A DNA stretch of 64,000 nucleotides from the NCBI GenBank assembly GCA_946480785.1, contig CAMLLD010000015.1:1-64000 (forward strand), written 5' to 3'. Position 1 is the stretch's first letter. Every line of letters starts with the position of its first letter. A program made the translations under genes and the position numbers. Source of the DNA: an uncultured Blastocatellia bacterium. GTDB lineage: Bacteria > Acidobacteriota > Blastocatellia > Pyrinomonadales > Pyrinomonadaceae. A model generated the notes under the pieces. That model was not told the origin of the DNA, made no database searches, and saw only the letters and a list, made by a program, of their open reading frames with translations. Below, piece by piece: positions 1 through 64,000 of this stretch.

Positions 1-1
1 C

Positions 2-2167
2 CTCGCCACTGACAACCAGTATCCGTACTGGGTCATGGGTTCACAGCAAGACACCGGCGCGATTATGACTCGCAGTCGAAGCGATCAAGGTCAGATAACT
101 GAGGTCGATTGGTATCCGCTGCCGTCGTCTGAGTTTGGGACGGTCGTGCCCGATCCGCTCAAGCCCACGACGATTTACGGTGTGGGGTATGGCATAGGTC
201 AGGGCAACGGGCTAATCAAGATCGATCTTGCGACCGGGCAGTGGGGCAACGTCGCTCCAAATTTCGGCACGGACAGAAACCTCTATGCTGAGTCTTTTGA
301 TTTCTGGAAGCGGTTCGACACCGCGTTTGATCCAAAGGCCTTATACGTCGGTTATAACTGCCTTCTCGTAACCCGTGACGGCGCCCAGACGTGGAAAACG
401 TTCAGCCCCGATCTCACCACACCGAAAGGCCAGCCGCTGGTCCCATGCGGTGCGGCGCCCGCTCCTGGTCCAACGCCGACTCCCGCAGCAACTCCGAACC
501 GGTTTGCGTTCCGCGCGTCGATCTCGGATTTTTCGATCTCGACTGTCAAGCAGGGCGTCGTCTGGTCCGGGAGCAGCAACGGACAGATCTACAACACGAT
601 GGACGGCGGCAAGACATGGAATAACGTGACGAACTTCCCCGACCTTCCGGCGGGCACGAGCTTCACCACTGTTGAAGCCGGACACAACGATGTCAATACC
701 GCCTACGTCCTTGCCAACATCGGTTTTAGTCGTCAGCCGGCTCCGCCAGGCCCGCAACAGCATTACATCTATCGCACGCACGACGGCGGCAAGACGTGGA
801 CACGTATCGTCAACGGCCTGCCGACTGACGAACGCACCGGGACTCAGGTTCACGTCATTCGAGAAGATCCCAAACAGAAGGGTTTGCTCTTCGCCGGTAC
901 TGAGACGACTGTATATGTGTCGTTTGATGACGGCGATCACTGGCAATCGCTGCAACTCAATCTACCGAGCACGTCGATCCGCGACATGGTTGTTCACTCG
1001 GCTCATAACATGAACGACCTTGTTATCGCCACGTACGGCCGCGGATTCTGGGTACTTGACGACATGAGTCCGCTGCGCGAGATCGCGGCAAAGGGACAAC
1101 AGATCGCAGCGGCGCCGGCTTACCTGTTCAAGCCGGGTGACGCCATCCGCGCCCGAGCCAACGCCAACTGGGACCAGCCAATGAACCTGGAGATGCCGCA
1201 TGCCTCTAATCCTCCGTTCGGCGCTCTGCTTTATTATGAGTTGAGCAAGAGACCTTCCGGTGAAATCAAGCTGCAGATTTTCGACTCGGCCAACAAACTC
1301 GTCCGGACCATCACCAGCACACCACCGCCGATGTTTGTTCGACCTGCTTTTCCGGATTACTGGCTTATGCCTGCGTCTGAGCGTGCCCTATCGACTGAAG
1401 TCGGCATGAATCGCATCAATTGGGATCTTCGCTACGACGATCCACCTGGATTTAATCCTGACATCGTTAATCAGATGAATTCGTCACCGGGGTCCGTGAC
1501 GCCTGGGCCGCATGGACCACTGGCGTTGCCGGGCACGTACACCGTGAAATTGATTGTCGACGGTCAGACGTACTCGCAGCCGCTCGTCGTTCGAAACGAT
1601 CCGCGCGTTGGTGAGAGTCAGTTGCTGATGTCTGCGCTGCGAGCACAGGACAAGCTCGCAATGGCGGCCGTTCAGGGCATGAAGGACAGCTATGCTGCTA
1701 ATGGTGAAGTCGCTGCCGTGCGCGCACAACTCGCCGCGATGCCAAAGAACTCGATGCCGGCTGATGTCGTGGCGGCGGCGACTGCACTTGATGCGAAGTT
1801 GGCGACGTTTGGCGGGGCGCAACGCGGCGGACGTGGGCCAGGTGGCGGTGGTGGTTTTAACGCCGCTGTTCGAGTTCCGGGAAGCTTGTTGTCGTTCATT
1901 GCAGTCAATAATCTTTTCAACACGGTACTCGGGCCACTGTCACAGAACGGCATAGACATGGCGCCGACAAAAGCTGCCGTCAACACTTTGGAATCGGCGT
2001 GCAATGAGCTCACCATGACGGCGAATGGCTTGAATAAGATGCTTGACGCGGATCTTGCCGATTTCAATGCGCTGCTGATTAAGAACAATCTCCCACCACT
2101 GAAGTTCACGCCAAAGGCTGTCATGGCGCCTGCGTCGTGTACCTTCACGTGGTCGAGCGCGAAGTGA
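2..2167 (+). CDS. VPS10/Asp-box sialidase-like propeller protein, 5' partial
   Basis: The reading frame is open from the first bases of the window, so the true start lies upstream and the visible 721 residues are the C-terminal part. Asp-box motifs recur in the first 350 residues (TRDGAQTW, TMDGGKTW, THDGGKTW, SFDDGDHW), followed by a GRGFWVLDD segment. This is the usual signature of the VPS10/BNR seven- or ten-bladed propeller proteins that Acidobacteria export in large numbers. A Gly/Arg-rich stretch (around GGRGPGGGGG) sits near the C-terminus, followed by a helical tail. Members are annotated as glycosyl hydrolase or sortilin-like, but no catalytic residues can be assigned here. The gene converges with the esterase downstream, with a 3-nt gap. 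Family call is solid; function is unknown. Confidence 0.85.
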   Translation, partial: LATDNQYPYWVMGSQQDTGAIMTRSRSDQGQITEVDWYPLPSSEFGTVVPDPLKPTTIYGVGYGIGQGNGLIKIDLATGQWGNVAPNFGTDRNLYAESFDFWKRFDTAFDPKALYVGYNCLLVTRDGAQTWKTFSPDLTTPKGQPLVPCGAAPAPGPTPTPAATPNRFAFRASISDFSISTVKQGVVWSGSSNGQIYNTMDGGKTWNNVTNFPDLPAGTSFTTVEAGHNDVNTAYVLANIGFSRQPAPPGPQQHYIYRTHDGGKTWTRIVNGLPTDERTGTQVHVIREDPKQKGLLFAGTETTVYVSFDDGDHWQSLQLNLPSTSIRDMVVHSAHNMNDLVIATYGRGFWVLDDMSPLREIAAKGQQIAAAPAYLFKPGDAIRARANANWDQPMNLEMPHASNPPFGALLYYELSKRPSGEIKLQIFDSANKLVRTITSTPPPMFVRPAFPDYWLMPASERALSTEVGMNRINWDLRYDDPPGFNPDIVNQMNSSPGSVTPGPHGPLALPGTYTVKLIVDGQTYSQPLVVRNDPRVGESQLLMSALRAQDKLAMAAVQGMKDSYAANGEVAAVRAQLAAMPKNSMPADVVAAATALDAKLATFGGAQRGGRGPGGGGGFNAAVRVPGSLLSFIAVNNLFNTVLGPLSQNGIDMAPTKAAVNTLESACNELTMTANGLNKMLDADLADFNALLIKNNLPPLKFTPKAVMAPASCTFTWSSAK

Positions 2168-2170
2168 TTC

Positions 2171-3937
2171 TCAGCGCGGTTTGATGATGCCGGTACTGGG
2201 CACAGGTGGCGGCATCTTTCTCACGAGCACATCTGCCTGACCAGTGTTCAGAGTGAGGCCAGTAACATTGCCTTTATCATCTTTAATGAAGTTGAGGCGC
2301 AGATCGGGGAGCTCGCTGTCATAGAACATCGACTCGGATTCGGGCACGAGCTGGCGCGGCTTCAGGTCTGAAGGCTTAACCCACAAAGCACCATCCTTGA
2401 CGCTGACGTAAAGAACGAAATCATGCGCGAACTGCGGATCCATTTCGTATCTGCCGATGTACTGTTGCAACAGCGCGGGAGCTACCTTGACTTGCGCTGC
2501 CGCGATCGCTTTCCGAGTAATTGATGACGGCGCAACAGCGTCTTTGTTCGTGGTAGAAATCTTCGGCGCGGGTTTGATACCGACGAGCGCTATCAGGTGA
2601 CTCGCGAACGTCCCGCGCCAATTCAACATACCGTGGTTTCCGTTAAACTCAGTGTAGTGGACCGCATACCCTTTACGCTGCAGCGTATCTCTCAAATTAC
2701 GGTTAGCGGCGAGCAGTGTGGGATCAATCAAATTAGCCGGCGGCGGGTTGGGTAGCTTTGCCATCAGATCACGCCACCACCAGGTCCCTTCCAACAATCC
2801 GGCTTCGAAGGAGAAGCGCAGAGGCAAACGCGGACTGGCCGTGAACTGGCGGTTGAGCCATTCCCACTCCTTTTCACCTTCCGGCTTCCAGGCAAAAGAA
2901 CCCGACTGGGAAAGCACGTTGCCAAAGACCTCTGAATGCCTGAGCCCGACGCAAGCCGCCTGCAATCCCCCCAGGCTCGCGCCGCCGATAATTGTCTGCT
3001 CAGGACGATCGGTTGCGCGGTAGTTAGCGCGCGCCCAGGGAACAATCTCCTGGGCCAAAAAGTCGGCATACGTTGAATTGCAGGCCAACTCACGGAAGCG
3101 ATCGGGATTCTCTACCATCACCGCGACGAGCGGAGGTATCAATCCCGCTGCGATCAAGTTATCGAGGGTGATTGCTACCCGCACCGTGTTCACGTATTGA
3201 CCACCGTCTGTCAGTACCAGTAAACCGTAAGGCTTCTTATCGGCGGCGTAGCCGGGTGGAGTGTAGATCCAAATCGGTCGTTCGTTGCCGAGGAGTTTGC
3301 TCCGGAATTTGTCGCGCTGCACTCGTCCGGTAGGAACATTCGGATGGGCGACGATCCAACTTTGGGGCTCGGCGGAGGGCAGCTCGACTGCCGAAAAGGA
3401 ATTCCCTTCATACGGGTTGAACTCGTTATAGTGCTCGGTGAACTGGAATGGATTCAACGGATCGTTCCGTACGACCCCCGCGAAACGGGCCACGCCGCCC
3501 CACTCTTTCGGGTCAGGCAGGTTTGTTGCGAATTGATAGATGAAGCGCGCGCCCTGCTGCAGTCGAAATGTTTTGTACCACAAGTCAGTGTCGAGCAAAC
3601 GCGTCATCGGCTTACTGACGTCTCCGAGGCGAAAGACGAAAACGTTTCTCGTTTCTTCGCTGGCTCGCCAAAGCACAGTGACGAGCAGCTCGTGATTGTT
3701 CTCCGCTGCCGGCTCAATTATCGGCGCACCCTGTTTTTTAATTTCCTTCCAGAACTTTTCCAGCGCGGTCCGATCACCTGAGGTAATTCGATCCCGTAGG
3801 GCCAGCAAACGCGGGCTCGATAACTGGTCATTGAGTGTTTCCGTTCGCTCCTGAGCGACCGGCGTGCTTATGCTCGCGGTCACAATAAGCAGCGTAGACA
3901 CACGTGTAACGATCCGAGATGCAAAGCTAACTAGCAT
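2171..3937 (-). CDS. Secreted enterochelin-esterase-like alpha/beta hydrolase
   Basis: A 588-residue exported protein. It has a hydrophobic signal segment over residues 1-29 ending TPVAQ, an Ig-like N-terminal domain of about 200 residues typical of the Fes/IroE esterase family, then an esterase D-type catalytic domain. The nucleophile elbow is GGASLGG, with Ser321. The late NGNH motif supplies the probable catalytic His. A C-terminal domain of about 100 residues starting near LLQQYIGRYE resembles the DUF3471 beta domain found on secreted hydrolases. Family knowledge supports ester hydrolysis of siderophores or other acyl esters. Without siderophore genes nearby the substrate is open. The ATG at 3937 follows a long AT-rich leader. 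Confidence 0.82.
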   Translation of the reverse strand: MLVSFASRIVTRVSTLLIVTASISTPVAQERTETLNDQLSSPRLLALRDRITSGDRTALEKFWKEIKKQGAPIIEPAAENNHELLVTVLWRASEETRNVFVFRLGDVSKPMTRLLDTDLWYKTFRLQQGARFIYQFATNLPDPKEWGGVARFAGVVRNDPLNPFQFTEHYNEFNPYEGNSFSAVELPSAEPQSWIVAHPNVPTGRVQRDKFRSKLLGNERPIWIYTPPGYAADKKPYGLLVLTDGGQYVNTVRVAITLDNLIAAGLIPPLVAVMVENPDRFRELACNSTYADFLAQEIVPWARANYRATDRPEQTIIGGASLGGLQAACVGLRHSEVFGNVLSQSGSFAWKPEGEKEWEWLNRQFTASPRLPLRFSFEAGLLEGTWWWRDLMAKLPNPPPANLIDPTLLAANRNLRDTLQRKGYAVHYTEFNGNHGMLNWRGTFASHLIALVGIKPAPKISTTNKDAVAPSSITRKAIAAAQVKVAPALLQQYIGRYEMDPQFAHDFVLYVSVKDGALWVKPSDLKPRQLVPESESMFYDSELPDLRLNFIKDDKGNVTGLTLNTGQADVLVRKMPPPVPSTGIIKPR

Positions 3938-3997
3938 AGTCGGCGCCTTTCAGTAATTAGTTAGGGAGGGGGCGGTCTTTCTTTTGGTTTGAATCAA

Positions 3998-4501
3998 TCA
4001 AGACTTGAACACTCGCTCAATCGGGGTGCGTCCCTGTTCATCATGAGCCGTGATTTTTGCCGCGGGCGCGCCGTTCACATGCTCGCTCTCGGAGCGTTGT
4101 TTTGAGCGGGCGCGTCGAACGACGATGAATAAATAAGTCAACACAGCAATTGCTATTAACTGGCGCATGACCCCGGTGAAGTTGTGATGTGGAACGTTCA
4201 CCGCCCACAGCGCGGCCAGACCCGCCAGAACCGCGATGGTAATGTGCAACCCCATTCTCAAAAGCGTGGAATCGAAGGGAAGGCTCCGTCGGATTTCACA
4301 ACAGTCGGTTTTGACCCGCTCGAAGTCACCGAAGCTTTGCAGCGCGGCACGTTGCGCATCATCCGGCCTCATTCCCTGCTCAACGTTAGCTCGGGTTCGC
4401 ATTTCAATATGGAAGCGCAATTCCGTTTCGACTTCCCGCACCATCTCGTCGGGACGGCGCCAGGTATAAATGAGCCTTCTCGTGCCTTTGATCCAGAACA
4501 T
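3998..4501 (-). CDS. Permease-prefix-domain (HAAS-like) membrane protein
   Basis: A 167-residue protein. The N-terminal 70 residues (RRPDEMVREVETELRFHIEM, then GMRPDDAQRAALQSFGDF) match the permease prefix domain that normally precedes MacB/FtsX permeases in Acidobacteria. Two hydrophobic helices follow, near residues 80-102 and 110-127, and then a charged tail. The large ABC permease part is missing. The gene lies 15 nt downstream of padR on the same strand, the standard PadR-target arrangement, so the two are probably co-transcribed and PadR-controlled. It could be a free-standing short family member or the remnant of a longer permease gene. Confidence 0.72.
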   Translation of the reverse strand: MFWIKGTRRLIYTWRRPDEMVREVETELRFHIEMRTRANVEQGMRPDDAQRAALQSFGDFERVKTDCCEIRRSLPFDSTLLRMGLHITIAVLAGLAALWAVNVPHHNFTGVMRQLIAIAVLTYLFIVVRRARSKQRSESEHVNGAPAAKITAHDEQGRTPIERVFKS

Positions 4502-4516
4502 AATCAGAATTCTCTC

Positions 4517-4849
4517 TTAGACCGTGCGCAGCGCCTTGATCGTTGCGCTCGCAAGCCGCTCCCAATTCTGCTCTTCGATGATTAGCTGTTTCCGGCCCGC
4601 GCGCGTCAGCTTGTAAAACTTCGCGCGCTGGTTGTTTTCGGAAACGTCCCACTCCGACTGGATCCACCCACGCCGCTCGAGTCGGTACAATCCGGGATAT
4701 AGCGATCCTTCCTCGATCTTAAGAGCGTCTCCCGAAATTTGTGCGATGCGTTGACCGACTCCGTAACCATGCAGAGCGCCAAGCGAAAGAGCTTTGAGGA
4801 TCAACATATCCAGCGTCCCCTGAAGCAGGCTGGCTTTAGCTTTTGGCAA
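4517..4849 (-). CDS. PadR-family transcriptional repressor
   Basis: A 110-residue winged-helix protein with the typical PadR layout: LLQGTLDMLILKALSLGALHGY at the N-terminus, then EEGSLYPGLYRLERRGWI (recognition helix and wing), then NNQRAKFYKLTRAGRKQL. I place the start at the TTG at 4849 because an AGGAGG Shine-Dalgarno lies 7 nt upstream and the family motif begins immediately after. The longer in-frame start at 4882 would translate through the operator palindrome. It precedes the permease-prefix gene and probably autoregulates the pair through that palindrome. Effector unknown. Confidence 0.88.
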   Translation of the reverse strand: MPKAKASLLQGTLDMLILKALSLGALHGYGVGQRIAQISGDALKIEEGSLYPGLYRLERRGWIQSEWDVSENNQRAKFYKLTRAGRKQLIIEEQNWERLASATIKALRTV

Positions 4850-4860
4850 TTGACAACCTC

Positions 4861-4873
4861 CTAGATGATCTAG
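4861..4873. promoter_or_regulatory. Candidate PadR operator palindrome
   Basis: A perfect inverted repeat, CTAGAT-G-ATCTAG, sits just upstream of and overlapping the Shine-Dalgarno region of padR. A further CTAG half-like element lies about 30 nt upstream at TGTCTAGGG. The location between the promoter region and start codon is what autorepression would require. PadR operators differ between subfamilies, so the match is positional rather than by consensus. Confidence 0.5.
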
Positions 4874-5064
4874 GTCCAGCATACCACGAGCTACCCAGAC
4901 TGTCTAGGGGGCGGTGTTGAAATGAGAATGGGCGCACGCGATTCCTCTGAACCGGGCTCTCACTAGCGCCGGCAGGCACAAATCATTTAAGATGGCGAGG
5001 CTTACAAGCATAGGTCCTGCTTTACCGGTTCAATAATGATCGTGAGGTATTCGTAAGGACCTAC

Positions 5065-5139
<75 letters not shown>

Positions 5140-5150
5140 GATCAATGGAG

Positions 5151-5180
5151 CGGGCGACATCGTTGTCGCCCGTTTTGTTT
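5151..5180 (+). terminator. Rho-independent terminator after tRNA-Val
   Basis: Nine-base-pair stem CGGGCGACA/TGTCGCCCG with a TCGT loop, followed by TTTTGTTT. It lies directly behind the tRNA. Nothing else is encoded between it and the next gene apart from a small GC-rich hairpin (TGCGG...CCGCA) near 5210-5222. Confidence 0.88.
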
Positions 5181-5230
5181 ACTTCGCCCCCCTTGAACCT
5201 TCACTCGTGCGGTGCTGCCGCACTTACCCT

Positions 5231-5722
5231 ATGAAGCCTCTATCGATCGTCATACTCACAACCCTGGTGAGTCTCGGTTGCTGGGCGGTGTCCGCACAGC
5301 AGGATGACGACGATGCTATCATCGACGCCTACATCTCGCGGCAGGCGCGGCATGAAAGCGGCGAGGAGTATCGTGAGGCGCGCAAGGTGGTCCACGGTGA
5401 TCTCACGCATGACGGCGTACCGGAAACTGTTGTGCTTTACACGATCGAAAGCCAGGGCGGTGGCAATCTTTATGTCCAGTATCTCGCGGTGTTCGAACAA
5501 CGCAATAGTAAGCTGTCGCCACTCACGCATGTTGAGGTCGGCGGTAAGTCTGTGCGGTCTGTCGAACTGAAGTCCATCGACAAAAATTCGATCCTGCTGG
5601 ATACTCTGACTTATGGTCCTAAAGATCCGCAGTGTTGCCCCAGCATGAAAGCCGCAACGAAATACGTGCTCAGCGGCAGAACGTTGCGCGAGCAGAAACC
5701 GAAAGTAGCCAAACGGAGGTGA
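5231..5722 (+). CDS. Small secreted protein of unknown function
   Basis: A 163-residue protein starting at the ATG that opens a clear signal peptide (MKPLSIVILTTLVSLGCWAVSAQ, probable cleavage after AQ). An in-frame ATG 24 nt upstream only adds a polar MRCCRTYP and is less likely. The mature part begins with an Asp run (QQDDDD), contains HGDLTHDGVPETVVLYTIE and GGGNLYVQYLAVFE, and ends in a basic tail. The HDG-x-PE segment resembles calcium- or repeat-type propeller loops (FG-GAP/VCBS-like), but a single copy is not enough to assign a fold. A GGAGGT motif that overlaps its 3' end serves the region downstream. Confidence 0.65.
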   Translation: MKPLSIVILTTLVSLGCWAVSAQQDDDDAIIDAYISRQARHESGEEYREARKVVHGDLTHDGVPETVVLYTIESQGGGNLYVQYLAVFEQRNSKLSPLTHVEVGGKSVRSVELKSIDKNSILLDTLTYGPKDPQCCPSMKAATKYVLSGRTLREQKPKVAKRR

Positions 5723-5731
5723 GCGAACCCG

Positions 5732-5850
5732 ATGCACCCGCTTCTCGCAAACTCAATGCACCCGTCCTCGTAAACTAAATGCACCTGCTCCTCGCAAACT
5801 AAATGCACCTGCTCCTCGTAAACTCCATGCACCCGCTTCTCGCAATAACA
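5732..5850 (+). repeat. Five tandem copies of a 24-bp unit containing a start codon
   Basis: Units begin with ATGCACC at 5732, 5756, 5779, 5803 and 5827. Four are 24 bp and the second is 23 bp. The consensus is ATGCACC-C/T-G-CTYCTCG-C/T-AAACT plus 2-3 bases. The last unit is the first eight codons of the downstream gene, so the array is a multiplied translation-start region. A GGAGGT Shine-Dalgarno at 5715-5720 lies before the first copy only. Copies 1 and 3 open short frames that stop within one or two units (MHPLLANSMHPSS and MHLLLAN). Copy 4 reads in frame into copy 5 and the gene. Confidence 0.9.
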
Positions 5851-6318
5851 CTCGCAGCAGTTTCATCCGCTGCCACGCTCACACAAGGCTTTCCCTGGGA
5901 GATCTTCAAACCGCGTACTCTCCCCGAAGTAATCGCAATAACGAAGAAGACCGTCGGCCAGGAGGACACGGGCTTTCTGGCGCAGGACCAACTCGAATCG
6001 AAAGTACAAGTCGTCTACACAGGAGAGTCACGTCCGATTCCCAAGGATCGCGCGCGGTTTATCTCGATGTGGTTCGGCATGCTTCGCTCGTCACAAAAGA
6101 ACCTGGCCGAGCATTACAAGCTCGAGTATCTATATAAGGACGGCAACGACGAGTACTGGCTGCCAACGTCCACGCCGATCACGAAGTACTTCGATAAAGA
6201 ACTCAAGCCCGGCGACAAGATGGACCTCTACCTGATTTCAATCGGCGCTTTCCGCGCGAAAGATAAAATCGATTGCGTGTTGCTGGTTGAAGAGTTTCAA
6301 AAACCAAAGTCTCCCTAA
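5827..6318 (+). CDS. Small secreted protein with duplicated start region
   Basis: A 163-residue protein from the last repeat ATG (MHPLLAITLAAVSSAATLTQG, a signal peptide). Initiating one repeat earlier, at 5803, would add MHLLLVNS. The mature domain (PWEIFKPRTLPEVIAITKK, then RFISMWFGMLRSSQKNLAEHY, LPTSTPITKYFDKELKPGDK) is not a family I recognise. Lengths and composition suggest a compact alpha/beta periplasmic domain. It converges with the amidohydrolase with no gap. Translation may depend on re-initiation through the repeats, as the only good Shine-Dalgarno is about 110 nt upstream. Confidence 0.68.
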   Translation: MHPLLAITLAAVSSAATLTQGFPWEIFKPRTLPEVIAITKKTVGQEDTGFLAQDQLESKVQVVYTGESRPIPKDRARFISMWFGMLRSSQKNLAEHYKLEYLYKDGNDEYWLPTSTPITKYFDKELKPGDKMDLYLISIGAFRAKDKIDCVLLVEEFQKPKSP

Positions 6319-7740
6319 CTACTTCACGCCAACCAGGCCGCGTACGGACTCGATCAATTTCGCCGAGTCGTACCCAACTCCATCTTTAAATACCAATTCC
6401 ACGTTGCGGATGTCGGAGATCTTCGCGGAAGGATTACCGCGCACCACCACAATGTCAGCCTGCTTTCCAACCGCGAGAGATCCGATGCTACTGTCTTCAC
6501 CCAGAAACGTTGCGCCATTGAGCGTTGCGATGCGAATCGCTTCCTCAGGACTGAATCCGGCCTGGACCAGCAACTCAACGCCGCGTTGATCGCCAAAGCC
6601 GGCGACCACTCCGCCCCAACCAGTCGGATCAACTCCCGACATCAAAATCCCACCCGCCTTCACAAACTCCCGCTCAAACTGCATCTCCTTCTGCAACATC
6701 ATCTCCCAAACCCGCCACCCACCGGGATGCTTCTTTCCCTCCTCCAACTCAGCAAGACAAGCGGCGTAGGCGTCGTCACTCAGCACAGTCTTCATTCGCG
6801 GATCGAGTGCGAACTTGTCTTTGACAAAAGCCTCGAGGATCGCGAGTGTCGACGTTACGGCGACGCGATGTTCAACGAGTTGTCGAATCATCGCCTGAAC
6901 GGCCGGACTCAGCACATCGATGCGCGCCAGCTCAGGCAACCAGTCGTTTCTACTCGGACATTCATCGGGCTTCTTGCCTGAGAAGAACTCCGTGTCGACC
7001 ATCAGTCCGTGCTCGAGATTGTCGATGCCGAGTTGCGCGGCCTCGACAAAGCCGACTGCGCAAAGATGTCCGGTGACCTTGAGGCCTCGTTTATGCGCCG
7101 CCTCAATCACCTGGCCCAGCTCCGCGCGATTCACATTCGTATAAACCTTGAACGACGTGATGCCCTCGTCGGCCCACTCGTTGATCTTAGTGGTTATCCG
7201 CTCCGGACTCAGCGTCTCGCCGGCCGCGTGATCAATGTAAGGACTCGTAAGATGAATCTTTGGTCCAGGCGAAACTCCCGCGTCGATCGAGCTCTTGAGT
7301 TTCTGCTCGTCACTCAAACTGCCGGCGCCCGTAGTCCTGATCGTGGTCACGCCAGAGGCGAGGTAGAGAGGAGCAAAACTCTGAGTAGCTACGACGTCGT
7401 TTTCACCACGACCAGTCGTGTAGAAAAGATGGTCGTGCATCCCCACCAACCCCGGGAATGCCGTGTGTCCGCTGAGATCGATTGCTTTGGCGGATGCCGG
7501 CACGGGCGTGGCGGAGGTTGGACCAAGCGCAACGATGCGGCCCGACTCGATAACGATCGTCTGATCATCCTGGCCGCTGGTTCCGGTACCGTCGATTACG
7601 CGGAGATGTGTGAGGGCAACTACGGGAGCACTGACAGTGACAAACTCTTCAGCGCGCCGTTGCGTACACGAACCACCGAGCACAACGATCACGAACACAA
7701 ATACACAACGGCGCGCGCGAAGTAAAACCGAGAAATTCAT
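6319..7740 (-). CDS. Lipoprotein amidohydrolase (imidazolonepropionase-like)
   Basis: A 473-residue metal-dependent hydrolase. The N-terminus has a lipobox-like VLGGSC (Cys25), so it is probably a membrane-anchored lipoprotein. The amidohydrolase beta-sandwich starts at ALTHLRVIDGTG. The first metal site is the HxH in GMHDHLF (His102, His104). Further metal ligands are expected at GHLCA and NLEHG, and the final Asp at SGVDPTGWGG. The C-terminal segment ATLNGATFLGEDSSIGSLAVGKQADIVVV is the classic return to the sandwich domain. Such proteins hydrolyse amide or cyclic-amide bonds, including Xaa-Pro dipeptides; the substrate cannot be told from sequence. Its ATG overlaps the stop of the upstream DUF4440 gene by one base, indicating translational coupling. 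Confidence 0.85.
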   Translation of the reverse strand: MNFSVLLRARRCVFVFVIVVLGGSCTQRRAEEFVTVSAPVVALTHLRVIDGTGTSGQDDQTIVIESGRIVALGPTSATPVPASAKAIDLSGHTAFPGLVGMHDHLFYTTGRGENDVVATQSFAPLYLASGVTTIRTTGAGSLSDEQKLKSSIDAGVSPGPKIHLTSPYIDHAAGETLSPERITTKINEWADEGITSFKVYTNVNRAELGQVIEAAHKRGLKVTGHLCAVGFVEAAQLGIDNLEHGLMVDTEFFSGKKPDECPSRNDWLPELARIDVLSPAVQAMIRQLVEHRVAVTSTLAILEAFVKDKFALDPRMKTVLSDDAYAACLAELEEGKKHPGGWRVWEMMLQKEMQFEREFVKAGGILMSGVDPTGWGGVVAGFGDQRGVELLVQAGFSPEEAIRIATLNGATFLGEDSSIGSLAVGKQADIVVVRGNPSAKISDIRNVELVFKDGVGYDSAKLIESVRGLVGVK

Positions 7741-8300
7741 TAACGCGTGGATTTACTCTCTTCACCTGCATCCGACGGCAAATCCGAGTTGAACATATCA
7801 ACGACGCACTTCCACGTACCGTCGTTCTGCTTCTTCCAAACTTCGAGATACTTCCCTTTGTCCGTCATCGGCTTGCCCCTCGCGTCTGTCTCGCTGAGCT
7901 CGTAAGTGCCGGTCACGTAGGCGAGATCGCCGGAGCGCGCCACTTCCACTTTCGACGCCTTCCAACCACCGCCAAAACCAGGCACGCCGAACATGCCCTG
8001 CCACATCCCGCGCGCGCCTTGCTTGCCGTTTATCGTAGCCATGTTCGGCGGCAAAACGACGGCATCGTCGGAGTAATAAGAAGCAGTCTTATCGACGTCC
8101 TTCGCGCCGGCGGCTTTGGACCACTCCGCGTCGAGATTCTTCAAAGCGGCTTCATCTGCCGAACGCGTGTCGGCCGTGGTCGTTGCCGCTTGCTGTTGAC
8201 AAGCGGTCAACAACGAAAGCGCGAGAGCGATGAGAAGAAAAGTAATGCGTTGAGAGATACGAACGGGAACATACGATCTGAGCATCAAGCGGGACCTCAT
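7740..8300 (-). CDS. DUF4440/SnoaL-like NTF2-fold lipoprotein
   Basis: A 186-residue protein with a hydrophobic segment ending in lipobox LLTAC, followed by QQQ. An NTF2-like domain follows: DEAALKNLDAEWSKAAGAKDVDKTASYYSDDAVVLPPN is the standard opening helix and strand of DUF4440 proteins, and TDKGKYLEVWKKQNDGTWKCVVDMFNSD is the standard close. These domains bind small molecules or act as accessory subunits. It precedes the amidohydrolase in a one-base-overlap operon, so the pair probably acts on the same extracytoplasmic substrate. An alternative ATG lies 15 nt downstream. Confidence 0.82.
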   Translation of the reverse strand: MRSRLMLRSYVPVRISQRITFLLIALALSLLTACQQQAATTTADTRSADEAALKNLDAEWSKAAGAKDVDKTASYYSDDAVVLPPNMATINGKQGARGMWQGMFGVPGFGGGWKASKVEVARSGDLAYVTGTYELSETDARGKPMTDKGKYLEVWKKQNDGTWKCVVDMFNSDLPSDAGEESKSTR

Positions 8301-8385
8301 TCAGGAGAGTAGACAAGCCCGCTAAACCTATGCTCCAAAGCGTGAGTTGTCAAACTTTAATCTTTGGAGGTCGTGCCCAAACGAT

Positions 8386-9384
8386 TCAAGCCTCGTTGCC
8401 GTTTGCCTTGCGCGCCTCGCGATACCAGCGATGGCCCGAAGCATACTCGCGATCGGTCGGACGCAAACGCGACAACGAACGGTTCGGATCGATATGCGCA
8501 CACGCGACATGAATCGCATTGATCGCCGCCATCGGCGCAACATACGAATTCAGAATCGACGGACTCGCCACCGGCGTCATCAGATACCCATCACAGAAAC
8601 GCGCAATCGGTGAAGTATTACTATCCGTGATCCCAAACGTCGGCACGCCGTGTTTGCGCGCGTGCTGGACCGCCTCGACCGTGTCTCGCAAGCACTGACC
8701 AAAACTGATCGCGATCAAAACGTCTTTCGCCGTCAACACCTCAACCTTGTATTGCAGATTACCGCTGCTCCCAATCGGGGCCTCAGCGTCGAACCCGAGC
8801 GCGAGCAGTCCATAAGCGAGGTAGTACGAAAGCGAGGCGGCGAAATCGAGACCCACAACCAACACGTGACGCGAACGTTTGATAGTCCGCGCCAACTCGA
8901 TCACTTTCTGCTTCTCGATATTGGCGTTGAGGTTGTTGAGATTCTCCAGCGCTTTGTCGAACGCCTGGCCCACATGATCGGCAACGCTGCGCTTCTCGCG
9001 CGTCGCCGCTTTCAGCACCGTGTAAGGCGTGATGCGCGCGACGAAGTGCTGCCGCAGATCGGACGCAAAGTCAGCGAATGTTTTGTAACCAAGAACTTGT
9101 GTCGTGCGAAGAATCGTCGTGGCATCGACGCGATAACGTTTCGCCATCTCGCGCGACGAGAGGAAGCAGGTCTCATCGGCAGAGTCGAGGATCGCGTGCA
9201 CGAGTCGCTGGCGTCGCGGGTTCAACTTCGTACGCGCCTTTGCAAAACGCGCGTCGAGCGCGGTGGGCGCCTCCTTGCCGTTCGCGCCTTCAAACGCAGC
9301 AAGCAGCGGCTTTCGGCGCGGTTTAGCAGGCTTCTTAACGCGGCGTATCGCAGCTTTCGACTTTGTTCGTTTCGCGGTGCTCAC
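8386..9384 (-). CDS. MurR/RpiR-family transcriptional regulator (HTH + SIS)
   Basis: About 332 residues. After a basic N-terminal tail (STAKRTKSKAAIRRVKKPAK) comes the RpiR helix-turn-helix (LNPRRQRLVHAILD through SSREMAKRYRVDATTILRTTQVLG). A SIS sugar-phosphate-binding domain follows, with VLVVGLDFAASLSYYLAYGL and a GQCLRDTVEAVQHARKHGVPTFGITDS core. I chose the GTG at 9384 because the longer frame would run into the divergently transcribed GNAT gene and its first 67 residues look non-genic. This family senses amino-sugar or sugar phosphates, including N-acetylmuramate-6-phosphate. The neighbouring DdpX dipeptidase makes a cell-wall-recycling role plausible but unproven. Confidence 0.83.
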   Translation of the reverse strand: MSTAKRTKSKAAIRRVKKPAKPRRKPLLAAFEGANGKEAPTALDARFAKARTKLNPRRQRLVHAILDSADETCFLSSREMAKRYRVDATTILRTTQVLGYKTFADFASDLRQHFVARITPYTVLKAATREKRSVADHVGQAFDKALENLNNLNANIEKQKVIELARTIKRSRHVLVVGLDFAASLSYYLAYGLLALGFDAEAPIGSSGNLQYKVEVLTAKDVLIAISFGQCLRDTVEAVQHARKHGVPTFGITDSNTSPIARFCDGYLMTPVASPSILNSYVAPMAAINAIHVACAHIDPNRSLSRLRPTDREYASGHRWYREARKANGNEA

Positions 9385-9451
9385 GTTGAGTAAGATAGTC
9401 GAGGTCCATGTCGAATCCAACCCAAAATCGTGCGAGCGTGTGGTAATCTGA

Positions 9452-10207
9452 ATGCCCGTGTCCAGCGCGACAGAAACGTCAAACATTTCCATTCGCCCGG
9501 TCGAGACTTTCGCGGAGTTGCGCGCAGTCGAGGAACTGCAAAAAGAAGTTTGGGGCGTTCCCGATCTCGACGTCGTTCCGCTCACGCATCTCGTCGCGGT
9601 GCAAGCAGCCGGCGGCGTGCTGCTCGGCGCTTTCGATCGCCAAACGCTGGTCGGGTTTGTTTACGGTTTCGTGGCCCAGGAAGACGGCGAGATTGCGCAT
9701 CATTCGCACATGCTTGCCGTGAAGACCGCTTACCGCAACTTCAATCTTGGTTACAAACTAAAGCTCGCGCAACGCGAAGCGGTGCTGGCCCAGGGCATCA
9801 ACCTGATCACCTGGACTTTCGATCCGTTGCAGAGTCTGAACGCCTATTTCAACTTCACGAAGCTGGGCGTGATCTCTGATCGCTACGTGATCAATTTCTA
9901 CGGCGAAGAAGCGACGAGCTTTCTGCACCAGACGGGGACCGATCGCTTTTGGGTGAAGTGGCTGCTGACGAGCGACCGCGTGGTCCAACGTCTCAAGGCG
10001 ACCAAGCCGGTGTTGGAAAATCCGTCTAACAAACTGCTGATCGAGATCCCGAGCGACATCAACGCGCTGCAACAGCAGAATCCCGAGCGCGCGCTTGAAT
10101 GGCGCGAGCGCACGCGACGTGAATTCATCGCAGCGATTGATGCCGGCTACATCGTGCGGGATTTTTATCGTGAAGGCGAAAAGGGGATCTACATTTTAGG
10201 CAAATGA
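9452..10207 (+). CDS. GNAT-superfamily acyltransferase (COG3375-like)
   Basis: A 251-residue protein whose first half is a GNAT fold: IRPVETFAELRAVEELQKEVWG, then LVGFVYGFV, HHSHMLAVKTAYRNFNLGYKLKLAQREAVLAQG (acyl-CoA pyrophosphate loop region) and WTFDPLQSLNAYFNFTKLG. The second half, ending with VRDFYREGEKGIYILGK, is specific to a predicted-acyltransferase family whose substrate is not established. The last four bases overlap the ddpX start (ATGA), so the two are translationally coupled. It diverges from the RpiR regulator across 67 bp that should hold both promoters. Confidence 0.78.
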   Translation: MPVSSATETSNISIRPVETFAELRAVEELQKEVWGVPDLDVVPLTHLVAVQAAGGVLLGAFDRQTLVGFVYGFVAQEDGEIAHHSHMLAVKTAYRNFNLGYKLKLAQREAVLAQGINLITWTFDPLQSLNAYFNFTKLGVISDRYVINFYGEEATSFLHQTGTDRFWVKWLLTSDRVVQRLKATKPVLENPSNKLLIEIPSDINALQQQNPERALEWRERTRREFIAAIDAGYIVRDFYREGEKGIYILGK

Positions 10208-11220
10208 AAAGCGCAATCAGACAAATCACTGTCGTCCTTCTCGTCGCGCTCGCCGCTTCGGCCGCGCAGATCAACGCAACGAAGCCCGCGCCTGCGCCAA
10301 CACGCTGGCTCGGATTGATCGGCGAGTACGGCCCCGACAACAACATCCTCTACGTTCTCGAAAAGGACGCGAAACTCCAGGCCTCGTTCAAACGCGCCGA
10401 GCCCGAACCACTGCAGGAGATCTCGCGCGATGTTTTCACGTTTGCCGCAGGTGGACCACACGCGAACCAGCGTCTCGTCTTCACGCGCGATCGACGCGGC
10501 CACGCAACCGCAGTCAAACTGGACACTGCCACGCTCGCGCGCCGCAATATCGAACCCGAAGCCGGCGCGAATCAACTGCGCGTTACACCCGTTCGTCCCG
10601 TCGCTGAACTGCTCAAGGAAGCGCTCACCGCACAACCACCCGCGGAAAGCGGAAACTTTCGTCAACCCGAACTCGTCGAATTAATCAAACTCGATCCAAC
10701 GATCCGTCTCGACGTTCGCTACGCAACCACAAACAACCTGTTCGGTTCAGTCTTCTACGCCGAGCCACGCGCGTTCATGCAGCGGTCCGCGGCTGAAGCC
10801 GTTGTGCGTGCCAGTCAAAAACTGAAACCGCTCGGTTACGGTTTGCTGGTCCATGACGCTTATCGCCCGTGGTACGTGACCAAAGTGTTTTGGGACGCCA
10901 CACCGAACGACAAAAAGATCTTCGTCGCCGATCCGAGCAAAGGCTCGCGTCACAATCGCGGCTGCGCCGTCGACATCACGCTTTATGATCTGAAAACGAA
11001 GAAGCCCATTGAGATGGTGAGCACCTACGACGAGACCACGGATCGCGCGTATCCGAATTATCCCGGGGGCACTTCCCTGCAACGCTGGCATCGCGATCTG
11101 CTGCGTGCCGCAATGAAAGCGGAAGGCTTCACGGTTTACGAAGCCGAGTGGTGGCACTTCGACTACAAAGACTGGCAGCAGTATCCAATTCTCAACATCC
11201 GTTTCGATCAGATCCATTAA
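10204..11220 (+). CDS. ddpX: Exported D-alanyl-D-alanine dipeptidase (VanX/DdpX family)
   Basis: A 338-residue protein. Signal peptide over residues 1-22, an extra beta-rich domain at about 33-115, then the M15D metallopeptidase domain at about 155-338. All catalytic elements are visible: Arg221 in DAYRPW, Zn ligands His250 and Asp257 in SRHNRGCAVDITL, catalytic Glu315 and Zn ligand His318 in EAEWWHF. The family cleaves D-Ala-D-Ala, releasing D-alanine from cell-wall precursors or turnover products. With a signal peptide it would act outside the cytoplasm, unlike VanX, favouring a recycling rather than vancomycin-resistance role. It overlaps the GNAT gene by 4 nt and the convergent ligase gene by 29 nt. 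Confidence 0.9.
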   Translation: MKSAIRQITVVLLVALAASAAQINATKPAPAPTRWLGLIGEYGPDNNILYVLEKDAKLQASFKRAEPEPLQEISRDVFTFAAGGPHANQRLVFTRDRRGHATAVKLDTATLARRNIEPEAGANQLRVTPVRPVAELLKEALTAQPPAESGNFRQPELVELIKLDPTIRLDVRYATTNNLFGSVFYAEPRAFMQRSAAEAVVRASQKLKPLGYGLLVHDAYRPWYVTKVFWDATPNDKKIFVADPSKGSRHNRGCAVDITLYDLKTKKPIEMVSTYDETTDRAYPNYPGGTSLQRWHRDLLRAAMKAEGFTVYEAEWWHFDYKDWQQYPILNIRFDQIH

Positions 11221-12061
11221 CTTTAGAAACGCCCAGCTCAACCACGCTTAGCAGACGCGGATGGCGCAGCTTGCCGTGGTTGGTCCACTCGATGAAGCCG
11301 ACACGCACTTCAATCTCCGGCCGCACCCAGTGTGCGCGCACGCGCGGCAACCCGACTGCTTTCGTAAACGGCGCTCTTGGTATTTCGAGTTGATCCAATC
11401 GTGCGCGCAGTTCGAGCAGCAGTTTCGTGTCGAAACCAGTGCCAATCCTTCCGGCGAAAACGAAGTCGTCGTCTTTGTAATAACCGACGAGCAGCGCGCC
11501 GAGGCCGACGCGTTTGCCCTGCGGATCCGTAAACCCGCCAACGATGAAGTTCTGCGCCAGCTCGCACTTCATCTTCAACCAATTGCGCGAGCGGCGATGC
11601 TCGTACGGCGAATCGCGCCGCTTCGCGATCACGCCTTCCCAGCCTTCACGCTCGGCACGTTCCCACGGCGACGAATCGATCACCGGTTCAACACGGCACA
11701 GTGGTCCAGTCAGCGGCAACTGCCGCAACATGTTAAGCCGTTCTTCGAGCGGCAACGGTCTCAAGTCGCGACCGTTGAGCCACATGATGTCGAAGACGTG
11801 ATAACTGACTTCACCGCCCGGCCACGTGACTTCACCATCCAGGATCAATTCATCGTGCGGCAGTTTTTCGATTGCGCCCGTAACAGCAGGCAGGTGCTGC
11901 GGCAAGTGATTGCGTGAGAACAACCGCACGTCCCCGCCCCGCTTGAACGCCAGCAAGCGAATGCCGTCGTACTTCCGTTCGAAGAGCCACTCCGGTCCGG
12001 TGAAACGCTCCTGCGTGAGCGTAGCCGCCATCGGTACGAACCATTCGGGAAAGCGAGACAC
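11192..12061 (-). CDS. ATP-dependent DNA ligase (LigD/LigC-type, stand-alone)
   Basis: A 289-residue protein with the ligase catalytic core only: adenylation motif I KYDGIR (Lys nucleophile), RLFSRNH, motif III-like DGEV, motif IV EGVIAKRRDSPYE and motif V NWLKMKC. An OB-fold domain follows, with ALLVGYY and VRVGFIEWTNHGKLRHPR. No polymerase or phosphoesterase domain of full LigD is attached. Family members seal nicks in repair, including Ku-dependent end joining; no ku gene is in the window. The start is a GTG; an in-frame ATG 30 nt downstream (MAATLTQERF) is an alternative. It converges with ddpX, with a 29-nt 3' overlap. Confidence 0.87.
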   Translation of the reverse strand: MSRFPEWFVPMAATLTQERFTGPEWLFERKYDGIRLLAFKRGGDVRLFSRNHLPQHLPAVTGAIEKLPHDELILDGEVTWPGGEVSYHVFDIMWLNGRDLRPLPLEERLNMLRQLPLTGPLCRVEPVIDSSPWERAEREGWEGVIAKRRDSPYEHRRSRNWLKMKCELAQNFIVGGFTDPQGKRVGLGALLVGYYKDDDFVFAGRIGTGFDTKLLLELRARLDQLEIPRAPFTKAVGLPRVRAHWVRPEIEVRVGFIEWTNHGKLRHPRLLSVVELGVSKVNGSDRNGC

Positions 12062-12065
12062 AAAA

Positions 12066-12077
12066 CACAGATTACGC
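12066..12077. repeat. CACAGATTACGC intergenic repeat unit
   Basis: A single half of the dispersed element described at 31664-31704. It lies in the 30-bp gap between the ligase start and the FAD-oxidoreductase start. Another copy of the 10-bp core is at 17460-17469. Confidence 0.45.
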
Positions 12078-12091
12078 TATCTTCACTCCCG

Positions 12092-12780
12092 ATGAATACA
12101 CGCTTTAATCGACGCGAATTCCTGCGCGGCGTAGCGGCCACGAGCGCGCTCTTGATGACGAGGCGGCCATCACGCGCCTTCGCCGAGCCACGACGTTTCG
12201 CACCCGTGAAAGTCGCGCGCGATCGCGTCATTCGCGAAGTCGTAGGCTTGCGGCCGTATCGCGCGAGCGGCTTCGTCGTCGACGCAGAACGCTTCGGCAA
12301 CAAGCTGGTGGTCCATAACTACGGTCATGGTGGTGGTGGCGTCACACTCTCGTGGGGCACTGCCTCGCTCGCGGTCGATCTCGCGCGCAATTTTCTGACG
12401 ACCAGTCGCACGCGGCCGCAACATTTCGCCGTACTCGGTTGCGGCGTCAGCGGTCTGTCCACCGCGCGTCTGCTGCAACGCCGTTATCAAAGCGGTCCGG
12501 GCACCGTAACGATTTATGCGAAAGCTCTTCCGCCCGACACGACTTCAAACATCGCGGGCGCTTCGCGGTCGCCGACGTCCGTTTACGAACCCGGTCGCGT
12601 CACCGGCAAGTGGAATGATCAATTCCAACGCGCTTGCAGGATCTCGAATCGCGCGTTTCAACCATTCTCGGCGGCACGTGGGACCATGGCGACTGGTCAC
12701 TCGAGCCGAATGCGGATCAAGCGAACTACATCCTCGAAGCGCACACCGCGATCATGAAGAGCCTCACAGCGCCGGCTTAG
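12092..12780 (+). pseudogene. Tat-exported, circularly permuted FAD oxidoreductase (DAO-like), internally deleted
   Basis: The N-terminus has a twin-arginine signal (RREFLRG). Then comes a segment normally found at the C-terminus of D-amino-acid-oxidase-fold enzymes (VGLRPYRASGFVV, HNYGHGGGGVTLSWG). The FAD-binding Rossmann start (FAVLGCGVSGLSTARLL) and the TTSNIAGAS loop follow. The order is thus circularly permuted, a layout I believe is shared with related bacterial Tat-exported oxidoreductases. After about residue 190 the frame turns to low-complexity basic sequence and stops at 12757. The expected C-terminus (TILGGTWDHGDWSLEPN, HTAIMKSLTAPA) is present in the next frame and ends with TAG at 12780. 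Roughly 130-150 codons are missing, so this is a deletion plus frameshift. A TGGAAT/ATTCCA inverted repeat lies at 12611-12627, close to the junction. Confidence 0.8.
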
Positions 12781-14510
12781 TAACGCCAGCTCTTCAAGTC
12801 GGCGCCCGGCGGCGCGCTCTTCGTGATTCGCTCGACGATCTTCGGCGCGAAGAACTGGTGATAACGCAAACGAGAGATCGCGTTCGGCCGTGTGTGATCG
12901 CCGTTCCAGCAATGCTCCGCGCGTGGTTCGTAATCGACTTCGCCACCATACGCCGGGTCTTTCGTCGTCTTCAGAAACTCATCGACCAGATAGACTGCGT
13001 TGTTGAGAAAGTAGTTGTCAGCCTCGCCAACGTAGATGTGAATCTTGCCGGCGAGCTTTGGACCAAGCTTCGCCCAATCGCGTTTGAGGATGTAGCCGAG
13101 ATCGTAATGCTCGCGCCAATAATCCGCGACCGTATGATCGATCTTGCCGGTCAACTTGTCCCAGATCGGTTTGGGATAACCGTCGCTGCCAACCGGCGAG
13201 AAGACGGCTTGCCAGATGTCCCACTGACCGCCCGAGCGACTGTTCGTGCCGAGCGCGAGCTCCATGTGGTTCATGTCTTCCACCGTTGCGGACAACTCGC
13301 CGAGATAATTCCGTTTGCCCGGACGCAGCATGTGCTTCCACGGCGAGTCGGCGTAATAAGCGTTGTCGTGTTCGTAGATGTTGATGACTGTGTAGGCGCG
13401 GAAGTCGATCGGATCGGGGCACGCAGCCCAACTACCGTTGTATTCGTCGGGATAAAACATCTGCACCGCCAACGCTTCCCAACCGCCGGTCGAGCCGCCG
13501 TAAAGAAAGCGCGCCCAACCCTGACCGATGCCGCGGAAACGTTTCTCGATCTCGGGGATCAACTCGTAAGTGATCGCGTCGCCGTATGGACCAAGGTTCG
13601 CGGAGTTTACGGCGTAAGAGTCATCGTAATACGGATTCGCGTGCTGGATCTCGACGATGAGAAAGCGCGGGAAGTTTGGTCCGGTCCAGTCTTTGTAAAA
13701 CTGATACGCTTGCTCCTGGACGATGCGGTTGTAACCCTGGATCTTGAAACGCTCGCTGTAGTCGGGCTTGAGATTCGGATCGGGCGGCTGCTCGCGAAAG
13801 CCGTCGAAGTCGGCCGGAAAATGGCCGTGATAGATCACGAGCGGATACTTCGCTTCCGGATGTGAATCGAAGCCTTCAGGCAGCAGCACGTGCGCGCCGA
13901 GATACATCGGGCGGCCCCAAAACTTCGTCAACCGCTCGCTCTGAATCCTGATGTGCTTGATGTACTTCGTGTCTTTCGGCGGTTCGATGGGCGCAATCAC
14001 CTGGTCCAACACGAGCGCGATCGGAGTTTGACCGTCGAGACGCATTCGCTTCGGCGTGCTGTAGAGATTGCCGGGCGCGCTGTTCCACTGCTGGCCTTCA
14101 CCGCGATCCATCGGCAGCTTCACTGTATGTCCGTCGGCCCGTTTGAAAGTCTCGTAAACGTGCAGTAGCGCTTGCACGGTGTATTCGCCGGGCGGAATGT
14201 CCGCGAGACTGCGCCGTGGATAACCAAACGCACTCTGGTCCACGATCTTAGTTTCGCCGGGTTTCCAGCCATCGACATCGATGCCGAACACTTGCTGCGT
14301 GTTCAGATCTTCGTTGATCTGAAAGCGCGGTTCGCCTTCGGTGCCGGTCGAGATCAGCAGCAACAGACGGCCGTCGAGCGGTCCTTTGTTGAGTGTGGCG
14401 GGAAACGAGATCTGAAACTTCGCGGTGTTTGTGTTCTGGGCCACGGATTTATTACTCCCGAAAAGCGTCACGACCGCGACGAGAAACGCGAGATAGAATA
14501 TTCTGTTCAT
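12777..14510 (-). CDS. Secreted esterase-like alpha/beta hydrolase
   Basis: A 577-residue protein with a clean signal peptide (MNRIFYLAFLVAVVTLFGSNKSVAQ). An Ig-like N-terminal region of about 200 residues comes first (FQISFPATLNKGPLDGRLLLLIS, IPPGEYTVQALLHVYETF). The hydrolase domain carries an oxyanion-type YHGHFPADFDGF, then the nucleophile elbow YGGSTGGWEA near residue 345. A late acid/His region contains RAEHCWNGDH. It resembles putative esterases of unknown substrate that are frequent in Acidobacteria and Planctomycetes. It converges with the broken oxidoreductase; the last 4 bp overlap that gene's original stop codon. Confidence 0.78.
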   Translation of the reverse strand: MNRIFYLAFLVAVVTLFGSNKSVAQNTNTAKFQISFPATLNKGPLDGRLLLLISTGTEGEPRFQINEDLNTQQVFGIDVDGWKPGETKIVDQSAFGYPRRSLADIPPGEYTVQALLHVYETFKRADGHTVKLPMDRGEGQQWNSAPGNLYSTPKRMRLDGQTPIALVLDQVIAPIEPPKDTKYIKHIRIQSERLTKFWGRPMYLGAHVLLPEGFDSHPEAKYPLVIYHGHFPADFDGFREQPPDPNLKPDYSERFKIQGYNRIVQEQAYQFYKDWTGPNFPRFLIVEIQHANPYYDDSYAVNSANLGPYGDAITYELIPEIEKRFRGIGQGWARFLYGGSTGGWEALAVQMFYPDEYNGSWAACPDPIDFRAYTVINIYEHDNAYYADSPWKHMLRPGKRNYLGELSATVEDMNHMELALGTNSRSGGQWDIWQAVFSPVGSDGYPKPIWDKLTGKIDHTVADYWREHYDLGYILKRDWAKLGPKLAGKIHIYVGEADNYFLNNAVYLVDEFLKTTKDPAYGGEVDYEPRAEHCWNGDHTRPNAISRLRYHQFFAPKIVERITKSAPPGADLKSWRY

Positions 14511-14543
14511 AGCGAGCGTCTAATCTAGCAGGAACTCACAACG

Positions 14544-15638
14544 ATGAAAACACGACGATTGGCAACCATTGCCTTTTCTTTGTTACTGCCAAAGATCGCG
14601 CTGGCGTGTGGTTGCGATCCATACGCGCGCACTGGATTGCAGGCCTATCAGGATTCAGATTTGGTCGTTATTGCCCGTATGTTGTCAGTCGAAAACGCAA
14701 TTAAGCCCGAGCCTCGTGTGGGTGGCGACATAAGCGCCGCAACGATGGTTGTTGAGAAAGTTTATAAGGGGAACGTTCAGGTCGGTGAGCAGTTGAGATT
14801 TGCGCAAGGCGACGAAATACTCGGTTGCACGTGGTCATTCTACCGGGAGGAAGTCGGCGAGCGATTTCTGCTTTATCTTTTCACACCGGAGAAGCCGTCA
14901 GACCCGTTGTATATCCCGACCTGCAACAGATCCAAGGGCCTCGACGGCGCCCGGGAAGATCTGCTGTTTCTCGATCACCTGGAACAGCATCGCGGTAGCA
15001 CCCGTGTTTCAGGCGTCCTTCTCGCCGACGGTGATCTCGACGTCTCAGGCCGCAGGATCCGCATCAGCAGTCGAAGCAAGACATACGTCACGACCACGGA
15101 CAAAGAGGGGGTATACGAGATCTACAACCTCCCCGCCGGAAGATATGTAATCGAGCCTGAGTTGCCATTCGGGTGGAAGGTTGATGAGTTTTTGGCGACG
15201 AGGGAACCTACGCGCCCTTACGTGCATCGCCGTCCGTCGAACCGCCTTGCGTTCAGACTCCAACCACGAAAACACTTCAGTGCGGTTATAGAACTCCGGC
15301 TAAACAATCACGTCAGCGGAACGGTTGTAGACTCGAAGTCGCAGCCTTTGGCCTCGGTGTGCGTGTCACTCGTGCCCCTGAAGGATCAGAGCTTATTGGC
15401 CTGCAACGATTTCACCGACAAGAAAGGCCGATTCCAAATCGACTCGGTCGAGGCAGGCAGTTATTTGCTGATCTTCAATTATGAAAACAAACTGACGCGC
15501 GAGATGCCGTTTCCAAAGCTTTATTATCCCGGCGTAAGCGAACGCAAAGATGCTTCGACTATAGAGGTTAAGCACGGGCGGAGTTTGGATGGTCTGAACG
15601 TCGCAGTCACCCGCGATCCTACATTCGTCCCGGAATGA
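14544..15638 (+). CDS. Secreted protein with NTR/TIMP-like and carboxypeptidase-regulatory-like domains
   Basis: A 364-residue protein. Signal peptide (about 1-22) ends just before CGCDPYARTG, and the mature N-terminal Cys-x-Cys is characteristic of netrin/TIMP-like domains. DLVVIARMLSVE, TMVVEKVYKGNVQVGEQLRF and GERFLLYLF complete that domain (to about residue 135). Two carboxypeptidase-regulatory-like beta-sandwich repeats follow: GVLLADGDLDVSGRRIRI with KEGVYEIYNLPAGRYVIEPE, and GTVVDSKSQPLASVCVSLVP with GRFQIDSVEAGSYLLIF. No catalytic residues are seen; a structural or binding role is likely. Its stop overlaps the next start by 4 nt (ATGA). Confidence 0.75.
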   Translation: MKTRRLATIAFSLLLPKIALACGCDPYARTGLQAYQDSDLVVIARMLSVENAIKPEPRVGGDISAATMVVEKVYKGNVQVGEQLRFAQGDEILGCTWSFYREEVGERFLLYLFTPEKPSDPLYIPTCNRSKGLDGAREDLLFLDHLEQHRGSTRVSGVLLADGDLDVSGRRIRISSRSKTYVTTTDKEGVYEIYNLPAGRYVIEPELPFGWKVDEFLATREPTRPYVHRRPSNRLAFRLQPRKHFSAVIELRLNNHVSGTVVDSKSQPLASVCVSLVPLKDQSLLACNDFTDKKGRFQIDSVEAGSYLLIFNYENKLTREMPFPKLYYPGVSERKDASTIEVKHGRSLDGLNVAVTRDPTFVPE

Positions 15639-16459
15639 TTGAGCAGCTAAGACGTAAAGCCGCGCAGTGGGATGTCGCGATCGAGGAGACGCGCTACACG
15701 GAATCGTCAGTGCTAGGGTTTGGTGTGCGCGACGGCCGGCGCGTGGTGCTGAAGATCGCGAAGGGTGCAAACGATGAGGCGCGTTCAGGTGAGGTGCTGA
15801 GGGCGTTTGGTACCGCTGGAGTGGTACGAGTTTACGAAGCGGAACTCGGAGCCGTGTTGCTCGAGCGACTCGATCCGGGCGAGGAGTTAGTCGGTTTAGT
15901 TCGGCGAGGCGACGATGATGAGGCGACACGAATTCTTGCTGACGTGATCGTCCGACTCAGCGGCCATAACGCGCCGCCGGGAACAGTAACTGTTGCAGAC
16001 TGGAGCCGTGGTTTTGACTGGTACGTGCAAAGCGGCGACCAACAGGTTCCTTCCGAGCTGGTGCAGGACGCTCACAACATTTACCGCAATCTGGCGACCT
16101 CGCAACGCACAACGATGCTGCTGCACGGCGATCTGCAACACTACAACGTGCTCTACGATAACCAAGACCGCTGGGTCGCGATCGATCCGAAAGGCGTCGT
16201 GGGAGAGTTGGAGTACGAAGTCGGAGCTTTGCTGAGAAACCCCATGGAACTGCCGGAACTTTTCACGCAACGCGCGACCGTCGAACGCCGGCTGGAGATT
16301 CTCGCGAGCGTGTTGCCGTTGGACCGTTCGCGTGTGTTGCGTTGGTGCTTCGCGCAAGCGGTGTTGTCAGCGATCTGGGGTGTTGAAGATGGCTACACGA
16401 TCGAACGCAACCATTCAGGTCTCGCGCTCGCGCGAACAGTAAGATCGATGATCGACTGA
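15635..16459 (+). CDS. Aminoglycoside/small-molecule phosphotransferase, APH(6)-like
   Basis: A 274-residue kinase-fold protein of the size of streptomycin 6-kinases. Visible elements are the nucleotide-binding Lys in RRVVLKIAKG (Lys40), the catalytic loop LLHGDLQHYNVLY (Asp166, Asn171) and the metal-binding DPKG (Asp184), followed by GELEYEVGALLRNP. This set is characteristic of the APH(6)/hydroxyurea phosphotransferase group. Many chromosomal relatives do not confer resistance, so the substrate remains open. It overlaps the secreted NTR-like gene by 4 nt, an odd partnership for a cytoplasmic kinase. Confidence 0.82.
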   Translation: MIEQLRRKAAQWDVAIEETRYTESSVLGFGVRDGRRVVLKIAKGANDEARSGEVLRAFGTAGVVRVYEAELGAVLLERLDPGEELVGLVRRGDDDEATRILADVIVRLSGHNAPPGTVTVADWSRGFDWYVQSGDQQVPSELVQDAHNIYRNLATSQRTTMLLHGDLQHYNVLYDNQDRWVAIDPKGVVGELEYEVGALLRNPMELPELFTQRATVERRLEILASVLPLDRSRVLRWCFAQAVLSAIWGVEDGYTIERNHSGLALARTVRSMID

Positions 16460-16465
16460 ACTCCT

Positions 16466-17449
16466 TCACGCGCACGGAGGCACTGGACAATCAGTATCGT
16501 GTAACTCGTCAGGCGTACTCGTCGCGTGCTCGCCGCCGTACGTCGTAATCAACACCACCGACGCCACAATCACTGCCGCCGCAACCAACATCCGCATCGT
16601 CAACGGCTCGCTCGCCAGCAACCAGCCGAGAAACACCGCCACCGCCGGATTCACGTACGCATAAGTCGCAGCACGCGCGGTCGAAACGTTGCGCAGCAAA
16701 TATCCGTACGCTGTAAAACCCAGCGCGCCGAAGATCGCCAAATAAAAAAATGCCGTGATGGACACCCACGACGCACGCGCAAGGTTCAACCGGCCAAAAT
16801 CTCCAGCCAGCAAACCGAGCAACATCAAAAGCCCGCCACCAGCCAGCATCTCCATTCCCGCGCCCAGCGAAGTCGTCGTTTGGATCGGACGGCGGTTCGC
16901 GTAGACCGATCCACTCGCCCACGCGAGCGACGCAAACAACACCACGCCGGCGCCGGCCAAACCTAACCCTCCTACTTCACGACCGTCACTCAAACCGCCG
17001 CCCATCAACAACGCCACGCCGACGAGTCCGATAAACACGCCGAACAGCACCTTAGCGTTCGGACGTTTGCGAGTTATGGCCCAGTTCAACATCACGACCC
17101 ACACCGGCTCAGTTGCGACGAGCAACGCCGCCAACCCCGAAGCGATATATTTCTCAGCCCACGTAACACCGCCGTTGCCGCACAACAACAGCAGCGCACC
17201 GATCAAAAACGCGCGGCGCCACTGCGCCCACGACCAGCCGCCCTTATCACGTTTGAACTTAGCCCACGCAAACATCAGTACGCCCGCGAGTGAGAAGCGC
17301 GCGCCGGCCATCAGAAACGGCGGCAATGTCTCGATCGCGTAGCGAATGCCGAGATACGTCGACCCCCAAATGAGGTAAACGGCGGCGAACGCAATGATGA
17401 CCCTGGCGCGCGATGCACGCGGCGTCGATGCCGATTGTGTCTGTGTCAT
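16466..17449 (-). CDS. EamA-family (DMT) transporter, YedA-like
   Basis: A 327-residue, ten-helix inner-membrane protein with two EamA repeats. The first opens with VIIAFAAVYLIWGSTYLGIRYAIETLPPF and contains GVTWAEKYIASGLAALLVATEPVWV; the second begins near LAWASGSVYANRR and contains FTAYGYLLRNVSTARAATYAYVNPAVAVFLGWLL. These motifs are those of the drug/metabolite exporter YedA branch. I chose the ATG at 17449 (MTQTQSAS); the upstream in-frame start would add a non-conserved 14 residues. A CACAGATTAC repeat lies just upstream. It converges with the kinase gene. Confidence 0.88.
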   Translation of the reverse strand: MTQTQSASTPRASRARVIIAFAAVYLIWGSTYLGIRYAIETLPPFLMAGARFSLAGVLMFAWAKFKRDKGGWSWAQWRRAFLIGALLLLCGNGGVTWAEKYIASGLAALLVATEPVWVVMLNWAITRKRPNAKVLFGVFIGLVGVALLMGGGLSDGREVGGLGLAGAGVVLFASLAWASGSVYANRRPIQTTTSLGAGMEMLAGGGLLMLLGLLAGDFGRLNLARASWVSITAFFYLAIFGALGFTAYGYLLRNVSTARAATYAYVNPAVAVFLGWLLASEPLTMRMLVAAAVIVASVVLITTYGGEHATSTPDELHDTDCPVPPCA

Positions 17450-17459
17450 AGTCGAAGCC

Positions 17460-17469
17460 CACAGATTAC
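17460..17469. repeat. CACAGATTAC intergenic repeat unit
   Basis: Third occurrence of the CACAGATTAC core, about 10 nt upstream of the EamA transporter start, in the divergent gap before the response-regulator operon. Only the single half is present here, without the inverted partner seen near 31.7 kb. Confidence 0.4.
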
Positions 17470-17631
17470 ACACAACCCCGGATGTTGGCACGTCAGATGC
17501 TCAACTCGCGTGGACGGCGCGCAAAATGCCGCCGCCGTGCGTCCTCTGTGGAGTTATGCCTACCCAACATAACCCCACCGGTTTGATTTGCCCCAACCTG
17601 CCCGATCAATTCGCAGCGAGGAGAACGAAGC

Positions 17632-18045
17632 ATGCTCACCAACTCGCGCCAGAAAGCGCGACGCGTCCTGATCGCCGATGACGATCCCGTCATCCGTCAC
17701 ATGGTCACCCGATTTGTTGAAATGGAAGGTTATCAAGCCGTGGTGGCCCACGACGGCGGCGCGGCATATCGACTACTGCAAAGCGATGCAAATTTCTGCG
17801 GCGCGATCTTCGACATGGTGATGCCGCATATCGAAGGCATCGACCTGATGCGTTTCATGCGCACTGAAAAACGACTCATGCGCATTCCCGTGATGATGAT
17901 CACTTCAGAAAAAGACCTGAAGCTGCTCGCCAACAGCTTCGCCGCCGGCGTTACGATCTTCCTGCCGAAACCTTTCACCACCGAACAGTTTCAAAGCACC
18001 TTCCGCCTGTTACTTAACCAACAAACGGAGCAGCCATGTCACTAA
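17632..18045 (+). CDS. Single-domain response regulator (CheY-like)
   Basis: A 137-residue receiver domain: acidic pocket ADDD near residues 15-18, phosphoacceptor Asp61 in IFDMVMPH, a Thr/Ser switch in MMITSEK and conserved Lys113 in FLPKPF. No output domain. GAGGAG 11 nt upstream of the ATG is a good ribosome site. It is the first gene of a three-gene operon and overlaps the Hpt gene by 10 nt. Together with the downstream Hpt and receiver-GGDEF proteins it can make up a phosphorelay, but no kinase is adjacent. It diverges from the EamA exporter. Confidence 0.9.
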   Translation: MLTNSRQKARRVLIADDDPVIRHMVTRFVEMEGYQAVVAHDGGAAYRLLQSDANFCGAIFDMVMPHIEGIDLMRFMRTEKRLMRIPVMMITSEKDLKLLANSFAAGVTIFLPKPFTTEQFQSTFRLLLNQQTEQPCH

Positions 18046-18413
18046 CTCACACTGAATTAGCCGCAGTCGATCTCGCGGTGCTTGCGAGCTACGAAGAAGC
18101 ACAGATCGAAGGCGAGCCCGATTTCGTCGTCGAACTGATCGATCTCTATCTCGATGAAGTCCCGCGGCTCTTCGACACTATCCACACCTCCATCCAGAAC
18201 AACGACTCCACCACCGCCAAACGCGCGGCCCACAGTCTGCGCGGCAGCAGCGCGAATCTCGGCGTACTGCAAATCGCGGCGATCGCCGACGAACTCGAGC
18301 ACCTCGAAAACCCGTGTGGTACTTCCGCTACGCAGTTATTGCAAAGCCTGGAAAACGAGTTTCGCCGCGTCAAAGAAATTCTCACTGCGGAGCGCCGGAA
18401 TAGATCGCAATGA
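18036..18413 (+). CDS. Histidine phosphotransfer (Hpt) protein
   Basis: A 125-residue four-helix Hpt domain with phosphorylatable His66 in AAHSLRGSSANLG, the canonical motif. ELIDLYLDEVPRLFDTI is the standard preceding helix. It lies between two receiver proteins, overlapping the first by 10 nt and the second by 4 nt. This strongly suggests it passes phosphate between them, or between an unlinked hybrid kinase and the GGDEF protein. Confidence 0.9.
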   Translation: MSLTHTELAAVDLAVLASYEEAQIEGEPDFVVELIDLYLDEVPRLFDTIHTSIQNNDSTTAKRAAHSLRGSSANLGVLQIAAIADELEHLENPCGTSATQLLQSLENEFRRVKEILTAERRNRSQ

Positions 18414-19363
18414 AGATCCTGATTGCCGAGGATGATCCGGTTTCCTGTCGCATCCTCTCCGCCAATCTGAAGAAGTGGGGCCACGACGTCGTCGTCACGC
18501 ACAACGGCAACGACGCGTGGCGCGAACTGCACGCTCAAGGCGCGCCTCCGCTCGCGATTCTCGATCGACTGATGCCCGACGTCGACGGTATCGAGATCTG
18601 CCGGCAACTGCGTCGCGAAAAAACCGACACGCCCGTGCACGTCATTCTGTTAACTTCACTGAACCGCAGAGAAGATCTGCTCGGAGGTCTCGAAGCGGGC
18701 GCTGACGACTATCTCACCAAACCACTCGACACTCACGAGCTGCGCGCGCGTTTACAATCCGCCGCGCGCATCCTCGAATTACAGGAGAACCTGCGCCAGC
18801 GCGTGCGCGAGCTCGAAGCGGCGATCGCGGAACGCAAACTCGCCGAAGAAGCGTTGCGCAACCTGAGTCTCACGGACCAACTCACTGGTCTTTACAACTA
18901 CCGCGGCTTTCTCAATCTCGCCGAACATCACGCGAAGACCAGCCGCCGCACGCAAACGCGATCGCTTTTGATCTACGCCGACATGGACGGCCTTAAAGAG
19001 ATCAACGACACGTTGGGCCATCGCGCGGGTTCGACCGCGATCAGCGCAGTCGCTGATATTCTGCGGCGCACGTTTCGCGACTGCGACATCCTCGCGCGTC
19101 TCGGCGGCGATGAGTTTGCGGTGCTCGTCCCCAACATCAAACAAGCGGCGAGCACGACACTGCTCGAACGACTGGAAGGAAACCTTCGCAGTTACAACGA
19201 GGAAGCAGGCCAGGAGTTCACGGTCGCGCTCAGCATCGGCGCGGTGGAAATCGATCATGAAGAAGCGTGGCACATCGAGGACCAGATGGCGCGCGCCGAT
19301 GAAGTGATGTATCGCGAAAAGCGAAAGAAAAAAGGCCGGATGAAAGTGGCGTCAAAGACATGA
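18410..19363 (+). CDS. Receiver-GGDEF diguanylate cyclase (PleD/WspR-like)
   Basis: A 317-residue protein. The receiver domain (about 1-120) has Asp52 in ILDRLMP and Lys104 in YLTKPL. A coiled-coil linker (about 122-150) follows, then a GGDEF domain (about 152-317) with SLTDQLTGLYNYRGF, an intact active-site GGDEF at 232-236, and an inhibitory-site RDCD exactly five residues upstream. All features needed for phosphorylation-controlled, product-inhibited c-di-GMP synthesis are present. Last gene of the operon; a strong hairpin terminator begins at the stop codon. No c-di-GMP receptor or phosphodiesterase lies in the window. Confidence 0.93.
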   Translation: MKILIAEDDPVSCRILSANLKKWGHDVVVTHNGNDAWRELHAQGAPPLAILDRLMPDVDGIEICRQLRREKTDTPVHVILLTSLNRREDLLGGLEAGADDYLTKPLDTHELRARLQSAARILELQENLRQRVRELEAAIAERKLAEEALRNLSLTDQLTGLYNYRGFLNLAEHHAKTSRRTQTRSLLIYADMDGLKEINDTLGHRAGSTAISAVADILRRTFRDCDILARLGGDEFAVLVPNIKQAASTTLLERLEGNLRSYNEEAGQEFTVALSIGAVEIDHEEAWHIEDQMARADEVMYREKRKKKGRMKVASKT

Positions 19364-19389
19364 AAAGGCCCGCCGGTTAGCGGGCCTTT
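19364..19389. terminator. Bidirectional rho-independent terminator
   Basis: Perfect 10-bp stem AAAGGCCCGC/GCGGGCCTTT with a six-base loop, A-rich on one side and T-rich on the other. It lies between the diguanylate cyclase operon and the convergent small secreted protein, serving both. Confidence 0.9.
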
Positions 19390-19392
19390 CGG

Positions 19393-19587
19393 TTATGGTT
19401 TCTTGGGTTTGTCCGGCTTGGGACGATTGTTGTTTTGCGGCGGGGGCCGGTTGTCTTTGCGATTCTCAATGACAACCACAGGTTCTTTGGGCGGCCGCTT
19501 GTCCTGATCCTTTCGCTGCGCAAACGCGCAAACCGATGCGACGACCAGTATCACCAGCACCACAATTTGTCGCACCAACCTCATCAT
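19393..19587 (-). CDS. Small secreted Pro/Lys/Asn-rich peptide
   Basis: A 64-residue protein: signal peptide MMRLVRQIVVLVILVVASVCAFA followed by a 40-residue low-complexity tail rich in Arg, Lys, Pro and Asn (RKDQDKRPPK, NNNRPKPDKPKKP). There is no recognisable domain. It reads toward the shared terminator and has its own upstream gap of nearly 200 bp containing no other gene. It could be a periplasmic polycation. The signal peptide and terminator placement argue for a real gene. Confidence 0.6.
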   Translation of the reverse strand: MMRLVRQIVVLVILVVASVCAFAQRKDQDKRPPKEPVVVIENRKDNRPPPQNNNRPKPDKPKKP

Positions 19588-19775
19588 TTTAGCCGTTGCC
19601 TCCTCATGCTATTTGCGCGCATGGGAGGGAGAAAGAGACGCGCCGTCACGAAAGGCTGCAATATAAATGCCACAAAGGATCGAGCGCCGCGGGCGCGTAT
19701 TTACGCGGAAAGTCTAACAACTCACGCCCAAATTCGCACGGTTTCGAGTTAGGTCGCACCTTATCGTGCAAGGCT

Positions 19776-21995
19776 TTACCGCCTCACTGTGACACTGAGA
19801 GTTCCAATATTCCCGCTCGTATCGTAGCTTCTCAACGAGATCGTGTGCTCGCCGGGGCCGAGCCCGCTGAATTCCACCGTGTACGTTTCGTGTCCGCTAT
19901 CGGCGATCCCGTCGTCCGGAAAAACCGGAATCCACGTCGCGCCGTCGAGGCTCGCGTCCGCCTTTTTGATCTTGCCGGTCGCGTCGTCAACTGAAAACAC
20001 GAGCCGTACCGCGTCGCGATTCAACTGCGGTTGGCCCACGGCTTTGACGACCGGCGGCGTATTATCGATGTCTATCGGTTCGCTCAAACGTTCGCCCGTC
20101 AGCTTCTGTCCCGGCGGATTGTCCGGCGCGTCTGACGCGACGACCTTGATGATGTAACGTCCGTCGGCGAGCGCCGCGCCGTCGATCGTGTAAAAGTTTT
20201 CGCGCAGATTGTCCTTCAACAAGCGGAACGTCTGTTCGTTGAGAGCGCGATAATAGATCGCGTATTCGAGCGTATCGGAATTGCGATCTTCAGCCTGCCA
20301 TTGAAACGAGCGCGCGCCGCGTTGATAGAAACGACGCGGCGGCACTTGCGCCACTGGTCCAAACACCGACGGATCGAGACCCGATGATTCGACGTTGGGA
20401 TCCACTGTCGTCTGCGTCATCTGTTGTAGACCAACACCGACCGGCAACACCGTGATCGACAAAACTTCCGGCGCGACGTTGCGCGGCAGATAAGCGACAC
20501 TCACGTCTTCGAGCCAGGCCGGAGTTGATGCTGAAGCGCCGGAGCGCACGGTCGCGCGCCACTGAATGAAACGAGCGCGCGGACTCGCGATCTGGTTTCC
20601 TTCCGGATCGCGATACCCCGCGCTCCAATCACTCCACGTTGCATCGGGCCGTTCACCGTTGCCGGTGCGCGTTTGCACTTCAACCGCGCCCGTGCCGCGC
20701 CACCAGATACGGCCCCACGAAGCCGTCAGCTTTGCATCTCGCACCGGCGACTCGTACGTTCCTTCGTTGACGAGTTCATTGCCGAAGCGAAACAGTTTTC
20801 CCTGGTTGCTCGAGGCCGCGTAGACCTGGTTGTTCCTCACGAGCAGCGACGAGATCTGTCCTTCGGGAGATTGCAGCAGCAACGTGTCGCGCCCGTCGTT
20901 CGTGACGGAATAGATGCGTCCCTTGTCGGCAGTGCCAATCAACACGCTGCCCGGTTGCAACGACGGAGCGATCGCGAAAGCGGTTACAGTCGGCGAACTC
21001 CAGACAACGTCGGTCGCGCCGTCGGGAAGAATGCGAAACACCGCACTGCGCGCGTTGGAAAGATCGCTGCGGCTGCGCGTCGTTCCGGTTTGGTTTTGCA
21101 GCGGTTGTCCGCTCTCGTCGATCGCGGTGATCGTGACGGACGTGGTCGTCGTTGTGGTATCGGTTGGCTGCGGTGTCGGCGCAGGCGACGTCGAGGGAGC
21201 GCGCGCAGTTGAAGCGGCGTCGCTCAGTGCGAGCGCGTAGATCGAACCATCGGCCGCGGGCGCGAGCGCGTGAATCTCGCGGAGTTGCGTGTCGAACAAA
21301 GCGAACGTTTTGCCTTCGGGCGACACACGCAAAACGAGGCCACCTGAATCTGTGCCGGCGATCAGGTCTCCGTTGGGCGTTACCGCAAGCGAGATGACGT
21401 GCGTTTGCGTCGTGTTCACGAGCAACGACGACTCGGGCGTCGCGCCCGCTGTTTTCACGCGATAGAGCTTGCCGCTGTCGCCCGTGCCGACCGCGAGCGA
21501 ACCGTCGTTCATCACTGCCAACGACCAGATGTACTTGTCGCCGGGATCGAAGTAGACGTCTGCTTTGCCGTCCGCGCCGATGCGATAGACCTTGCCGTCG
21601 GGCGACGTGCCGGCGAACACCGAACCATCGCGTCCGATCGCGAGTGCGGTGACGTCGAGCTCCGGCGCATCGTACAACAGCGAGCCGGCGCCGTTCGCAG
21701 TGATCTTGAAAGTCTTGCCGTCGTGACCGGTGCCGAGATAGACGTTGCCCTGGTTATCGATCGCGGTGGACCAAACGTATGTCTGCTGCGTGTTGAAAAC
21801 TTCGTTGAGCTTCGGCGCGAGCATCAACACGCCCGTGTCGCTGATCGAAACGCCTCGCGCATCGCCTTTGAGCAGTTCGGTGCGGCCGCTGGTTTCCCAG
21901 AGCACCGGTTGTCCCGCGCGCGCGCCCGCGAACGCGAGCAGCACGAGCAGACAGGTAGTTACGACGGGGATGCTTCTTCGTGTTTTGGTGATCAT
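19776..21995 (-). CDS. Secreted beta-propeller protein with C-terminal Ig-like domains
   Basis: A 739-residue protein with a signal peptide (to about residue 27, ARAGQP). Repeated propeller blades follow: VYLGTGHDGKTFKI, VFAGTSPDGKVYRI, LAVGTGDSGKLYRV, LIAGTDSGGLVLRV and VLIGTADKGRIYSV, each an NHL/two-component-propeller-like G-T-x-x-G-K-x-Y strand. A Thr/Pro-rich insert near residue 275 splits the propeller. The C-terminal third contains fibronectin-III/Ig-like segments (ARSFQWQAEDRNSDTLEYAIYYR, and VEFSGLGPGEHTISLRSYDTSGN). It is probably a cell-surface binding protein. It sits last in a six-gene minus-strand run, 7 nt after moeB/thiF. Confidence 0.78.
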   Translation of the reverse strand: MITKTRRSIPVVTTCLLVLLAFAGARAGQPVLWETSGRTELLKGDARGVSISDTGVLMLAPKLNEVFNTQQTYVWSTAIDNQGNVYLGTGHDGKTFKITANGAGSLLYDAPELDVTALAIGRDGSVFAGTSPDGKVYRIGADGKADVYFDPGDKYIWSLAVMNDGSLAVGTGDSGKLYRVKTAGATPESSLLVNTTQTHVISLAVTPNGDLIAGTDSGGLVLRVSPEGKTFALFDTQLREIHALAPAADGSIYALALSDAASTARAPSTSPAPTPQPTDTTTTTTSVTITAIDESGQPLQNQTGTTRSRSDLSNARSAVFRILPDGATDVVWSSPTVTAFAIAPSLQPGSVLIGTADKGRIYSVTNDGRDTLLLQSPEGQISSLLVRNNQVYAASSNQGKLFRFGNELVNEGTYESPVRDAKLTASWGRIWWRGTGAVEVQTRTGNGERPDATWSDWSAGYRDPEGNQIASPRARFIQWRATVRSGASASTPAWLEDVSVAYLPRNVAPEVLSITVLPVGVGLQQMTQTTVDPNVESSGLDPSVFGPVAQVPPRRFYQRGARSFQWQAEDRNSDTLEYAIYYRALNEQTFRLLKDNLRENFYTIDGAALADGRYIIKVVASDAPDNPPGQKLTGERLSEPIDIDNTPPVVKAVGQPQLNRDAVRLVFSVDDATGKIKKADASLDGATWIPVFPDDGIADSGHETYTVEFSGLGPGEHTISLRSYDTSGNIGTLSVTVRR

Positions 21996-22002
21996 CGTTT
22001 GG

Positions 22003-23022
22003 TCAGTTTCCTATGTACTTGGCGTAGAGCGAACGGGCCGTCGCGATTTGGTCCGTGCCGCGCACGATTGAGCGCGCATCCTGAAAAACGGTCAGCTCGA
22101 ATGGTCCAGTCTTAAAGCGCAAGAGATATTCATTGAACTTCACGTCGCCCGAGGGTCGCAGCCGTTCGGCAAGCGACGAGAAGTTAACGGTAGTTGGTTG
22201 CGAAGGAGAGATCTGAATGGCGTCGCGACCGCAGAGCACGGCGGCAGTTTCGGCTGACGTGGGCGAAAGAGTTTCGAACTGGCCCAGGCCGCAGGTCGGA
22301 CAGTCCGGATGCGGCGCGGCGAGTTTGATCTTGCGCCACTCGTTTTGCCAGACGTCGAATTGCATCAGCGAGCCGTGAAGATCGTCGAAGTTTTCGGTCA
22401 GGAGTTTAAGTGCTTCGGCGACCTGGACCGCGGAGACGATGTTGATGATCGGCATGATCACGCCGGCGGTGTCGCAGGTTGGGGCACTCGCCGCGGGTGG
22501 CGCTTCTTCGAACACGCAACGCAAGCAGGCGGTTTGTTGCGGGCGAATCGTCATCGTGACGCCGTATGAGCCGACGGCCGCGCCGTAAATCCAGTTCGTT
22601 TCATGCTTCACGCAAGCGTCATTGATGAGATAACGCGTCGCGAAGTTGTCGGTGCCGTCGAGGACGAGATCGCAGTCCGCGATCAACTGTTCGATGTTTG
22701 AGTGATTGACGTCGGCGACGTGTGGTTCGATCTCAATGCTGGAGTTGATCTGGCGCAGATGGTTGGCGGCGGCGATGGCTTTCGGCAGACGCTTCTCGGC
22801 GTCGGTTTCGGTGAACATCGTCTGGCGTTGCAGGTTTGAAGGCTCGACGAAGTCGCGATCGACGATGCGGATGCGACCGACACCGGCGCGACAGAGCGAT
22901 TCGGCGTGCGCGGTACCGAGTGCGCCGCAACCGACGATCAGCACACGCGTCGCGAGGAGTTTGCGCTGTCCTTCTTCACCGATCGGATTGAACAGGATTT
23001 GTCGGCTATAGCGATCGTTCAC
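22003..23022 (-). CDS. MoeB/ThiF-family sulfur-carrier adenylyltransferase
   Basis: A 339-residue E1-like enzyme. It opens with RYSRQILFNPIGEEGQ, the family hallmark. It has an ATP-binding GCGALG (31-36), a catalytic Asp in DGTDNFATRYL, an active-site Cys183 in APTCDTAG, and a zinc site from two Cys pairs (C166/C169 and C241/C244). The last 80 residues form the small MoeB/ThiF C-terminal domain instead of a rhodanese. Such enzymes adenylate the C-terminus of MoaD, ThiS or related sulfur carriers for molybdopterin, thiamine or tRNA thiolation. No carrier gene is near, so the pathway cannot be chosen. It lies in a minus-strand run, 25 nt after aroDE. Confidence 0.87.
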   Translation of the reverse strand: MNDRYSRQILFNPIGEEGQRKLLATRVLIVGCGALGTAHAESLCRAGVGRIRIVDRDFVEPSNLQRQTMFTETDAEKRLPKAIAAANHLRQINSSIEIEPHVADVNHSNIEQLIADCDLVLDGTDNFATRYLINDACVKHETNWIYGAAVGSYGVTMTIRPQQTACLRCVFEEAPPAASAPTCDTAGVIMPIINIVSAVQVAEALKLLTENFDDLHGSLMQFDVWQNEWRKIKLAAPHPDCPTCGLGQFETLSPTSAETAAVLCGRDAIQISPSQPTTVNFSSLAERLRPSGDVKFNEYLLRFKTGPFELTVFQDARSIVRGTDQIATARSLYAKYIGN

Positions 23023-23047
23023 TGCGGTTTCAGTATAACAGGAACGA

Positions 23048-24520
23048 TCAACGCCGGAGAGCGGCTAGGCCCGCGTCGTACATGAGTGTCGCTGCGGGCG
23101 ACTTTCCCGTCCATAGTTGGAACTGAAGCTCGGCTTGAGTCGCGAGCATCTCTAGCCCCCCGAGCGTTTCGGAGCCGGCTTCGCGCGCCTCTTTCAGGAA
23201 CTGCGTTTCGATCGGGTTGTAGACGAGATCGTAGACCAGCTTCGCCCCACCTAGCTGATCCGCTACAGCGATCGTCCGTCCGACAAGTTCTCCCGAACCG
23301 ACCGGGGTGGTGTTGATGACCACGTCGTAGTCTCTGAACGAGGCGTCTTGGACCGGCTCAAACGTCACGTTGAACTCGGTCGCCAACGCTTCAACGTTGG
23401 GTCGAGTGCGCGCAAACAGCGCCACTTTCGCGTGTTCCTTTTTCAACGCCCACACCGCCGCGCGCGCTGCGCCACCTGCCCCAATCACCGCCACCGACAA
23501 ACCACTCAAAGACCCGACGCGTTTGCGCAATGGCTCGATCAGTCCGTGAACGTCCGTGTTATATCCACGTAGCTCGTCGCCTTCGACTACGATCGTATTA
23601 ACCGCGCCAATCTCCTGCGCTTCCGGCTCGATCCAATCGAGCAACTTCATCACGCTGGATTTATGCGGCGCGGTCACACTCAACCCGCGCAAGTTCCAAT
23701 CAAGCTCGCGCGTCCGCGGGTGGACCATGCGCGCAATGAACGACTCGACATCGCGTACTTCCAGCGGCAGATAAACTCCATTGACGCCTTCCGCCGCGAA
23801 CGCAGCGTTGTGCATGTGCGGTGAGACGGAGTGCGTGACCGGCAGTCCCACCAATCCGCAGATCATCGTGTCGTCGTTGATGTCGTCGATGCGATAAACC
23901 GAACGAAGCTGTCGCGCGTTGACCTGGCCCGGCGCCGTGGCGCTCTCGTCTTCTAAAGATCCGTACGTCAGAAACGAGCCACGTGCTGGGCCGAGAATCC
24001 GCGTCGCCACACCCGCGTCACCCATCGCGATCGCAATGAGGTTGCGACCCTCGTTTCGCGCCCGGTCCAACAAACGAAAGATGCGGATGCAATCAGTAAT
24101 CTCCGTTGCCTGCACCGCGATCTTCACGACGTGCGCAGGCGTCGCCGCTAGTCGTTCGTAGAGTTGTTCCAGATCCTCAGGAACACCACTGAAGTCGTGA
24201 TGCGAAACGATTACTCTTGCCCAATCATTAACAGCGAGGTCAGATTCAATATCGAAGAGGGTTCTTAGATCGGATCTCCAATCCCCATTCCAAAAAGTCT
24301 TCCGTTCAGCGCGACTCAGAACACGGTGACCGCCCTGTTCGGACGGCCGAAACGTCAGGATTATTGGAGCCGCTTGTGTACGGTTGATGGATTCAAGGCA
24401 GGTGATGAGTTCACTTTCCTCAACGAGACAATCAAGCCGCAGCTCAATAATATCTGCCACTTCGCGCGCGCGCGTGCACGCTGCCCTGACGTCCGCAAAA
24501 CTCTTCGCGCAGACCGGCAC
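23048..24520 (-). CDS. aroDE: Bifunctional 3-dehydroquinate dehydratase / shikimate dehydrogenase
   Basis: A 490-residue fusion. The N-terminal type I dehydroquinase (about 1-210) has the catalytic pair His107/108 in VSHHDF and Schiff-base Lys133 in VKIAVQA. The C-terminal shikimate dehydrogenase (about 218-490) has LPVTHSVSPHMHN for substrate binding, catalytic Lys287 in SVTAPHK and Asp323 in YNTDVHG, and the NADPH-binding GAGGAARA. It performs steps 3 and 4 of the shikimate pathway, as the plant and chlamydial fusions do. The start is a GTG. It lies between a zinc-ribbon membrane protein and the ThiF-like gene in one minus-strand run. Confidence 0.93.
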   Translation of the reverse strand: MPVCAKSFADVRAACTRAREVADIIELRLDCLVEESELITCLESINRTQAAPIILTFRPSEQGGHRVLSRAERKTFWNGDWRSDLRTLFDIESDLAVNDWARVIVSHHDFSGVPEDLEQLYERLAATPAHVVKIAVQATEITDCIRIFRLLDRARNEGRNLIAIAMGDAGVATRILGPARGSFLTYGSLEDESATAPGQVNARQLRSVYRIDDINDDTMICGLVGLPVTHSVSPHMHNAAFAAEGVNGVYLPLEVRDVESFIARMVHPRTRELDWNLRGLSVTAPHKSSVMKLLDWIEPEAQEIGAVNTIVVEGDELRGYNTDVHGLIEPLRKRVGSLSGLSVAVIGAGGAARAAVWALKKEHAKVALFARTRPNVEALATEFNVTFEPVQDASFRDYDVVINTTPVGSGELVGRTIAVADQLGGAKLVYDLVYNPIETQFLKEAREAGSETLGGLEMLATQAELQFQLWTGKSPAATLMYDAGLAALRR

Positions 24521-24552
24521 ACATACGCGGGTTCTTGTGCTTCTTTGTGGCT

Positions 24553-25098
24553 CTATTTTCGTTCCTGAGTTTCGAGGTGTCTCGTGGGTGCTTCAACTCC
24601 GAGATGGCGGGTCGTTCCTTCAGTCACACTCGGCACCGGCGGATGAAGTTCGCCGGTTCTGCGCGGCAACTGCGGCGGCGTCACGGGCGCCGATTGCATC
24701 ACCGGCGCGGACTGCATCAACGGCAGGCGCGGCGGCATCATCGCCTCGCGCTTCTCTCGTTCTTTAAGACGCATAAACTGCGCGACGCCCTTGGCCATCA
24801 GCGAAAACGCCGGAATCAACATCCAGAACCACCACGTCGCGCCGATCGATCGCGACAAAGCAATCGCGATGATCAGAAACGCCACGCCCATGAACATGCT
24901 TTTCATCGCCGACTCAAGCGTCAACGGCTTACCGCGCTTTCCCGGTTTATAGTCTTCTTCGAGCAGCTCCTGCGGGTGTGGTTGCGGTTGGACCATCTGC
25001 CCCGTCAACGCCTGAGGAACGAGACTGATGTTTGCTCCACAGACGCGGCAGAAACTCGCGCCTTCGAGATTTTGCGTTGCGCATTTAGGACAGAACAT
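24553..25098 (-). CDS. Zinc-ribbon membrane protein
   Basis: A 181-residue protein. The N-terminal zinc ribbon is MFCPKCATQN...FCRVCG (two CxxC knuckles), then comes a Pro/Gln-rich linker and two membrane helices (about 70-88 and 90-108; GVAFLIIAIALSRSIGATWWFWMLIPAFSLMAKG). The charged, Pro-rich cytoplasmic tail contains a short internal duplication (MQSAPVMQSAPV). It is a common acidobacterial hypothetical with no known function. It overlaps the rRNA methyltransferase gene by 14 nt, so it is translated from the same message. Confidence 0.75.
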   Translation of the reverse strand: MFCPKCATQNLEGASFCRVCGANISLVPQALTGQMVQPQPHPQELLEEDYKPGKRGKPLTLESAMKSMFMGVAFLIIAIALSRSIGATWWFWMLIPAFSLMAKGVAQFMRLKEREKREAMMPPRLPLMQSAPVMQSAPVTPPQLPRRTGELHPPVPSVTEGTTRHLGVEAPTRHLETQERK

Positions 25099-25936
25099 CT
25101 GATTTAGCCTCGCTCTCTGACCTTTTTTGGTGAGAATCTCGCTGGCGTCTCGCTTCGTAAAGCAGCACGCCGGCCGCTACCGAAACATTCAACGAATCCA
25201 AATTTCCGACCACGGGTATACGGACAAGCGTATCGCAATGTTCTCGCACGAGCCGGTGCAGCCCGTGCCCTTCATTCCCAAGAAAGATCGCCGCCGGGAG
25301 CGTCCAGTCCCACTCGGTATACGATTGCTTCGCATCCGCGGCCGTGCCAACGACCCAAATGTTACGTTCTTTCAACTGCTCTATCAATCTCACGAGATTC
25401 GTGACGCGCGCTACCGGCACGTATTCCAAAGCACCGGCCGCCGTCTTCGCGACCACTCCTGTCAACCCGACCGCGCGACGCTCGGCGATGAAGACACCAT
25501 GCACGCCTGCACACTCGGCAGTGCGCAACATCGATCCCATGTTGCGCGGATCCTCGATGCCGTCTAAGCCCAAAACCAGCGGCGGATCCGCCGTGCCGAC
25601 CCTTGAGGCGAGCGAATCCAGCAGTTCATCGGCGTCCGCATAATGCGCCGCTGCGATGCGCGCCATCACGCCCTGATGCCGCGCGTCGCCGAGCGTGCGA
25701 TCGAGATCGAAACGCGGCACACGCTGCACGGGCACACCCTTCTCGCGCGCGAGCTCCAACACCGCTTTCAAACGATCGACGTGCGCGGTTTGCAGAATCG
25801 CGATCGACTCGACTTGCCGCTTTCCGGCGCGCAAGGCTTCGAGCACGGCGTTGACGCCGTAGATGACGTTCTGTTGCGCTGGACCACGCGGTTCGGTAGT
25901 TTCGCGATCGTGTTGATGTGGGCGGCGTCGAGACAT
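25085..25936 (-). CDS. rlmB: 23S rRNA (guanosine-2'-O-)-methyltransferase, TrmH/SpoU family
   Basis: A 283-residue SPOUT methyltransferase. An N-terminal substrate-binding domain (NVIYGVNAVLEALRAGKR, HQGVMARIA) is followed by the knotted domain with SpoU motifs 1-3: GIEDPRNMGSMLRTAE, IFLGNEGHGL and IPVVGNLDSLNVSVAAGVLLYE. This is the RlmB pattern (methylation of the conserved guanosine in the peptidyl-transferase loop), though TrmH-group specificity needs testing. The ATG at 25936 overlaps the upstream stop (ATGA); the longer in-frame start lies within the upstream gene and is unlikely. Confidence 0.87.
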   Translation of the reverse strand: MSRRRPHQHDRETTEPRGPAQQNVIYGVNAVLEALRAGKRQVESIAILQTAHVDRLKAVLELAREKGVPVQRVPRFDLDRTLGDARHQGVMARIAAAHYADADELLDSLASRVGTADPPLVLGLDGIEDPRNMGSMLRTAECAGVHGVFIAERRAVGLTGVVAKTAAGALEYVPVARVTNLVRLIEQLKERNIWVVGTAADAKQSYTEWDWTLPAAIFLGNEGHGLHRLVREHCDTLVRIPVVGNLDSLNVSVAAGVLLYEARRQRDSHQKRSESEAKSDVLS

Positions 25937-26961
25937 CAGTCGAGTGGGTGAGTTGCCAGGTGGAAGAGCAGGCGCGAGTAGCGTGTGAATTGGCTCTCGT
26001 TGCTGTGGATCGTAGCCGTGTCGAGACTGAGTTTCCCCGGGCGTTCGCGACGCCAGCCGCTCGACTGTATTTCCTGCTCGGGACCCCAAACAAGATCGAG
26101 CAACGGACGCATTCGGTTGTAGGAGTCATCGAGTCGGGCGTTCGTAGCGTTAGCATTCAACACGCGTTGCAGGGTTGCGATGTTCTCGGTTGCGAGTAGG
26201 GTCTTCTCGCGGCCTAGACACGAGAAGTCAAAACCGTTTGCCTGTACGCGCCACGTTTCCGAATGCCCTGAGACGTAAAGATCGATTACCGCTTCGTCGC
26301 TGAACAACTCACTCGTATCGAGAATCTCGTTCTCCGCGCCTCGGCTCTTTACCTCCTTCACTTCAACGCGCTTCTCCACGAGTCGTCCCGTAACGATTAA
26401 GGCAATGTTGGACCACGTGACATCTACTTCGTTCGTTATCTGACCCGGATTGATGACCAACATCGATTCGTCAAAACTCAACGACCGCACTCGCACGACC
26501 GCGCCTTCATCGGTCAACGTAATGACGCGAAAGCCCGCCGTTTGCAGTCGATCCGCAATCAACTCGGCCTCTCCACGACTTGCCGTTCGCGCCAACGGCA
26601 ACGCAACGCCTTCAGCCAAAATGCGCTCAAGACCGTCTTGCTCCAACCTCAAGAACGTAGCCGCATCCTCGATCGCTTTACGACTAAGAACCTCGTTACC
26701 AGGCAAGACGATCGTGTTGTAACCTAACTCGTGTTTCTCAGGTCGACGCAGCACGGGCGTGCGCAAGCGCGCGGATGATTCCGTCAGCGGTAAGGGTACG
26801 CTACAGTACATACAGTTGATGCGCGTCGGAGGATTTGCCCGCAAACATTCTTCGCACCGAATCATTTGCTCCGGTGCGAAAGCTTGCGGCTCGGATGCTG
26901 TTAATGGTCCAAGCACGGAGAGACGAATGTTTTCGTTATCTTTAGGCAACAGCTCCTCCAA
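25936..26961 (-). CDS. Zinc-ribbon protein of unknown function, first gene of the rlmB operon
   Basis: A 341-residue protein with a CxxC...CxxC zinc ribbon (IRCEECLRANPPTRINCMYCSVPL) at about residues 34-56. It lacks a signal peptide. The centre contains AIEDAATFLRLEQDGLERILAEGVALPLARTASRGEAELIADRLQTAGF, which reads like the tandem domains of proteins that handle ribosome-associated or sequence-specific recognition, but I cannot name the family. The C-terminal half (DVTWSNIALIVTGRLVEKRVEVKE, SHSETWRVQANGFDFSCLG) resembles a PH-like beta domain. It is translationally coupled to rlmB. It diverges from the lipoprotein gene at 27 kb across a short gap. Confidence 0.62.
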   Translation of the reverse strand: MEELLPKDNENIRLSVLGPLTASEPQAFAPEQMIRCEECLRANPPTRINCMYCSVPLPLTESSARLRTPVLRRPEKHELGYNTIVLPGNEVLSRKAIEDAATFLRLEQDGLERILAEGVALPLARTASRGEAELIADRLQTAGFRVITLTDEGAVVRVRSLSFDESMLVINPGQITNEVDVTWSNIALIVTGRLVEKRVEVKEVKSRGAENEILDTSELFSDEAVIDLYVSGHSETWRVQANGFDFSCLGREKTLLATENIATLQRVLNANATNARLDDSYNRMRPLLDLVWGPEQEIQSSGWRRERPGKLSLDTATIHSNESQFTRYSRLLFHLATHPLD

Positions 26962-27005
26962 GTATTTTGATTATACGACGACACTGTAAAATTCGAGGCG
27001 AGTTA

Positions 27006-27866
27006 ATGTTTCCGCAGACCGCATTCATCAAACACCTGGTTGCTTTGGTCGTCATTACGATCGCCTTAGCCACAGGTGCTTGCGCTGCTCTACAACCGAT
27101 CGATACAAGCGGACCGCGGGCCAACGAGCCCGCGTATCCGATCAGCCTGGCCGACACGTCCGCGCGGCTCGAACAAGCTTCAGTCGCGTGGTATCAGATG
27201 TCGCAACACTACGGACTGCCCGGCAAGACCGACGCGAACCTGAATCCTTATACAGGAACAGTGGAGAGTTTACCGGCGAACGCTGGTCCAATCGTACTGC
27301 CGAAAGTCGGCACTGAGCCGGTGCAGACTGAAGAGCAGACACGCGAGTCGCTGCGGCGGTTCATCGCCGATTGGCGCCAACTCATCGGCGCCGATCCGGA
27401 GCAGTTGTCTTTAGTCGAACGAACCGACGATCCGTCCGGAGTGAAAACCGCTCGTTACGAACAGAAGCCGTTTCGTTATCCGCTGCGCGGTGGCTACGGC
27501 AATTTCGTCATTCGTTTTCAATCTGACCGCCAGGTGGTCTCTCTTTCGAGCAACTGCATTCCCAACGCCGACCGCCTGCAACCGGCATTGAATGGTCTGA
27601 CTCCGAAAATCACCGCCGCTGAAGCCATCGATCGGGTAAGAAAACAAGTCGTGACCACGCCTGCCGTGAATGGACCATCACAAACGTTCACGCTGCCGGC
27701 GAACGCGACTTTCACAGTGCACGATCTGGTGGTTTACGCACAGCCAGCGCCGGACCAGGGCAACGGTCTGCAACTACGTCTCGCCTGGGAAATACAAGTA
27801 ACGAACGGCCCCGTAAAGACGGTCTACTACGACGCGATCGCCGACCAGGTGATCGCGACGGCTTGA
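27006..27866 (+). CDS. Lipoprotein with PepSY/FTP-like C-terminal segment
   Basis: A 286-residue protein starting at the ATG before MFPQTAFIKHLVALVVITIALATGACAALQP; the lipobox ATGAC makes it a lipoprotein. The central part (QTREQTRESLRRFIADWRQLIG... type helix-strand) and the C-terminal KITAAEAIDRVRKQ plus LAWEIQVTNGPVKTVYYDAIADQVIATA resemble the PepSY/thermolysin-propeptide fold, which inhibits or chaperones peptidases. No peptidase gene is attached. The domain call is tentative. The following NYN gene begins about 50 nt after its stop. Confidence 0.6.
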   Translation: MFPQTAFIKHLVALVVITIALATGACAALQPIDTSGPRANEPAYPISLADTSARLEQASVAWYQMSQHYGLPGKTDANLNPYTGTVESLPANAGPIVLPKVGTEPVQTEEQTRESLRRFIADWRQLIGADPEQLSLVERTDDPSGVKTARYEQKPFRYPLRGGYGNFVIRFQSDRQVVSLSSNCIPNADRLQPALNGLTPKITAAEAIDRVRKQVVTTPAVNGPSQTFTLPANATFTVHDLVVYAQPAPDQGNGLQLRLAWEIQVTNGPVKTVYYDAIADQVIATA

Positions 27867-27913
27867 CCGCGCACGGTGGACCTCGTTACTTGACCAAAGG
27901 AGAACGAATTAGC

Positions 27914-28684
27914 ATGCTAAGAATCCGACAAGGGGGAACTACGTCTATGAATAATAATTTCGATCCTACTAACAACGTTTCATGGCAATTAGGTCACCGC
28001 GGCAGAGTGGCGGTATTTATTGACGGCAACAATCTTTTCCACGCAGCGCGCTTTCACAACATCGACGTCGATTACAACAAACTACTCCGGGTCCTGCTCG
28101 GAGACGGTCGCTTGTTACGAGCTTTTTTCTATACCGGCGTAGACGTCGGCGCCGAACGTCAACAGGGATTTCTATTGTGGATGCGTCGTAATGGTTTTCG
28201 GGTAATTCAGAAGGAACTGAAAACTTTTTACGACGGCACGCGCAAAGCAAATCTCGACGTGGAGATTGCGGTCGACATGTTGTCGCTGGCCGGTCGTTAC
28301 GATACGGCGGTGCTCGTTTCCGGTGACGAAGATTTTGTTTACGCGGTGAATGCGGTGGCTTACAAAGGCTGTCGCGTGGAGATCGCCGGCTTTAGATCCA
28401 ACACCGCGCCGAAGCTGATCGACGTCGCTGACTACTTCATCGATCTCGGTGAGATCGCCGAAAAGGTGCGCAAAGAGGCGTCGCATGGACCGCGTTATGA
28501 CGAACGCGATCTGCACGATCATGTGCCGCAGTATTTGCCGGCCGACGGGATGCCGCTGCCGAAACCACAGCCTGACGCTTTTCAAACGGCGATGCGAGTG
28601 GTATTAGAGACTGAGATCGGCGAAGACGAAGCGGCGGAATTTCAGGCCGCGAGCGAGTTCATCAGGATCACAGACGACCATTAG
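27914..28684 (+). CDS. NYN-domain (LabA/DUF88-like) predicted ribonuclease
   Basis: A 256-residue protein. The NYN/PIN-like fold is clear: GRVAVFIDGNNLFHAARFHN (first acidic residue), NLDVEIAVDMLSLAGRYDTAVLVSGDEDFVYAVNAVAYKGCRVEIAGF (further acidic residues) and APKLIDVADYFIDL. The family comprises Mg-dependent RNases and RNA-binding proteins. The C-terminal 70 residues are low-complexity and acidic. I chose the ATG at 27914, 10 nt after AAAGGAGA. A second ATG at 27947 with a GGGGGA upstream is also possible. An upstream TTG overlapping the lipoprotein stop is less likely. Confidence 0.83.
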   Translation: MLRIRQGGTTSMNNNFDPTNNVSWQLGHRGRVAVFIDGNNLFHAARFHNIDVDYNKLLRVLLGDGRLLRAFFYTGVDVGAERQQGFLLWMRRNGFRVIQKELKTFYDGTRKANLDVEIAVDMLSLAGRYDTAVLVSGDEDFVYAVNAVAYKGCRVEIAGFRSNTAPKLIDVADYFIDLGEIAEKVRKEASHGPRYDERDLHDHVPQYLPADGMPLPKPQPDAFQTAMRVVLETEIGEDEAAEFQAASEFIRITDDH

Positions 28685-28690
28685 CCGCGC

Positions 28691-29068
28691 ATGAAACTGT
28701 TCACAATTCAGGAAGCGAATGCGCTTCTTCCGAGCGTGAGAACGATCGTTGGGAAGATTCAGCAGGCGCACCGCAGAGTCGCGCAATTTCGCGATGAAGC
28801 GAAGGAAGCGGCCGAAGCTGCTGAACGAGGCGGCGGCGGTATTTCTTCCGGCGTCGCTTACGCGCAAGCGCTGACTGAGTTGACGAGCACGATCGGCGAG
28901 CTGGAAGCGCTCGGCGTGCAGCTCAAGGACTTCGAACGCGGCCTCGTGGACTTTCCCTCACTGCGCGACGGCCGCGTCGTGCTGCTCTGCTGGCAAATGG
29001 GCGAAGGCGACGAACTCGAGTGGTGGCACGACGTCGACGCAGGCTTCGCCGGCCGCACCCCGCTATAG
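28691..29068 (+). CDS. DUF2203 family protein
   Basis: A 125-residue protein with the full DUF2203 pattern: MKLFTIQEANALLPSVRTIV at the start, a long helical middle, then GVQLKDFERGLVDFPS, GRVVLLCWQMGEGDELEWWHDVDAGFAGRTPL at the end. The conserved Trp-His and Asp residues at the C-terminus are intact. Function unknown in the family. It begins 6 nt after the NYN gene, in the same transcription unit. Confidence 0.88.
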   Translation: MKLFTIQEANALLPSVRTIVGKIQQAHRRVAQFRDEAKEAAEAAERGGGGISSGVAYAQALTELTSTIGELEALGVQLKDFERGLVDFPSLRDGRVVLLCWQMGEGDELEWWHDVDAGFAGRTPL

Positions 29069-29141
29069 CCTCGACCCCAAAGGTACAAAGTCAACGCCTG
29101 CTTAATTTTCTCGTTGACCACTTAAAGTTCTTCCTGATAGG

Positions 29142-30245
29142 ATGCGCCCGATCGCGATGAAAGCAACCGGCGACTTCCAAACTTCACCCCAAGAGCGAAA
29201 ATCTACACTTATCGAATTTCCCGGCGTGTCGCGAAGTTCCATGCCCGAATGGCGCAAGGAACTCAGCGAACGCGTCCGTGAAGTACAGGAACGCCGCGCG
29301 CGCGAAGCCGCTCACGAAGCAGCCGAAGCCGAGCGCCAGCGCGCGACCGAAGTCAACAATCCGCCGCAACTCGAATTGTTACCCCGAACCGAAACGCCGG
29401 CGATGAATCCGCTCGTCGCCGCCGCGCTCAAGCGCATCGAACGCGCGCACCAAAGCGCTTCGGTTGAAGCTCGTCCACCGAGAACGTCGCTCGCGACCGC
29501 AGTCGCGTACGCGCCGGAACGAGAAGAAAGCCCTATGAACGAGACGGATCCCCCGACTATCCAACTCGAATTTGAACCCGAAGTGGCGGCTGTCGAAGTA
29601 TTGGAACCGGCCGTCGAAAAGACTCATCTGGCGATCGTGCCGCCGCCGAGCGAAATGGTGATTGAAGCGCCGGTTGAAGTGCGCGTTGAATCACAGATCG
29701 AATCTATTGAGGCGCCGCTCGAATCCTTCGTCGCGAAAGCTGAGCCTGCGCAAGCGCCGCGCCGATTGATCATCGAGAACGATCCGTCGCTCAACTATCT
29801 CGATTCGATTTGCCGCAGCGTGCGGGTCGACGACATCGAGAACCGCAGCGCTTCCTCGTTTCGACGAGTCGTATGCGCGGTGCTTGATCTGATCTTCTGT
29901 GCGTTGCTGACTGCCCCGATTGCGGGCGCGTTGTATCTCGCGGGCGGAAGTTATCATGACCCGCGCGCGATCGCGGTGATGGGTGGGTGTTTGGTTGTCG
30001 TGATGTTTCTTTACTTGACGTTGACGACGGCGCTCACCGGACGCACGTGGGGCATGCGTGCGTTGTCGCTGCGCGTCATCGACACGAAGACGGGATTGAT
30101 TCCGACGGGCGGGCAGTCAGTTGGGCGCTCGTTCTTATACTTGTTTTCACTCGCCACCGTAGTTGGGATTTTGTTCGCACTCGTCAGCCGCGAAGGTTAC
30201 ACTGCGCACGATCGATTTACCGGTACCGCAGTCGTGGCAACCTGA
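29142..30245 (+). CDS. RDD-family membrane protein with long charged N-terminus
   Basis: A 367-residue protein. Residues 1-230 are charged, Glu/Pro/Ala-rich and probably disordered (RVREVQERRAREAAHEAAEAERQ forms a coiled coil). The C-terminal RDD domain has three membrane helices with the naming residues: FRRVVCAVLDLIFCALL, GRTWGMRALSLRVIDTKTG, GRSFLYLFSLATVVGILFALV and the final HDRFTGTAVV. RDD proteins are implicated in ion transport or envelope homeostasis; the role here is unknown. A second ATG 15 nt downstream is an alternative start. The NFACT gene starts one base after its stop. Confidence 0.82.
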   Translation: MRPIAMKATGDFQTSPQERKSTLIEFPGVSRSSMPEWRKELSERVREVQERRAREAAHEAAEAERQRATEVNNPPQLELLPRTETPAMNPLVAAALKRIERAHQSASVEARPPRTSLATAVAYAPEREESPMNETDPPTIQLEFEPEVAAVEVLEPAVEKTHLAIVPPPSEMVIEAPVEVRVESQIESIEAPLESFVAKAEPAQAPRRLIIENDPSLNYLDSICRSVRVDDIENRSASSFRRVVCAVLDLIFCALLTAPIAGALYLAGGSYHDPRAIAVMGGCLVVVMFLYLTLTTALTGRTWGMRALSLRVIDTKTGLIPTGGQSVGRSFLYLFSLATVVGILFALVSREGYTAHDRFTGTAVVAT

Positions 30246-30246
30246 A

Positions 30247-31659
30247 GTGCATCCGCAACTCCTCCAGCGCATCGTCGAAGAGCTTCGCACCAACCTCACC
30301 GGCAGATACCTCGGAAAGATAATTCAACTCAGTTCGGTTTCGTTCGCCTTTGATTTCGGTCTGCGCGGGGAGTTTTTGTATGTGAATGTAGATCCCGCGA
30401 GTCCGCGGTTGTATTTGATTCGGCGGCGAGTGAAGGAACTCGAGCGAGCAAGTGTTCCGCTAGGGGCTTTCGGCCAGTTAATGAGAGATAAGCTTGGCGG
30501 GCGAAGTATTACGTCTGTTGAAAAAGAAGTTGCTGACAGGATCGTTAGGCTGAATTTCGACTCGTTGACTCTGCTGGCGCAACTCACCGGAAGGAGTGCG
30601 GATCTCTTTTTACTCGACGGCGATCAAATCGAAGGCGGGTTGAGGACACAGATAAAAGGGATGTATCAACCACCGGCGTCGATCCGTGAAATCCATGTTG
30701 AAGAAGAGCTCACGCAAGCGCACGCCTCGCCGTCAGAAGCCGCCGACGCCTACTACTCAGCGCTGGACCGCGATCGCGAATTTGAGTCGCGTGCAAACAA
30801 CGTTCGTTCCCAACTGCTGAAGTCGCTTCGCCAGAAAGAAAAACTCAAACAGAACCTCGAACAGGATCTCGCAAGGCACGGCGATCCGGACGAGCACAAA
30901 CGTATCGGCGACTTGCTGCTGGCGAACGTCGCTACCGCTTCGCGCGCCGGCAACAAGGTGACGCTCGCGGACTACTACGCCGACGGCGCGCCGCAGATTG
31001 AGATCGAGGTGGATGAGAACACGTCGCTTCAGGATGAAGCGGCGCGTCGGTTTCGCCTTTACGGAAAAGCGAAGCGCGCGCGTGAGGAGATCGCTGAGCG
31101 GATGGTGCAGCTCGACCGCGAGATAGCGCAACTTAATCATCAGTTAGAGGGGATTTTAAGGATTATTGAGGAGCGGGACGAAACAGGTTTAGCGACCTTC
31201 ATTGCTGCGAAAACTGCGCACAAGATACCAACCAAACAGTCCAAACGACCTGCCTCGCGCGGCGCACGCGTGTCGGGCGACTCGCGCCTGCCCGGCGTGC
31301 GGCGCTACTTATCGACCGATAGCTACGAGATACTCGTCGGCCGCGCGGCGCGCGACAACGACAACCTTACGTTCAAGATCGCGCAGCCGAACGACCTGTG
31401 GCTGCACGCCGGCGACTATCCCGGCTCGCACGTCGTCATTCGCAACCCGACGCGCAAAGACATCCCGCATCGCACGATCGTCGAAGCGGCGCAGCTCGCC
31501 GGAAAGTTCAGCCAGGCGAGCGAAGACTCCAAAGTCGTCATCCACTACACTCCACGAAAATTCCTCTCAAAACCCAAAGGCGCCGCCCCAGGCCTCGTGC
31601 GCCTCTCGCGCTTCAAATCAATCACCGTCGAACCCAAAGAGAGTATCGAGCGACTGTAG
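30247..31659 (+). CDS. rqcH: NFACT-family protein (RqcH/FpbA-like ribosome quality control)
   Basis: A 470-residue protein starting at GTG (VHPQLLQRIVEELRTNLTGRYLGKI, the usual NFACT opening). The NFACT-N domain (FDFGLRGEFLYVNVDPASPRLYL) is followed by helix-hairpin-helix and coiled-coil sections (residues about 190-330; LLKSLRQKEKLKQNLEQDL) and the C-terminal NFACT-R domain (RRYLSTDSYEILVGRAARDNDNLTFKI, DLWLHAGDYPGSHVVIR). In Bacillus RqcH recruits tRNA-Ala to stalled 50S subunits and adds C-terminal alanine tails. Shorter than RqcH (about 570), so the tail-adding function is inferred. It is followed by a large inverted repeat. Confidence 0.84.
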   Translation: MHPQLLQRIVEELRTNLTGRYLGKIIQLSSVSFAFDFGLRGEFLYVNVDPASPRLYLIRRRVKELERASVPLGAFGQLMRDKLGGRSITSVEKEVADRIVRLNFDSLTLLAQLTGRSADLFLLDGDQIEGGLRTQIKGMYQPPASIREIHVEEELTQAHASPSEAADAYYSALDRDREFESRANNVRSQLLKSLRQKEKLKQNLEQDLARHGDPDEHKRIGDLLLANVATASRAGNKVTLADYYADGAPQIEIEVDENTSLQDEAARRFRLYGKAKRAREEIAERMVQLDREIAQLNHQLEGILRIIEERDETGLATFIAAKTAHKIPTKQSKRPASRGARVSGDSRLPGVRRYLSTDSYEILVGRAARDNDNLTFKIAQPNDLWLHAGDYPGSHVVIRNPTRKDIPHRTIVEAAQLAGKFSQASEDSKVVIHYTPRKFLSKPKGAAPGLVRLSRFKSITVEPKESIERL

Positions 31660-31663
31660 CAAG

Positions 31664-31704
31664 CCATCCACAGATTACGCAGAGTCTGTGTAATCTGTGA
31701 ATGG
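31664..31704. repeat. Extended inverted repeat with CACAGATTAC arms
   Basis: The arms CACAGATTAC (31669-31678) and GTAATCTGTG (31690-31699) are perfect. The stem extends inward by CAGA/TCTG and outward by CCAT/ATGG with single mismatches, leaving a tiny GT loop. It occupies the gap between the NFACT stop and hemL. It has no T-tract, so it is more like a REP-type intergenic repeat than a terminator. Single arms recur at 12066 and 17460. Confidence 0.75.
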
Positions 31705-31722
31705 TTTGTTATTCTCACGCCC

Positions 31723-33000
31723 ATGCGATCTGAGGAACTGTTTGCGAAGGCGATCGAACTGATACCGGGCGGGGTGAACTCGCCGGTGCGCGCATTTCGC
31801 GGCGTCGGCGGCACGCCGCGCTTCATCAAGTCTGCGCGCGGCGCGCACATCACCGACGTCGACGGCCGCACTTACATCGACTACGTCGGTTCGTGGGGCC
31901 CGATGATCCTGGGCCATGCCGATCCCGAGGTCGTCGCCGCTTTACAAGAGGTCGCCGCGGGCGGCACGAGCTTCGGCGCGCCGACAGAACTGGAAGTCGA
32001 TCTCGCGCAGGAAGTCGTCGACGCGGTACCGTCGATCGAGATGGTGCGTATGGTGAGCAGCGGCACCGAAGCAACGATGTCCGCGATTCGTCTCGCACGC
32101 GGCGTCACCGGCCGCACGAAACTCATCAAGTTCGAGGGCTGTTATCACGGACACGCCGACAGTCTCCTCGTTAAAGCCGGCTCCGGCGTCGCGACTCTCG
32201 GCTTGCCCGACAGCCCCGGCGTTCCTGCCGCGCTCGCTGAGAACACGATCACAGTTCCCTTCAACAACGCCGCCGCGCTCGAAGAAGTCTTCAGCGAACA
32301 TCACGACATCGCCACAGTAATCATCGAGCCCGTCGTCGGCAACATGGGCTGCGTCCCGCCGCAACCCGGCTACCTCGAAGCCGTTCGCAAACTCACCAAA
32401 GCCAACGGCGCGCTGCTGATCTTCGATGAAGTGATGACGGGCTTTCGCGTCGCCCGCGGCGGTGCGCAGGAGCTTTACAACATCGCGCCCGACATTACGA
32501 CCCTCGGCAAAATTATCGGCGGTGGTCTGCCTGTCGGCGCTTACGGTGGCAGCCGCGAGTTGATGAACCACATCGCACCCGCAGGCCCGATCTATCAGGC
32601 GGGAACGTTGTCGGGGAATCCTTTATCGATGACCGCGGGACTCGTCACGCTTCGTCGCCTGCGCGACAAGTCGGTTTACGACCGCCTCGAAGCGTCGTCT
32701 CGCAGACTATGTGAGGGCTTGGCAGTGGCGGCTGCGAAAGATGGGATAAAGAGCATAACAAACCGCGTCGGCTCGATGTGGACCAGCTTCTTCACAGACG
32801 AACCCGTCATCGACTGGCAAACGGCCAACCGCTCCAACCGCGAACGCTACGCCGGGTTCTTTCACGCGATGCTGAACGAAGGAGTCTACCTCGCGCCGTC
32901 ACAGTTCGAAGCTGCTTTTGTCAGTCTCGCGCACACTGACGACGTCATCGAACAAACGGTAGCGGCCGCAACGAAAGCACTCAAGACAATCACTAAATAG
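31723..33000 (+). CDS. hemL: Glutamate-1-semialdehyde 2,1-aminomutase
   Basis: A 425-residue PLP enzyme matching the family length. It starts with [23 protein letters not shown], the textbook HemL N-terminus. It has [16 protein letters not shown] for phosphate binding, [14 protein letters not shown], the PLP Asp in [13 protein letters not shown] and the Schiff-base Lys in [18 protein letters not shown]. It makes 5-aminolevulinate from glutamate-1-semialdehyde in the C5 tetrapyrrole route. Other hem genes are not in the window. Its last 8 bases overlap the convergent histidine kinase gene. Confidence 0.96.
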
Positions 33001-34780
33001 GCAGGTCGATACTGAACTCCGATCCCTTCCCGGGTTCACTCGCCACACTGATCTTCCCACCATGCTGCTCGACGATCTGCTTCACGATCGCGAGCCCCAA
33101 ACCCGTACCGCGTTTCTTCGTCGAATAGAAAGGCTCGAAAATGCGCTCGCGCGTCGCGTTGTCCATTCCCTTGCCTTCATCCGCGATCCGAATGCGCGCG
33201 TAATACTTCCGCGTCAAACCATCGCCATTCCCATCCGTCGTCAACAACTCCGTCGAGATGCGCACAGGCGCGTTCTCCTGGCTCGCATCGATCGCATTCG
33301 CAATCACGTTCACGAACACCTGTCGCAACTGATACGCGTCCCACTGCCCGATGATCGCGCGATGCGCAAACTCGCGCTGCACGTTCGCATTCTTCTCGAG
33401 GATCTTGTCGCTGACGAGATCGATGCTGTTTTCGAGTGACTCGTGCAGATCGACAGCGGAACGTTCCAACTCCTTCTGCCGCGAAAACTGCGTCACGTCG
33501 ACGACGAGTTTGTTGAGGTGCTTGATGCCGCGCTCGACGAGCTCGATCGTGTTGAGCGCGTCCTGATCGTTCACGCTATCGCGCAACATCGAAACGCCGA
33601 GACGAATACTGCCGAGCGGGTTCCGAATCTCGTGTGCGACTTGCGTCGTGGCTCGTCCAACTGCGGCGAGTGATTCGCTGCGGCGCAGCGTGCGTTCAGC
33701 TTCAGCGACTTCCGTCGCGTCGACCATTGTCACGATCTGGCCGCGATCGCCGTCGATCGCGAGCGGCGAGGAATAGACGTCGAATGTTTTGTCTTCGCCT
33801 TCGACCTGCGCCAGGAAACGACCGTGATACGTCGCGCGGTTGACGCGAATAGCAGTCACAGTTTCGAGCATCTTCATCGCATCGTCAGACGCGAATCGTT
33901 CGAGCACCGAAGCGCCGATGCTTGCGTTGGGAAAGATCTTGAAGAAGGCGGCGTTCGCGCTGCGGATGCGATCTTCCGGGTCGATCGCCACCACTGCGCT
34001 GACCATGCCTTCGAGCAGTTGCGTGGTGAACGTGCGCTCGCGGCGCGCTTCGAGCATGCTGCGGCGCATTTGCCAGAAGTGATGCTGCACCTGCCAGATC
34101 GTGCCGAGGGCGACAAGCCCTCCCGCGCCGAGCGCGAGCAAGCTCCAGGTAAGGATCGAGTTTCGCGCCTTCCGCTGCGCGGCAAAGGTGGTATTGATGT
34201 TTTTCGTCTGAAGTGCCTGCAACTCGGCGTAGATGGCATCGATATCCTTATCAACGTCAGTCAGCAAGTCATGGCCCTTCAGACTGTAGAGTTGCACATC
34301 CTTGCTCAATTCAACGTACTGCTGGAGGTCTGTGCGAAGTTTGCCCCAGTTCACGTCGGCGCTGTCAGGAGTATGGTTTAACTGCACCATAGATTTATTC
34401 AGATCATCGCGTGCGATGTCGAGCCTGAAACTGAATGGCGGCGCAAGACCCTTTTGTGAAAGCGCTGTGTGTCGAACGCGAGCTTCGGTATCGACCTGCA
34501 CCGTCTTGAACCGCAGATCTGATAAGAGGTTCTGCCAAACGGCAGTTCGCGAGGCCAGGTCACGAGCGTTCTCACCAATCTGCTCCATCTCCTTCGCACT
34601 ACGCCAACCCAACCAGGAGATCAGACCAAGCAGCAGCAGAAAGCCAATGATGAGCGGCGTGATCGCACGAAGGAATGCGCGCCTCGCGAGATCCGTCGTC
34701 GCGGCTTCAGCAGACGGCAACGCCGCCGGCAGGTTTCTGCGCCGGTAAACAACTTCGGTTTTCTTCTCAGCGGGTTGCAT
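32993..34780 (-). CDS. Membrane sensor histidine kinase with PAS domain
   Basis: A 595-residue protein. Two membrane helices (about 40-58 and 208-230) flank a roughly 150-residue extracytoplasmic helical sensor. A PAS domain follows (about 255-365, [26 protein letters not shown]). HisKA has His383 in [14 protein letters not shown]. The ATPase domain has the N-box ([13 protein letters not shown]), G1 (ADEGKGMD) and G2 ([14 protein letters not shown]). NtrB-like kinase architecture; the partner response regulator is not adjacent. The last gene of the HDAC-polA-kinase unit, 9 nt after polA. It overlaps hemL by 8 nt at the 3' ends. Confidence 0.92.
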
Positions 34781-34789
34781 TCGGGTCCG

Positions 34790-37501
34790 TCAGGGTTTCG
34801 CGTCCATCCAGTTGTCGCCCACTCCCACGTCGGCGATCAGCGGCACGTCGAGCGACACTGCCGACTCCATCTCGTGTTTGAGTATATCCGTTACCTTCCC
34901 GACTTCCGCGTCGGGCACTTCGACCAGCAACTCGTCGTGCACCTGCATCAACATCCGCGCCGAGAGTCCCGCACGTTTGAACTCTTCATCAACGTGCAAC
35001 ATCGCGATCTTCACGATGTCGCTGGCGGTGCCTTGGATCGGCATGTTAATCGCTTCGCGCTCCGCAGCCTTGCGGATGTTGGCATTGCGATCGGTGATGC
35101 CCGGCAGCGGACGAATGCGGCCGTAGATCGATCGCACGTAGCCATGTTCGCGCGCATGCAGCGGCACCTCCTCCATGTAGCGGCGCACGCCTTTGTAAGT
35201 ATTGTAATAGTCCTCGATAACTTTCTTCGCTTCCTGGCGCGAGATGCCGACGCGTTGCGAGAGTCCCCACGGTTCGATCGCGTAGGCGATGGCGAAGTTT
35301 ACGATCTTCGCGAAGCGGCGTGCTTCGCGCAGCTCTTCGTCGGTGCGCGCGCCAAACACGAGTCGGGCGGTGCGCGCGTGAATGTCTTCGCCTTTCTGAA
35401 ACGCTTCGAGCATCACCGGATCCTGGGTTATATGCGCGAGGAGACGCAGTTCGAGTTGCGAGTAATCCGCGGAGACGATCTTGTTGCCTTTCTCGGCGAC
35501 AAACGCGCGCCGAATGCGGCGGCCCATCTCAGTGCGAATCGGAATGTTTTGCAGGTTCGGATCGCTCGACGATAGACGCCCGGTTGCCGCGACCGTTTGA
35601 TTCAGCTGGCAGTGAATGCGGCCGTCAGTCGCGATCTGCTGCGGCAGTGCGTCGGTGTAGACGCTCTTCAACTTGTCGAGTTCGCGATACTCGATGATCA
35701 AACGCGGCAACTCAAACTGTTGCGCGAGTTCTTCGAGCACCGCTTTGCTCGTCGAGACGCGGCCGGTGGAAGTCTTGCGGCCGATGTCGATGTTCAACTC
35801 GGCAAGGACTTCTCCGACTTGTTTCGGCGAACCGATGTTGAACTCGCGCCCGGCCATCTCATAGATCCGCAGCGTGAGCTTGTGCAGCTCCTGGCCGAGA
35901 TACGTCGAGAGATCCGCGAGCACTTTCGGATCGACTTTCAACCCTGCGCGCTCCATGCGATAGAGCAGCGGCGCGAGCGGCAACTCGATCTCCGAATAGA
36001 TCGTTTCGAGTTTCTTTTCGAGAATGCGTTCGCGCAGCACGCGCGCGGTTTGCGCCGTCAGATCTGCGGCAGTGACAGTTTGCCACGCGCTTTCAGACCA
36101 GTTCGCCGCGGGCGCGTTGCTGTTTTCGATGCCGAGTGCTTCGCGTGCGAGATCGGCGAGATCGTATTTGGTGCGCGCCGGATCGAGCAGGTAAGCCGCG
36201 AGAAACGTGTCGTCTTTGATCCCTTCGAGCGTGATGTTGAAACGATCCAACAGGCCAACCGCTCGTTTCAGATCGTGAACAGATTTTTCGACGAGCCCGT
36301 TCGTGAGTACTCCGCGAAGTTGCTCGATCGCTTGGTCTGCGCCGCCTTCAAACTTCTCGAGATCGACGTACGACGACACGCCCGCGCCGGTTGAAAACGC
36401 GATACCGCGCGTCATGTCGAGCTCGGTGAAGCACTCCTGTTCGCCGGAACCGACGCCGGTTGAATCTGCTATCGCAATCCCGACGTGTTCGGCGTCAAAC
36501 AACGTGCGCACGAGATTGTTGAGATCGTTCTTCGTTTGCACGATGCGATAGTTGTGCTCGGCGCTCGTTGTCGCCGGGCGCGCGACCGCCGCGTCAGCGT
36601 ACTCTTTCTGCAGGAGAGTGAACTCGAGTTCGTGGAACAACTCGTAAGCCGCGGCGCGATCCGGCGGACGCGTTTTGATCTTGTCGAGCTCGAGCGGAAC
36701 GTCGATATCGGTGCGAATACGCGCCAGCTCGCGTGACTGGCGAATCAAGTCGGCGTTGTCGCGCAACGACTCGCGATACGTCTTGTGCTTCACCGACTCC
36801 CAGTTCGCGAGCGCGTTTTCGATCGAACCAAACTGCTGAATGATCTGCACCGCGCCCTTCGAACCGATACCCGGCGCGCCGGGAATGTTGTCGATCGAGT
36901 CGCCCATCAAGCCGAGCAGATCGACGAGCTTGTCCGCGGTCACGCCAAACTTCTTCTCGACCCACGCTTCGTCGCACCACTCAACCGGCGGCACTGGTTC
37001 CTTGCGCTTCACGACCTGCGAATTTTGTCGCATACAAACGATGAGCGGATCGTGCACGAGCTGGCACATGTCTTTGTCGTTCGACACGATCACTGCTTGC
37101 AGTCCTTGCGCCGCGATCTTGTGTGCGAGCGCGCCGATCACGTCGTCTGCTTCGTAACCCGGCGAGTTGATCACCTCGATGTTCAGCACGTCGCAGAGCC
37201 GAAAGATGTAAGGCATCTGGCTCGACAAATCTTCAGGCATCTCGAGCCGGTTCTTCTTGTAATCGGCAAACGTCTCGTGGCGAAAAGTCTTCTCGCGCGA
37301 CTCGAACACGGCAGCGATGTAGTCAGGCTTCTCTTCACGCAACAACTTCAGCAGCATATTCGCAAAGATGTAGACCGCCTGCGTTACCTGGCCTGTGACA
37401 GTCGCGAGTGGCGCGGCGCGATTTTGCAGCGGCGCGAAGAACGCACGAAAGATGTGCGACATCGAGTCGATCAGAAAGACGCGTTCCGTTTTGTTCGCCA
37501 T
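34790..37501 (-). CDS. polA: DNA polymerase I (proofreading site apparently lost)
   Basis: A 903-residue family A polymerase. The N-terminal 5' nuclease domain (VFLIDSMSHIFRAFFAP, AVFESREKTFRHE, YEADDVIGALA, SNDKDMCQLV, GIGSKGAVQII) is intact. The 3'-5' exonuclease-like domain (about 320-490) lacks the catalytic D-x-E: the expected FDTET strand reads GIAIADS, and the second Asp site reads SVHDLKR. So proofreading is probably absent, as in Taq and Bst enzymes. The polymerase domain has motif A (SADYSQLELR), motif B (RRFAKIVNFAIAYAIEPWG, where the usual Tyr-Gly is Tyr-Ala) and motif C (VHDELL). The ATG overlaps the HDAC-like stop by one base. Confidence 0.95.
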   Translation of the reverse strand: MANKTERVFLIDSMSHIFRAFFAPLQNRAAPLATVTGQVTQAVYIFANMLLKLLREEKPDYIAAVFESREKTFRHETFADYKKNRLEMPEDLSSQMPYIFRLCDVLNIEVINSPGYEADDVIGALAHKIAAQGLQAVIVSNDKDMCQLVHDPLIVCMRQNSQVVKRKEPVPPVEWCDEAWVEKKFGVTADKLVDLLGLMGDSIDNIPGAPGIGSKGAVQIIQQFGSIENALANWESVKHKTYRESLRDNADLIRQSRELARIRTDIDVPLELDKIKTRPPDRAAAYELFHELEFTLLQKEYADAAVARPATTSAEHNYRIVQTKNDLNNLVRTLFDAEHVGIAIADSTGVGSGEQECFTELDMTRGIAFSTGAGVSSYVDLEKFEGGADQAIEQLRGVLTNGLVEKSVHDLKRAVGLLDRFNITLEGIKDDTFLAAYLLDPARTKYDLADLAREALGIENSNAPAANWSESAWQTVTAADLTAQTARVLRERILEKKLETIYSEIELPLAPLLYRMERAGLKVDPKVLADLSTYLGQELHKLTLRIYEMAGREFNIGSPKQVGEVLAELNIDIGRKTSTGRVSTSKAVLEELAQQFELPRLIIEYRELDKLKSVYTDALPQQIATDGRIHCQLNQTVAATGRLSSSDPNLQNIPIRTEMGRRIRRAFVAEKGNKIVSADYSQLELRLLAHITQDPVMLEAFQKGEDIHARTARLVFGARTDEELREARRFAKIVNFAIAYAIEPWGLSQRVGISRQEAKKVIEDYYNTYKGVRRYMEEVPLHAREHGYVRSIYGRIRPLPGITDRNANIRKAAEREAINMPIQGTASDIVKIAMLHVDEEFKRAGLSARMLMQVHDELLVEVPDAEVGKVTDILKHEMESAVSLDVPLIADVGVGDNWMDAKP

Positions 37502-38442
37502 TAACGACTGAGCTCCTCGACGTGCGCCCGCACCGTCTCGCCGAGCGTCTCCAAATTGTATCCACCCTCAAGACAGGAAACGAGACGTCCCTTGCAACTA
37601 CTCGCCGCCCACTGCTTCAACGCGCGCGTCATGTCGACGAAGTCTTCGTCCTTGAGCAGCAACTGTCCGAGCGGATCGCCGAGATGCGAATCGAAGCCCG
37701 CCGAGATGATGATCAGGTCGGGACTGAAACTCGTTGCCATTTCTTCGAGCGCCGCTTCGAACGCGCGCTTCTGTTGCTGCGCCGGCGTCGCTGCGCGCAA
37801 CGGCAGGTTCAACGTGTAACCAAGACCACGGCCCATTCCCTTCTCGCCGCGCGATCCGGTCCCCGGATACCACGGATATTGATGCGACGAGAAAAAGTAG
37901 ACAGACGGGTCGTCGTAGAAGATTCCCTGCGTGCCGTTGCCGTGGTGAACGTCCCAATCGACGATCGCGACGCGCTCGATCTCGGGATAGTGTTGTTGCG
38001 CGTAGCGGGCCGCAACCGCGACGTTATTGAACAGACAAAAACCCATCGCCCGTTCTTCCGTTGCGTGATGGCCCGGCGGACGCACCGGCACGAACGCATT
38101 GTCGACCTCGCCTTTCATGATCAGGTCGATCGCCTGGCAAGGCGCGCCGGCCGCATGTCGCGCCGCGTCAAACGAACGCATCGAGACTACAGTGTCCGCA
38201 TCGAGGTAACCAATACCTTCAGCGACGACTCGTTCGACGTGTTTGTAAAGCTGCGGTGAATGCGCCGCTTGGATATCGCCGCGCGCAGCTTCGCGCGCCT
38301 GCACCTCGACGAGGCTGGGCCATAACTCCGCATCCCCTTTCAGCGCGTCCATCACAACCTGATAGCGCGAAGGAGTTTCCGGATGACCCGGTCCGGTGTC
38401 GTGTTCACGGAAGACGGGGTGGTGAATGATCGCAGTAGTCAT
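37501..38442 (-). CDS. Histone-deacetylase-family protein (AcuC/HdaH-like)
   Basis: A 313-residue arginase-fold deacetylase. Active-site His pair RPPGHHATEE (His125/126), Zn ligands Asp164 and His166 in DWDVHHGNGTQ, the GFDSHLGDPLG Asp and the catalytic Tyr region in LEGGYNLE are all present. Bacterial members deacetylate acetyl-lysine (AcuC on acetyl-CoA synthetase) or acetylpolyamines. The substrate is undecided. It is the first gene of a minus-strand unit with polA and a kinase, coupled to polA by a one-base TAATG overlap. Confidence 0.9.
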   Translation of the reverse strand: MTTAIIHHPVFREHDTGPGHPETPSRYQVVMDALKGDAELWPSLVEVQAREAARGDIQAAHSPQLYKHVERVVAEGIGYLDADTVVSMRSFDAARHAAGAPCQAIDLIMKGEVDNAFVPVRPPGHHATEERAMGFCLFNNVAVAARYAQQHYPEIERVAIVDWDVHHGNGTQGIFYDDPSVYFFSSHQYPWYPGTGSRGEKGMGRGLGYTLNLPLRAATPAQQQKRAFEAALEEMATSFSPDLIIISAGFDSHLGDPLGQLLLKDEDFVDMTRALKQWAASSCKGRLVSCLEGGYNLETLGETVRAHVEELSR

Positions 38443-38601
38443 TAATTACAAGCACAACTTATCAAGCGTACGGTAACGAAACAAGCGGGGGCCGCGTTAA
38501 TTGGTTTAGCCCTGATAAAACCGTGATTTTACGTGTTGGGAATAGGGTTTGCCGTTGGGCGAGGCGGAAACCGGGGAGGAACTCAAGGAGGGTTTTCAAC
38601 A

Positions 38602-38757
38602 ATGAAGCGAGTGTTGGCTTTCATCTTGATATGGACGTTTCTGGTCGTCACCGGAACCATCGTTTCGGCCAACAGCCAAACGCGACTTAGGCATAGATCA
38701 CAACTAACAGAACTGAGTAATCAAAACAACGGAGGCAAAGTAAATGTCATACGATGA
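38602..38757 (+). CDS. Small secreted peptide upstream of BON gene
   Basis: A 51-residue product from the ATG preceded by AAGGAGGG with good spacing. The signal peptide MKRVLAFILIWTFLVVTGTIVSA is followed by a short Asn/Gln/Arg-rich mature part (NSQTRLRHRSQLTELSNQNN). The longer in-frame start at 38533 lacks a ribosome site. Its 3' end overlaps the start of the BON gene by 14 nt and contains that gene's GGAGG ribosome site, pointing to coupled translation. Function unknown. Confidence 0.6.
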   Translation: MKRVLAFILIWTFLVVTGTIVSANSQTRLRHRSQLTELSNQNNGGKVNVIR

Positions 38758-39349
38758 AGAACAGGCAAGAAGAAGCCGCGTGGTCGTGGAGACGCCGAAC
38801 GAACGGCGCGAAGTGGTCCAGTCACAAGCGGTGCGAACGCCGGATCGCAGCGGAATCTCAGCGGGAATGGTAGGCGTGCTGGTCGTGGTGGCAATCGCCT
38901 TGATCACGATGCTGGTACTGTTCTGGATGAGTAGTCAACCGACTGATACTGCGACCACACCTGCGGCGCAGCAGCCGACTACGATCGTGCAACAACCAGC
39001 ACCGGCGCAACAGCCTCCGGTGATTATTCAACAACCTGCGCCTGTGACCACACAGCCCGCGCCCGTTATCGTGACGCCGCCGGCAGGTGGAACCACAGCA
39101 GCGCCGTCAACGACGACGACCGACACGCAGACGTCGGTGAACGTCGACACGAAGATTCAAACCGAGATCGATAAGCGCCTGACCGATGACCCAACATTCT
39201 CGTCGTTGGGAATCACGGCGACTGTCCTGGATGGAAAAGTGACGCTGCTCGGCACCGTCAAGACTCAGGACTTGAAGGACGCGGCCGAACGAATGGTGAA
39301 ACAGATCAAGGGCGTGAAGTCAGTCGATAACCAGATCACTGTACTGTGA
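38744..39349 (+). CDS. Membrane-anchored BON-domain protein
   Basis: A 201-residue protein. A short cytoplasmic N-terminus (VVVETPNERREVVQ) is followed by one membrane helix (about 45-67, VGVLVVVAIALITMLVLFWM). A Pro/Gln/Thr-rich linker with repeated QQPAP units comes next (70-130). The C-terminal BON domain (about 135-201) has VDTKIQTEIDKRL, DGKVTLLGTVKT and [21 protein letters not shown] domains bind membranes or phospholipids and occur in osmotic-stress proteins such as OsmY. Type II orientation would place the BON domain outside. It overlaps the MFS gene by 14 nt at the 3' ends. Confidence 0.87.
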   Translation: MSYDEEQARRSRVVVETPNERREVVQSQAVRTPDRSGISAGMVGVLVVVAIALITMLVLFWMSSQPTDTATTPAAQQPTTIVQQPAPAQQPPVIIQQPAPVTTQPAPVIVTPPAGGTTAAPSTTTTDTQTSVNVDTKIQTEIDKRLTDDPTFSSLGITATVLDGKVTLLGTVKTQDLKDAAERMVKQIKGVKSVDNQITVL

Positions 39350-40595
39350 TCTCGTTACTGACACTTGATATTTCAAACTCCATCAGGCTCTTCGACTTCA
39401 CCGCCGCGATACCCGCAGCAGTAGTCGAGCCTAACCCGCCAACAATCACGGATAGCGGCGCTCGAATGAGCGCCGCTAATAAACCAGCCTCCAGTTCACC
39501 TAACTGTGGACCACCCATGAAGAACATCATGTTGATCGACGTCATGCGTCCGCGCAGATGATTGGGCGTGACGAGTTGACGAATCGTTTGCCGTAACACG
39601 GTGCTGACCGTATCGGCGGCGCCGGTGAGCGCAAGCATCAACAACGAAATCCAGAACACTCGCGAAACACCGAAGGCCATTGTCGCGACTCCGTACACCG
39701 CGACCGCCCCAACGACGGTTCGTCCTTCCCGCCTGAACGTTCCGATTCGCGCCATGAAGAACGCGGTAATCACTGAACCGATTGCGGGCGCGGCGGCGAG
39801 TAATCCATAACCATGCGCTCCGACCTGCAAAATGTCGCGCGCGAAGATCGGTAACAGCAGCGTCGCGGACGCGAAGAACGTCGCGACGAAATCCAGCGTC
39901 ATCGTTTGGACCATGATCGGCGTGCGCCAGACAAACTGTAGACCTTCCTTCAGCGCGGCGAAGCTCAGCGCCTGTCGTCGATCGCTCTGCAAGTCGGGAC
40001 TACCACTCACACGCATCGCCAGTAACGCTATGATCACGGCGAGGAAGGAGAGAGCGTTGAAAGCGTAAATGACTGCCGGGCCGCGCGCGGCGAGTATGAA
40101 GCCGGCGAGCGCCGGCCCGCTGATCGTGGCCACGTTGAAAACGATCATCGAGAGACTGACGGCGTTAGGGAAATCTTCGAGCGGCACGAGTGAAGGCATT
40201 AATGATTGGCGCGCGGGAAGGTCAAAGGCAGTGGCCGCGGAGGCGAGCGCACTCAATAAGTAGATGGGCCAAACGCTTCTGATGCCGGCGAACGTAGTCG
40301 CAGTCAGCAGTCCGGCGCTGGTGAGCATCACCGTTTGCGTGACGATCATCAGTCGTTTTCTGTTCACCGCATCCGCGACCACACCGCCAATGAGCGAACA
40401 AACAATCACCGGCACGCCGCGAAAGAGGCCGACTAGGCCCAGCGCGACCGCAGACTGCGTTAACTCATAAACGTGCCAGTTGATCGCGACCGTCTGCATC
40501 TGCGATCCGGTAACGGACACGATCAATCCGAGCCAGAGGAGCCGAAAGTCGCGATGCCGGAGCGCTGCGAAGGCAGAGTTTCTCGGAGTACTCAC
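39336..40595 (-). CDS. MFS transporter (EntS/MFS_3-like)
   Basis: A 419-residue, twelve-helix transporter: N-terminal [38 protein letters not shown], the loop 2-3 motif [14 protein letters not shown], and GVFRRGVPV-type second helices. It belongs to the efflux group that includes the enterobactin exporter EntS and macrolide exporters. Its start overlaps the stop of the radical SAM gene by 4 nt, so it may export that enzyme's product. Convergent with the BON gene. Confidence 0.86.
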
Positions 40596-42079
40596 GAATA
40601 GCAGTGAGCTTCCGTCAACTTGCGGAAGTGGTAGGCCATCGCCGCGTGACGCAGTAGTTCAGTCATTCGATCGCGATCCGTGCGCAGTGCCTGGAGGAAG
40701 AAGCGCCAGAACTCACGCCGCTCCGCGTCGAGCACGCCGAGGTGGATCGCGATGCGCAGAAAAGCTTTGACTGCTTTGAAGCCGTGATACTGGTGCGCTT
40801 CGGGCACGTCCTGCGGCGTGCGCTGCAAGGAGTCGAGCGCGCGGCGGTAGTACTCGCTCGGCTTGTAGATCGTGCGCATGATGCGCTGGTAGCCGGCTTG
40901 CAGTGTTTCCGCGTCCATGCGCGGAATGAAGTTCAGTGACGAGAGCGTGTTGTTGCCGGTGGCGTCGTTGCCGAGTAAACGGCCTTCGCGTTCGAGGCGT
41001 TTCCAGAGTTGCGTGTCCGGCAGCGCATTGAGCATGCCGACCATGGCCATCGGGATCGCGCTCTCGCGAATGAACTCGATCTGTCGTTCAAAAATGTCGT
41101 CCGGATCGTTGTCGAAACCGACGATGAAACCGGCCATTACTTCCATGCCGTGGCTCTGAATCTTGCGCACGGAGTCGAGCAGGTTGCCGCGGTTCTGAGT
41201 CTTCTGCGCTTCTTTGAGACTCTCTTCGACCGGCGTCTCAATGCCGAGGAAGACGCGACGAAAACCGGCATCCTTCATCGATACGAGCAGGTCGTCGTCG
41301 TCGGCCAGGTTCACGCTCGCTTCCGTCAGCAAAGAGAACGGCATGCCATTGTTCTTCTGCCACGCGACCATGTCCGGCATGAGTTGGCGCACGTTTTTCT
41401 TGTTGCCAATGAAGTTGTCGTCGACGATGAAGAGTGGACCACGCCAGCCGAGACGTTTCAGTTCGTCAAACTCAGCGAGCATCTGTTGATTGCTCTTTGT
41501 GCGCGGAACACGACCGTAGATCTCGATGATGTCGCAAAACTCACACGAGAACGGACAACCGCGCGAGTACTGCACCGACATGCAACTGTATTTCTTCAGG
41601 TTCACGAGACCGAAGTCCGGAATCGGCGTGATCGACATCGGCGGCCGCTGCGGCGCTTTGTAAATCCGCTTTGCTTCGCCACGTTCGAGGTCGACGAAAA
41701 ACTCCGGCAGCGTTGTTTCCGCTTCGCCCTGGAAGATGTGATCGGCGTCGGGCAGTTCTTCGATCGTGCTGGTCACGTATGGTCCACCGAGCACGATGAG
41801 CTTGCCGAGTTTCTTCGCGCGCGCCGCCACCTCGTGCAACGACTCCTTCTGAGCCAGCATGCCGGTGATGAAAACCATGTCGGCCCATTCGAGCTGAGAT
41901 GTCTTCAATGACTCGATGTTCAAGTCAACGAGGCGACGCTCGCACGAACGCGGCAGCAGGCTCGAAACAGTCAATAGACCAAGCGGTGGAAAAACGGAGC
42001 GCTTGCCTTCAAAGGGCAGCGCATAGCGGAAACTCCAGTACGTCTCGGGAAACTCCGGATTAACGAGTAGGATTTTCAT
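40592..42079 (-). CDS. B12-binding-domain radical SAM protein (DUF4070)
   Basis: A 495-residue enzyme. The cobalamin-binding-like Rossmann domain (about 1-145, [41 protein letters not shown]) lacks the DxHxxG base-off motif, as usual in this class. The radical SAM domain has Cys175, Cys179 and Cys182 in [12 protein letters not shown], then [18 protein letters not shown] and [12 protein letters not shown]. The C-terminal DUF4070 region follows (from about 370). Related enzymes methylate unactivated carbons or build lipid and antibiotic scaffolds. The reaction cannot be named. It is coupled to an MFS exporter by a 4-nt overlap. Confidence 0.88.
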
Positions 42080-42208
42080 CAGTGGGTAAAGTACTGTAAT
42101 CGATCTAATCGCGCAAATCTATGTTCTCGAACTGTCGTTTGCGTGTGTTTCTGTTATAGAATCGCCGCTCGTCTCCTGCCCCTAACTTTACGAAAGGTCG
42201 ACTGCATC

Positions 42209-43675
42209 ATGAATACACAAGTTTCACGCGCACTCGCCGCACTCCTCATTACTCTATTTTCGTTATCTCCCGTATGGGCCACATGCGGAGGCGGCGGTGG
42301 CGGCGGCACCGGCGGTGTCGGCGGCGGCAGCCGGGGCGCGGGCGGTCCTGACCCGGTGGTTTACAACGTGCCGTGGAGTATGTACGACGTGCGCAAAACA
42401 CCGCAGAAGGGATTGGTCCTTTATTGGTTCCCGGCCAGCAATAATGAGCTCCAGAAGTCGAGCCTGAAAACGTCACGCATTCTCACGCTCTACGCCGCGC
42501 AGTGCGTAACGATGACTGTCGCCGATGCGAAGACGCCTGAGTTGCAGAGCATCATCGGCGACTCCGCGTTGCCGGTTGCGGTGTTGACGAGCGCCGACGG
42601 CGCGCCGATCAAGAAGATCGAAAACACCGGCGGCAAGTTGAAAGCAGAGCAGGTCGAGAAAGTCGTCGACGCGGAAATGAAACAACGCGAAGCCGCGCTC
42701 GACGAACAGTTGAAGACCGGGAAAGAAAAAGCGAAAGCCGGCGACAAAGACGGCGCGCTGGCGGCGCTGAAAGCCGTTGCCGAAGAGAAATGTTTGTTCC
42801 CGAAGAAAGCAAAGGACGCCGCGAAGGAGTTGAAGAAACTCGGCGTTGAAGAGGTCGGCAGTATTCCCGAGCAGACGCCGGTGTTCGATCGTGTGCAGAG
42901 TGCGCGCATCGAGGCCGTGATGAGACAAGGTCTGCGGGCGGAGGTCGCGGAGCGCTACGTCGTCGCGGAGAAGTTTTACAAACAAGCGAACCAGATGGAT
43001 CCGGCCGATCCGACACCGTTGCGTTATCTAGGCGAACTCTATCGCCATCACCTCGGCGACTGGTCCCAGGCGCGCGTCGTGTTCGATCAGATCCTGAACA
43101 TGCCCGCCGATCCGATCGCGCGCGCGGTGGCGTTGCACGGTCTCGGCAAGATGACGATTCATGAGGGCGAGTTCAAGAAAGGACTGCACCTGATGGAGCA
43201 ATCGGTGGCGGAGTTTCCGCTCGCGCTCGCTTATCGCAATCTCGCGGTCTACTGGAATTCGGAAGGCGATCTCGAGCAAGGCAATGCTTACACACAGAAA
43301 GCGCTCGCACTCGATCCGAAAGATTCTTACAACCTCGTGTTCGCGGCGGTGTTCATGGCGGCGTCGGGCCACGGCGATGAAGCGTTGAAGATCGCGCGTG
43401 CGAATCGCAACCTGTTGCCTGCTTCTTACAACCTCGCGGCGATCTTTGCGCAGACGGGTCACAAGCGCGAAGCACTCGCGCTGTTGCAGCGTCACTTCTT
43501 CCGTTACGAGCGTTACCAGACGGTACGTGCGAAGGAGATGATGGAGGCGCGTGTGGATGCGGTGTTTGATTCGTTGCGCCAGGACTCGCAGTTTCTCGCA
43601 CTCACGAGTGGCGCAGACGGCAAGCTGCCGATGCCGATGAAGCTGCTGACCGGCACAATGCAAAACCAACGCTAG
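42209..43675 (+). CDS. Exported thioredoxin-like/TPR protein with Gly-rich N-terminus
   Basis: A 488-residue protein beginning at the ATG that opens a signal peptide (MNTQVSRALAALLITLFSLSPVWA). Directly after it comes a Gly-rich run around TCGGGGGGGTGG. A domain of about 100 residues follows that looks thioredoxin-like without a CxxC (GLVLYWFPASNNELQKSSLKTSRIL, GDSALPVAVLTSADG). A charged helix comes next, then at least five TPR units (for example AEKFYKQANQMDPADPTPLRYLGELYR, and FPLALAYRNLAVYWNSEGDLEQG). Probably a periplasmic scaffold. A run of nine G follows shortly after the stop. Confidence 0.7.
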   Translation: MNTQVSRALAALLITLFSLSPVWATCGGGGGGGTGGVGGGSRGAGGPDPVVYNVPWSMYDVRKTPQKGLVLYWFPASNNELQKSSLKTSRILTLYAAQCVTMTVADAKTPELQSIIGDSALPVAVLTSADGAPIKKIENTGGKLKAEQVEKVVDAEMKQREAALDEQLKTGKEKAKAGDKDGALAALKAVAEEKCLFPKKAKDAAKELKKLGVEEVGSIPEQTPVFDRVQSARIEAVMRQGLRAEVAERYVVAEKFYKQANQMDPADPTPLRYLGELYRHHLGDWSQARVVFDQILNMPADPIARAVALHGLGKMTIHEGEFKKGLHLMEQSVAEFPLALAYRNLAVYWNSEGDLEQGNAYTQKALALDPKDSYNLVFAAVFMAASGHGDEALKIARANRNLLPASYNLAAIFAQTGHKREALALLQRHFFRYERYQTVRAKEMMEARVDAVFDSLRQDSQFLALTSGADGKLPMPMKLLTGTMQNQR

Positions 43676-44587
43676 TTTTACTGGGGGGGGGCTGCTTGCG
43701 AGTGGCCGCCCTTTCTTAGATCACTGAATCGAAATTGAAAACGGATTTCAACTAGGCTATACTGCGGCGCGTTATGCTGAACTCCTTCATTATCGTCATG
43801 CGCGAGGGCTTCGAATCATTCCTCCTCGTCGCCGTCATCCTCGCTTACCTGCGTAAATCGGGCCAGAAATGGCTGACCTCGTCTGTTTATATCGCGATTG
43901 CCCTCGGCCTTTCCGCGAGCGCGGGCCTCGCTTACGTGCTCAACAACGGCATCGACGAGAACACCGCGACACGCTTCTTCGGCGAGACGATGGGCGCGTA
44001 CGTGAATCAGTTCTTCGGTAACGAGGCTTTGCGCGAGGCAGTGCTCGGGGCCGCGGCCGTGGTGATGGTCGGCACGCTCGTGATTCACATGTGGCGCAGT
44101 GGTCCAAAGATTCAGCAACACATGCGCGAACGTTTGACCGCGATGTCTTCGAAGAGCTCGCGTATCGCCGCGGTGCTCGGCGTGTTTCTTTTCACCTTCC
44201 TGATGATCACTCGCGAGGGCATGGAGACCGCGTTGATGCTGATGCAGGTGCGAGACTCGAACCTCATCGGCGGCGCGTTGCTCGGTCTTGTGGCAGCAGT
44301 TGCTTTCGCGTGGGGTTGGGCACGCTTTGGTCATCTCATCAACGTGCGTCGTTTCTTCCAGGTCACTGCAATTTTCCTGCTGCTGTTTTTGATCCAGGTG
44401 GCGATCTATTCGTTCCACGAGTTTGCGGAAGCAGGCTTGTTGCCGAATAGCGAGTTTCTGCACGCCGCGACGGAGAAGTTTTCGCCTGATGGTCTATACG
44501 GCAAGTGGTTCTCGCCGATCGTGATCGGGCTCTGTGCGTTGTGGTTGTTGGGTGCGTGGTTGATCGATCGCGCGCGAAACGGATCGC

Positions 44588-46081
<1,494 letters not shown>

Positions 46082-46090
46082 GCAAAGTCT

Positions 46091-46106
46091 TATATCACAT
46101 GATATA
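46091..46106. promoter_or_regulatory. Candidate divergent operator, TATATCA-CA-TGATATA
   Basis: A perfect 7-bp inverted repeat with a 2-bp spacer, TATATCACATGATATA. It is centred in the 38-bp gap between the acyl-CoA ligase start (46081) and the aldehyde dehydrogenase start (46120). Size and AT-rich symmetry resemble sites of GntR or MarR-type dimeric regulators. One bound dimer could cover both translation starts. No regulator gene lies next to it. Confidence 0.55.
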
Positions 46107-46119
46107 TTCCAGCACTCTT

Positions 46120-47598
46120 ATGAATACCTACCGCAATTTTATCAACGGCAAATGGGTTGAATCGGAATCGACGCGCACGGCTGCGAACGTCAACCCGGCG
46201 AACACTGACGACGTTCTCGGCACTGTGCGACAAGCCACCCGCGATGAAGCGCGCGCCGCGGTCGAAGCCGCATCAAACGCTTTCCGCGAGTGGCGTGCGA
46301 CGCCCGCCCCAACACGCGGCCGCATCGTCGCGAAGGCCGCGCGCCTGCTCGAAGAGAACAAGGAAGAGGTCGCGCAACTGCTCACCCGCGAAGAAGGCAA
46401 AACGATCGCTGAGTCGCGCGGCGAGCTTCAACGCTCGATCAACGTCGCCGAGTTTTGCGCGGGCGAAGCGCGACGACTCAACGGCGAGACAATTCCATCC
46501 GAGCTGCCGCTCAACTTCGCTTACACGATCAAACAACCGATCGGTGTCGTCGCGTGTGTGACGCCGTGGAATTTTCCCGTCGCGATTCCGATCTGGAAGA
46601 TCGCGCCTGCGTTAGTGGCCGGCAACACCGTCGTTTTCAAACCAGCGTCGATCACACCGGCAACAGCGGTTCGCATCACCGAGATCTTCGAAGCCGCTGG
46701 AATACCTGCCGGCGTTCTGAATCTCGTGCTCGGCTCTGGCTCCGAAGCCGGAGACGAGATCATCAATCATCCGGCGGTGAAAGCGATCTCGTTCACGGGA
46801 TCGAACGGCGTCGGCATTCGTCTTTACGAACAGGCCTCTCGCCGCGGCGCGAAAGTGCAATGCGAGATGGGCGGCAAAAATCCCGTCGTCGTGCTCGAGG
46901 ACGCAGACATGGATCTCGCGGTTGAATCGACGGCGCAAGGCGCGTTCGGATCGTCGGGTCAACGTTGCACGGCGACGAGCCGCGCGGTAGTCGTCAATGA
47001 CATCGCCGATGAGTTTGTGCAGCGCATCGCAAAGCGCGCGGAGTCGATGCGCATTGGCGCCGGCGCTGATCCGCAAACCGAGATGGGACCGAGTGTCGAC
47101 GAAAACCAGTTCAAGACCGTGCTGAGTTACATCGACATCGGACGCGAAGACGGCGCGACGCTCGTTTGCGGCGGCGCGCGCGCGACCGGCGACGGGCTCG
47201 ACAAAGGTTACTTCGTGCGGCCGACGGTTTTCGACAACGTCACGCCCGACATGCGTATCGCGCGCGAAGAGATCTTTGGACCAGTGTTGTCAGTGCTGCG
47301 CGTGAGAGATTTCGATCACGCGATGGAAGTGGCGAACGATTGCGAGTACGGCCTCTCGTCGTCGATCTTTACCAACGACGCGCCGCGCATCTTTCGTTTC
47401 GTCGACGAGATCGAAACCGGCATGACGCACATCAACTCCCCGACAACCGGCGGCGAAGCGCACGTTCCCTTCGGCGGTATCAAAGGCACCGGCATCGGCG
47501 ACCGCGAGCAGGGCTCGACGGCGCTGGATTTCTACACGGATCTGAAAGTGGTCTATGTCGATTACACCGGCCGCAAGCGCGAGGGCAATCTTTACTAA
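46120..47598 (+). CDS. NAD(P)-dependent aldehyde dehydrogenase
   Basis: A 492-residue ALDH superfamily enzyme from ATG (MNTYRNFINGKWVE). It has the NAD site region CVTPWNFPVAIPIWKIAPALVAGNTVVFKPAS, FTGSNGVG, general base in CEMGGKNPVVV, nucleophile Cys in SSGQRCTATSR and EEIFGPVLSVLR. The sequence style matches the alpha-ketoglutaric-semialdehyde/succinate-semialdehyde dehydrogenase branch. Placed first in the pyrimidine operon, it may oxidise the malonate or methylmalonate semialdehyde formed from beta-alanine or beta-aminoisobutyrate. The matching aminotransferase is not in the window. The next gene starts 21 nt downstream. Confidence 0.87.
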   Translation: MNTYRNFINGKWVESESTRTAANVNPANTDDVLGTVRQATRDEARAAVEAASNAFREWRATPAPTRGRIVAKAARLLEENKEEVAQLLTREEGKTIAESRGELQRSINVAEFCAGEARRLNGETIPSELPLNFAYTIKQPIGVVACVTPWNFPVAIPIWKIAPALVAGNTVVFKPASITPATAVRITEIFEAAGIPAGVLNLVLGSGSEAGDEIINHPAVKAISFTGSNGVGIRLYEQASRRGAKVQCEMGGKNPVVVLEDADMDLAVESTAQGAFGSSGQRCTATSRAVVVNDIADEFVQRIAKRAESMRIGAGADPQTEMGPSVDENQFKTVLSYIDIGREDGATLVCGGARATGDGLDKGYFVRPTVFDNVTPDMRIAREEIFGPVLSVLRVRDFDHAMEVANDCEYGLSSSIFTNDAPRIFRFVDEIETGMTHINSPTTGGEAHVPFGGIKGTGIGDREQGSTALDFYTDLKVVYVDYTGRKREGNLY

Positions 47599-47619
47599 CC
47601 TGCATCCCTTCGACCAACT

Positions 47620-49002
47620 ATGAAAACTCTCATCAAGAACGGCCGCATCGTGACCGCCGTCGACGACTACAACGCTGACATTCTGATCGAAGACGAACGC
47701 GTCTCAGTCATCGGCAAGGATCTGCAAATGGAAGCCGACCAGACGATCGACGCGAGCGGCAAGCTCGTGATTCCCGGCGGCATCGATCCGCACACGCACA
47801 TGGAACTGCCGTTCGGCGGCACCGAGGCGTCAGACGATTTTCGCACCGGCACCATCGCGGCCGCGCACGGCGGCACGACCACGATCATCGATTTCGCCGT
47901 GCAGTACAAAGGCCAGTCGCTGATCGAAGGCATCGACAACTGGCACAAGAAAGCCGAAGGCAAAACCGTCATCGACTACGGCTTTCATCTCATCACCACC
48001 GAGCTCGAAGACAAGCAGATCGAAGAGCTCTACACGGCGATGGACGAAGGCGTGACGAGCTTCAAGATGTTCATGGCCTACCCGGGCGTGTTTCTCGTCG
48101 ACGACGCGACAATCTTTCGTGCGATGTCCGCGGCGGGCCAGCGCGGCGGTCTCATCTGCATGCACGCCGAGAACGGCATCGTCATCAACGAGATCATCAA
48201 ACGCGCGCTCGAAAAAGGTCACACGGCGCCGAAGTATCACGCCCTCACGCGGCCGACAATCGCCGAAGCCGAAGGCGTGCATCGCGCGATCGCGATCGCC
48301 GAGATGGCGGAGTCGCCGGTTTACATCGTTCACCTCTCGTGCGCCGACGCGTTGAACCAGGTGCGCCAGGCACGCGATCGCGGCATTCCCGCGTTCGCCG
48401 AAACGTGTCCGCAGTATCTCTTCCTCTCGCTCGACAACTACGACGAACCCGGTTTCGACGGCGCGAAGTACGTCATGACGCCGCCGTTGCGAGACAAGTC
48501 AAACCAGGCCGAGTTGTGGAAGGGTTTGAAGATGGACGACCTGCAAGTCATCTCCACCGATCACTGCCCGTTCTGCATGAAGGAACAGAAGGAACTCGGC
48601 AAAGACGACTTCACAAAGATTCCAAACGGCGCGCCCGGCGTCGAGAACCGCGTGCCGCTCATCTACAACGGCGGCGTGGTCGAGAATCGCATCAGCTTGA
48701 ACCGCTTTGTTGAACTAACCTCGACTGCGGCGGCGAAAATGTTCGGCCTGTTTCCGAAGAAAGGAACGATTGCTGTCGGCAGTGACGGCGACATCGTCAT
48801 CTTCGATCCGAACAAGGAACAGACGCTGGGCGTGAAGACCAGCCACATGAACGTCGATTACAACGCTTACGAAGGCAAGAAGATCAAAGGCGTGGTCGAG
48901 ACGGTGCTGTCGCGCGGCAAGGTCGTCGTCGACAACGGCGACTTCAAGGGCAAGCCCGGCAATGGACAGTTTCTGAAACGCGGCACGTGCGTGGCAATTT
49001 AA
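47620..49002 (+). CDS. hydA: Dihydropyrimidinase
   Basis: A 460-residue cyclic amidohydrolase. Metal ligands His58 and His60 in GIDPHTHME, carboxylated Lys149 in VTSFKMFMAY, His in CMHAENG and VHLSC, and the catalytic Asp in STDHCPF. The ring-substrate loop and overall length match dihydropyrimidinase/hydantoinase rather than allantoinase. It opens dihydrouracil and dihydrothymine to N-carbamoyl-beta-amino acids. The neighbouring beta-ureidopropionase and dihydropyrimidine dehydrogenase fix the pathway. Second gene of the operon. Confidence 0.93.
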   Translation: MKTLIKNGRIVTAVDDYNADILIEDERVSVIGKDLQMEADQTIDASGKLVIPGGIDPHTHMELPFGGTEASDDFRTGTIAAAHGGTTTIIDFAVQYKGQSLIEGIDNWHKKAEGKTVIDYGFHLITTELEDKQIEELYTAMDEGVTSFKMFMAYPGVFLVDDATIFRAMSAAGQRGGLICMHAENGIVINEIIKRALEKGHTAPKYHALTRPTIAEAEGVHRAIAIAEMAESPVYIVHLSCADALNQVRQARDRGIPAFAETCPQYLFLSLDNYDEPGFDGAKYVMTPPLRDKSNQAELWKGLKMDDLQVISTDHCPFCMKEQKELGKDDFTKIPNGAPGVENRVPLIYNGGVVENRISLNRFVELTSTAAAKMFGLFPKKGTIAVGSDGDIVIFDPNKEQTLGVKTSHMNVDYNAYEGKKIKGVVETVLSRGKVVVDNGDFKGKPGNGQFLKRGTCVAI

Positions 49003-49033
49003 CCCCCAACGACGATCTCATCGGAGAATACTG

Positions 49034-50506
49034 TTGAGAGCAGACGAGACCATTCAACACCCCGACGGCCGGGTCGAGCTTCGTCCGGAAGCCCTCGCAG
49101 AAATCAGTCAAAGCACTCTCTACAATCGCGACCTCGCGCCCGTGCCTGTTGCCGAGCGCAATTGGACCACCTACAACTACGCCGCGCTCTGGATCAGCAT
49201 GGCGCACTGCATTCCGACCTACATGCTTTCGTCGGGCCTCATCAGTGCGGGTATGAACTGGTGGCAGGCGCTGATCACGATCCTGCTCGGCAACACGATC
49301 GTGTTGATACCGATCCTGCTCAACTCGCATCCCGGCACGAAGTACGGTATTCCGTTTCCCGTCTTCGCGCGCGCGGGTTACGGCACGCTCGGCTCGAACC
49401 TGCCGGCGCTGATGCGCGCGATAGTGGCGTGCGGCTGGTTTGGCATTCAGGCGTGGATTGGCGGCGAGGCCCTGAACACGCTCTTCAAAGCGATTTTCCC
49501 TGGTTGGCAGACATTGCTTGGTGGTCCATTAGGCGGTCACACCCCGACCGAATGGCTCTCGTTCCTGCTGTTCTGGGGGCTCAACATCTACATCATCTAT
49601 CGCGGCATGGATCTGCTGCGCAAGGTGGAAAACTGGGCCGCGCCTTTCGTGCTGATCATGACCGCGCTGCTGCTCGCGTGGGCCATCTGGAAAGCGAACG
49701 GGCTCGGCTATCTGCTCAACCAGCAGAGTAAGTTTCACACCTTTAAAGAGTTTTGGCCCATCTTCATCATCTCGCTCACGGGCATGATCGGGTTCTGGGC
49801 CACGCTGTCTTTGAACATGCCCGACTTCACGCGCTTCGGGAAAAGCCAGCGCGATCAGGTCGTCGGACAAGTCGTCGCACTGCCGACAACGATGACTGTG
49901 TTCGCAGCGATGGGCGTGATGATCACGTCCGCGGCGGTCGTTATTTATCCGCACATGAAACCGGAAGAGCTTTGGGATCCGATGAAACTCGTCGGCCAGT
50001 TTCAGAGTGTCGCGGTGATCGCGATCTCGATGTTCACGGTCGTCGTGGCGACGCTAGCGGTGAACATCGCCGCCAACGTCGTCTCGCCCGCGAACGACTT
50101 CGCCAACGCGTTTCCGAAATGGATCTCGTTTCGCACCGGCGGCTTGATCACCGGCATCATCGGCATACTGATGCAGCCGTGGCGGCTGCTCGCGGATCCT
50201 TCGGGCTACATCTTCGCGTGGCTGGTCGGCTACTCTGGCGGCCTCGGCTCGATCGCGGGCGTGTTGATTGCCGACTACTGGTTCGTGCGCAAGAAGCGCC
50301 TCGTGCTCGGCGATCTGTATCGCAGCGAAGGCGCTTACACCTACAACGGCGGCTGGAACTGGCGCGCGATCGTCGCGACGCTCATCGGCTGCACCCTCGC
50401 CTGGATCGGCCTGGTCGTGCCCGCGCTCGCCCCGCTCTACGCCTACGCCTGGTTTGTCGGCTTCGGCGCAGCCGCGATTGCGCATCTGCTGCTGATGAAG
50501 ATATAA
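49034..50506 (+). CDS. NCS1-family nucleobase permease
   Basis: A 490-residue, twelve-helix transporter. The NCS1 opening is clear: ELRPEALAEISQSTLYNRDLAPVPVAERNWTTYNYAALWISMAH is the conserved cytoplasmic N-terminus and first helix, followed by GTKYGIPFPVFARAGYG, WFGIQAWIGGEA and NMPDFTRFGKS. The related proteins carry uracil, allantoin, hydantoin or cytosine. Operon position supports uracil or thymine import. The start is a TTG with GGAGAA upstream. Third gene of the operon. Confidence 0.9.
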   Translation: MRADETIQHPDGRVELRPEALAEISQSTLYNRDLAPVPVAERNWTTYNYAALWISMAHCIPTYMLSSGLISAGMNWWQALITILLGNTIVLIPILLNSHPGTKYGIPFPVFARAGYGTLGSNLPALMRAIVACGWFGIQAWIGGEALNTLFKAIFPGWQTLLGGPLGGHTPTEWLSFLLFWGLNIYIIYRGMDLLRKVENWAAPFVLIMTALLLAWAIWKANGLGYLLNQQSKFHTFKEFWPIFIISLTGMIGFWATLSLNMPDFTRFGKSQRDQVVGQVVALPTTMTVFAAMGVMITSAAVVIYPHMKPEELWDPMKLVGQFQSVAVIAISMFTVVVATLAVNIAANVVSPANDFANAFPKWISFRTGGLITGIIGILMQPWRLLADPSGYIFAWLVGYSGGLGSIAGVLIADYWFVRKKRLVLGDLYRSEGAYTYNGGWNWRAIVATLIGCTLAWIGLVVPALAPLYAYAWFVGFGAAAIAHLLLMKI

Positions 50507-50540
50507 ACAGCTTAACTTTGACTGAACGAGGATTTGCTAC

Positions 50541-51410
50541 ATGCCACGCACGGTTAAATGCGGACTTATTCAATGTACGAACGCGGCGCCGACGGATGCT
50601 CCGATTGAGGAGATCAAGCGGCTGAATATCGAGAAGCACCTGCGCTATCTCGAGGACGCCGCCAAACAGGGCGTGCAGATCATCTGCATGCAGGAGGTTT
50701 TCACTACGCCTTACTTCTGCGCCGAACAGCAGACGCGCTGGTATGAAGCGGTCGAGCGCATTCCCGATGGTCCAACCGTGCGCCTGATGCAGGAAGTCGC
50801 GAAAGCACACGGCATGGTGATCATCGTGCCGATCTACGAAGAAGAGATCACCGGTGTTTACTACAACACTGCGGCGGTGATCGATGCTGACGGCAAGTAT
50901 CTCGGCAAGTATCGGAAGAACCACATCCCGCACGTGAATCCGGGTTTTTGGGAGAAGTTTTATTTCCGGCCGGGCAATCTCGGTTATCCTTGCTTCGACA
51001 CGGCGTTCGCGCGCATCGGCGTGTACATCTGTTACGACCGGCATTTTCCGGAGGGGGCGCGCGCGCTTGGGTTGAACGGCGCCGAGATCGTGTTCAATCC
51101 GTCCGCGACGGTGGCGGGGCTGTCAGAATATTTGTGGCGGCTCGAACAACCGGCGCACGCGGTTGCGAATGGTTACTTCATCGGCGCGATCAATCGCGTC
51201 GGGCACGAGCAGCCGTGGGACATCGGCGAGTTTTACGGGCAGAGTTACTTTTGCGATCCGCGCGGGCAGTTTGTCGCGGAAGCGCCGCGTGACAAGGATG
51301 CGCTTGTCGTGGCCGATCTCGATCTCGATAAGATCAGAGAGGTACGGAACACGTGGCAGTTTTTTAGAGATCGTCGACCGGACACTTACGGCGCGCTAGT
51401 GGCCGACTAA
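50541..51410 (+). CDS. Beta-ureidopropionase (nitrilase superfamily)
   Basis: A 289-residue carbon-nitrogen hydrolase with the Glu-Lys-Cys triad: Glu52 in ICMQEVFTTPYF, Lys126 in GKYRKNHIPH and Cys164 in YICYDRHFPEGARALGLNGAE. RVGHEQPW and SYFCDPRGQF are typical of the beta-ureidopropionase branch. It hydrolyses N-carbamoyl-beta-alanine or N-carbamoyl-beta-aminoisobutyrate to the beta-amino acid, CO2 and ammonia, the last step of reductive pyrimidine degradation. Fourth gene of the operon, 40 nt before the dehydrogenase. Confidence 0.92.
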   Translation: MPRTVKCGLIQCTNAAPTDAPIEEIKRLNIEKHLRYLEDAAKQGVQIICMQEVFTTPYFCAEQQTRWYEAVERIPDGPTVRLMQEVAKAHGMVIIVPIYEEEITGVYYNTAAVIDADGKYLGKYRKNHIPHVNPGFWEKFYFRPGNLGYPCFDTAFARIGVYICYDRHFPEGARALGLNGAEIVFNPSATVAGLSEYLWRLEQPAHAVANGYFIGAINRVGHEQPWDIGEFYGQSYFCDPRGQFVAEAPRDKDALVVADLDLDKIREVRNTWQFFRDRRPDTYGALVAD

Positions 51411-51449
51411 AGCCACGCATTACACAGATCGGAGTTAGGAGCTTTACAT

Positions 51450-52550
51450 ATGGACCTGTCGATCACTGTTAACGGCATGAAGTTCCCCAATCCGTTTGTG
51501 CTGGGTTCGGGTCCGCCGGGAACGAACGCGCGCGTGCTCGCGAAGTCGTTTGAAGCCGGCTGGGGCGGCGCGGTCGCCAAGACCGTCAGCCTCGAATCGG
51601 CGAAAGTCGTTAACGTCGTGCCGCGTTACGGCAAACTCCGTTCGCGCCGCACCGGCGAAGTGATCGGTTTTGAAAACATCGAGTTGATCTCCGATCGACC
51701 GATCGACGTCTGGCTCGACGAGTTTCGCCAGGTCAAAAAAGAGTATCCCAATCACATCCTGATCGCTTCGATCATGGAGGAGTATGAGAAGAGCCGCTGG
51801 CAGGAACTGACGCGCCTCGTCCAGGACACCGGTGTCGACGGTTTCGAGCTCAACTTTTCGTGCCCGCACGGCATGACCGAACGCAAGATGGGTTCGGAGA
51901 TGGGCGAGCATCCGGACCTCACGGAAGAAGTAACGAGTTGGGTGACTGAAGTGGCGAAGATTCCGGTGTGGGCCAAGATGACGCCCAACATCACGAACAT
52001 TCGTGAGCCCGCGCTTGCTGCTGTCGCCGGCGGCGCGGTCGGCATTTCCGCCATCAACACGATTCTCTCGGTGATCGGTGTCGATCTCGACACGCTGCGG
52101 CCGATGCCGACGGTTGAAGGTCATTGCGTGCCGGGTGGTTATTCAGCGCAGGCCGTGCGGCCGATCGCGTTACGCATGGTGAGTCAGCTCGCGCTCGGGT
52201 TACCTGAAGGCATCAGCATCAGCGGCATCGGCGGCATCGAAAATTCTCACGACGCACTCGAGTTCATGCTGCTCGGCGCCTCGACCGTGCAGATCTGCAC
52301 TGGCGTGATGTTGCAGGGCGTGAAGATGATCGACGAGTTGTGCGAAGGCGTGGAAAAGTTCATGGTCGACAAAGGCTTCGACTCGGTACAGGAGATGGTC
52401 GGCAAAAGTCTGCCGTACTTCTCGACGCACATGGATCTCGTGCAGAAGATGAAAACCGCGAAGCGCTCGAAAGCCGGCGAGGCGAGCCGCGACAACGAGT
52501 GGGCGCAAAAAGATATTATCGAGAAGACCGCGGAACTCACTTCGAACTGA
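51450..52550 (+). CDS. Dihydropyrimidine dehydrogenase, plant PYD1-like
   Basis: A 366-residue FMN TIM-barrel enzyme. It has NGMKFPNPFVLGSGPPGTNA, GFELNFSCPHGMTERKMG, VWAKMTPNIT, AINTILSVIGVD, VEGHCVPGGYSAQAVRP and SGIGGIENSHDALEFMLLGA. The tail (FSTHMDLVQKMK then DNEWAQKDI and a final TSN) resembles plant PYD1. It carries none of the C-terminal [4Fe-4S] cysteines of E. coli PreA, and no preT-like gene is adjacent. I take this as a natural single-subunit type, not a truncation. It reduces uracil and thymine. Last gene of the operon, ending just before the AT-rich island. Confidence 0.88.
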   Translation: MDLSITVNGMKFPNPFVLGSGPPGTNARVLAKSFEAGWGGAVAKTVSLESAKVVNVVPRYGKLRSRRTGEVIGFENIELISDRPIDVWLDEFRQVKKEYPNHILIASIMEEYEKSRWQELTRLVQDTGVDGFELNFSCPHGMTERKMGSEMGEHPDLTEEVTSWVTEVAKIPVWAKMTPNITNIREPALAAVAGGAVGISAINTILSVIGVDLDTLRPMPTVEGHCVPGGYSAQAVRPIALRMVSQLALGLPEGISISGIGGIENSHDALEFMLLGASTVQICTGVMLQGVKMIDELCEGVEKFMVDKGFDSVQEMVGKSLPYFSTHMDLVQKMKTAKRSKAGEASRDNEWAQKDIIEKTAELTSN

Positions 52551-52610
52551 TGGTTTTCGTCAACATGATTGTAAGGTCGATGCAAACTGACGAGATCGAC
52601 CGCGACGAAT

Positions 52611-52619
52611 AGGAGGTGA
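52611..52619 (+). promoter_or_regulatory. Orphan perfect Shine-Dalgarno AGGAGGTGA
   Basis: Nine of nine bases match the complement of the 16S rRNA tail, on the plus strand, 60 bp behind the dihydropyrimidine dehydrogenase stop. No ATG, GTG or TTG follows at usable distance; instead the minus-strand island gene ends 2 bp later. It reads as the leftover ribosome site of a gene that once followed in the operon. Confidence 0.5.
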
Positions 52620-52620
52620 A

Positions 52621-55041
52621 TCAGCGCTGCGGTTCATTCAGACTCATTTTCGAAGCGTCTGAAGCGAGATTGTGAAGCCACTTCTTAAGTGTTTCAAGGT
52701 GCGTTCGATAGGTAGTCACTTCAGTACGGGGTAAGCTGTTATCCCTCAATAAGGTTTCCATCGCAGTAACGCAGTCCTGCAACGCTCTCCTGTCTGCACG
52801 TTCCCACGCCTTACGTCCTCTTAACATCAAACGCGTATCTTCGATATTCGGCAGTATTACATGTTGGATAACCGATACTGATTCGTTAGGCTTTTTAAGG
52901 ATATTATCAATCGCAGTTAGATACTGTTCAGCACGTCGATATTCAGGCTTTTCCGCAATAACTTCAAAGTAAGCCAAATTGTTGAGGATACTAACTCTCA
53001 AGCGCAAGTCTTCTTTCTTATCCAGCAGACTTAACGCTTTATTGAACATTTCACGAACAAACGGTCTAGACGGTATTTGCGTCGCGTTCCAGTTAAGTTC
53101 ACTCTCTTGTTTAAGATCTAATGTGTCCTCCCATAAACTTCTAGATTCGTGATAGAGCGTGGCGATTGCGGCTGCCTCCTTTATGTATCGCGGATCGTCC
53201 GTTCCCTTTTGTAATACTAAATCAATCTCTAAATAGGCATCGACGTATGCCTGATTGGCTCTGTGCGCATCACTATCCATCTCTGCTATTCTTCGCTTGC
53301 ACACTGCTGCAAAGTAGTGGAGTTCAGAGGGTGATATGAGACTAGTTAAGCGCTGCGGAGGCCAGTTTTGAACTAACGTTCTGCAGTGCTCGATCAGCCT
53401 AAGTGCAACGTACCACTCCTCAATCATCCCTAACGTAAAGGCTAAAAATAGAAAATCTTCGGGTTGACTAAAATTTTGCGCAACCTCATATATGACATGA
53501 ATGAAGGCATACTCATCTTTAGCTTGAGTGTTCGGATTCAAAGCTTTCAACCGCGCTTGAAAAATAGGTGAGATGAATTGGATTGATGGCATGCGAAGAT
53601 ACCGCTTGCTTCGCATGATCGTCTTAGTAGTGCCCTCTTTACCTTGAAAGGTTTCAATGAGTGCATTGCTTACTCGGGCTGCGGCCTCGTTGTCTACAAG
53701 ATTCAGAAAACTTAAACGTAAACAGTCGCCCTCTATCTCACTCCAGACGCTTTCGGCATCCAAACTCGCCAAATTCTTATAGGTGTCTGTTGAGAGAAAC
53801 TCCAACAAATTTCGTAGTTGCCGATACTCTTCCCTAAAAATTGCGAACTCTGGATGGGAATCTTGATTTGATAACCCCAAAAACTGCTCAGCCAGCCAAG
53901 GTATGTGTTTAGCAGCCAGTGAGAGTTTCAGGTTGATATGTTGATCCCATAGCAGTATCGTCTCATTCAAAACCGTTTTGCCCAATGCCGCTAGAGCGGT
54001 AATAGGCTTTGGCGTTCTAAGCGATCCTCTCAGTTGAGTAATTGTTCGTGTAACAGAATGTTCCATTAACATCAACTTACGATCTGATTCCCGTATCCAG
54101 TCGTTAGTTTCCGCATAAGAAATGTTACCTCTAATAACGAGGTCGAGAAAAATACTTTCGATTCCTCTCAGATGGTCACGCATCTGATCCCACACGATCG
54201 ATTTTTGGGATGCTGTCTGCTTCGTTAGCTCGAAAATGCTGGCATCTCTCGTGATGAAAACAACCTTCGCGTTGGAGTCTTTCAGACGTTCGTTGATCTC
54301 TTTGAGCAGGAGGACAGCTCTGGCATCAATGGTGGCCTGTTTTCGCCGTTCTCTTTTCCTCGTGGACATTCGATTAATAACATCAACAACAGCTCCGCCC
54401 GACGGACCATTCAAATCGAATGGTAAGTTTCGCTCTTTAAAGATCGCCTCAATTCTATATGATAACCGCTTGCTGTCGACCAATTGTCTAAAGCTGTTTT
54501 GCCTCTTCACATGATTTACGAATTGGCTGACATCAAAACACAAAGGTGCAAATTCGGGGGATTTTACGAATGTTAGCAATTCATTTTTATCTTCCTGAGA
54601 AGGGTTTCGCAGTGACTCAAGCATCCGCTTTTGCTGATCAGTTAATCTTCGAGTGTGTTCAAGCAGTTCGTTGTACTTCGCTTGGCTCTGTAGATCCTCG
54701 CGACGCTGAGTCTTTGCGTATGTCCAGAGTTCCAATGTATGCGGAGGGAGCATGTAAAGTGTCGTCGTGAATGTGGAAAACAGATGAGTGATGCTTAGCC
54801 TGTACTGAAGTTCTGTCTTTTCTGGCCGCTGAAGATCTAGATTTACGCCAATAAATTCCGTCTCCGCTTGAGTATCGAGATTTAAATACGAATAGAGTTC
54901 GCTGAAATCGACGGCATAAAATAACTTCGTGCCGTTTCTGCTCTCGTCCAAGTCACGCCGCAATTCTGCAACGCATTCACGTAACCGAACGATCGCGGTT
55001 TTTGCCTCCTCCAATTTTGAAATCAACGAACTCTCAGTCAA
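52621..55041 (-). CDS. Island gene C: PIN-like nuclease core with helical-repeat tail
   Basis: An 806-residue protein of no family I recognise. Residues 1-35 form a coiled coil. A PIN-like pattern follows: strand LFYAVDFSEL with Asp45, then TIDARAVLLLKEI with Asp239, then KVVFITRDASIFEL with Asp266. Asp220 or Glu248 could complete the acidic set. In PIN nucleases these residues bind Mg and cleave RNA. A helical insert (about 55-200) separates the first acidic strand from the rest. Residues about 420-800 are helical and TPR-like in rhythm, for example LRVSILNNLAYFEVIAEKPEYRRAEQYL. There is no signal peptide or membrane helix. It overlaps gene B by 4 nt and is last of three. Confidence 0.7.
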   Translation of the reverse strand: MTESSLISKLEEAKTAIVRLRECVAELRRDLDESRNGTKLFYAVDFSELYSYLNLDTQAETEFIGVNLDLQRPEKTELQYRLSITHLFSTFTTTLYMLPPHTLELWTYAKTQRREDLQSQAKYNELLEHTRRLTDQQKRMLESLRNPSQEDKNELLTFVKSPEFAPLCFDVSQFVNHVKRQNSFRQLVDSKRLSYRIEAIFKERNLPFDLNGPSGGAVVDVINRMSTRKRERRKQATIDARAVLLLKEINERLKDSNAKVVFITRDASIFELTKQTASQKSIVWDQMRDHLRGIESIFLDLVIRGNISYAETNDWIRESDRKLMLMEHSVTRTITQLRGSLRTPKPITALAALGKTVLNETILLWDQHINLKLSLAAKHIPWLAEQFLGLSNQDSHPEFAIFREEYRQLRNLLEFLSTDTYKNLASLDAESVWSEIEGDCLRLSFLNLVDNEAAARVSNALIETFQGKEGTTKTIMRSKRYLRMPSIQFISPIFQARLKALNPNTQAKDEYAFIHVIYEVAQNFSQPEDFLFLAFTLGMIEEWYVALRLIEHCRTLVQNWPPQRLTSLISPSELHYFAAVCKRRIAEMDSDAHRANQAYVDAYLEIDLVLQKGTDDPRYIKEAAAIATLYHESRSLWEDTLDLKQESELNWNATQIPSRPFVREMFNKALSLLDKKEDLRLRVSILNNLAYFEVIAEKPEYRRAEQYLTAIDNILKKPNESVSVIQHVILPNIEDTRLMLRGRKAWERADRRALQDCVTAMETLLRDNSLPRTEVTTYRTHLETLKKWLHNLASDASKMSLNEPQR

Positions 55042-56057
55042 GTTTGTAATTCCTCGGGTGCTTCAATGTAGGAAAGAGCAACAGGTTCTTGAGCCGTAAG
55101 AAAAGCTACGGTTCTTTGCAGGTTCAGTGCGTCTATACCGAAGAGCGTCTCTTCGAAAAGCACATCTCCATTTTGATACTGGGCTAGCAATTGATCATCA
55201 GGTAGCAGCAATGTCACACCAATAGATTTAAACTCCCAGACAACTTCGCTTATTGATTCCACAGGAATTCGCCTAAGAAAGCGTTTAAATAGTTCCCTAC
55301 GCTGCGCACGAGAGGATTGGAGCAGCAGATCGCAGGTTAGTAAACCGGACTCTCGCAAGGTTTGAACAATATCCGCGACGAATTGCGGCTCTCCCAATTT
55401 GATAGCCAAATTGACCATATTAAAAACTCGTGTCGCGCTACCGAGATCTCGAAAGAGTAAATGTAAAATTACGTTCAGTTCCTTTTTAGCGTTGTTTGCA
55501 CGAAAGAGCTGCAGTACAAGCGGCAGGTGTTTAGCGGCATAGCTTTCGCGAAAACGGTAAAGAGCCCGGTAGCAAATGCTTGTGTAGTCAAAATTGTTAA
55601 GATAACTTATAAATAGCGACACGGTGCGTTCGCTGCAACCGAAACCGGAAAGCACACTCAGACAGCGCTGGCGTAAGACTGTTTCGTCCGGACGTCCTTT
55701 CAACCTCTCAGATGCGATTAAGGCGACCGTCGCCTCGGCTGCGGCACAGCGCAACCGGCCGCACATCAATAGTAGGTCATCCAAAGCCTCAGATGGATCA
55801 TCCCTGCCCCACTCTTGGAGAAGTTCCGGTATTACAACTCGTACTCGCGTTCGGAGAGCTACAGATCCCGCTCGTAACAAGTTCGATATTTCAAGCGCAA
55901 TTCGTGAGGTGGAAGGAATGAAAATCGGCTGAGCGCTACGCAGCCAAAATATTGAACGCAGCCAGTCTTTAAGGTTTCGCTCGGATTGAGCCTCAATCCA
56001 TCGCGACGCCTCATTTAGAATGATGCTTTCAGTTCCCATCTTAGCGCAGCAGTTCAT
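55038..56057 (-). CDS. Island gene B: helical protein of unknown function
   Basis: A 339-residue, almost wholly alpha-helical protein with repeating Leu/Ala-rich helix pairs (ALDDLLLMCGRLRCAAAEATVALIASERL, LVLQLFRANNAKKELNVILHLLFRD, MVNLAIKLGEPQFVADIVQTLRESGLLT). This suggests a HEAT/ARM-type superhelix for protein or nucleic-acid binding. There are no catalytic motifs. It overlaps gene A by 17 nt and gene C by 4 nt, so all three are translationally coupled. An ATG lies at the start of the frame (MNCCAKMGTES), and an internal Met at residue 7 is an alternative. Confidence 0.6.
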   Translation of the reverse strand: MNCCAKMGTESIILNEASRWIEAQSERNLKDWLRSIFWLRSAQPIFIPSTSRIALEISNLLRAGSVALRTRVRVVIPELLQEWGRDDPSEALDDLLLMCGRLRCAAAEATVALIASERLKGRPDETVLRQRCLSVLSGFGCSERTVSLFISYLNNFDYTSICYRALYRFRESYAAKHLPLVLQLFRANNAKKELNVILHLLFRDLGSATRVFNMVNLAIKLGEPQFVADIVQTLRESGLLTCDLLLQSSRAQRRELFKRFLRRIPVESISEVVWEFKSIGVTLLLPDDQLLAQYQNGDVLFEETLFGIDALNLQRTVAFLTAQEPVALSYIEAPEELQT

Positions 56058-57030
56058 CGATCAGTTTTAAGTCTAATGGAGGACACAATTCTTTTATGGT
56101 TCCCTGTTTGTCAGCCTCAATCTGAGCGGTAAATGGAACTTCTTGGACAACTAATTCTTTGAGGTCCCTTCGATGGCTTCGAAGATTCAAAGTTCTGCCG
56201 TAACAATCGGGTTCAGCTGCGGGCACAAAGGCTGGGTTTATGCCTCCGTCTAAAGTAGTTGGGGGCCGGATAGTTAATCCAGTGAGGACATGAGGCGGAA
56301 TGCTCAATCTAACGATGCGTTGGCCGCGAGACATGTGGCTAAGGCCTAGGCGATCTCGTATGAGCGTAGTATGGTCATCAATGCTCAATCCAGTTCCGAT
56401 CACCTCGATCTCGTCAGCAGTCGCACACCAAAAAAAACGACGCTCAGTCCGCAACTGGCCTGCATGGAACGCCGATGATATCAAACCACCTAAATTCTCC
56501 CATACAAAGTCCATATCATCTTCCGCTTCGTCAATGATGGAAGCAAAAGCATGTCGGTCTAGTAAATAATAAAAGTATACCTCCAGCCTAACAAAACAGG
56601 TAAATTTCGTTAGCGCCGGAGATGGGCGGTGGCTTCTTAGATCGAGGGAGGAATTTCGGGACAACACAAATTCAAGCGCAGCCAGAGGGGTTGTCAAAGG
56701 GGCAACATCGTTTAGGTTCGCTTCGACGAAAGTTTCAAACTCCGATCGGTCGTCACCCGAGAGATTGCCGTTATCAACATCAAACTGAAACTTGCTCAGC
56801 CATAGACGTCCGAGGCCGTTTGATGCTAAATCTGATATGAACTGTGCAAAGTTAGCATAGTGAGGCATGTGGATTTGGGTGCGGTAAGGCGCTGTTCTCC
56901 TTCCGGTTCGTCTCATGAGCGTCGAATTAACTTCGACTAGGAAGGCTGCGGTACGAGTGCGAGGAAAGCCAGACCGCTCGGTACAGCCTTCGATGGAAAT
57001 GCGCGCAGAGGGTAAACCTGGGCCGACCAA
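56041..57030 (-). CDS. Island gene A: protein of unknown function
   Basis: A frame of up to 329 residues, the promoter-proximal gene of the island. The frame opens with TTG, right after a stop codon. The first 50 residues are Arg/Thr-rich and may not be translated. Met55 (MPHYANFAQFISDL) is a reasonable alternative start, though neither has a clear ribosome site. The body has an acidic helical half (FETFVEANLNDVAPLTTPLAALEFVL, FASIIDEAEDDMDFVWENLGGLIS) and a strand-rich C-terminal half (GQRIVRLSIPPHVLTGLTI, LKELVVQEVPFTAQIEAD). No known domain recognised. Overlaps gene B by 17 nt. Confidence 0.58.
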   Translation of the reverse strand: MVGPGLPSARISIEGCTERSGFPRTRTAAFLVEVNSTLMRRTGRRTAPYRTQIHMPHYANFAQFISDLASNGLGRLWLSKFQFDVDNGNLSGDDRSEFETFVEANLNDVAPLTTPLAALEFVLSRNSSLDLRSHRPSPALTKFTCFVRLEVYFYYLLDRHAFASIIDEAEDDMDFVWENLGGLISSAFHAGQLRTERRFFWCATADEIEVIGTGLSIDDHTTLIRDRLGLSHMSRGQRIVRLSIPPHVLTGLTIRPPTTLDGGINPAFVPAAEPDCYGRTLNLRSHRRDLKELVVQEVPFTAQIEADKQGTIKELCPPLDLKLIDELLR

Positions 57031-57165
57031 AAGTCAATAGAACGAAGTTGTAGTACGCCATACGCACCAACCAAGAGAAGATTAGTTGTAGCGAGTCAGC
57101 GATAATTCATTTTGTCTTCTCAGTTTTGACGCAAGATTAGTCTCCTTCGAAGATCTTGTTTATGG

Positions 57166-57933
57166 CTAACTAAACTCTGCGATAACGGGAGCGTGATCCG
57201 ACGGGCGCTCCCACTTTCTCGTTTCGATGTCGATCCAGGCGCGCACGCTGCGCGGCACGAGTGACTCCGTGATCCAGATGTGATCGATGCGCAGTCCGAG
57301 GTTCCGACGAAACGCACCCGCACGATAATCCCACCACGTAAACTGTCCACCCGCTTCGACGTGTAAACGGAACGCGTCCGTGAAGCCCCAGTCCTTTATG
57401 TTCTGCAACGTCGCGCGCTCCGGTTCGCTGAACATGATCCTTCCGGTCCACAGACGCGGATCGTGAACGTCACGCTCTTCCGGCGCCACATTGAAGTCGC
57501 CACACAAAAGCACCGGCGTCGTCTTGTCGTATTGCGTGTCGAAGAACTCGCGCAACCGCCGCATCCAATCGAGCTTGAACACAAACTTCTCTGAGCCGAC
57601 CGCCTGACCGTTCGGGATGTAAACGTTGACGATGCTCACACCGTTGAATTGCGTCGTGATGAGTCGTGACTGGGCTTCGCCGTCGTCGCCGGGAAAACCG
57701 CGATGACTCGTCTCACACGCTCCGCGTGTGAGGATCGCGACGCCGTTGTACGACTGCTGGCCGAAAAGATGACAGTGATAGCCACGCTCCTGAAACACAT
57801 CCACCGGAACTTTGTCGTCGGTGCATTTTGTTTCCTGCATGCAGAGCACGTCGGGTTTGACGGCGTCGAGCCAGCGCACGACCAGCGGCAGCCGCGCGAG
57901 GATTGAATTAACGTTCCAAGTTGCGATTAGCAT
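57166..57933 (-). CDS. xthA: Exodeoxyribonuclease III
   Basis: A 255-residue AP endonuclease/exonuclease. It starts at MLIATWNVNSILARLP, the family N-terminus, so I reject the 10-residue longer frame. Metal-binding Glu in CMQETKCTD, DFNVAPEERDVHD, the WDYR loop, RIDHIWI and the terminal SDHAPV are intact. It repairs abasic sites and removes 3' blocks. It follows the M20 peptidase gene by 4 nt. Its stop marks the right flank of the AT-rich island, and neighbouring composition returns to GC-rich here. Confidence 0.94.
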   Translation of the reverse strand: MLIATWNVNSILARLPLVVRWLDAVKPDVLCMQETKCTDDKVPVDVFQERGYHCHLFGQQSYNGVAILTRGACETSHRGFPGDDGEAQSRLITTQFNGVSIVNVYIPNGQAVGSEKFVFKLDWMRRLREFFDTQYDKTTPVLLCGDFNVAPEERDVHDPRLWTGRIMFSEPERATLQNIKDWGFTDAFRLHVEAGGQFTWWDYRAGAFRRNLGLRIDHIWITESLVPRSVRAWIDIETRKWERPSDHAPVIAEFS

Positions 57934-57937
57934 CTGA

Positions 57938-59128
57938 TCAAACTGACAACAACAGCCCGGCAATCAAGGCGCCGCGTGGTCCAATATCGGTCGCTTGAAT
58001 GTGTTCGTGCAGCGCGTGTGCGCCGTCGCCGCTGATGCCGAGCCCGTCAAGCACGGGAATTCCCAGCGCCGCGAGAAAGTTTCCGTCAGACGCGCCGCCG
58101 ACTTGCGCCTCACCGAGTTCAAATCCCAACGACGCTGCGATGCTGCGCGCCTTCTCAAACAGCTCGATGACCTCCGCGGTGCGTTCCATCGGCGGCCGAT
58201 TGATGCCGCCGGAAACAAAAACTTTCGTGCGCTCGTCAACGGGTTCGAGAGTCGAAAGAATGCGATCGATCTCCTGCGCCTCCGCTTCAGTGGCGAAGCG
58301 CACGTCGATCTCGCCTTCAGCCTGCGCGGCCACAACATTCGAACGCGTGCCGCCATGGACCACGCCGACATTCAACGTGATGCCCGAACCGCTGAAGTTG
58401 CAAGCATGCAGCCGTTCGATCTGGCGCGCGAGCTCGAGAATCGCACTTGCGCCTTTTTCGGGTTCGAGTCCCGCGTGCGCAGCTTTTCCCTCGACCTTGA
58501 TCGCGTAAATGCCGGTTCCCTTGCGCCCGGTCTTGACGCGGCCGCCCAGCGCCGGCGGCTCCAAGACAAACGCGTATTTCGTATTCCGCTCGCGTGCGAC
58601 ACGCTCAATGAACGGCCAACCCGACGTGCTTCCGACTTCCTCATCGCACGTCAACACGATCGTCACACCGAGACGTGGCTTTAGATTCAACTCCGACAAC
58701 GTGCGCAACACTTCAAGCGCCAACACACAGTTTGCCTTCATATCAAAAATGCCCGGGCCGTAAATCTTGTCACCTTCGCGCCGCCACGGACGCTCCGCTA
58801 CCGAACCGCGCGAATGCACGGTGTCTGTGTGGCCCACCAGCAAAACCTGTCCCGTGCTGCTCTGCTCCTGAAAAGCCCTGACGACAAGATGCTCACCGAA
58901 CTCCGCCACGCTCACTCGTTCCACCGAATCAACACACGCCAAACCGCGCGCCGCATTCTCGATCAGATCGACCACTGCGCGACTACCATTCTGGTCACCC
59001 GAAGGCGACTCCGTTTCCACCAGCGCCCGAATGAACGACTCGATCTCGTTCTGCCTCGTCTCAAATCGTTCGAGAACCTGCTTTGCCAGCGACGCGGAAA
59101 TGAGCCGCGAAATGAGTTGACTCGTCAT
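57938..59128 (-). CDS. M20-family metallopeptidase (carboxypeptidase G2-like)
   Basis: A 396-residue di-zinc hydrolase. It has [10 protein letters not shown], metal ligands in [11 protein letters not shown] and [11 protein letters not shown], catalytic Glu pair in TCDEEVGST, a dimerisation (bowl) domain with [17 protein letters not shown], and a final His in [11 protein letters not shown]. The CPG2 branch removes glutamate or acyl groups from N-acylated amino acids. It directly follows the enolase-family racemase with a 4-nt overlap. This suggests that it deacylates the racemase's N-acyl-amino-acid product. Confidence 0.9.
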
Positions 59129-60237
59129 AGATTGATCGTTTGCTTGCGCACCGTCAGAGCGTCGATGCGCGGTAGGTTCAGATTGAAACCAATACCCGGC
59201 GCGTCAGAAACAGTGATCGTCCCTTGCGCGCTCACTTTCACCGGCGGCTCGATGATGTCCTCTTCCCAATAACGCGCGCTCGCCGACACGTCACCGGGCA
59301 AACTGAAACCCGCGAGCGTCGACATCGCGATGTTGTGCGCGCGTCCGATGCCCGATTCCAACATGCCGCCGCACCAGACCGGAATATCGTTCTCACGCGC
59401 GACCTGCTCGACGCGCTTGGCCTCCGTGTGTCCGCCGACGCGTCCGAGTTTCACGTTGATGATCTTGCACGAACCGAGCCCGATCGCGTGCGTCGCATCT
59501 TCAGCGCTGTGAATCGACTCATCCAAACAAACCGGCGTCTGAATCTGCTGTTGCAGTTTCGCGTGATCGAAGATGTCGTCGTGGGCCAACGGCTGTTCGA
59601 GCATCATCAAGTTGAAGCCGTCGAGCTTCTTGAACAGCGGCACGTCCGCGAGTGTGTAAGCAGAGTTCGCATCACCCATCAAACGTATGTTCGGAAACTC
59701 CCGGCGCACGCGTTCGACGATCTGCAAATCCCAACCGGGTTTGATCTTGATCTTGATGCGCTGGTAACCGGCGTCGACTTCCTTGCGAATCTTCTCGAGC
59801 AGGATCTCTGGCGTGTCCTGGATACCGATCGAAACGCCGCAAGCGATCTCGCGGCGCGTGCCGCCGAGATGTTTCCACAACGGCACGCCGAGTTTCTTCG
59901 CCTCGAGATCCCAACACGCAGTTTCGAGCGTCGCTTTCGCCATGCGATGACCACGCACCGGTTTCAGCAACGCAAACACGTTCGCAGCGCTGTCGAACCT
60001 TTTACTCAACAGCATCGGACCGAGAAACTCGCAAAGCGTGTCCCAGCCGCTGTCGGTCCACTCATCGCTGTAAAAAGGACCTTCGCCCGCGGTGAATTCG
60101 CCCCAACCTTCCGCGCCGTCAGCGTCTCTGACGCGCGCGAGCACAATGCGCCGTTCAGTGGTGCGGCCGAAGCTTGTTTCGAAGAAGTGGATCAGCGGCA
60201 GGCGGATCTCGCGCAGTTCGATCGACTGAATCATCAA
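59125..60237 (-). CDS. N-acylamino-acid racemase / o-succinylbenzoate synthase (enolase superfamily)
   Basis: A 370-residue enzyme closely patterned on the Deinococcus/Amycolatopsis racemase-OSBS group. Acid/base Lys162 and Lys164 in [11 protein letters not shown], metal ligands Asp189 (MGDANSAY), Glu214 (LEQPLAHDD) and Asp239 (CLDES), opposing Lys263 ([10 protein letters not shown]), and [15 protein letters not shown]. The family is known for dual OSBS (menaquinone) and N-succinyl-amino-acid racemase activity. No men genes are nearby and an M20 deacylase overlaps it by 4 nt, which favours the racemase role here. An ATGATG start gives two equivalent initiators. Confidence 0.9.
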
Positions 60238-60258
60238 CAGGAAAGTTGGGCCTCCGTG

Positions 60259-60273
60259 CAGGCATTATGCCTG
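60259..60273. promoter_or_regulatory. Palindrome CAGGCAT-T-ATGCCTG upstream of racemase gene
   Basis: A perfect 7-bp inverted repeat with a single central base, 21 bp upstream of the racemase ATG. It sits in the 253-bp divergent gap before the large nuclease gene. Position fits an operator or a small hairpin in the leader. The remainder of the gap holds only an AAGGAAGG ribosome site for the plus-strand gene. Confidence 0.35.
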
Positions 60274-60490
60274 TCCGCAGGGCAGTTGTCAGCTTGCTGA
60301 TGAATGCGATGTTGACGTTTGGAGAAATCTTCGGCGCGCGCAATTTAAGAGGTGTTTCGCGGCTTGACCCACCCTTTCAGAACTGATAAAAGGCACGCAC
60401 CAATTTATCCGACCGGCCTCAAAGCACCTCCGGTATTCCTCGCAAAACGTTAAGTGCGGAGTAGGTAAACTTTATTCAAAGGAAGGTTCT

Positions 60491-63400
60491 ATGCGTCTGA
60501 TCAGCCCCCTTCACCCGACACCGCGAACTCGCGCCTGGTTGGCGTCTGCGTTCGTTGTCATCGCCGTTTTCGCATTCATGTTGTTCCTGAATTTCTCGTC
60601 TCGAGTTCAGGCGATTTCATCAAACGTCGTCATCAGTGAGTTTCGCGTGCGCGGGCCGAATGGCGCTGCGGACGAATTCGTAGAGCTCTACAACCTTTCG
60701 GGAGCCCCCGTCGCGATCGGCGGCTGGAAAATCAGAGGCTCAAACAACGCGGCCGGTGTTTCCGACCGCGTCACGATCACCGCCGGCACGATTCTTCAGC
60801 CCGGTTGCCATTACCTGTTGACCAACTCGTCCGCGAGTGGTGGTCCATACAGCGGCGCGGTTCCCGGCGATCAGACGTTCACCACCGGCATCACCGATGA
60901 CGGCGGCATCGCGGTGACGTTGCCTGACAACACGATCATTGATGCAGTGGGTATGAGCACCGGCTCTGCTTTCAAAGAAGGCACGGTGCTGGCAAGTCTC
61001 GGCACGAGCAATCTCAATCGCAGTTACGAGCGCAAACCGGGTGGCGCTGCGGGAAGCGGTACAGACACCGACAACAACTCCGCTGATTTCCAACTGATCA
61101 CGCCCAGCGATCCACAGAGCTCGGCCGGTTGCGTGGCGCCGACTCCGACTCCCACGCCGACACCAACCCCGACGCCCACACCTACTCCGACTCCAACGCC
61201 CACACCGACACCAACGCCAACGCCCGCGGTTGCCGGCTCAGTGGTACTTAGTCAGGTGTACGGCGGCGGCGGCAATGCCGGTTCGACGCTGAAGAACGAC
61301 TTTATCGAGATCATCAATCACACCGGCGCGCCGATCAATCTGAACGGCTGGTCCGTGCAGTACGCCTCGGCGACGCTCGCGAATTGGCAAGTCACGCCGC
61401 TGACGAATTTCACGCTGCAGCCGGGTCAGTACTACTTGATCAAGGAAGCGGCTGGCGCAGGCGGGACTGTTGATTTACCAACAGCAGACGCGACCGGAAC
61501 GATCGCGATGGGCGCGACATCAGGCAAGGTCGCACTCGTTAGCAACACGACTGCGTTAATTGGTAACTGTCCGGCCGGCTCGGGCATCGTCGATTTTATC
61601 GGCTACGACGGCGCGAATTGTTTTGAAGGCGCTGGAGCAGCTCCGACACTTACCAATCCGACCGCGGCGCTGAGAAAGAACGACGGCTGTCTCGATACGG
61701 ACAACAACAACTCCGACTTCGTCCAGGGTTCACCTAACCCGCGCAACAGCTCGTCGCCGACAAACAACTGCGCGGTTTTGTCGGGCATTGGCTCTGCAAG
61801 TCCACTCGGTGTGCAACCGGGTGATAGCTCGACGCTGACCGTGACCGTTTTCCCGGCTAGCGATCCAACGAGCACCGGCATAACCGTCTCGGCGGATCTG
61901 TCGTCGATCGGCGGCTCGCCAACACAAGCTTTCGCAGCCGGCCCGGGCAACACGTTCACTTTCGTAGCGACAGTCGCAGTCGGCACCGCGCCGGGCAACA
62001 AGTCTCTGCCGGTGATGATCAGTGATGCGCAAGGTCGCACCGCGAGCACGACGATCGCGCTGCTGGTCCAACAACCACACGTCGTGATCAGTCAACTCTA
62101 CGGCGGCGGCGGCAACGCCGGCGCGACTTACGCCAACGATTACGTCGAACTCTACAATCCCAGTGGACTGACGTTCGACCTGACGGGCTGGTCGTTGCAA
62201 TACACCTCGGCAACGGGCGACAGTTGGGACTTCGGCACACAACCACTCGGCGGATCGATCGGGCCCGGCCAGTATTACCTTGTCGCGCTCGCTTCCGGCG
62301 GTAGCGTCGGACTACCGCTTCCGGCAGCCAACATCAACGGCGAGATCAACATGAGCGGCACGACCGGCAAGGTCGCGCTCGTTAACAGTTTCGATCCGCT
62401 CGTCGGTAACTGCCCGATCGGCGATCCGCACATCGTTGATTTCGTCGGCTACGGCGCCAGCGCCGACTGTTCTGAAACTGCGAAGGCGCCTGCGCCAAGC
62501 AACACCAGCGCGATCTTCCGCGGCAACAACGGCGCGACCGACACCGACAACAACTCAACGGATTTCTCGGCCGCAGCGCCGAATCCGCGACGCACCGAGC
62601 CGATCGTCGAACTCGGTCCCTTGGTGTTCAGCAGCGATCCCCGCAAGAACGGCATCAATGCGCCGCGCGACGCGAGTATCACGATCAACTTCACCGAGCC
62701 GGTAGACGTCGTCGGCAACTGGTACAACATCAGTTGCACCTCGACCGGATTGCACAATGACGCAACCGTAGCGGGCAGCGGGAAGGTCTGGGTCATCACG
62801 CCAAACGTGAACTTCCTCGCGGCCGAACAGTGCACGGTTACGATCTTCAAGGATCAGGTCCACGACAGTGACACCGACGACAGTGGTCCAAACACCGACA
62901 CGCTGAACGCGGATTACGTCGCGACGTTCACCGTTTCAACCGGCACTGCGCCACCGGAGCCGCCGAGCGTTCACACAACGTTCGGCAATCCGAGCAACGC
63001 GGTTGCCGATCCGAACCAACCGAACAACTACCTGATGGAGAAGCCCGAGTTCACTGTTTCTTACAACCGAGACATGGGTCGTCCGAATTGGGTGAGTTGG
63101 CACCTGACGGATGAGTGGGTTGGCAGTCTCGCACGCGTCGACACCTTCCGACCGGACCCCGCGGTCCTGCCGACCTGGTACCGCGTGCAGGCGACCGACT
63201 TCGCGAGCACCGGTTTCGATCGCGGTCACATGACACCGAACGCCGACCGCGACAAGGAAACATCCATTCCGATCAACCAGGCGACGTTCCTGATGTCGAA
63301 CATGGTGGCCCAGGCGCCTGACAACAACCAGGGACCATGGGCCAACCTCGAAAACTTCCTGCGCACGCTGTTGCCGGCCAACGAGCTTTACATTGTTTCC

Positions 63401-64000
63401 GGTCCGGCGGGCATGGGCGGTACAGGCAGTAATGGTTTCGCCAACACCGTCGCGAACGGTCACGTTGTGGTTCCGGCGTCGACGTGGAAAGTCGTACTCG
63501 TTCTGCCGAAGGGCGACAACGACATCTCGCGCGTCACCGCGGCGACGAGAACGATCGCCGTGATCATGCCGAACACTCAAGGCATTAGAAACGACGATTG
63601 GCACAACTACCTGACGACGGTGGATGCGGTCGAAGCGTTGACCGGTTACGACTTCTTTGCCAACGTTCCCGACTCGATCGAAAACTCGATCGAAGCGGGC
63701 ATTGACGGCAACAATCCTCCGGGCACTGAAGGCCAGGCCGTCACGACCGCGGAGGACACGTCGAAATCGATCACGCTGACGGCTGTCAGTCCGAATCCTT
63801 CGGCTTCGTTTACGTTCACGATCGTTACGCCGCCGGCGCATGGTCAGTTAACCGGCACGGGCGCGAACCGGTCGTACCAGCCGAATGCGGACTTCAACGG
63901 CAGCGACAGCTTCACCTTCAAAGCCAACGATGGTTCAGCAGACTCGAACACTTCGACCGTCACCATCAGCGTCACCGACGTCAACGATGCGCCATCCGCA
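60491..64000 (+). CDS. Giant secreted protein: three lamin-tail-like domains and DNA/RNA non-specific nuclease, 3' partial
   Basis: Open for 1170 codons to the window end. AAGGAAGG precedes the ATG. Signal anchor over residues about 16-45. Lamin-tail-like domains at about 45-200 (VVISEFRVRG, DEFVELYNLSG), 250-410 (VVLSQVYGGGGNAG) and 527-690 (VVISQLYGGGGNAG). Residues 217-243 are a Pro-Thr dipeptide linker. An Ig-like domain lies near 430-525 and an SbsA-type Ig near 706-815 (VFSSDPRKNGINAPRDASI). The nuclease domain (about 826-1066) has the full DRGHM motif (Asp910, His913) and the metal-binding Asn region FLMSNMVAQAPDNNQGPW, so it should be active. A cadherin-like repeat ending DVNDAP begins near 1085. 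Probably an extracellular or surface nuclease. Confidence 0.88.
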   Translation, partial: MRLISPLHPTPRTRAWLASAFVVIAVFAFMLFLNFSSRVQAISSNVVISEFRVRGPNGAADEFVELYNLSGAPVAIGGWKIRGSNNAAGVSDRVTITAGTILQPGCHYLLTNSSASGGPYSGAVPGDQTFTTGITDDGGIAVTLPDNTIIDAVGMSTGSAFKEGTVLASLGTSNLNRSYERKPGGAAGSGTDTDNNSADFQLITPSDPQSSAGCVAPTPTPTPTPTPTPTPTPTPTPTPTPTPTPAVAGSVVLSQVYGGGGNAGSTLKNDFIEIINHTGAPINLNGWSVQYASATLANWQVTPLTNFTLQPGQYYLIKEAAGAGGTVDLPTADATGTIAMGATSGKVALVSNTTALIGNCPAGSGIVDFIGYDGANCFEGAGAAPTLTNPTAALRKNDGCLDTDNNNSDFVQGSPNPRNSSSPTNNCAVLSGIGSASPLGVQPGDSSTLTVTVFPASDPTSTGITVSADLSSIGGSPTQAFAAGPGNTFTFVATVAVGTAPGNKSLPVMISDAQGRTASTTIALLVQQPHVVISQLYGGGGNAGATYANDYVELYNPSGLTFDLTGWSLQYTSATGDSWDFGTQPLGGSIGPGQYYLVALASGGSVGLPLPAANINGEINMSGTTGKVALVNSFDPLVGNCPIGDPHIVDFVGYGASADCSETAKAPAPSNTSAIFRGNNGATDTDNNSTDFSAAAPNPRRTEPIVELGPLVFSSDPRKNGINAPRDASITINFTEPVDVVGNWYNISCTSTGLHNDATVAGSGKVWVITPNVNFLAAEQCTVTIFKDQVHDSDTDDSGPNTDTLNADYVATFTVSTGTAPPEPPSVHTTFGNPSNAVADPNQPNNYLMEKPEFTVSYNRDMGRPNWVSWHLTDEWVGSLARVDTFRPDPAVLPTWYRVQATDFASTGFDRGHMTPNADRDKETSIPINQATFLMSNMVAQAPDNNQGPWANLENFLRTLLPANELYIVSGPAGMGGTGSNGFANTVANGHVVVPASTWKVVLVLPKGDNDISRVTAATRTIAVIMPNTQGIRNDDWHNYLTTVDAVEALTGYDFFANVPDSIENSIEAGIDGNNPPGTEGQAVTTAEDTSKSITLTAVSPNPSASFTFTIVTPPAHGQLTGTGANRSYQPNADFNGSDSFTFKANDGSADSNTSTVTISVTDVNDAPSA

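Follow-up and report, generated by a model that had tools for sequence, protein, structure and literature searches.

A three-gene island between two housekeeping-type genes

The window, by which we mean the whole 64,000-nucleotide (64-kb) stretch of DNA that was analysed, holds an island in which three consecutive genes, here called A, B, and C, lie on the minus strand. The island and its immediate neighbours are as follows.

51450..52550, plus strand: left neighbour, a PreA-type dihydropyrimidine dehydrogenase with a DHO_dh match; a host gene, outside the module
52549..57167, no strand: inserted island, 4,619 bp, GC 0.461, its ends set by the empty orthologous PreA/ExoIII junction in genome G521 (locus L079)
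52621..55041, minus strand: gene C, 806 aa, TTG start; N-terminal long helix, plausibly PIN-like region, helical middle, C-terminal TPR
55038..56039, minus strand: gene B, 333 aa, start set by P0007/P0008
56041..56868, minus strand: gene A, 275 aa, start set by homologues
57166..57963, minus strand: right neighbour, an exodeoxyribonuclease III-type gene with an Exo_endo_phos match

The raw ORFs are longer for two of the genes (52621-55041, 806 aa; 55038-56057, 339 aa; 56041-57030, 329 aa), and the original prediction had described three overlapping genes of these sizes. B begins at its second methionine, the ATG at 56039, both in its closest homologue (P0008) and in the database-predicted version of the window's own B (P0007, 333 aa), so A and B are spaced by 1 nt and their supposed 17-nt overlap results from a misplaced start codon. 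For A, the homologues P0032 (275 aa) and P0033 (272 aa) point to the ATG at 56868 as its start, making it 275 aa long rather than 329. The three genes themselves, the 806-aa length of C, and the 4-nt overlap of B and C (TTGA) all stand, and the TTG start of C agrees with C homologues.

The GC content of the island is about 46%, against about 58% in the surrounding DNA of the window. Over 500-bp segments, it runs from 0.42 to 0.51 (mean 0.459) in the island, whereas the rest of the 64 kb has a mean of 0.581 (sd 0.026) and a minimum of 0.50. At third codon positions, A, B, and C have a GC of 0.45-0.46, compared to 0.59-0.82 in 39 other tabulated ORFs. The composition of A-B-C is foreign to this site. 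An abrupt GC drop had been reported here before, and the break is indeed sharp and unmatched in the window, but the neighbouring DNA has a GC of about 58-59%, not 65%.

The flanks had been called housekeeping genes, which the Pfam matches of both immediate neighbours confirm; the names PreA and ExoIII are finer than those matches and were assigned by eye. Also named by eye was a run of genes at 46066-52550 that resembles pyrimidine/hydantoin catabolism (aldehyde dehydrogenase, hydantoinase, an NCS1-type permease, a ureidopropionase-like gene, and PreA), parts of which match relatives by blastn.

The island is missing from the same junction in a near relative

Genome G521 encodes a PreA that is 96% identical to that of the window, and its PreA/ExoIII junction (L079) has no island: window positions 50541-52546 and 57160-60462 match adjoining L079 DNA by blastn. 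The junction in G521 reads TCC AATT AAACTC, and in the window a copy of AACT lies on each side of the island.

52545..52548, plus strand: left AACT, possible 4-bp target-site duplication; also the final PreA bases, with AATT here in the G521 empty site
57168..57171, plus strand: right AACT, possible 4-bp target-site duplication, followed by AAACTC

The two copies around the 4,619 bp may be a 4-bp target-site duplication, although a tetramer match alone is weak, with AACT starting at 23 of 4000 positions tested within the island. No terminal inverted repeat was seen at the island ends. If the G521 junction represents the older state, the insertion would have entered where the 3' ends of two convergent genes overlap. 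It would then have left the protein end of PreA unchanged and altered the tail of ExoIII, which is EFS followed by a stop in the window and EFNWT followed by a stop in G521.

A target duplication would imply an unknown integrating enzyme, a point in favour of A, B, and C being passengers left over from a larger element that has decayed, such as an integron, prophage, or plasmid remnant, without a joint function. We consider this highly unlikely, as only three genes (counting ORFs of at least 80 aa) are present within the 4,619 bp and the trio is found intact, with correlated divergence, at two further loci described below.

In G198 and G026, PreA and ExoIII are separated by about 0.94 and 1.02 kb, respectively, containing two small ORFs that are alike in both genomes, and in G076 there is no ExoIII match in the 15 kb beside PreA. 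The content of the junction thus differs among G521, G198, G026, and G076, making it variable in the clade. PreA/ExoIII junctions with two small, hydrophobic-looking ORFs (150 aa and 89-98 aa) lie at L080 6782-7723 and L082 6260-7280. This junction is possibly a hotspot for insertions, or the small ORFs may have been lost in the window's clade.

G521 does have an A-B-C trio of its own, on contig C5 and not C6, and its proteins are 25-29% identical to those of the window. Separate acquisition is the best explanation for near relatives that carry very different trios at different places. As judged from these sequences, the A-B-C trio is mobile and foreign to this site.

A, B, and C are rare and travel together

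Protein searches at E<=0.001 returned 24 proteins for B, 3 for A, and at least 6 for C, each count including the window's own; the figure for C is a lower bound, since scoring there was limited to the 7998 candidates with the most words in common. We read the DNA at three loci: the window, L001 (in genome G001), and L074 (in G521), the latter two found via B alone.

L001: A 9051-9887, B 9905-10828, C approximately 10809-13304
L074: A 7073-7945, B 7966-9060, C 9107-11575

The order A, B, C on a single strand holds at all three loci, where neighbouring genes lie at most 46 nt apart or overlap by at most 46 nt, which supports the conserved synteny asked about in the original prediction. Beyond these loci, four of the five non-self C homologues lie on contigs equal in length to contigs carrying a B homologue (4899, 14885, 4905, and 6367), as does one of the two non-self A homologues (12417), equal length being the only basis for these pairings. 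One B homologue is labelled Pyrinomonadaceae by its source.

The proteins have diverged strongly and in step. Between the window and L001, identity is 25% for A, 28% for B, and 26% for C, and between the window and L074 it is 25%, 29%, and 26%; for the 12417 contig, it is 43% for A and 40% for B. Across seven B-C pairs (the three read loci plus four length-matched pairs), the pairwise identities for B track those for C with a correlation of r = 0.979, a value reached by 1 of 5040 permutations, the identity itself. A run with six pairs gave r = 0.98 (1 of 720 permutations), or r = 0.87 without L001 (1 of 120). The divergence of A also keeps step with that of B at L001, L074, and the 12417 contig. 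We conclude that A-B-C is a conserved, foreign, rare, and highly diverged unit whose members travel together.

The record for L001 is titled 'Deltaproteobacteria bacterium isolate P_S1_bin.14', yet the phylum of its genome gives matches of up to 78% to the window's DNA polymerase I, and the title may be outdated. Compared with the DNA polymerase I of G076 and G198, which belong to the same phylum as G001, that of the window shows 78% and 77% identity, respectively. This phylum is probably Acidobacteriota, a placement favoured by the B homologue labelled Pyrinomonadaceae and in conflict with the title of L001.

Carriers are few in every set of genomes searched. The B profile found one carrier among 396 genomes of the phylum and one among 119 of the family (that of G076), A was found in 1 of 396 genomes of the phylum, and one of 98 relatives of G001 carried C; the sets overlap between searches, and distant copies may escape the first-look filter. 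For C, two of 162 genomes of the class matched and one was accepted. The second match (L084, G268:C16:84136-84408) is a TPR stretch in a 1076-aa frame that met the C profile with an E-value of 4.9e-4, and was set aside as generic TPR because the match is short and confined to the TPR region. The accepted carrier in all genome-set searches was G001 or G521. By tblastn, no relative of B or C was found on plasmids and none of C in phages; IMG/VR held no relative of A, B, or C.

These counts, with the empty site in a near relative, support a horizontal and patchy distribution, and the foreign composition and operon-like coupling first described hold as well. The counts also bear on the opposite view, that A, B, and C are vertically inherited housekeeping genes of unusual composition. 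We found nothing that favours it and give it almost no credence: the junction is empty in a relative with a 96% identical PreA, the trio lies elsewhere in that genome, one of 119 family genomes carries it, and its GC3 of 0.45-0.46 lies apart from the 0.59-0.82 of other ORFs. The empty site in G521 refutes vertical inheritance, and synteny, rarity, and composition likewise speak against single, vertically inherited genes that match their genome.

Protein C combines a TPR superhelix with a plausibly PIN-like region

The original prediction read C as a PIN-like and helical-repeat protein. We examined this reading with a structural model (mean pLDDT 68.8, pTM 0.46), alignments, and profile comparisons.

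54937..55035, minus strand: C residues 3-35, N-terminal long helix, coiled-coil-like (model secondary structure)
54112..54936, minus strand: C residues 36-310, putative PIN-like region with a helical insert at about 113-231 (model and alignment, weak profile support)
54907-54909, minus strand: D45, in the PIN-like region
54730-54732, minus strand: E104, in the PIN-like region
54325-54327, minus strand: D239, in the PIN-like region
54244-54246, minus strand: D266, in the PIN-like region
52624..53571, minus strand: C residues 491-806, TPR superhelix, confident from about 541

Residues 491-806 are modelled as a superhelix of helix pairs, so the helical-repeat half of the earlier reading is supported by the model as a C-terminal TPR superhelix. 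The PIN-like half is only plausible. D45, E104, D239, and D266 are invariant in all eight aligned C proteins, as are the TRD and RA motifs around the acidic residues, and their order (D, E, D, D) is that of PIN; we take the four to be PIN positions, also from a likeness by eye to PhoH-type PIN sequences. In the model, strands at 39-44, 95-97, and 258-263 sit just before or beside three of the acidic residues, with helices between. Ten-residue pLDDT means in this region range from 38 to 88, and fold searches with the whole model were filled by TPR hits. With hhalign, C columns 228-310 aligned with PhoH-type PIN sequences in the right register and scored above all 40 of 40 column permutations, at a weak probability of 3.4%; with other PIN sets, 12 of 40 (PIN-TPR-GreABC), 4 of 40 (VapC-type), and 1 of 40 (TRAM-type) permutations reached the score. 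Columns 36-115 gave no signal against PIN sets (22 to 34 of 40 permutations reached the score), a four-block PIN motif test of C was not above the null, and no Pfam PIN match was found in the C proteins scanned.

A TPR protein on a mobile element could also be a regulator. C might be a peptide sensor of the Rap/NprR kind, the trio a non-defence accessory operon controlling competence, conjugation, or signalling, and the acidic region no nuclease at all. Such a role seems rather unlikely to us, given that all eight aligned C proteins keep the four acidic residues and the TRD and RA motifs unchanged, whereas the TPR part is less conserved (mean column agreement across seven C proteins of 0.52, versus 0.66-0.67 in the two PIN-like parts), and given that Pfam finds no regulator or HTH domain in the scanned A, B, and C proteins.

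Were C an RNase, the trio could instead be a toxin-antitoxin or addiction module in which A, B, or both silence the toxin and loss of the genes kills the cell. VapC toxins are the best-known PIN RNases (as PMC13092281 also says), and the operon is tight at the window, L001, and L074. We nonetheless regard this as unlikely: at the read and length-paired loci, C has 787-832 aa with TPRs, A 272-290 aa, and B 307-364 aa, unlike small toxin-antitoxin pairs; no DNA-binding antitoxin domain was found in A, B, or C; and the searches found neither B nor C on plasmids, nor C on phages.

Proteins A and B and the genomic context

A has a helical N-terminal domain (residues 1 to about 78) followed by a C-terminal part without a recognised domain. 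Its model has a mean pLDDT of 47.5, with only about residues 1-78, which are helical, reaching middling values. Conserved across five A proteins are two tryptophan positions in the middle (VW, FW), RxxLGL, PTxLD, F.P, YGxTLxL, and ExV. Most members of the B family share the motifs LSVLSGFGC and CYRALYRY-type, which are missing in L074. No recognised domain was found in the A and B proteins scanned.

The trio had been said to match no nameable system, which holds across the family collections: Pfam assigned the scanned A, B, and C proteins to no family with a trustworthy E-value, no NCBIfam family fits the window's A, B, or C, and nothing in PADLOC-DB 2.0 (2023) matched the window's A, B, and C, seven C proteins, or the scanned proteins of L001 and L074 at E<=0.001. 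Nor do the island's three proteins include a Pfam NTPase or nucleotide-signal enzyme to act as a trigger. Among PADLOC candidate families, the window's C reached 13 bits over residues 368-414. PDC-S47 (E 0.014) and PDC-M71B (E 0.011) each matched one of seven C-family proteins weakly, and membership is not credible. Our searches of open-licence papers brought up no description of the A-B-C trio.

The neighbourhoods gave a similar picture. None of nine flanking proteins (six in L074 and three beside the window's island) and neither of the two scanned in L001 had a PADLOC match at E<=0.001, so the expected enrichment near defence genes is not seen in the three loci, a test of low power that covers part of the neighbours. 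With neither the trio nor the nine flanking proteins matching PADLOC, the defence role originally proposed is as such unsupported so far.

Two further genes were noted. At L001 3068-6316, on the minus strand about 3 kb from A-B-C, a CHAT domain is fused to TPRs, a protein type that is frequent in conflict systems; its PADLOC matches are marginal (E 0.0019 or worse). In the window, a plus-strand gene at 27863-28684 with a slightly low GC of 0.53 encodes an NYN-domain protein (Pfam NYN, 5.5e-37; PADLOC LabA-like NYN, 1.1e-22; HEC-09, 2.6e-8).

A candidate conflict module

Our preferred explanation, to which we assign a probability of roughly one half, is that A-B-C is a horizontally moving, self-contained conflict module, most likely directed against phages or other mobile elements, in which the three proteins probably form one complex and C is a PIN-like RNase effector. 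Both the defence or conflict role and the PIN-type RNase activity of C are what we infer. In order of falling confidence, the TPR superhelix of C would bind a peptide or protein and hold the complex together; the PIN-like region of C would be a putative metal-dependent RNase whose metal is bound by D45, E104, D239, and D266; B would dock on C as a putative helical scaffold or inhibitor; and A would be a putative sensor or adaptor, its helical N-terminal domain docking and its C-terminal part recognising the trigger. Infection would then switch the complex on, and C would cut RNA, its putative target, stopping the phage or the cell.

More tentatively, the trio could be the first member of a new class of RNase immunity that uses three proteins and no NTPase. 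A, with a new fold, would recognise an invader product, B would couple it to C, and RNA would be cut by C, whose PIN domain would be interrupted by a helical insert and joined to a peptide-binding TPR superhelix, with the bare cassette moving into convergent gene junctions by 4-bp target duplication. This picture is doubtful as a whole.

Whatever their role, three protein families that are unnamed in Pfam and PADLOC (scanned members) and in NCBIfam (the window's own) form one conserved mobile unit. Because the module sits alone among housekeeping-type genes, searches of defence islands are likely to miss it. Since a near relative has a clean empty site, A-B-C can be tested directly by transfer or deletion. 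If the role is defence, the trio contributes a PIN-TPR effector accompanied by two new partner families and lacking an NTPase.

Comparison with known systems

VapBC toxin-antitoxin systems share a PIN-type RNase with our reading of C, and differ from A-B-C in size, in the TPR part, and in their partners.

The vWA-MoxR ternary conflict systems, as PMC7159879 presents them, also have three components and can carry PIN effectors; in the scanned A, B, and C proteins, however, Pfam found no MoxR NTPase or vWA domain. DS-3 and DS-5 are phage-defence systems with a PIN nuclease (DefensePredictor, PMC13092281) and resemble our reading of A-B-C in using a PIN-type RNase as the defence effector. According to PMC13092281, DS-5 requires its partner protein and is likely not a toxin-antitoxin system; by their description there, the two are one- and two-protein systems with other partners, which sets them apart from A-B-C.

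The nearest published idea in the sources compared is the PIN-TPR-GreA/B-C family of conflict proteins (Pfam PF20698; Kaur et al. 2021, PMC8195603). PF20698 had no match at E<=10 in eight C proteins (the window's, six aligned relatives, and that of L074) and no match in G001, the genome of the L001 trio. As set out in PMC8195603, these proteins, like C, unite a PIN-type domain and TPRs in one large, fast-evolving protein predicted to act against invaders. They carry the PIN domain at the C-terminus, after the TPR and GreA/B-C parts, have an exchangeable N-terminal effector, and mostly stand alone. In C the order would be reversed, with the PIN-like region N-terminal and the TPR part C-terminal, and C is accompanied by two conserved partner genes.
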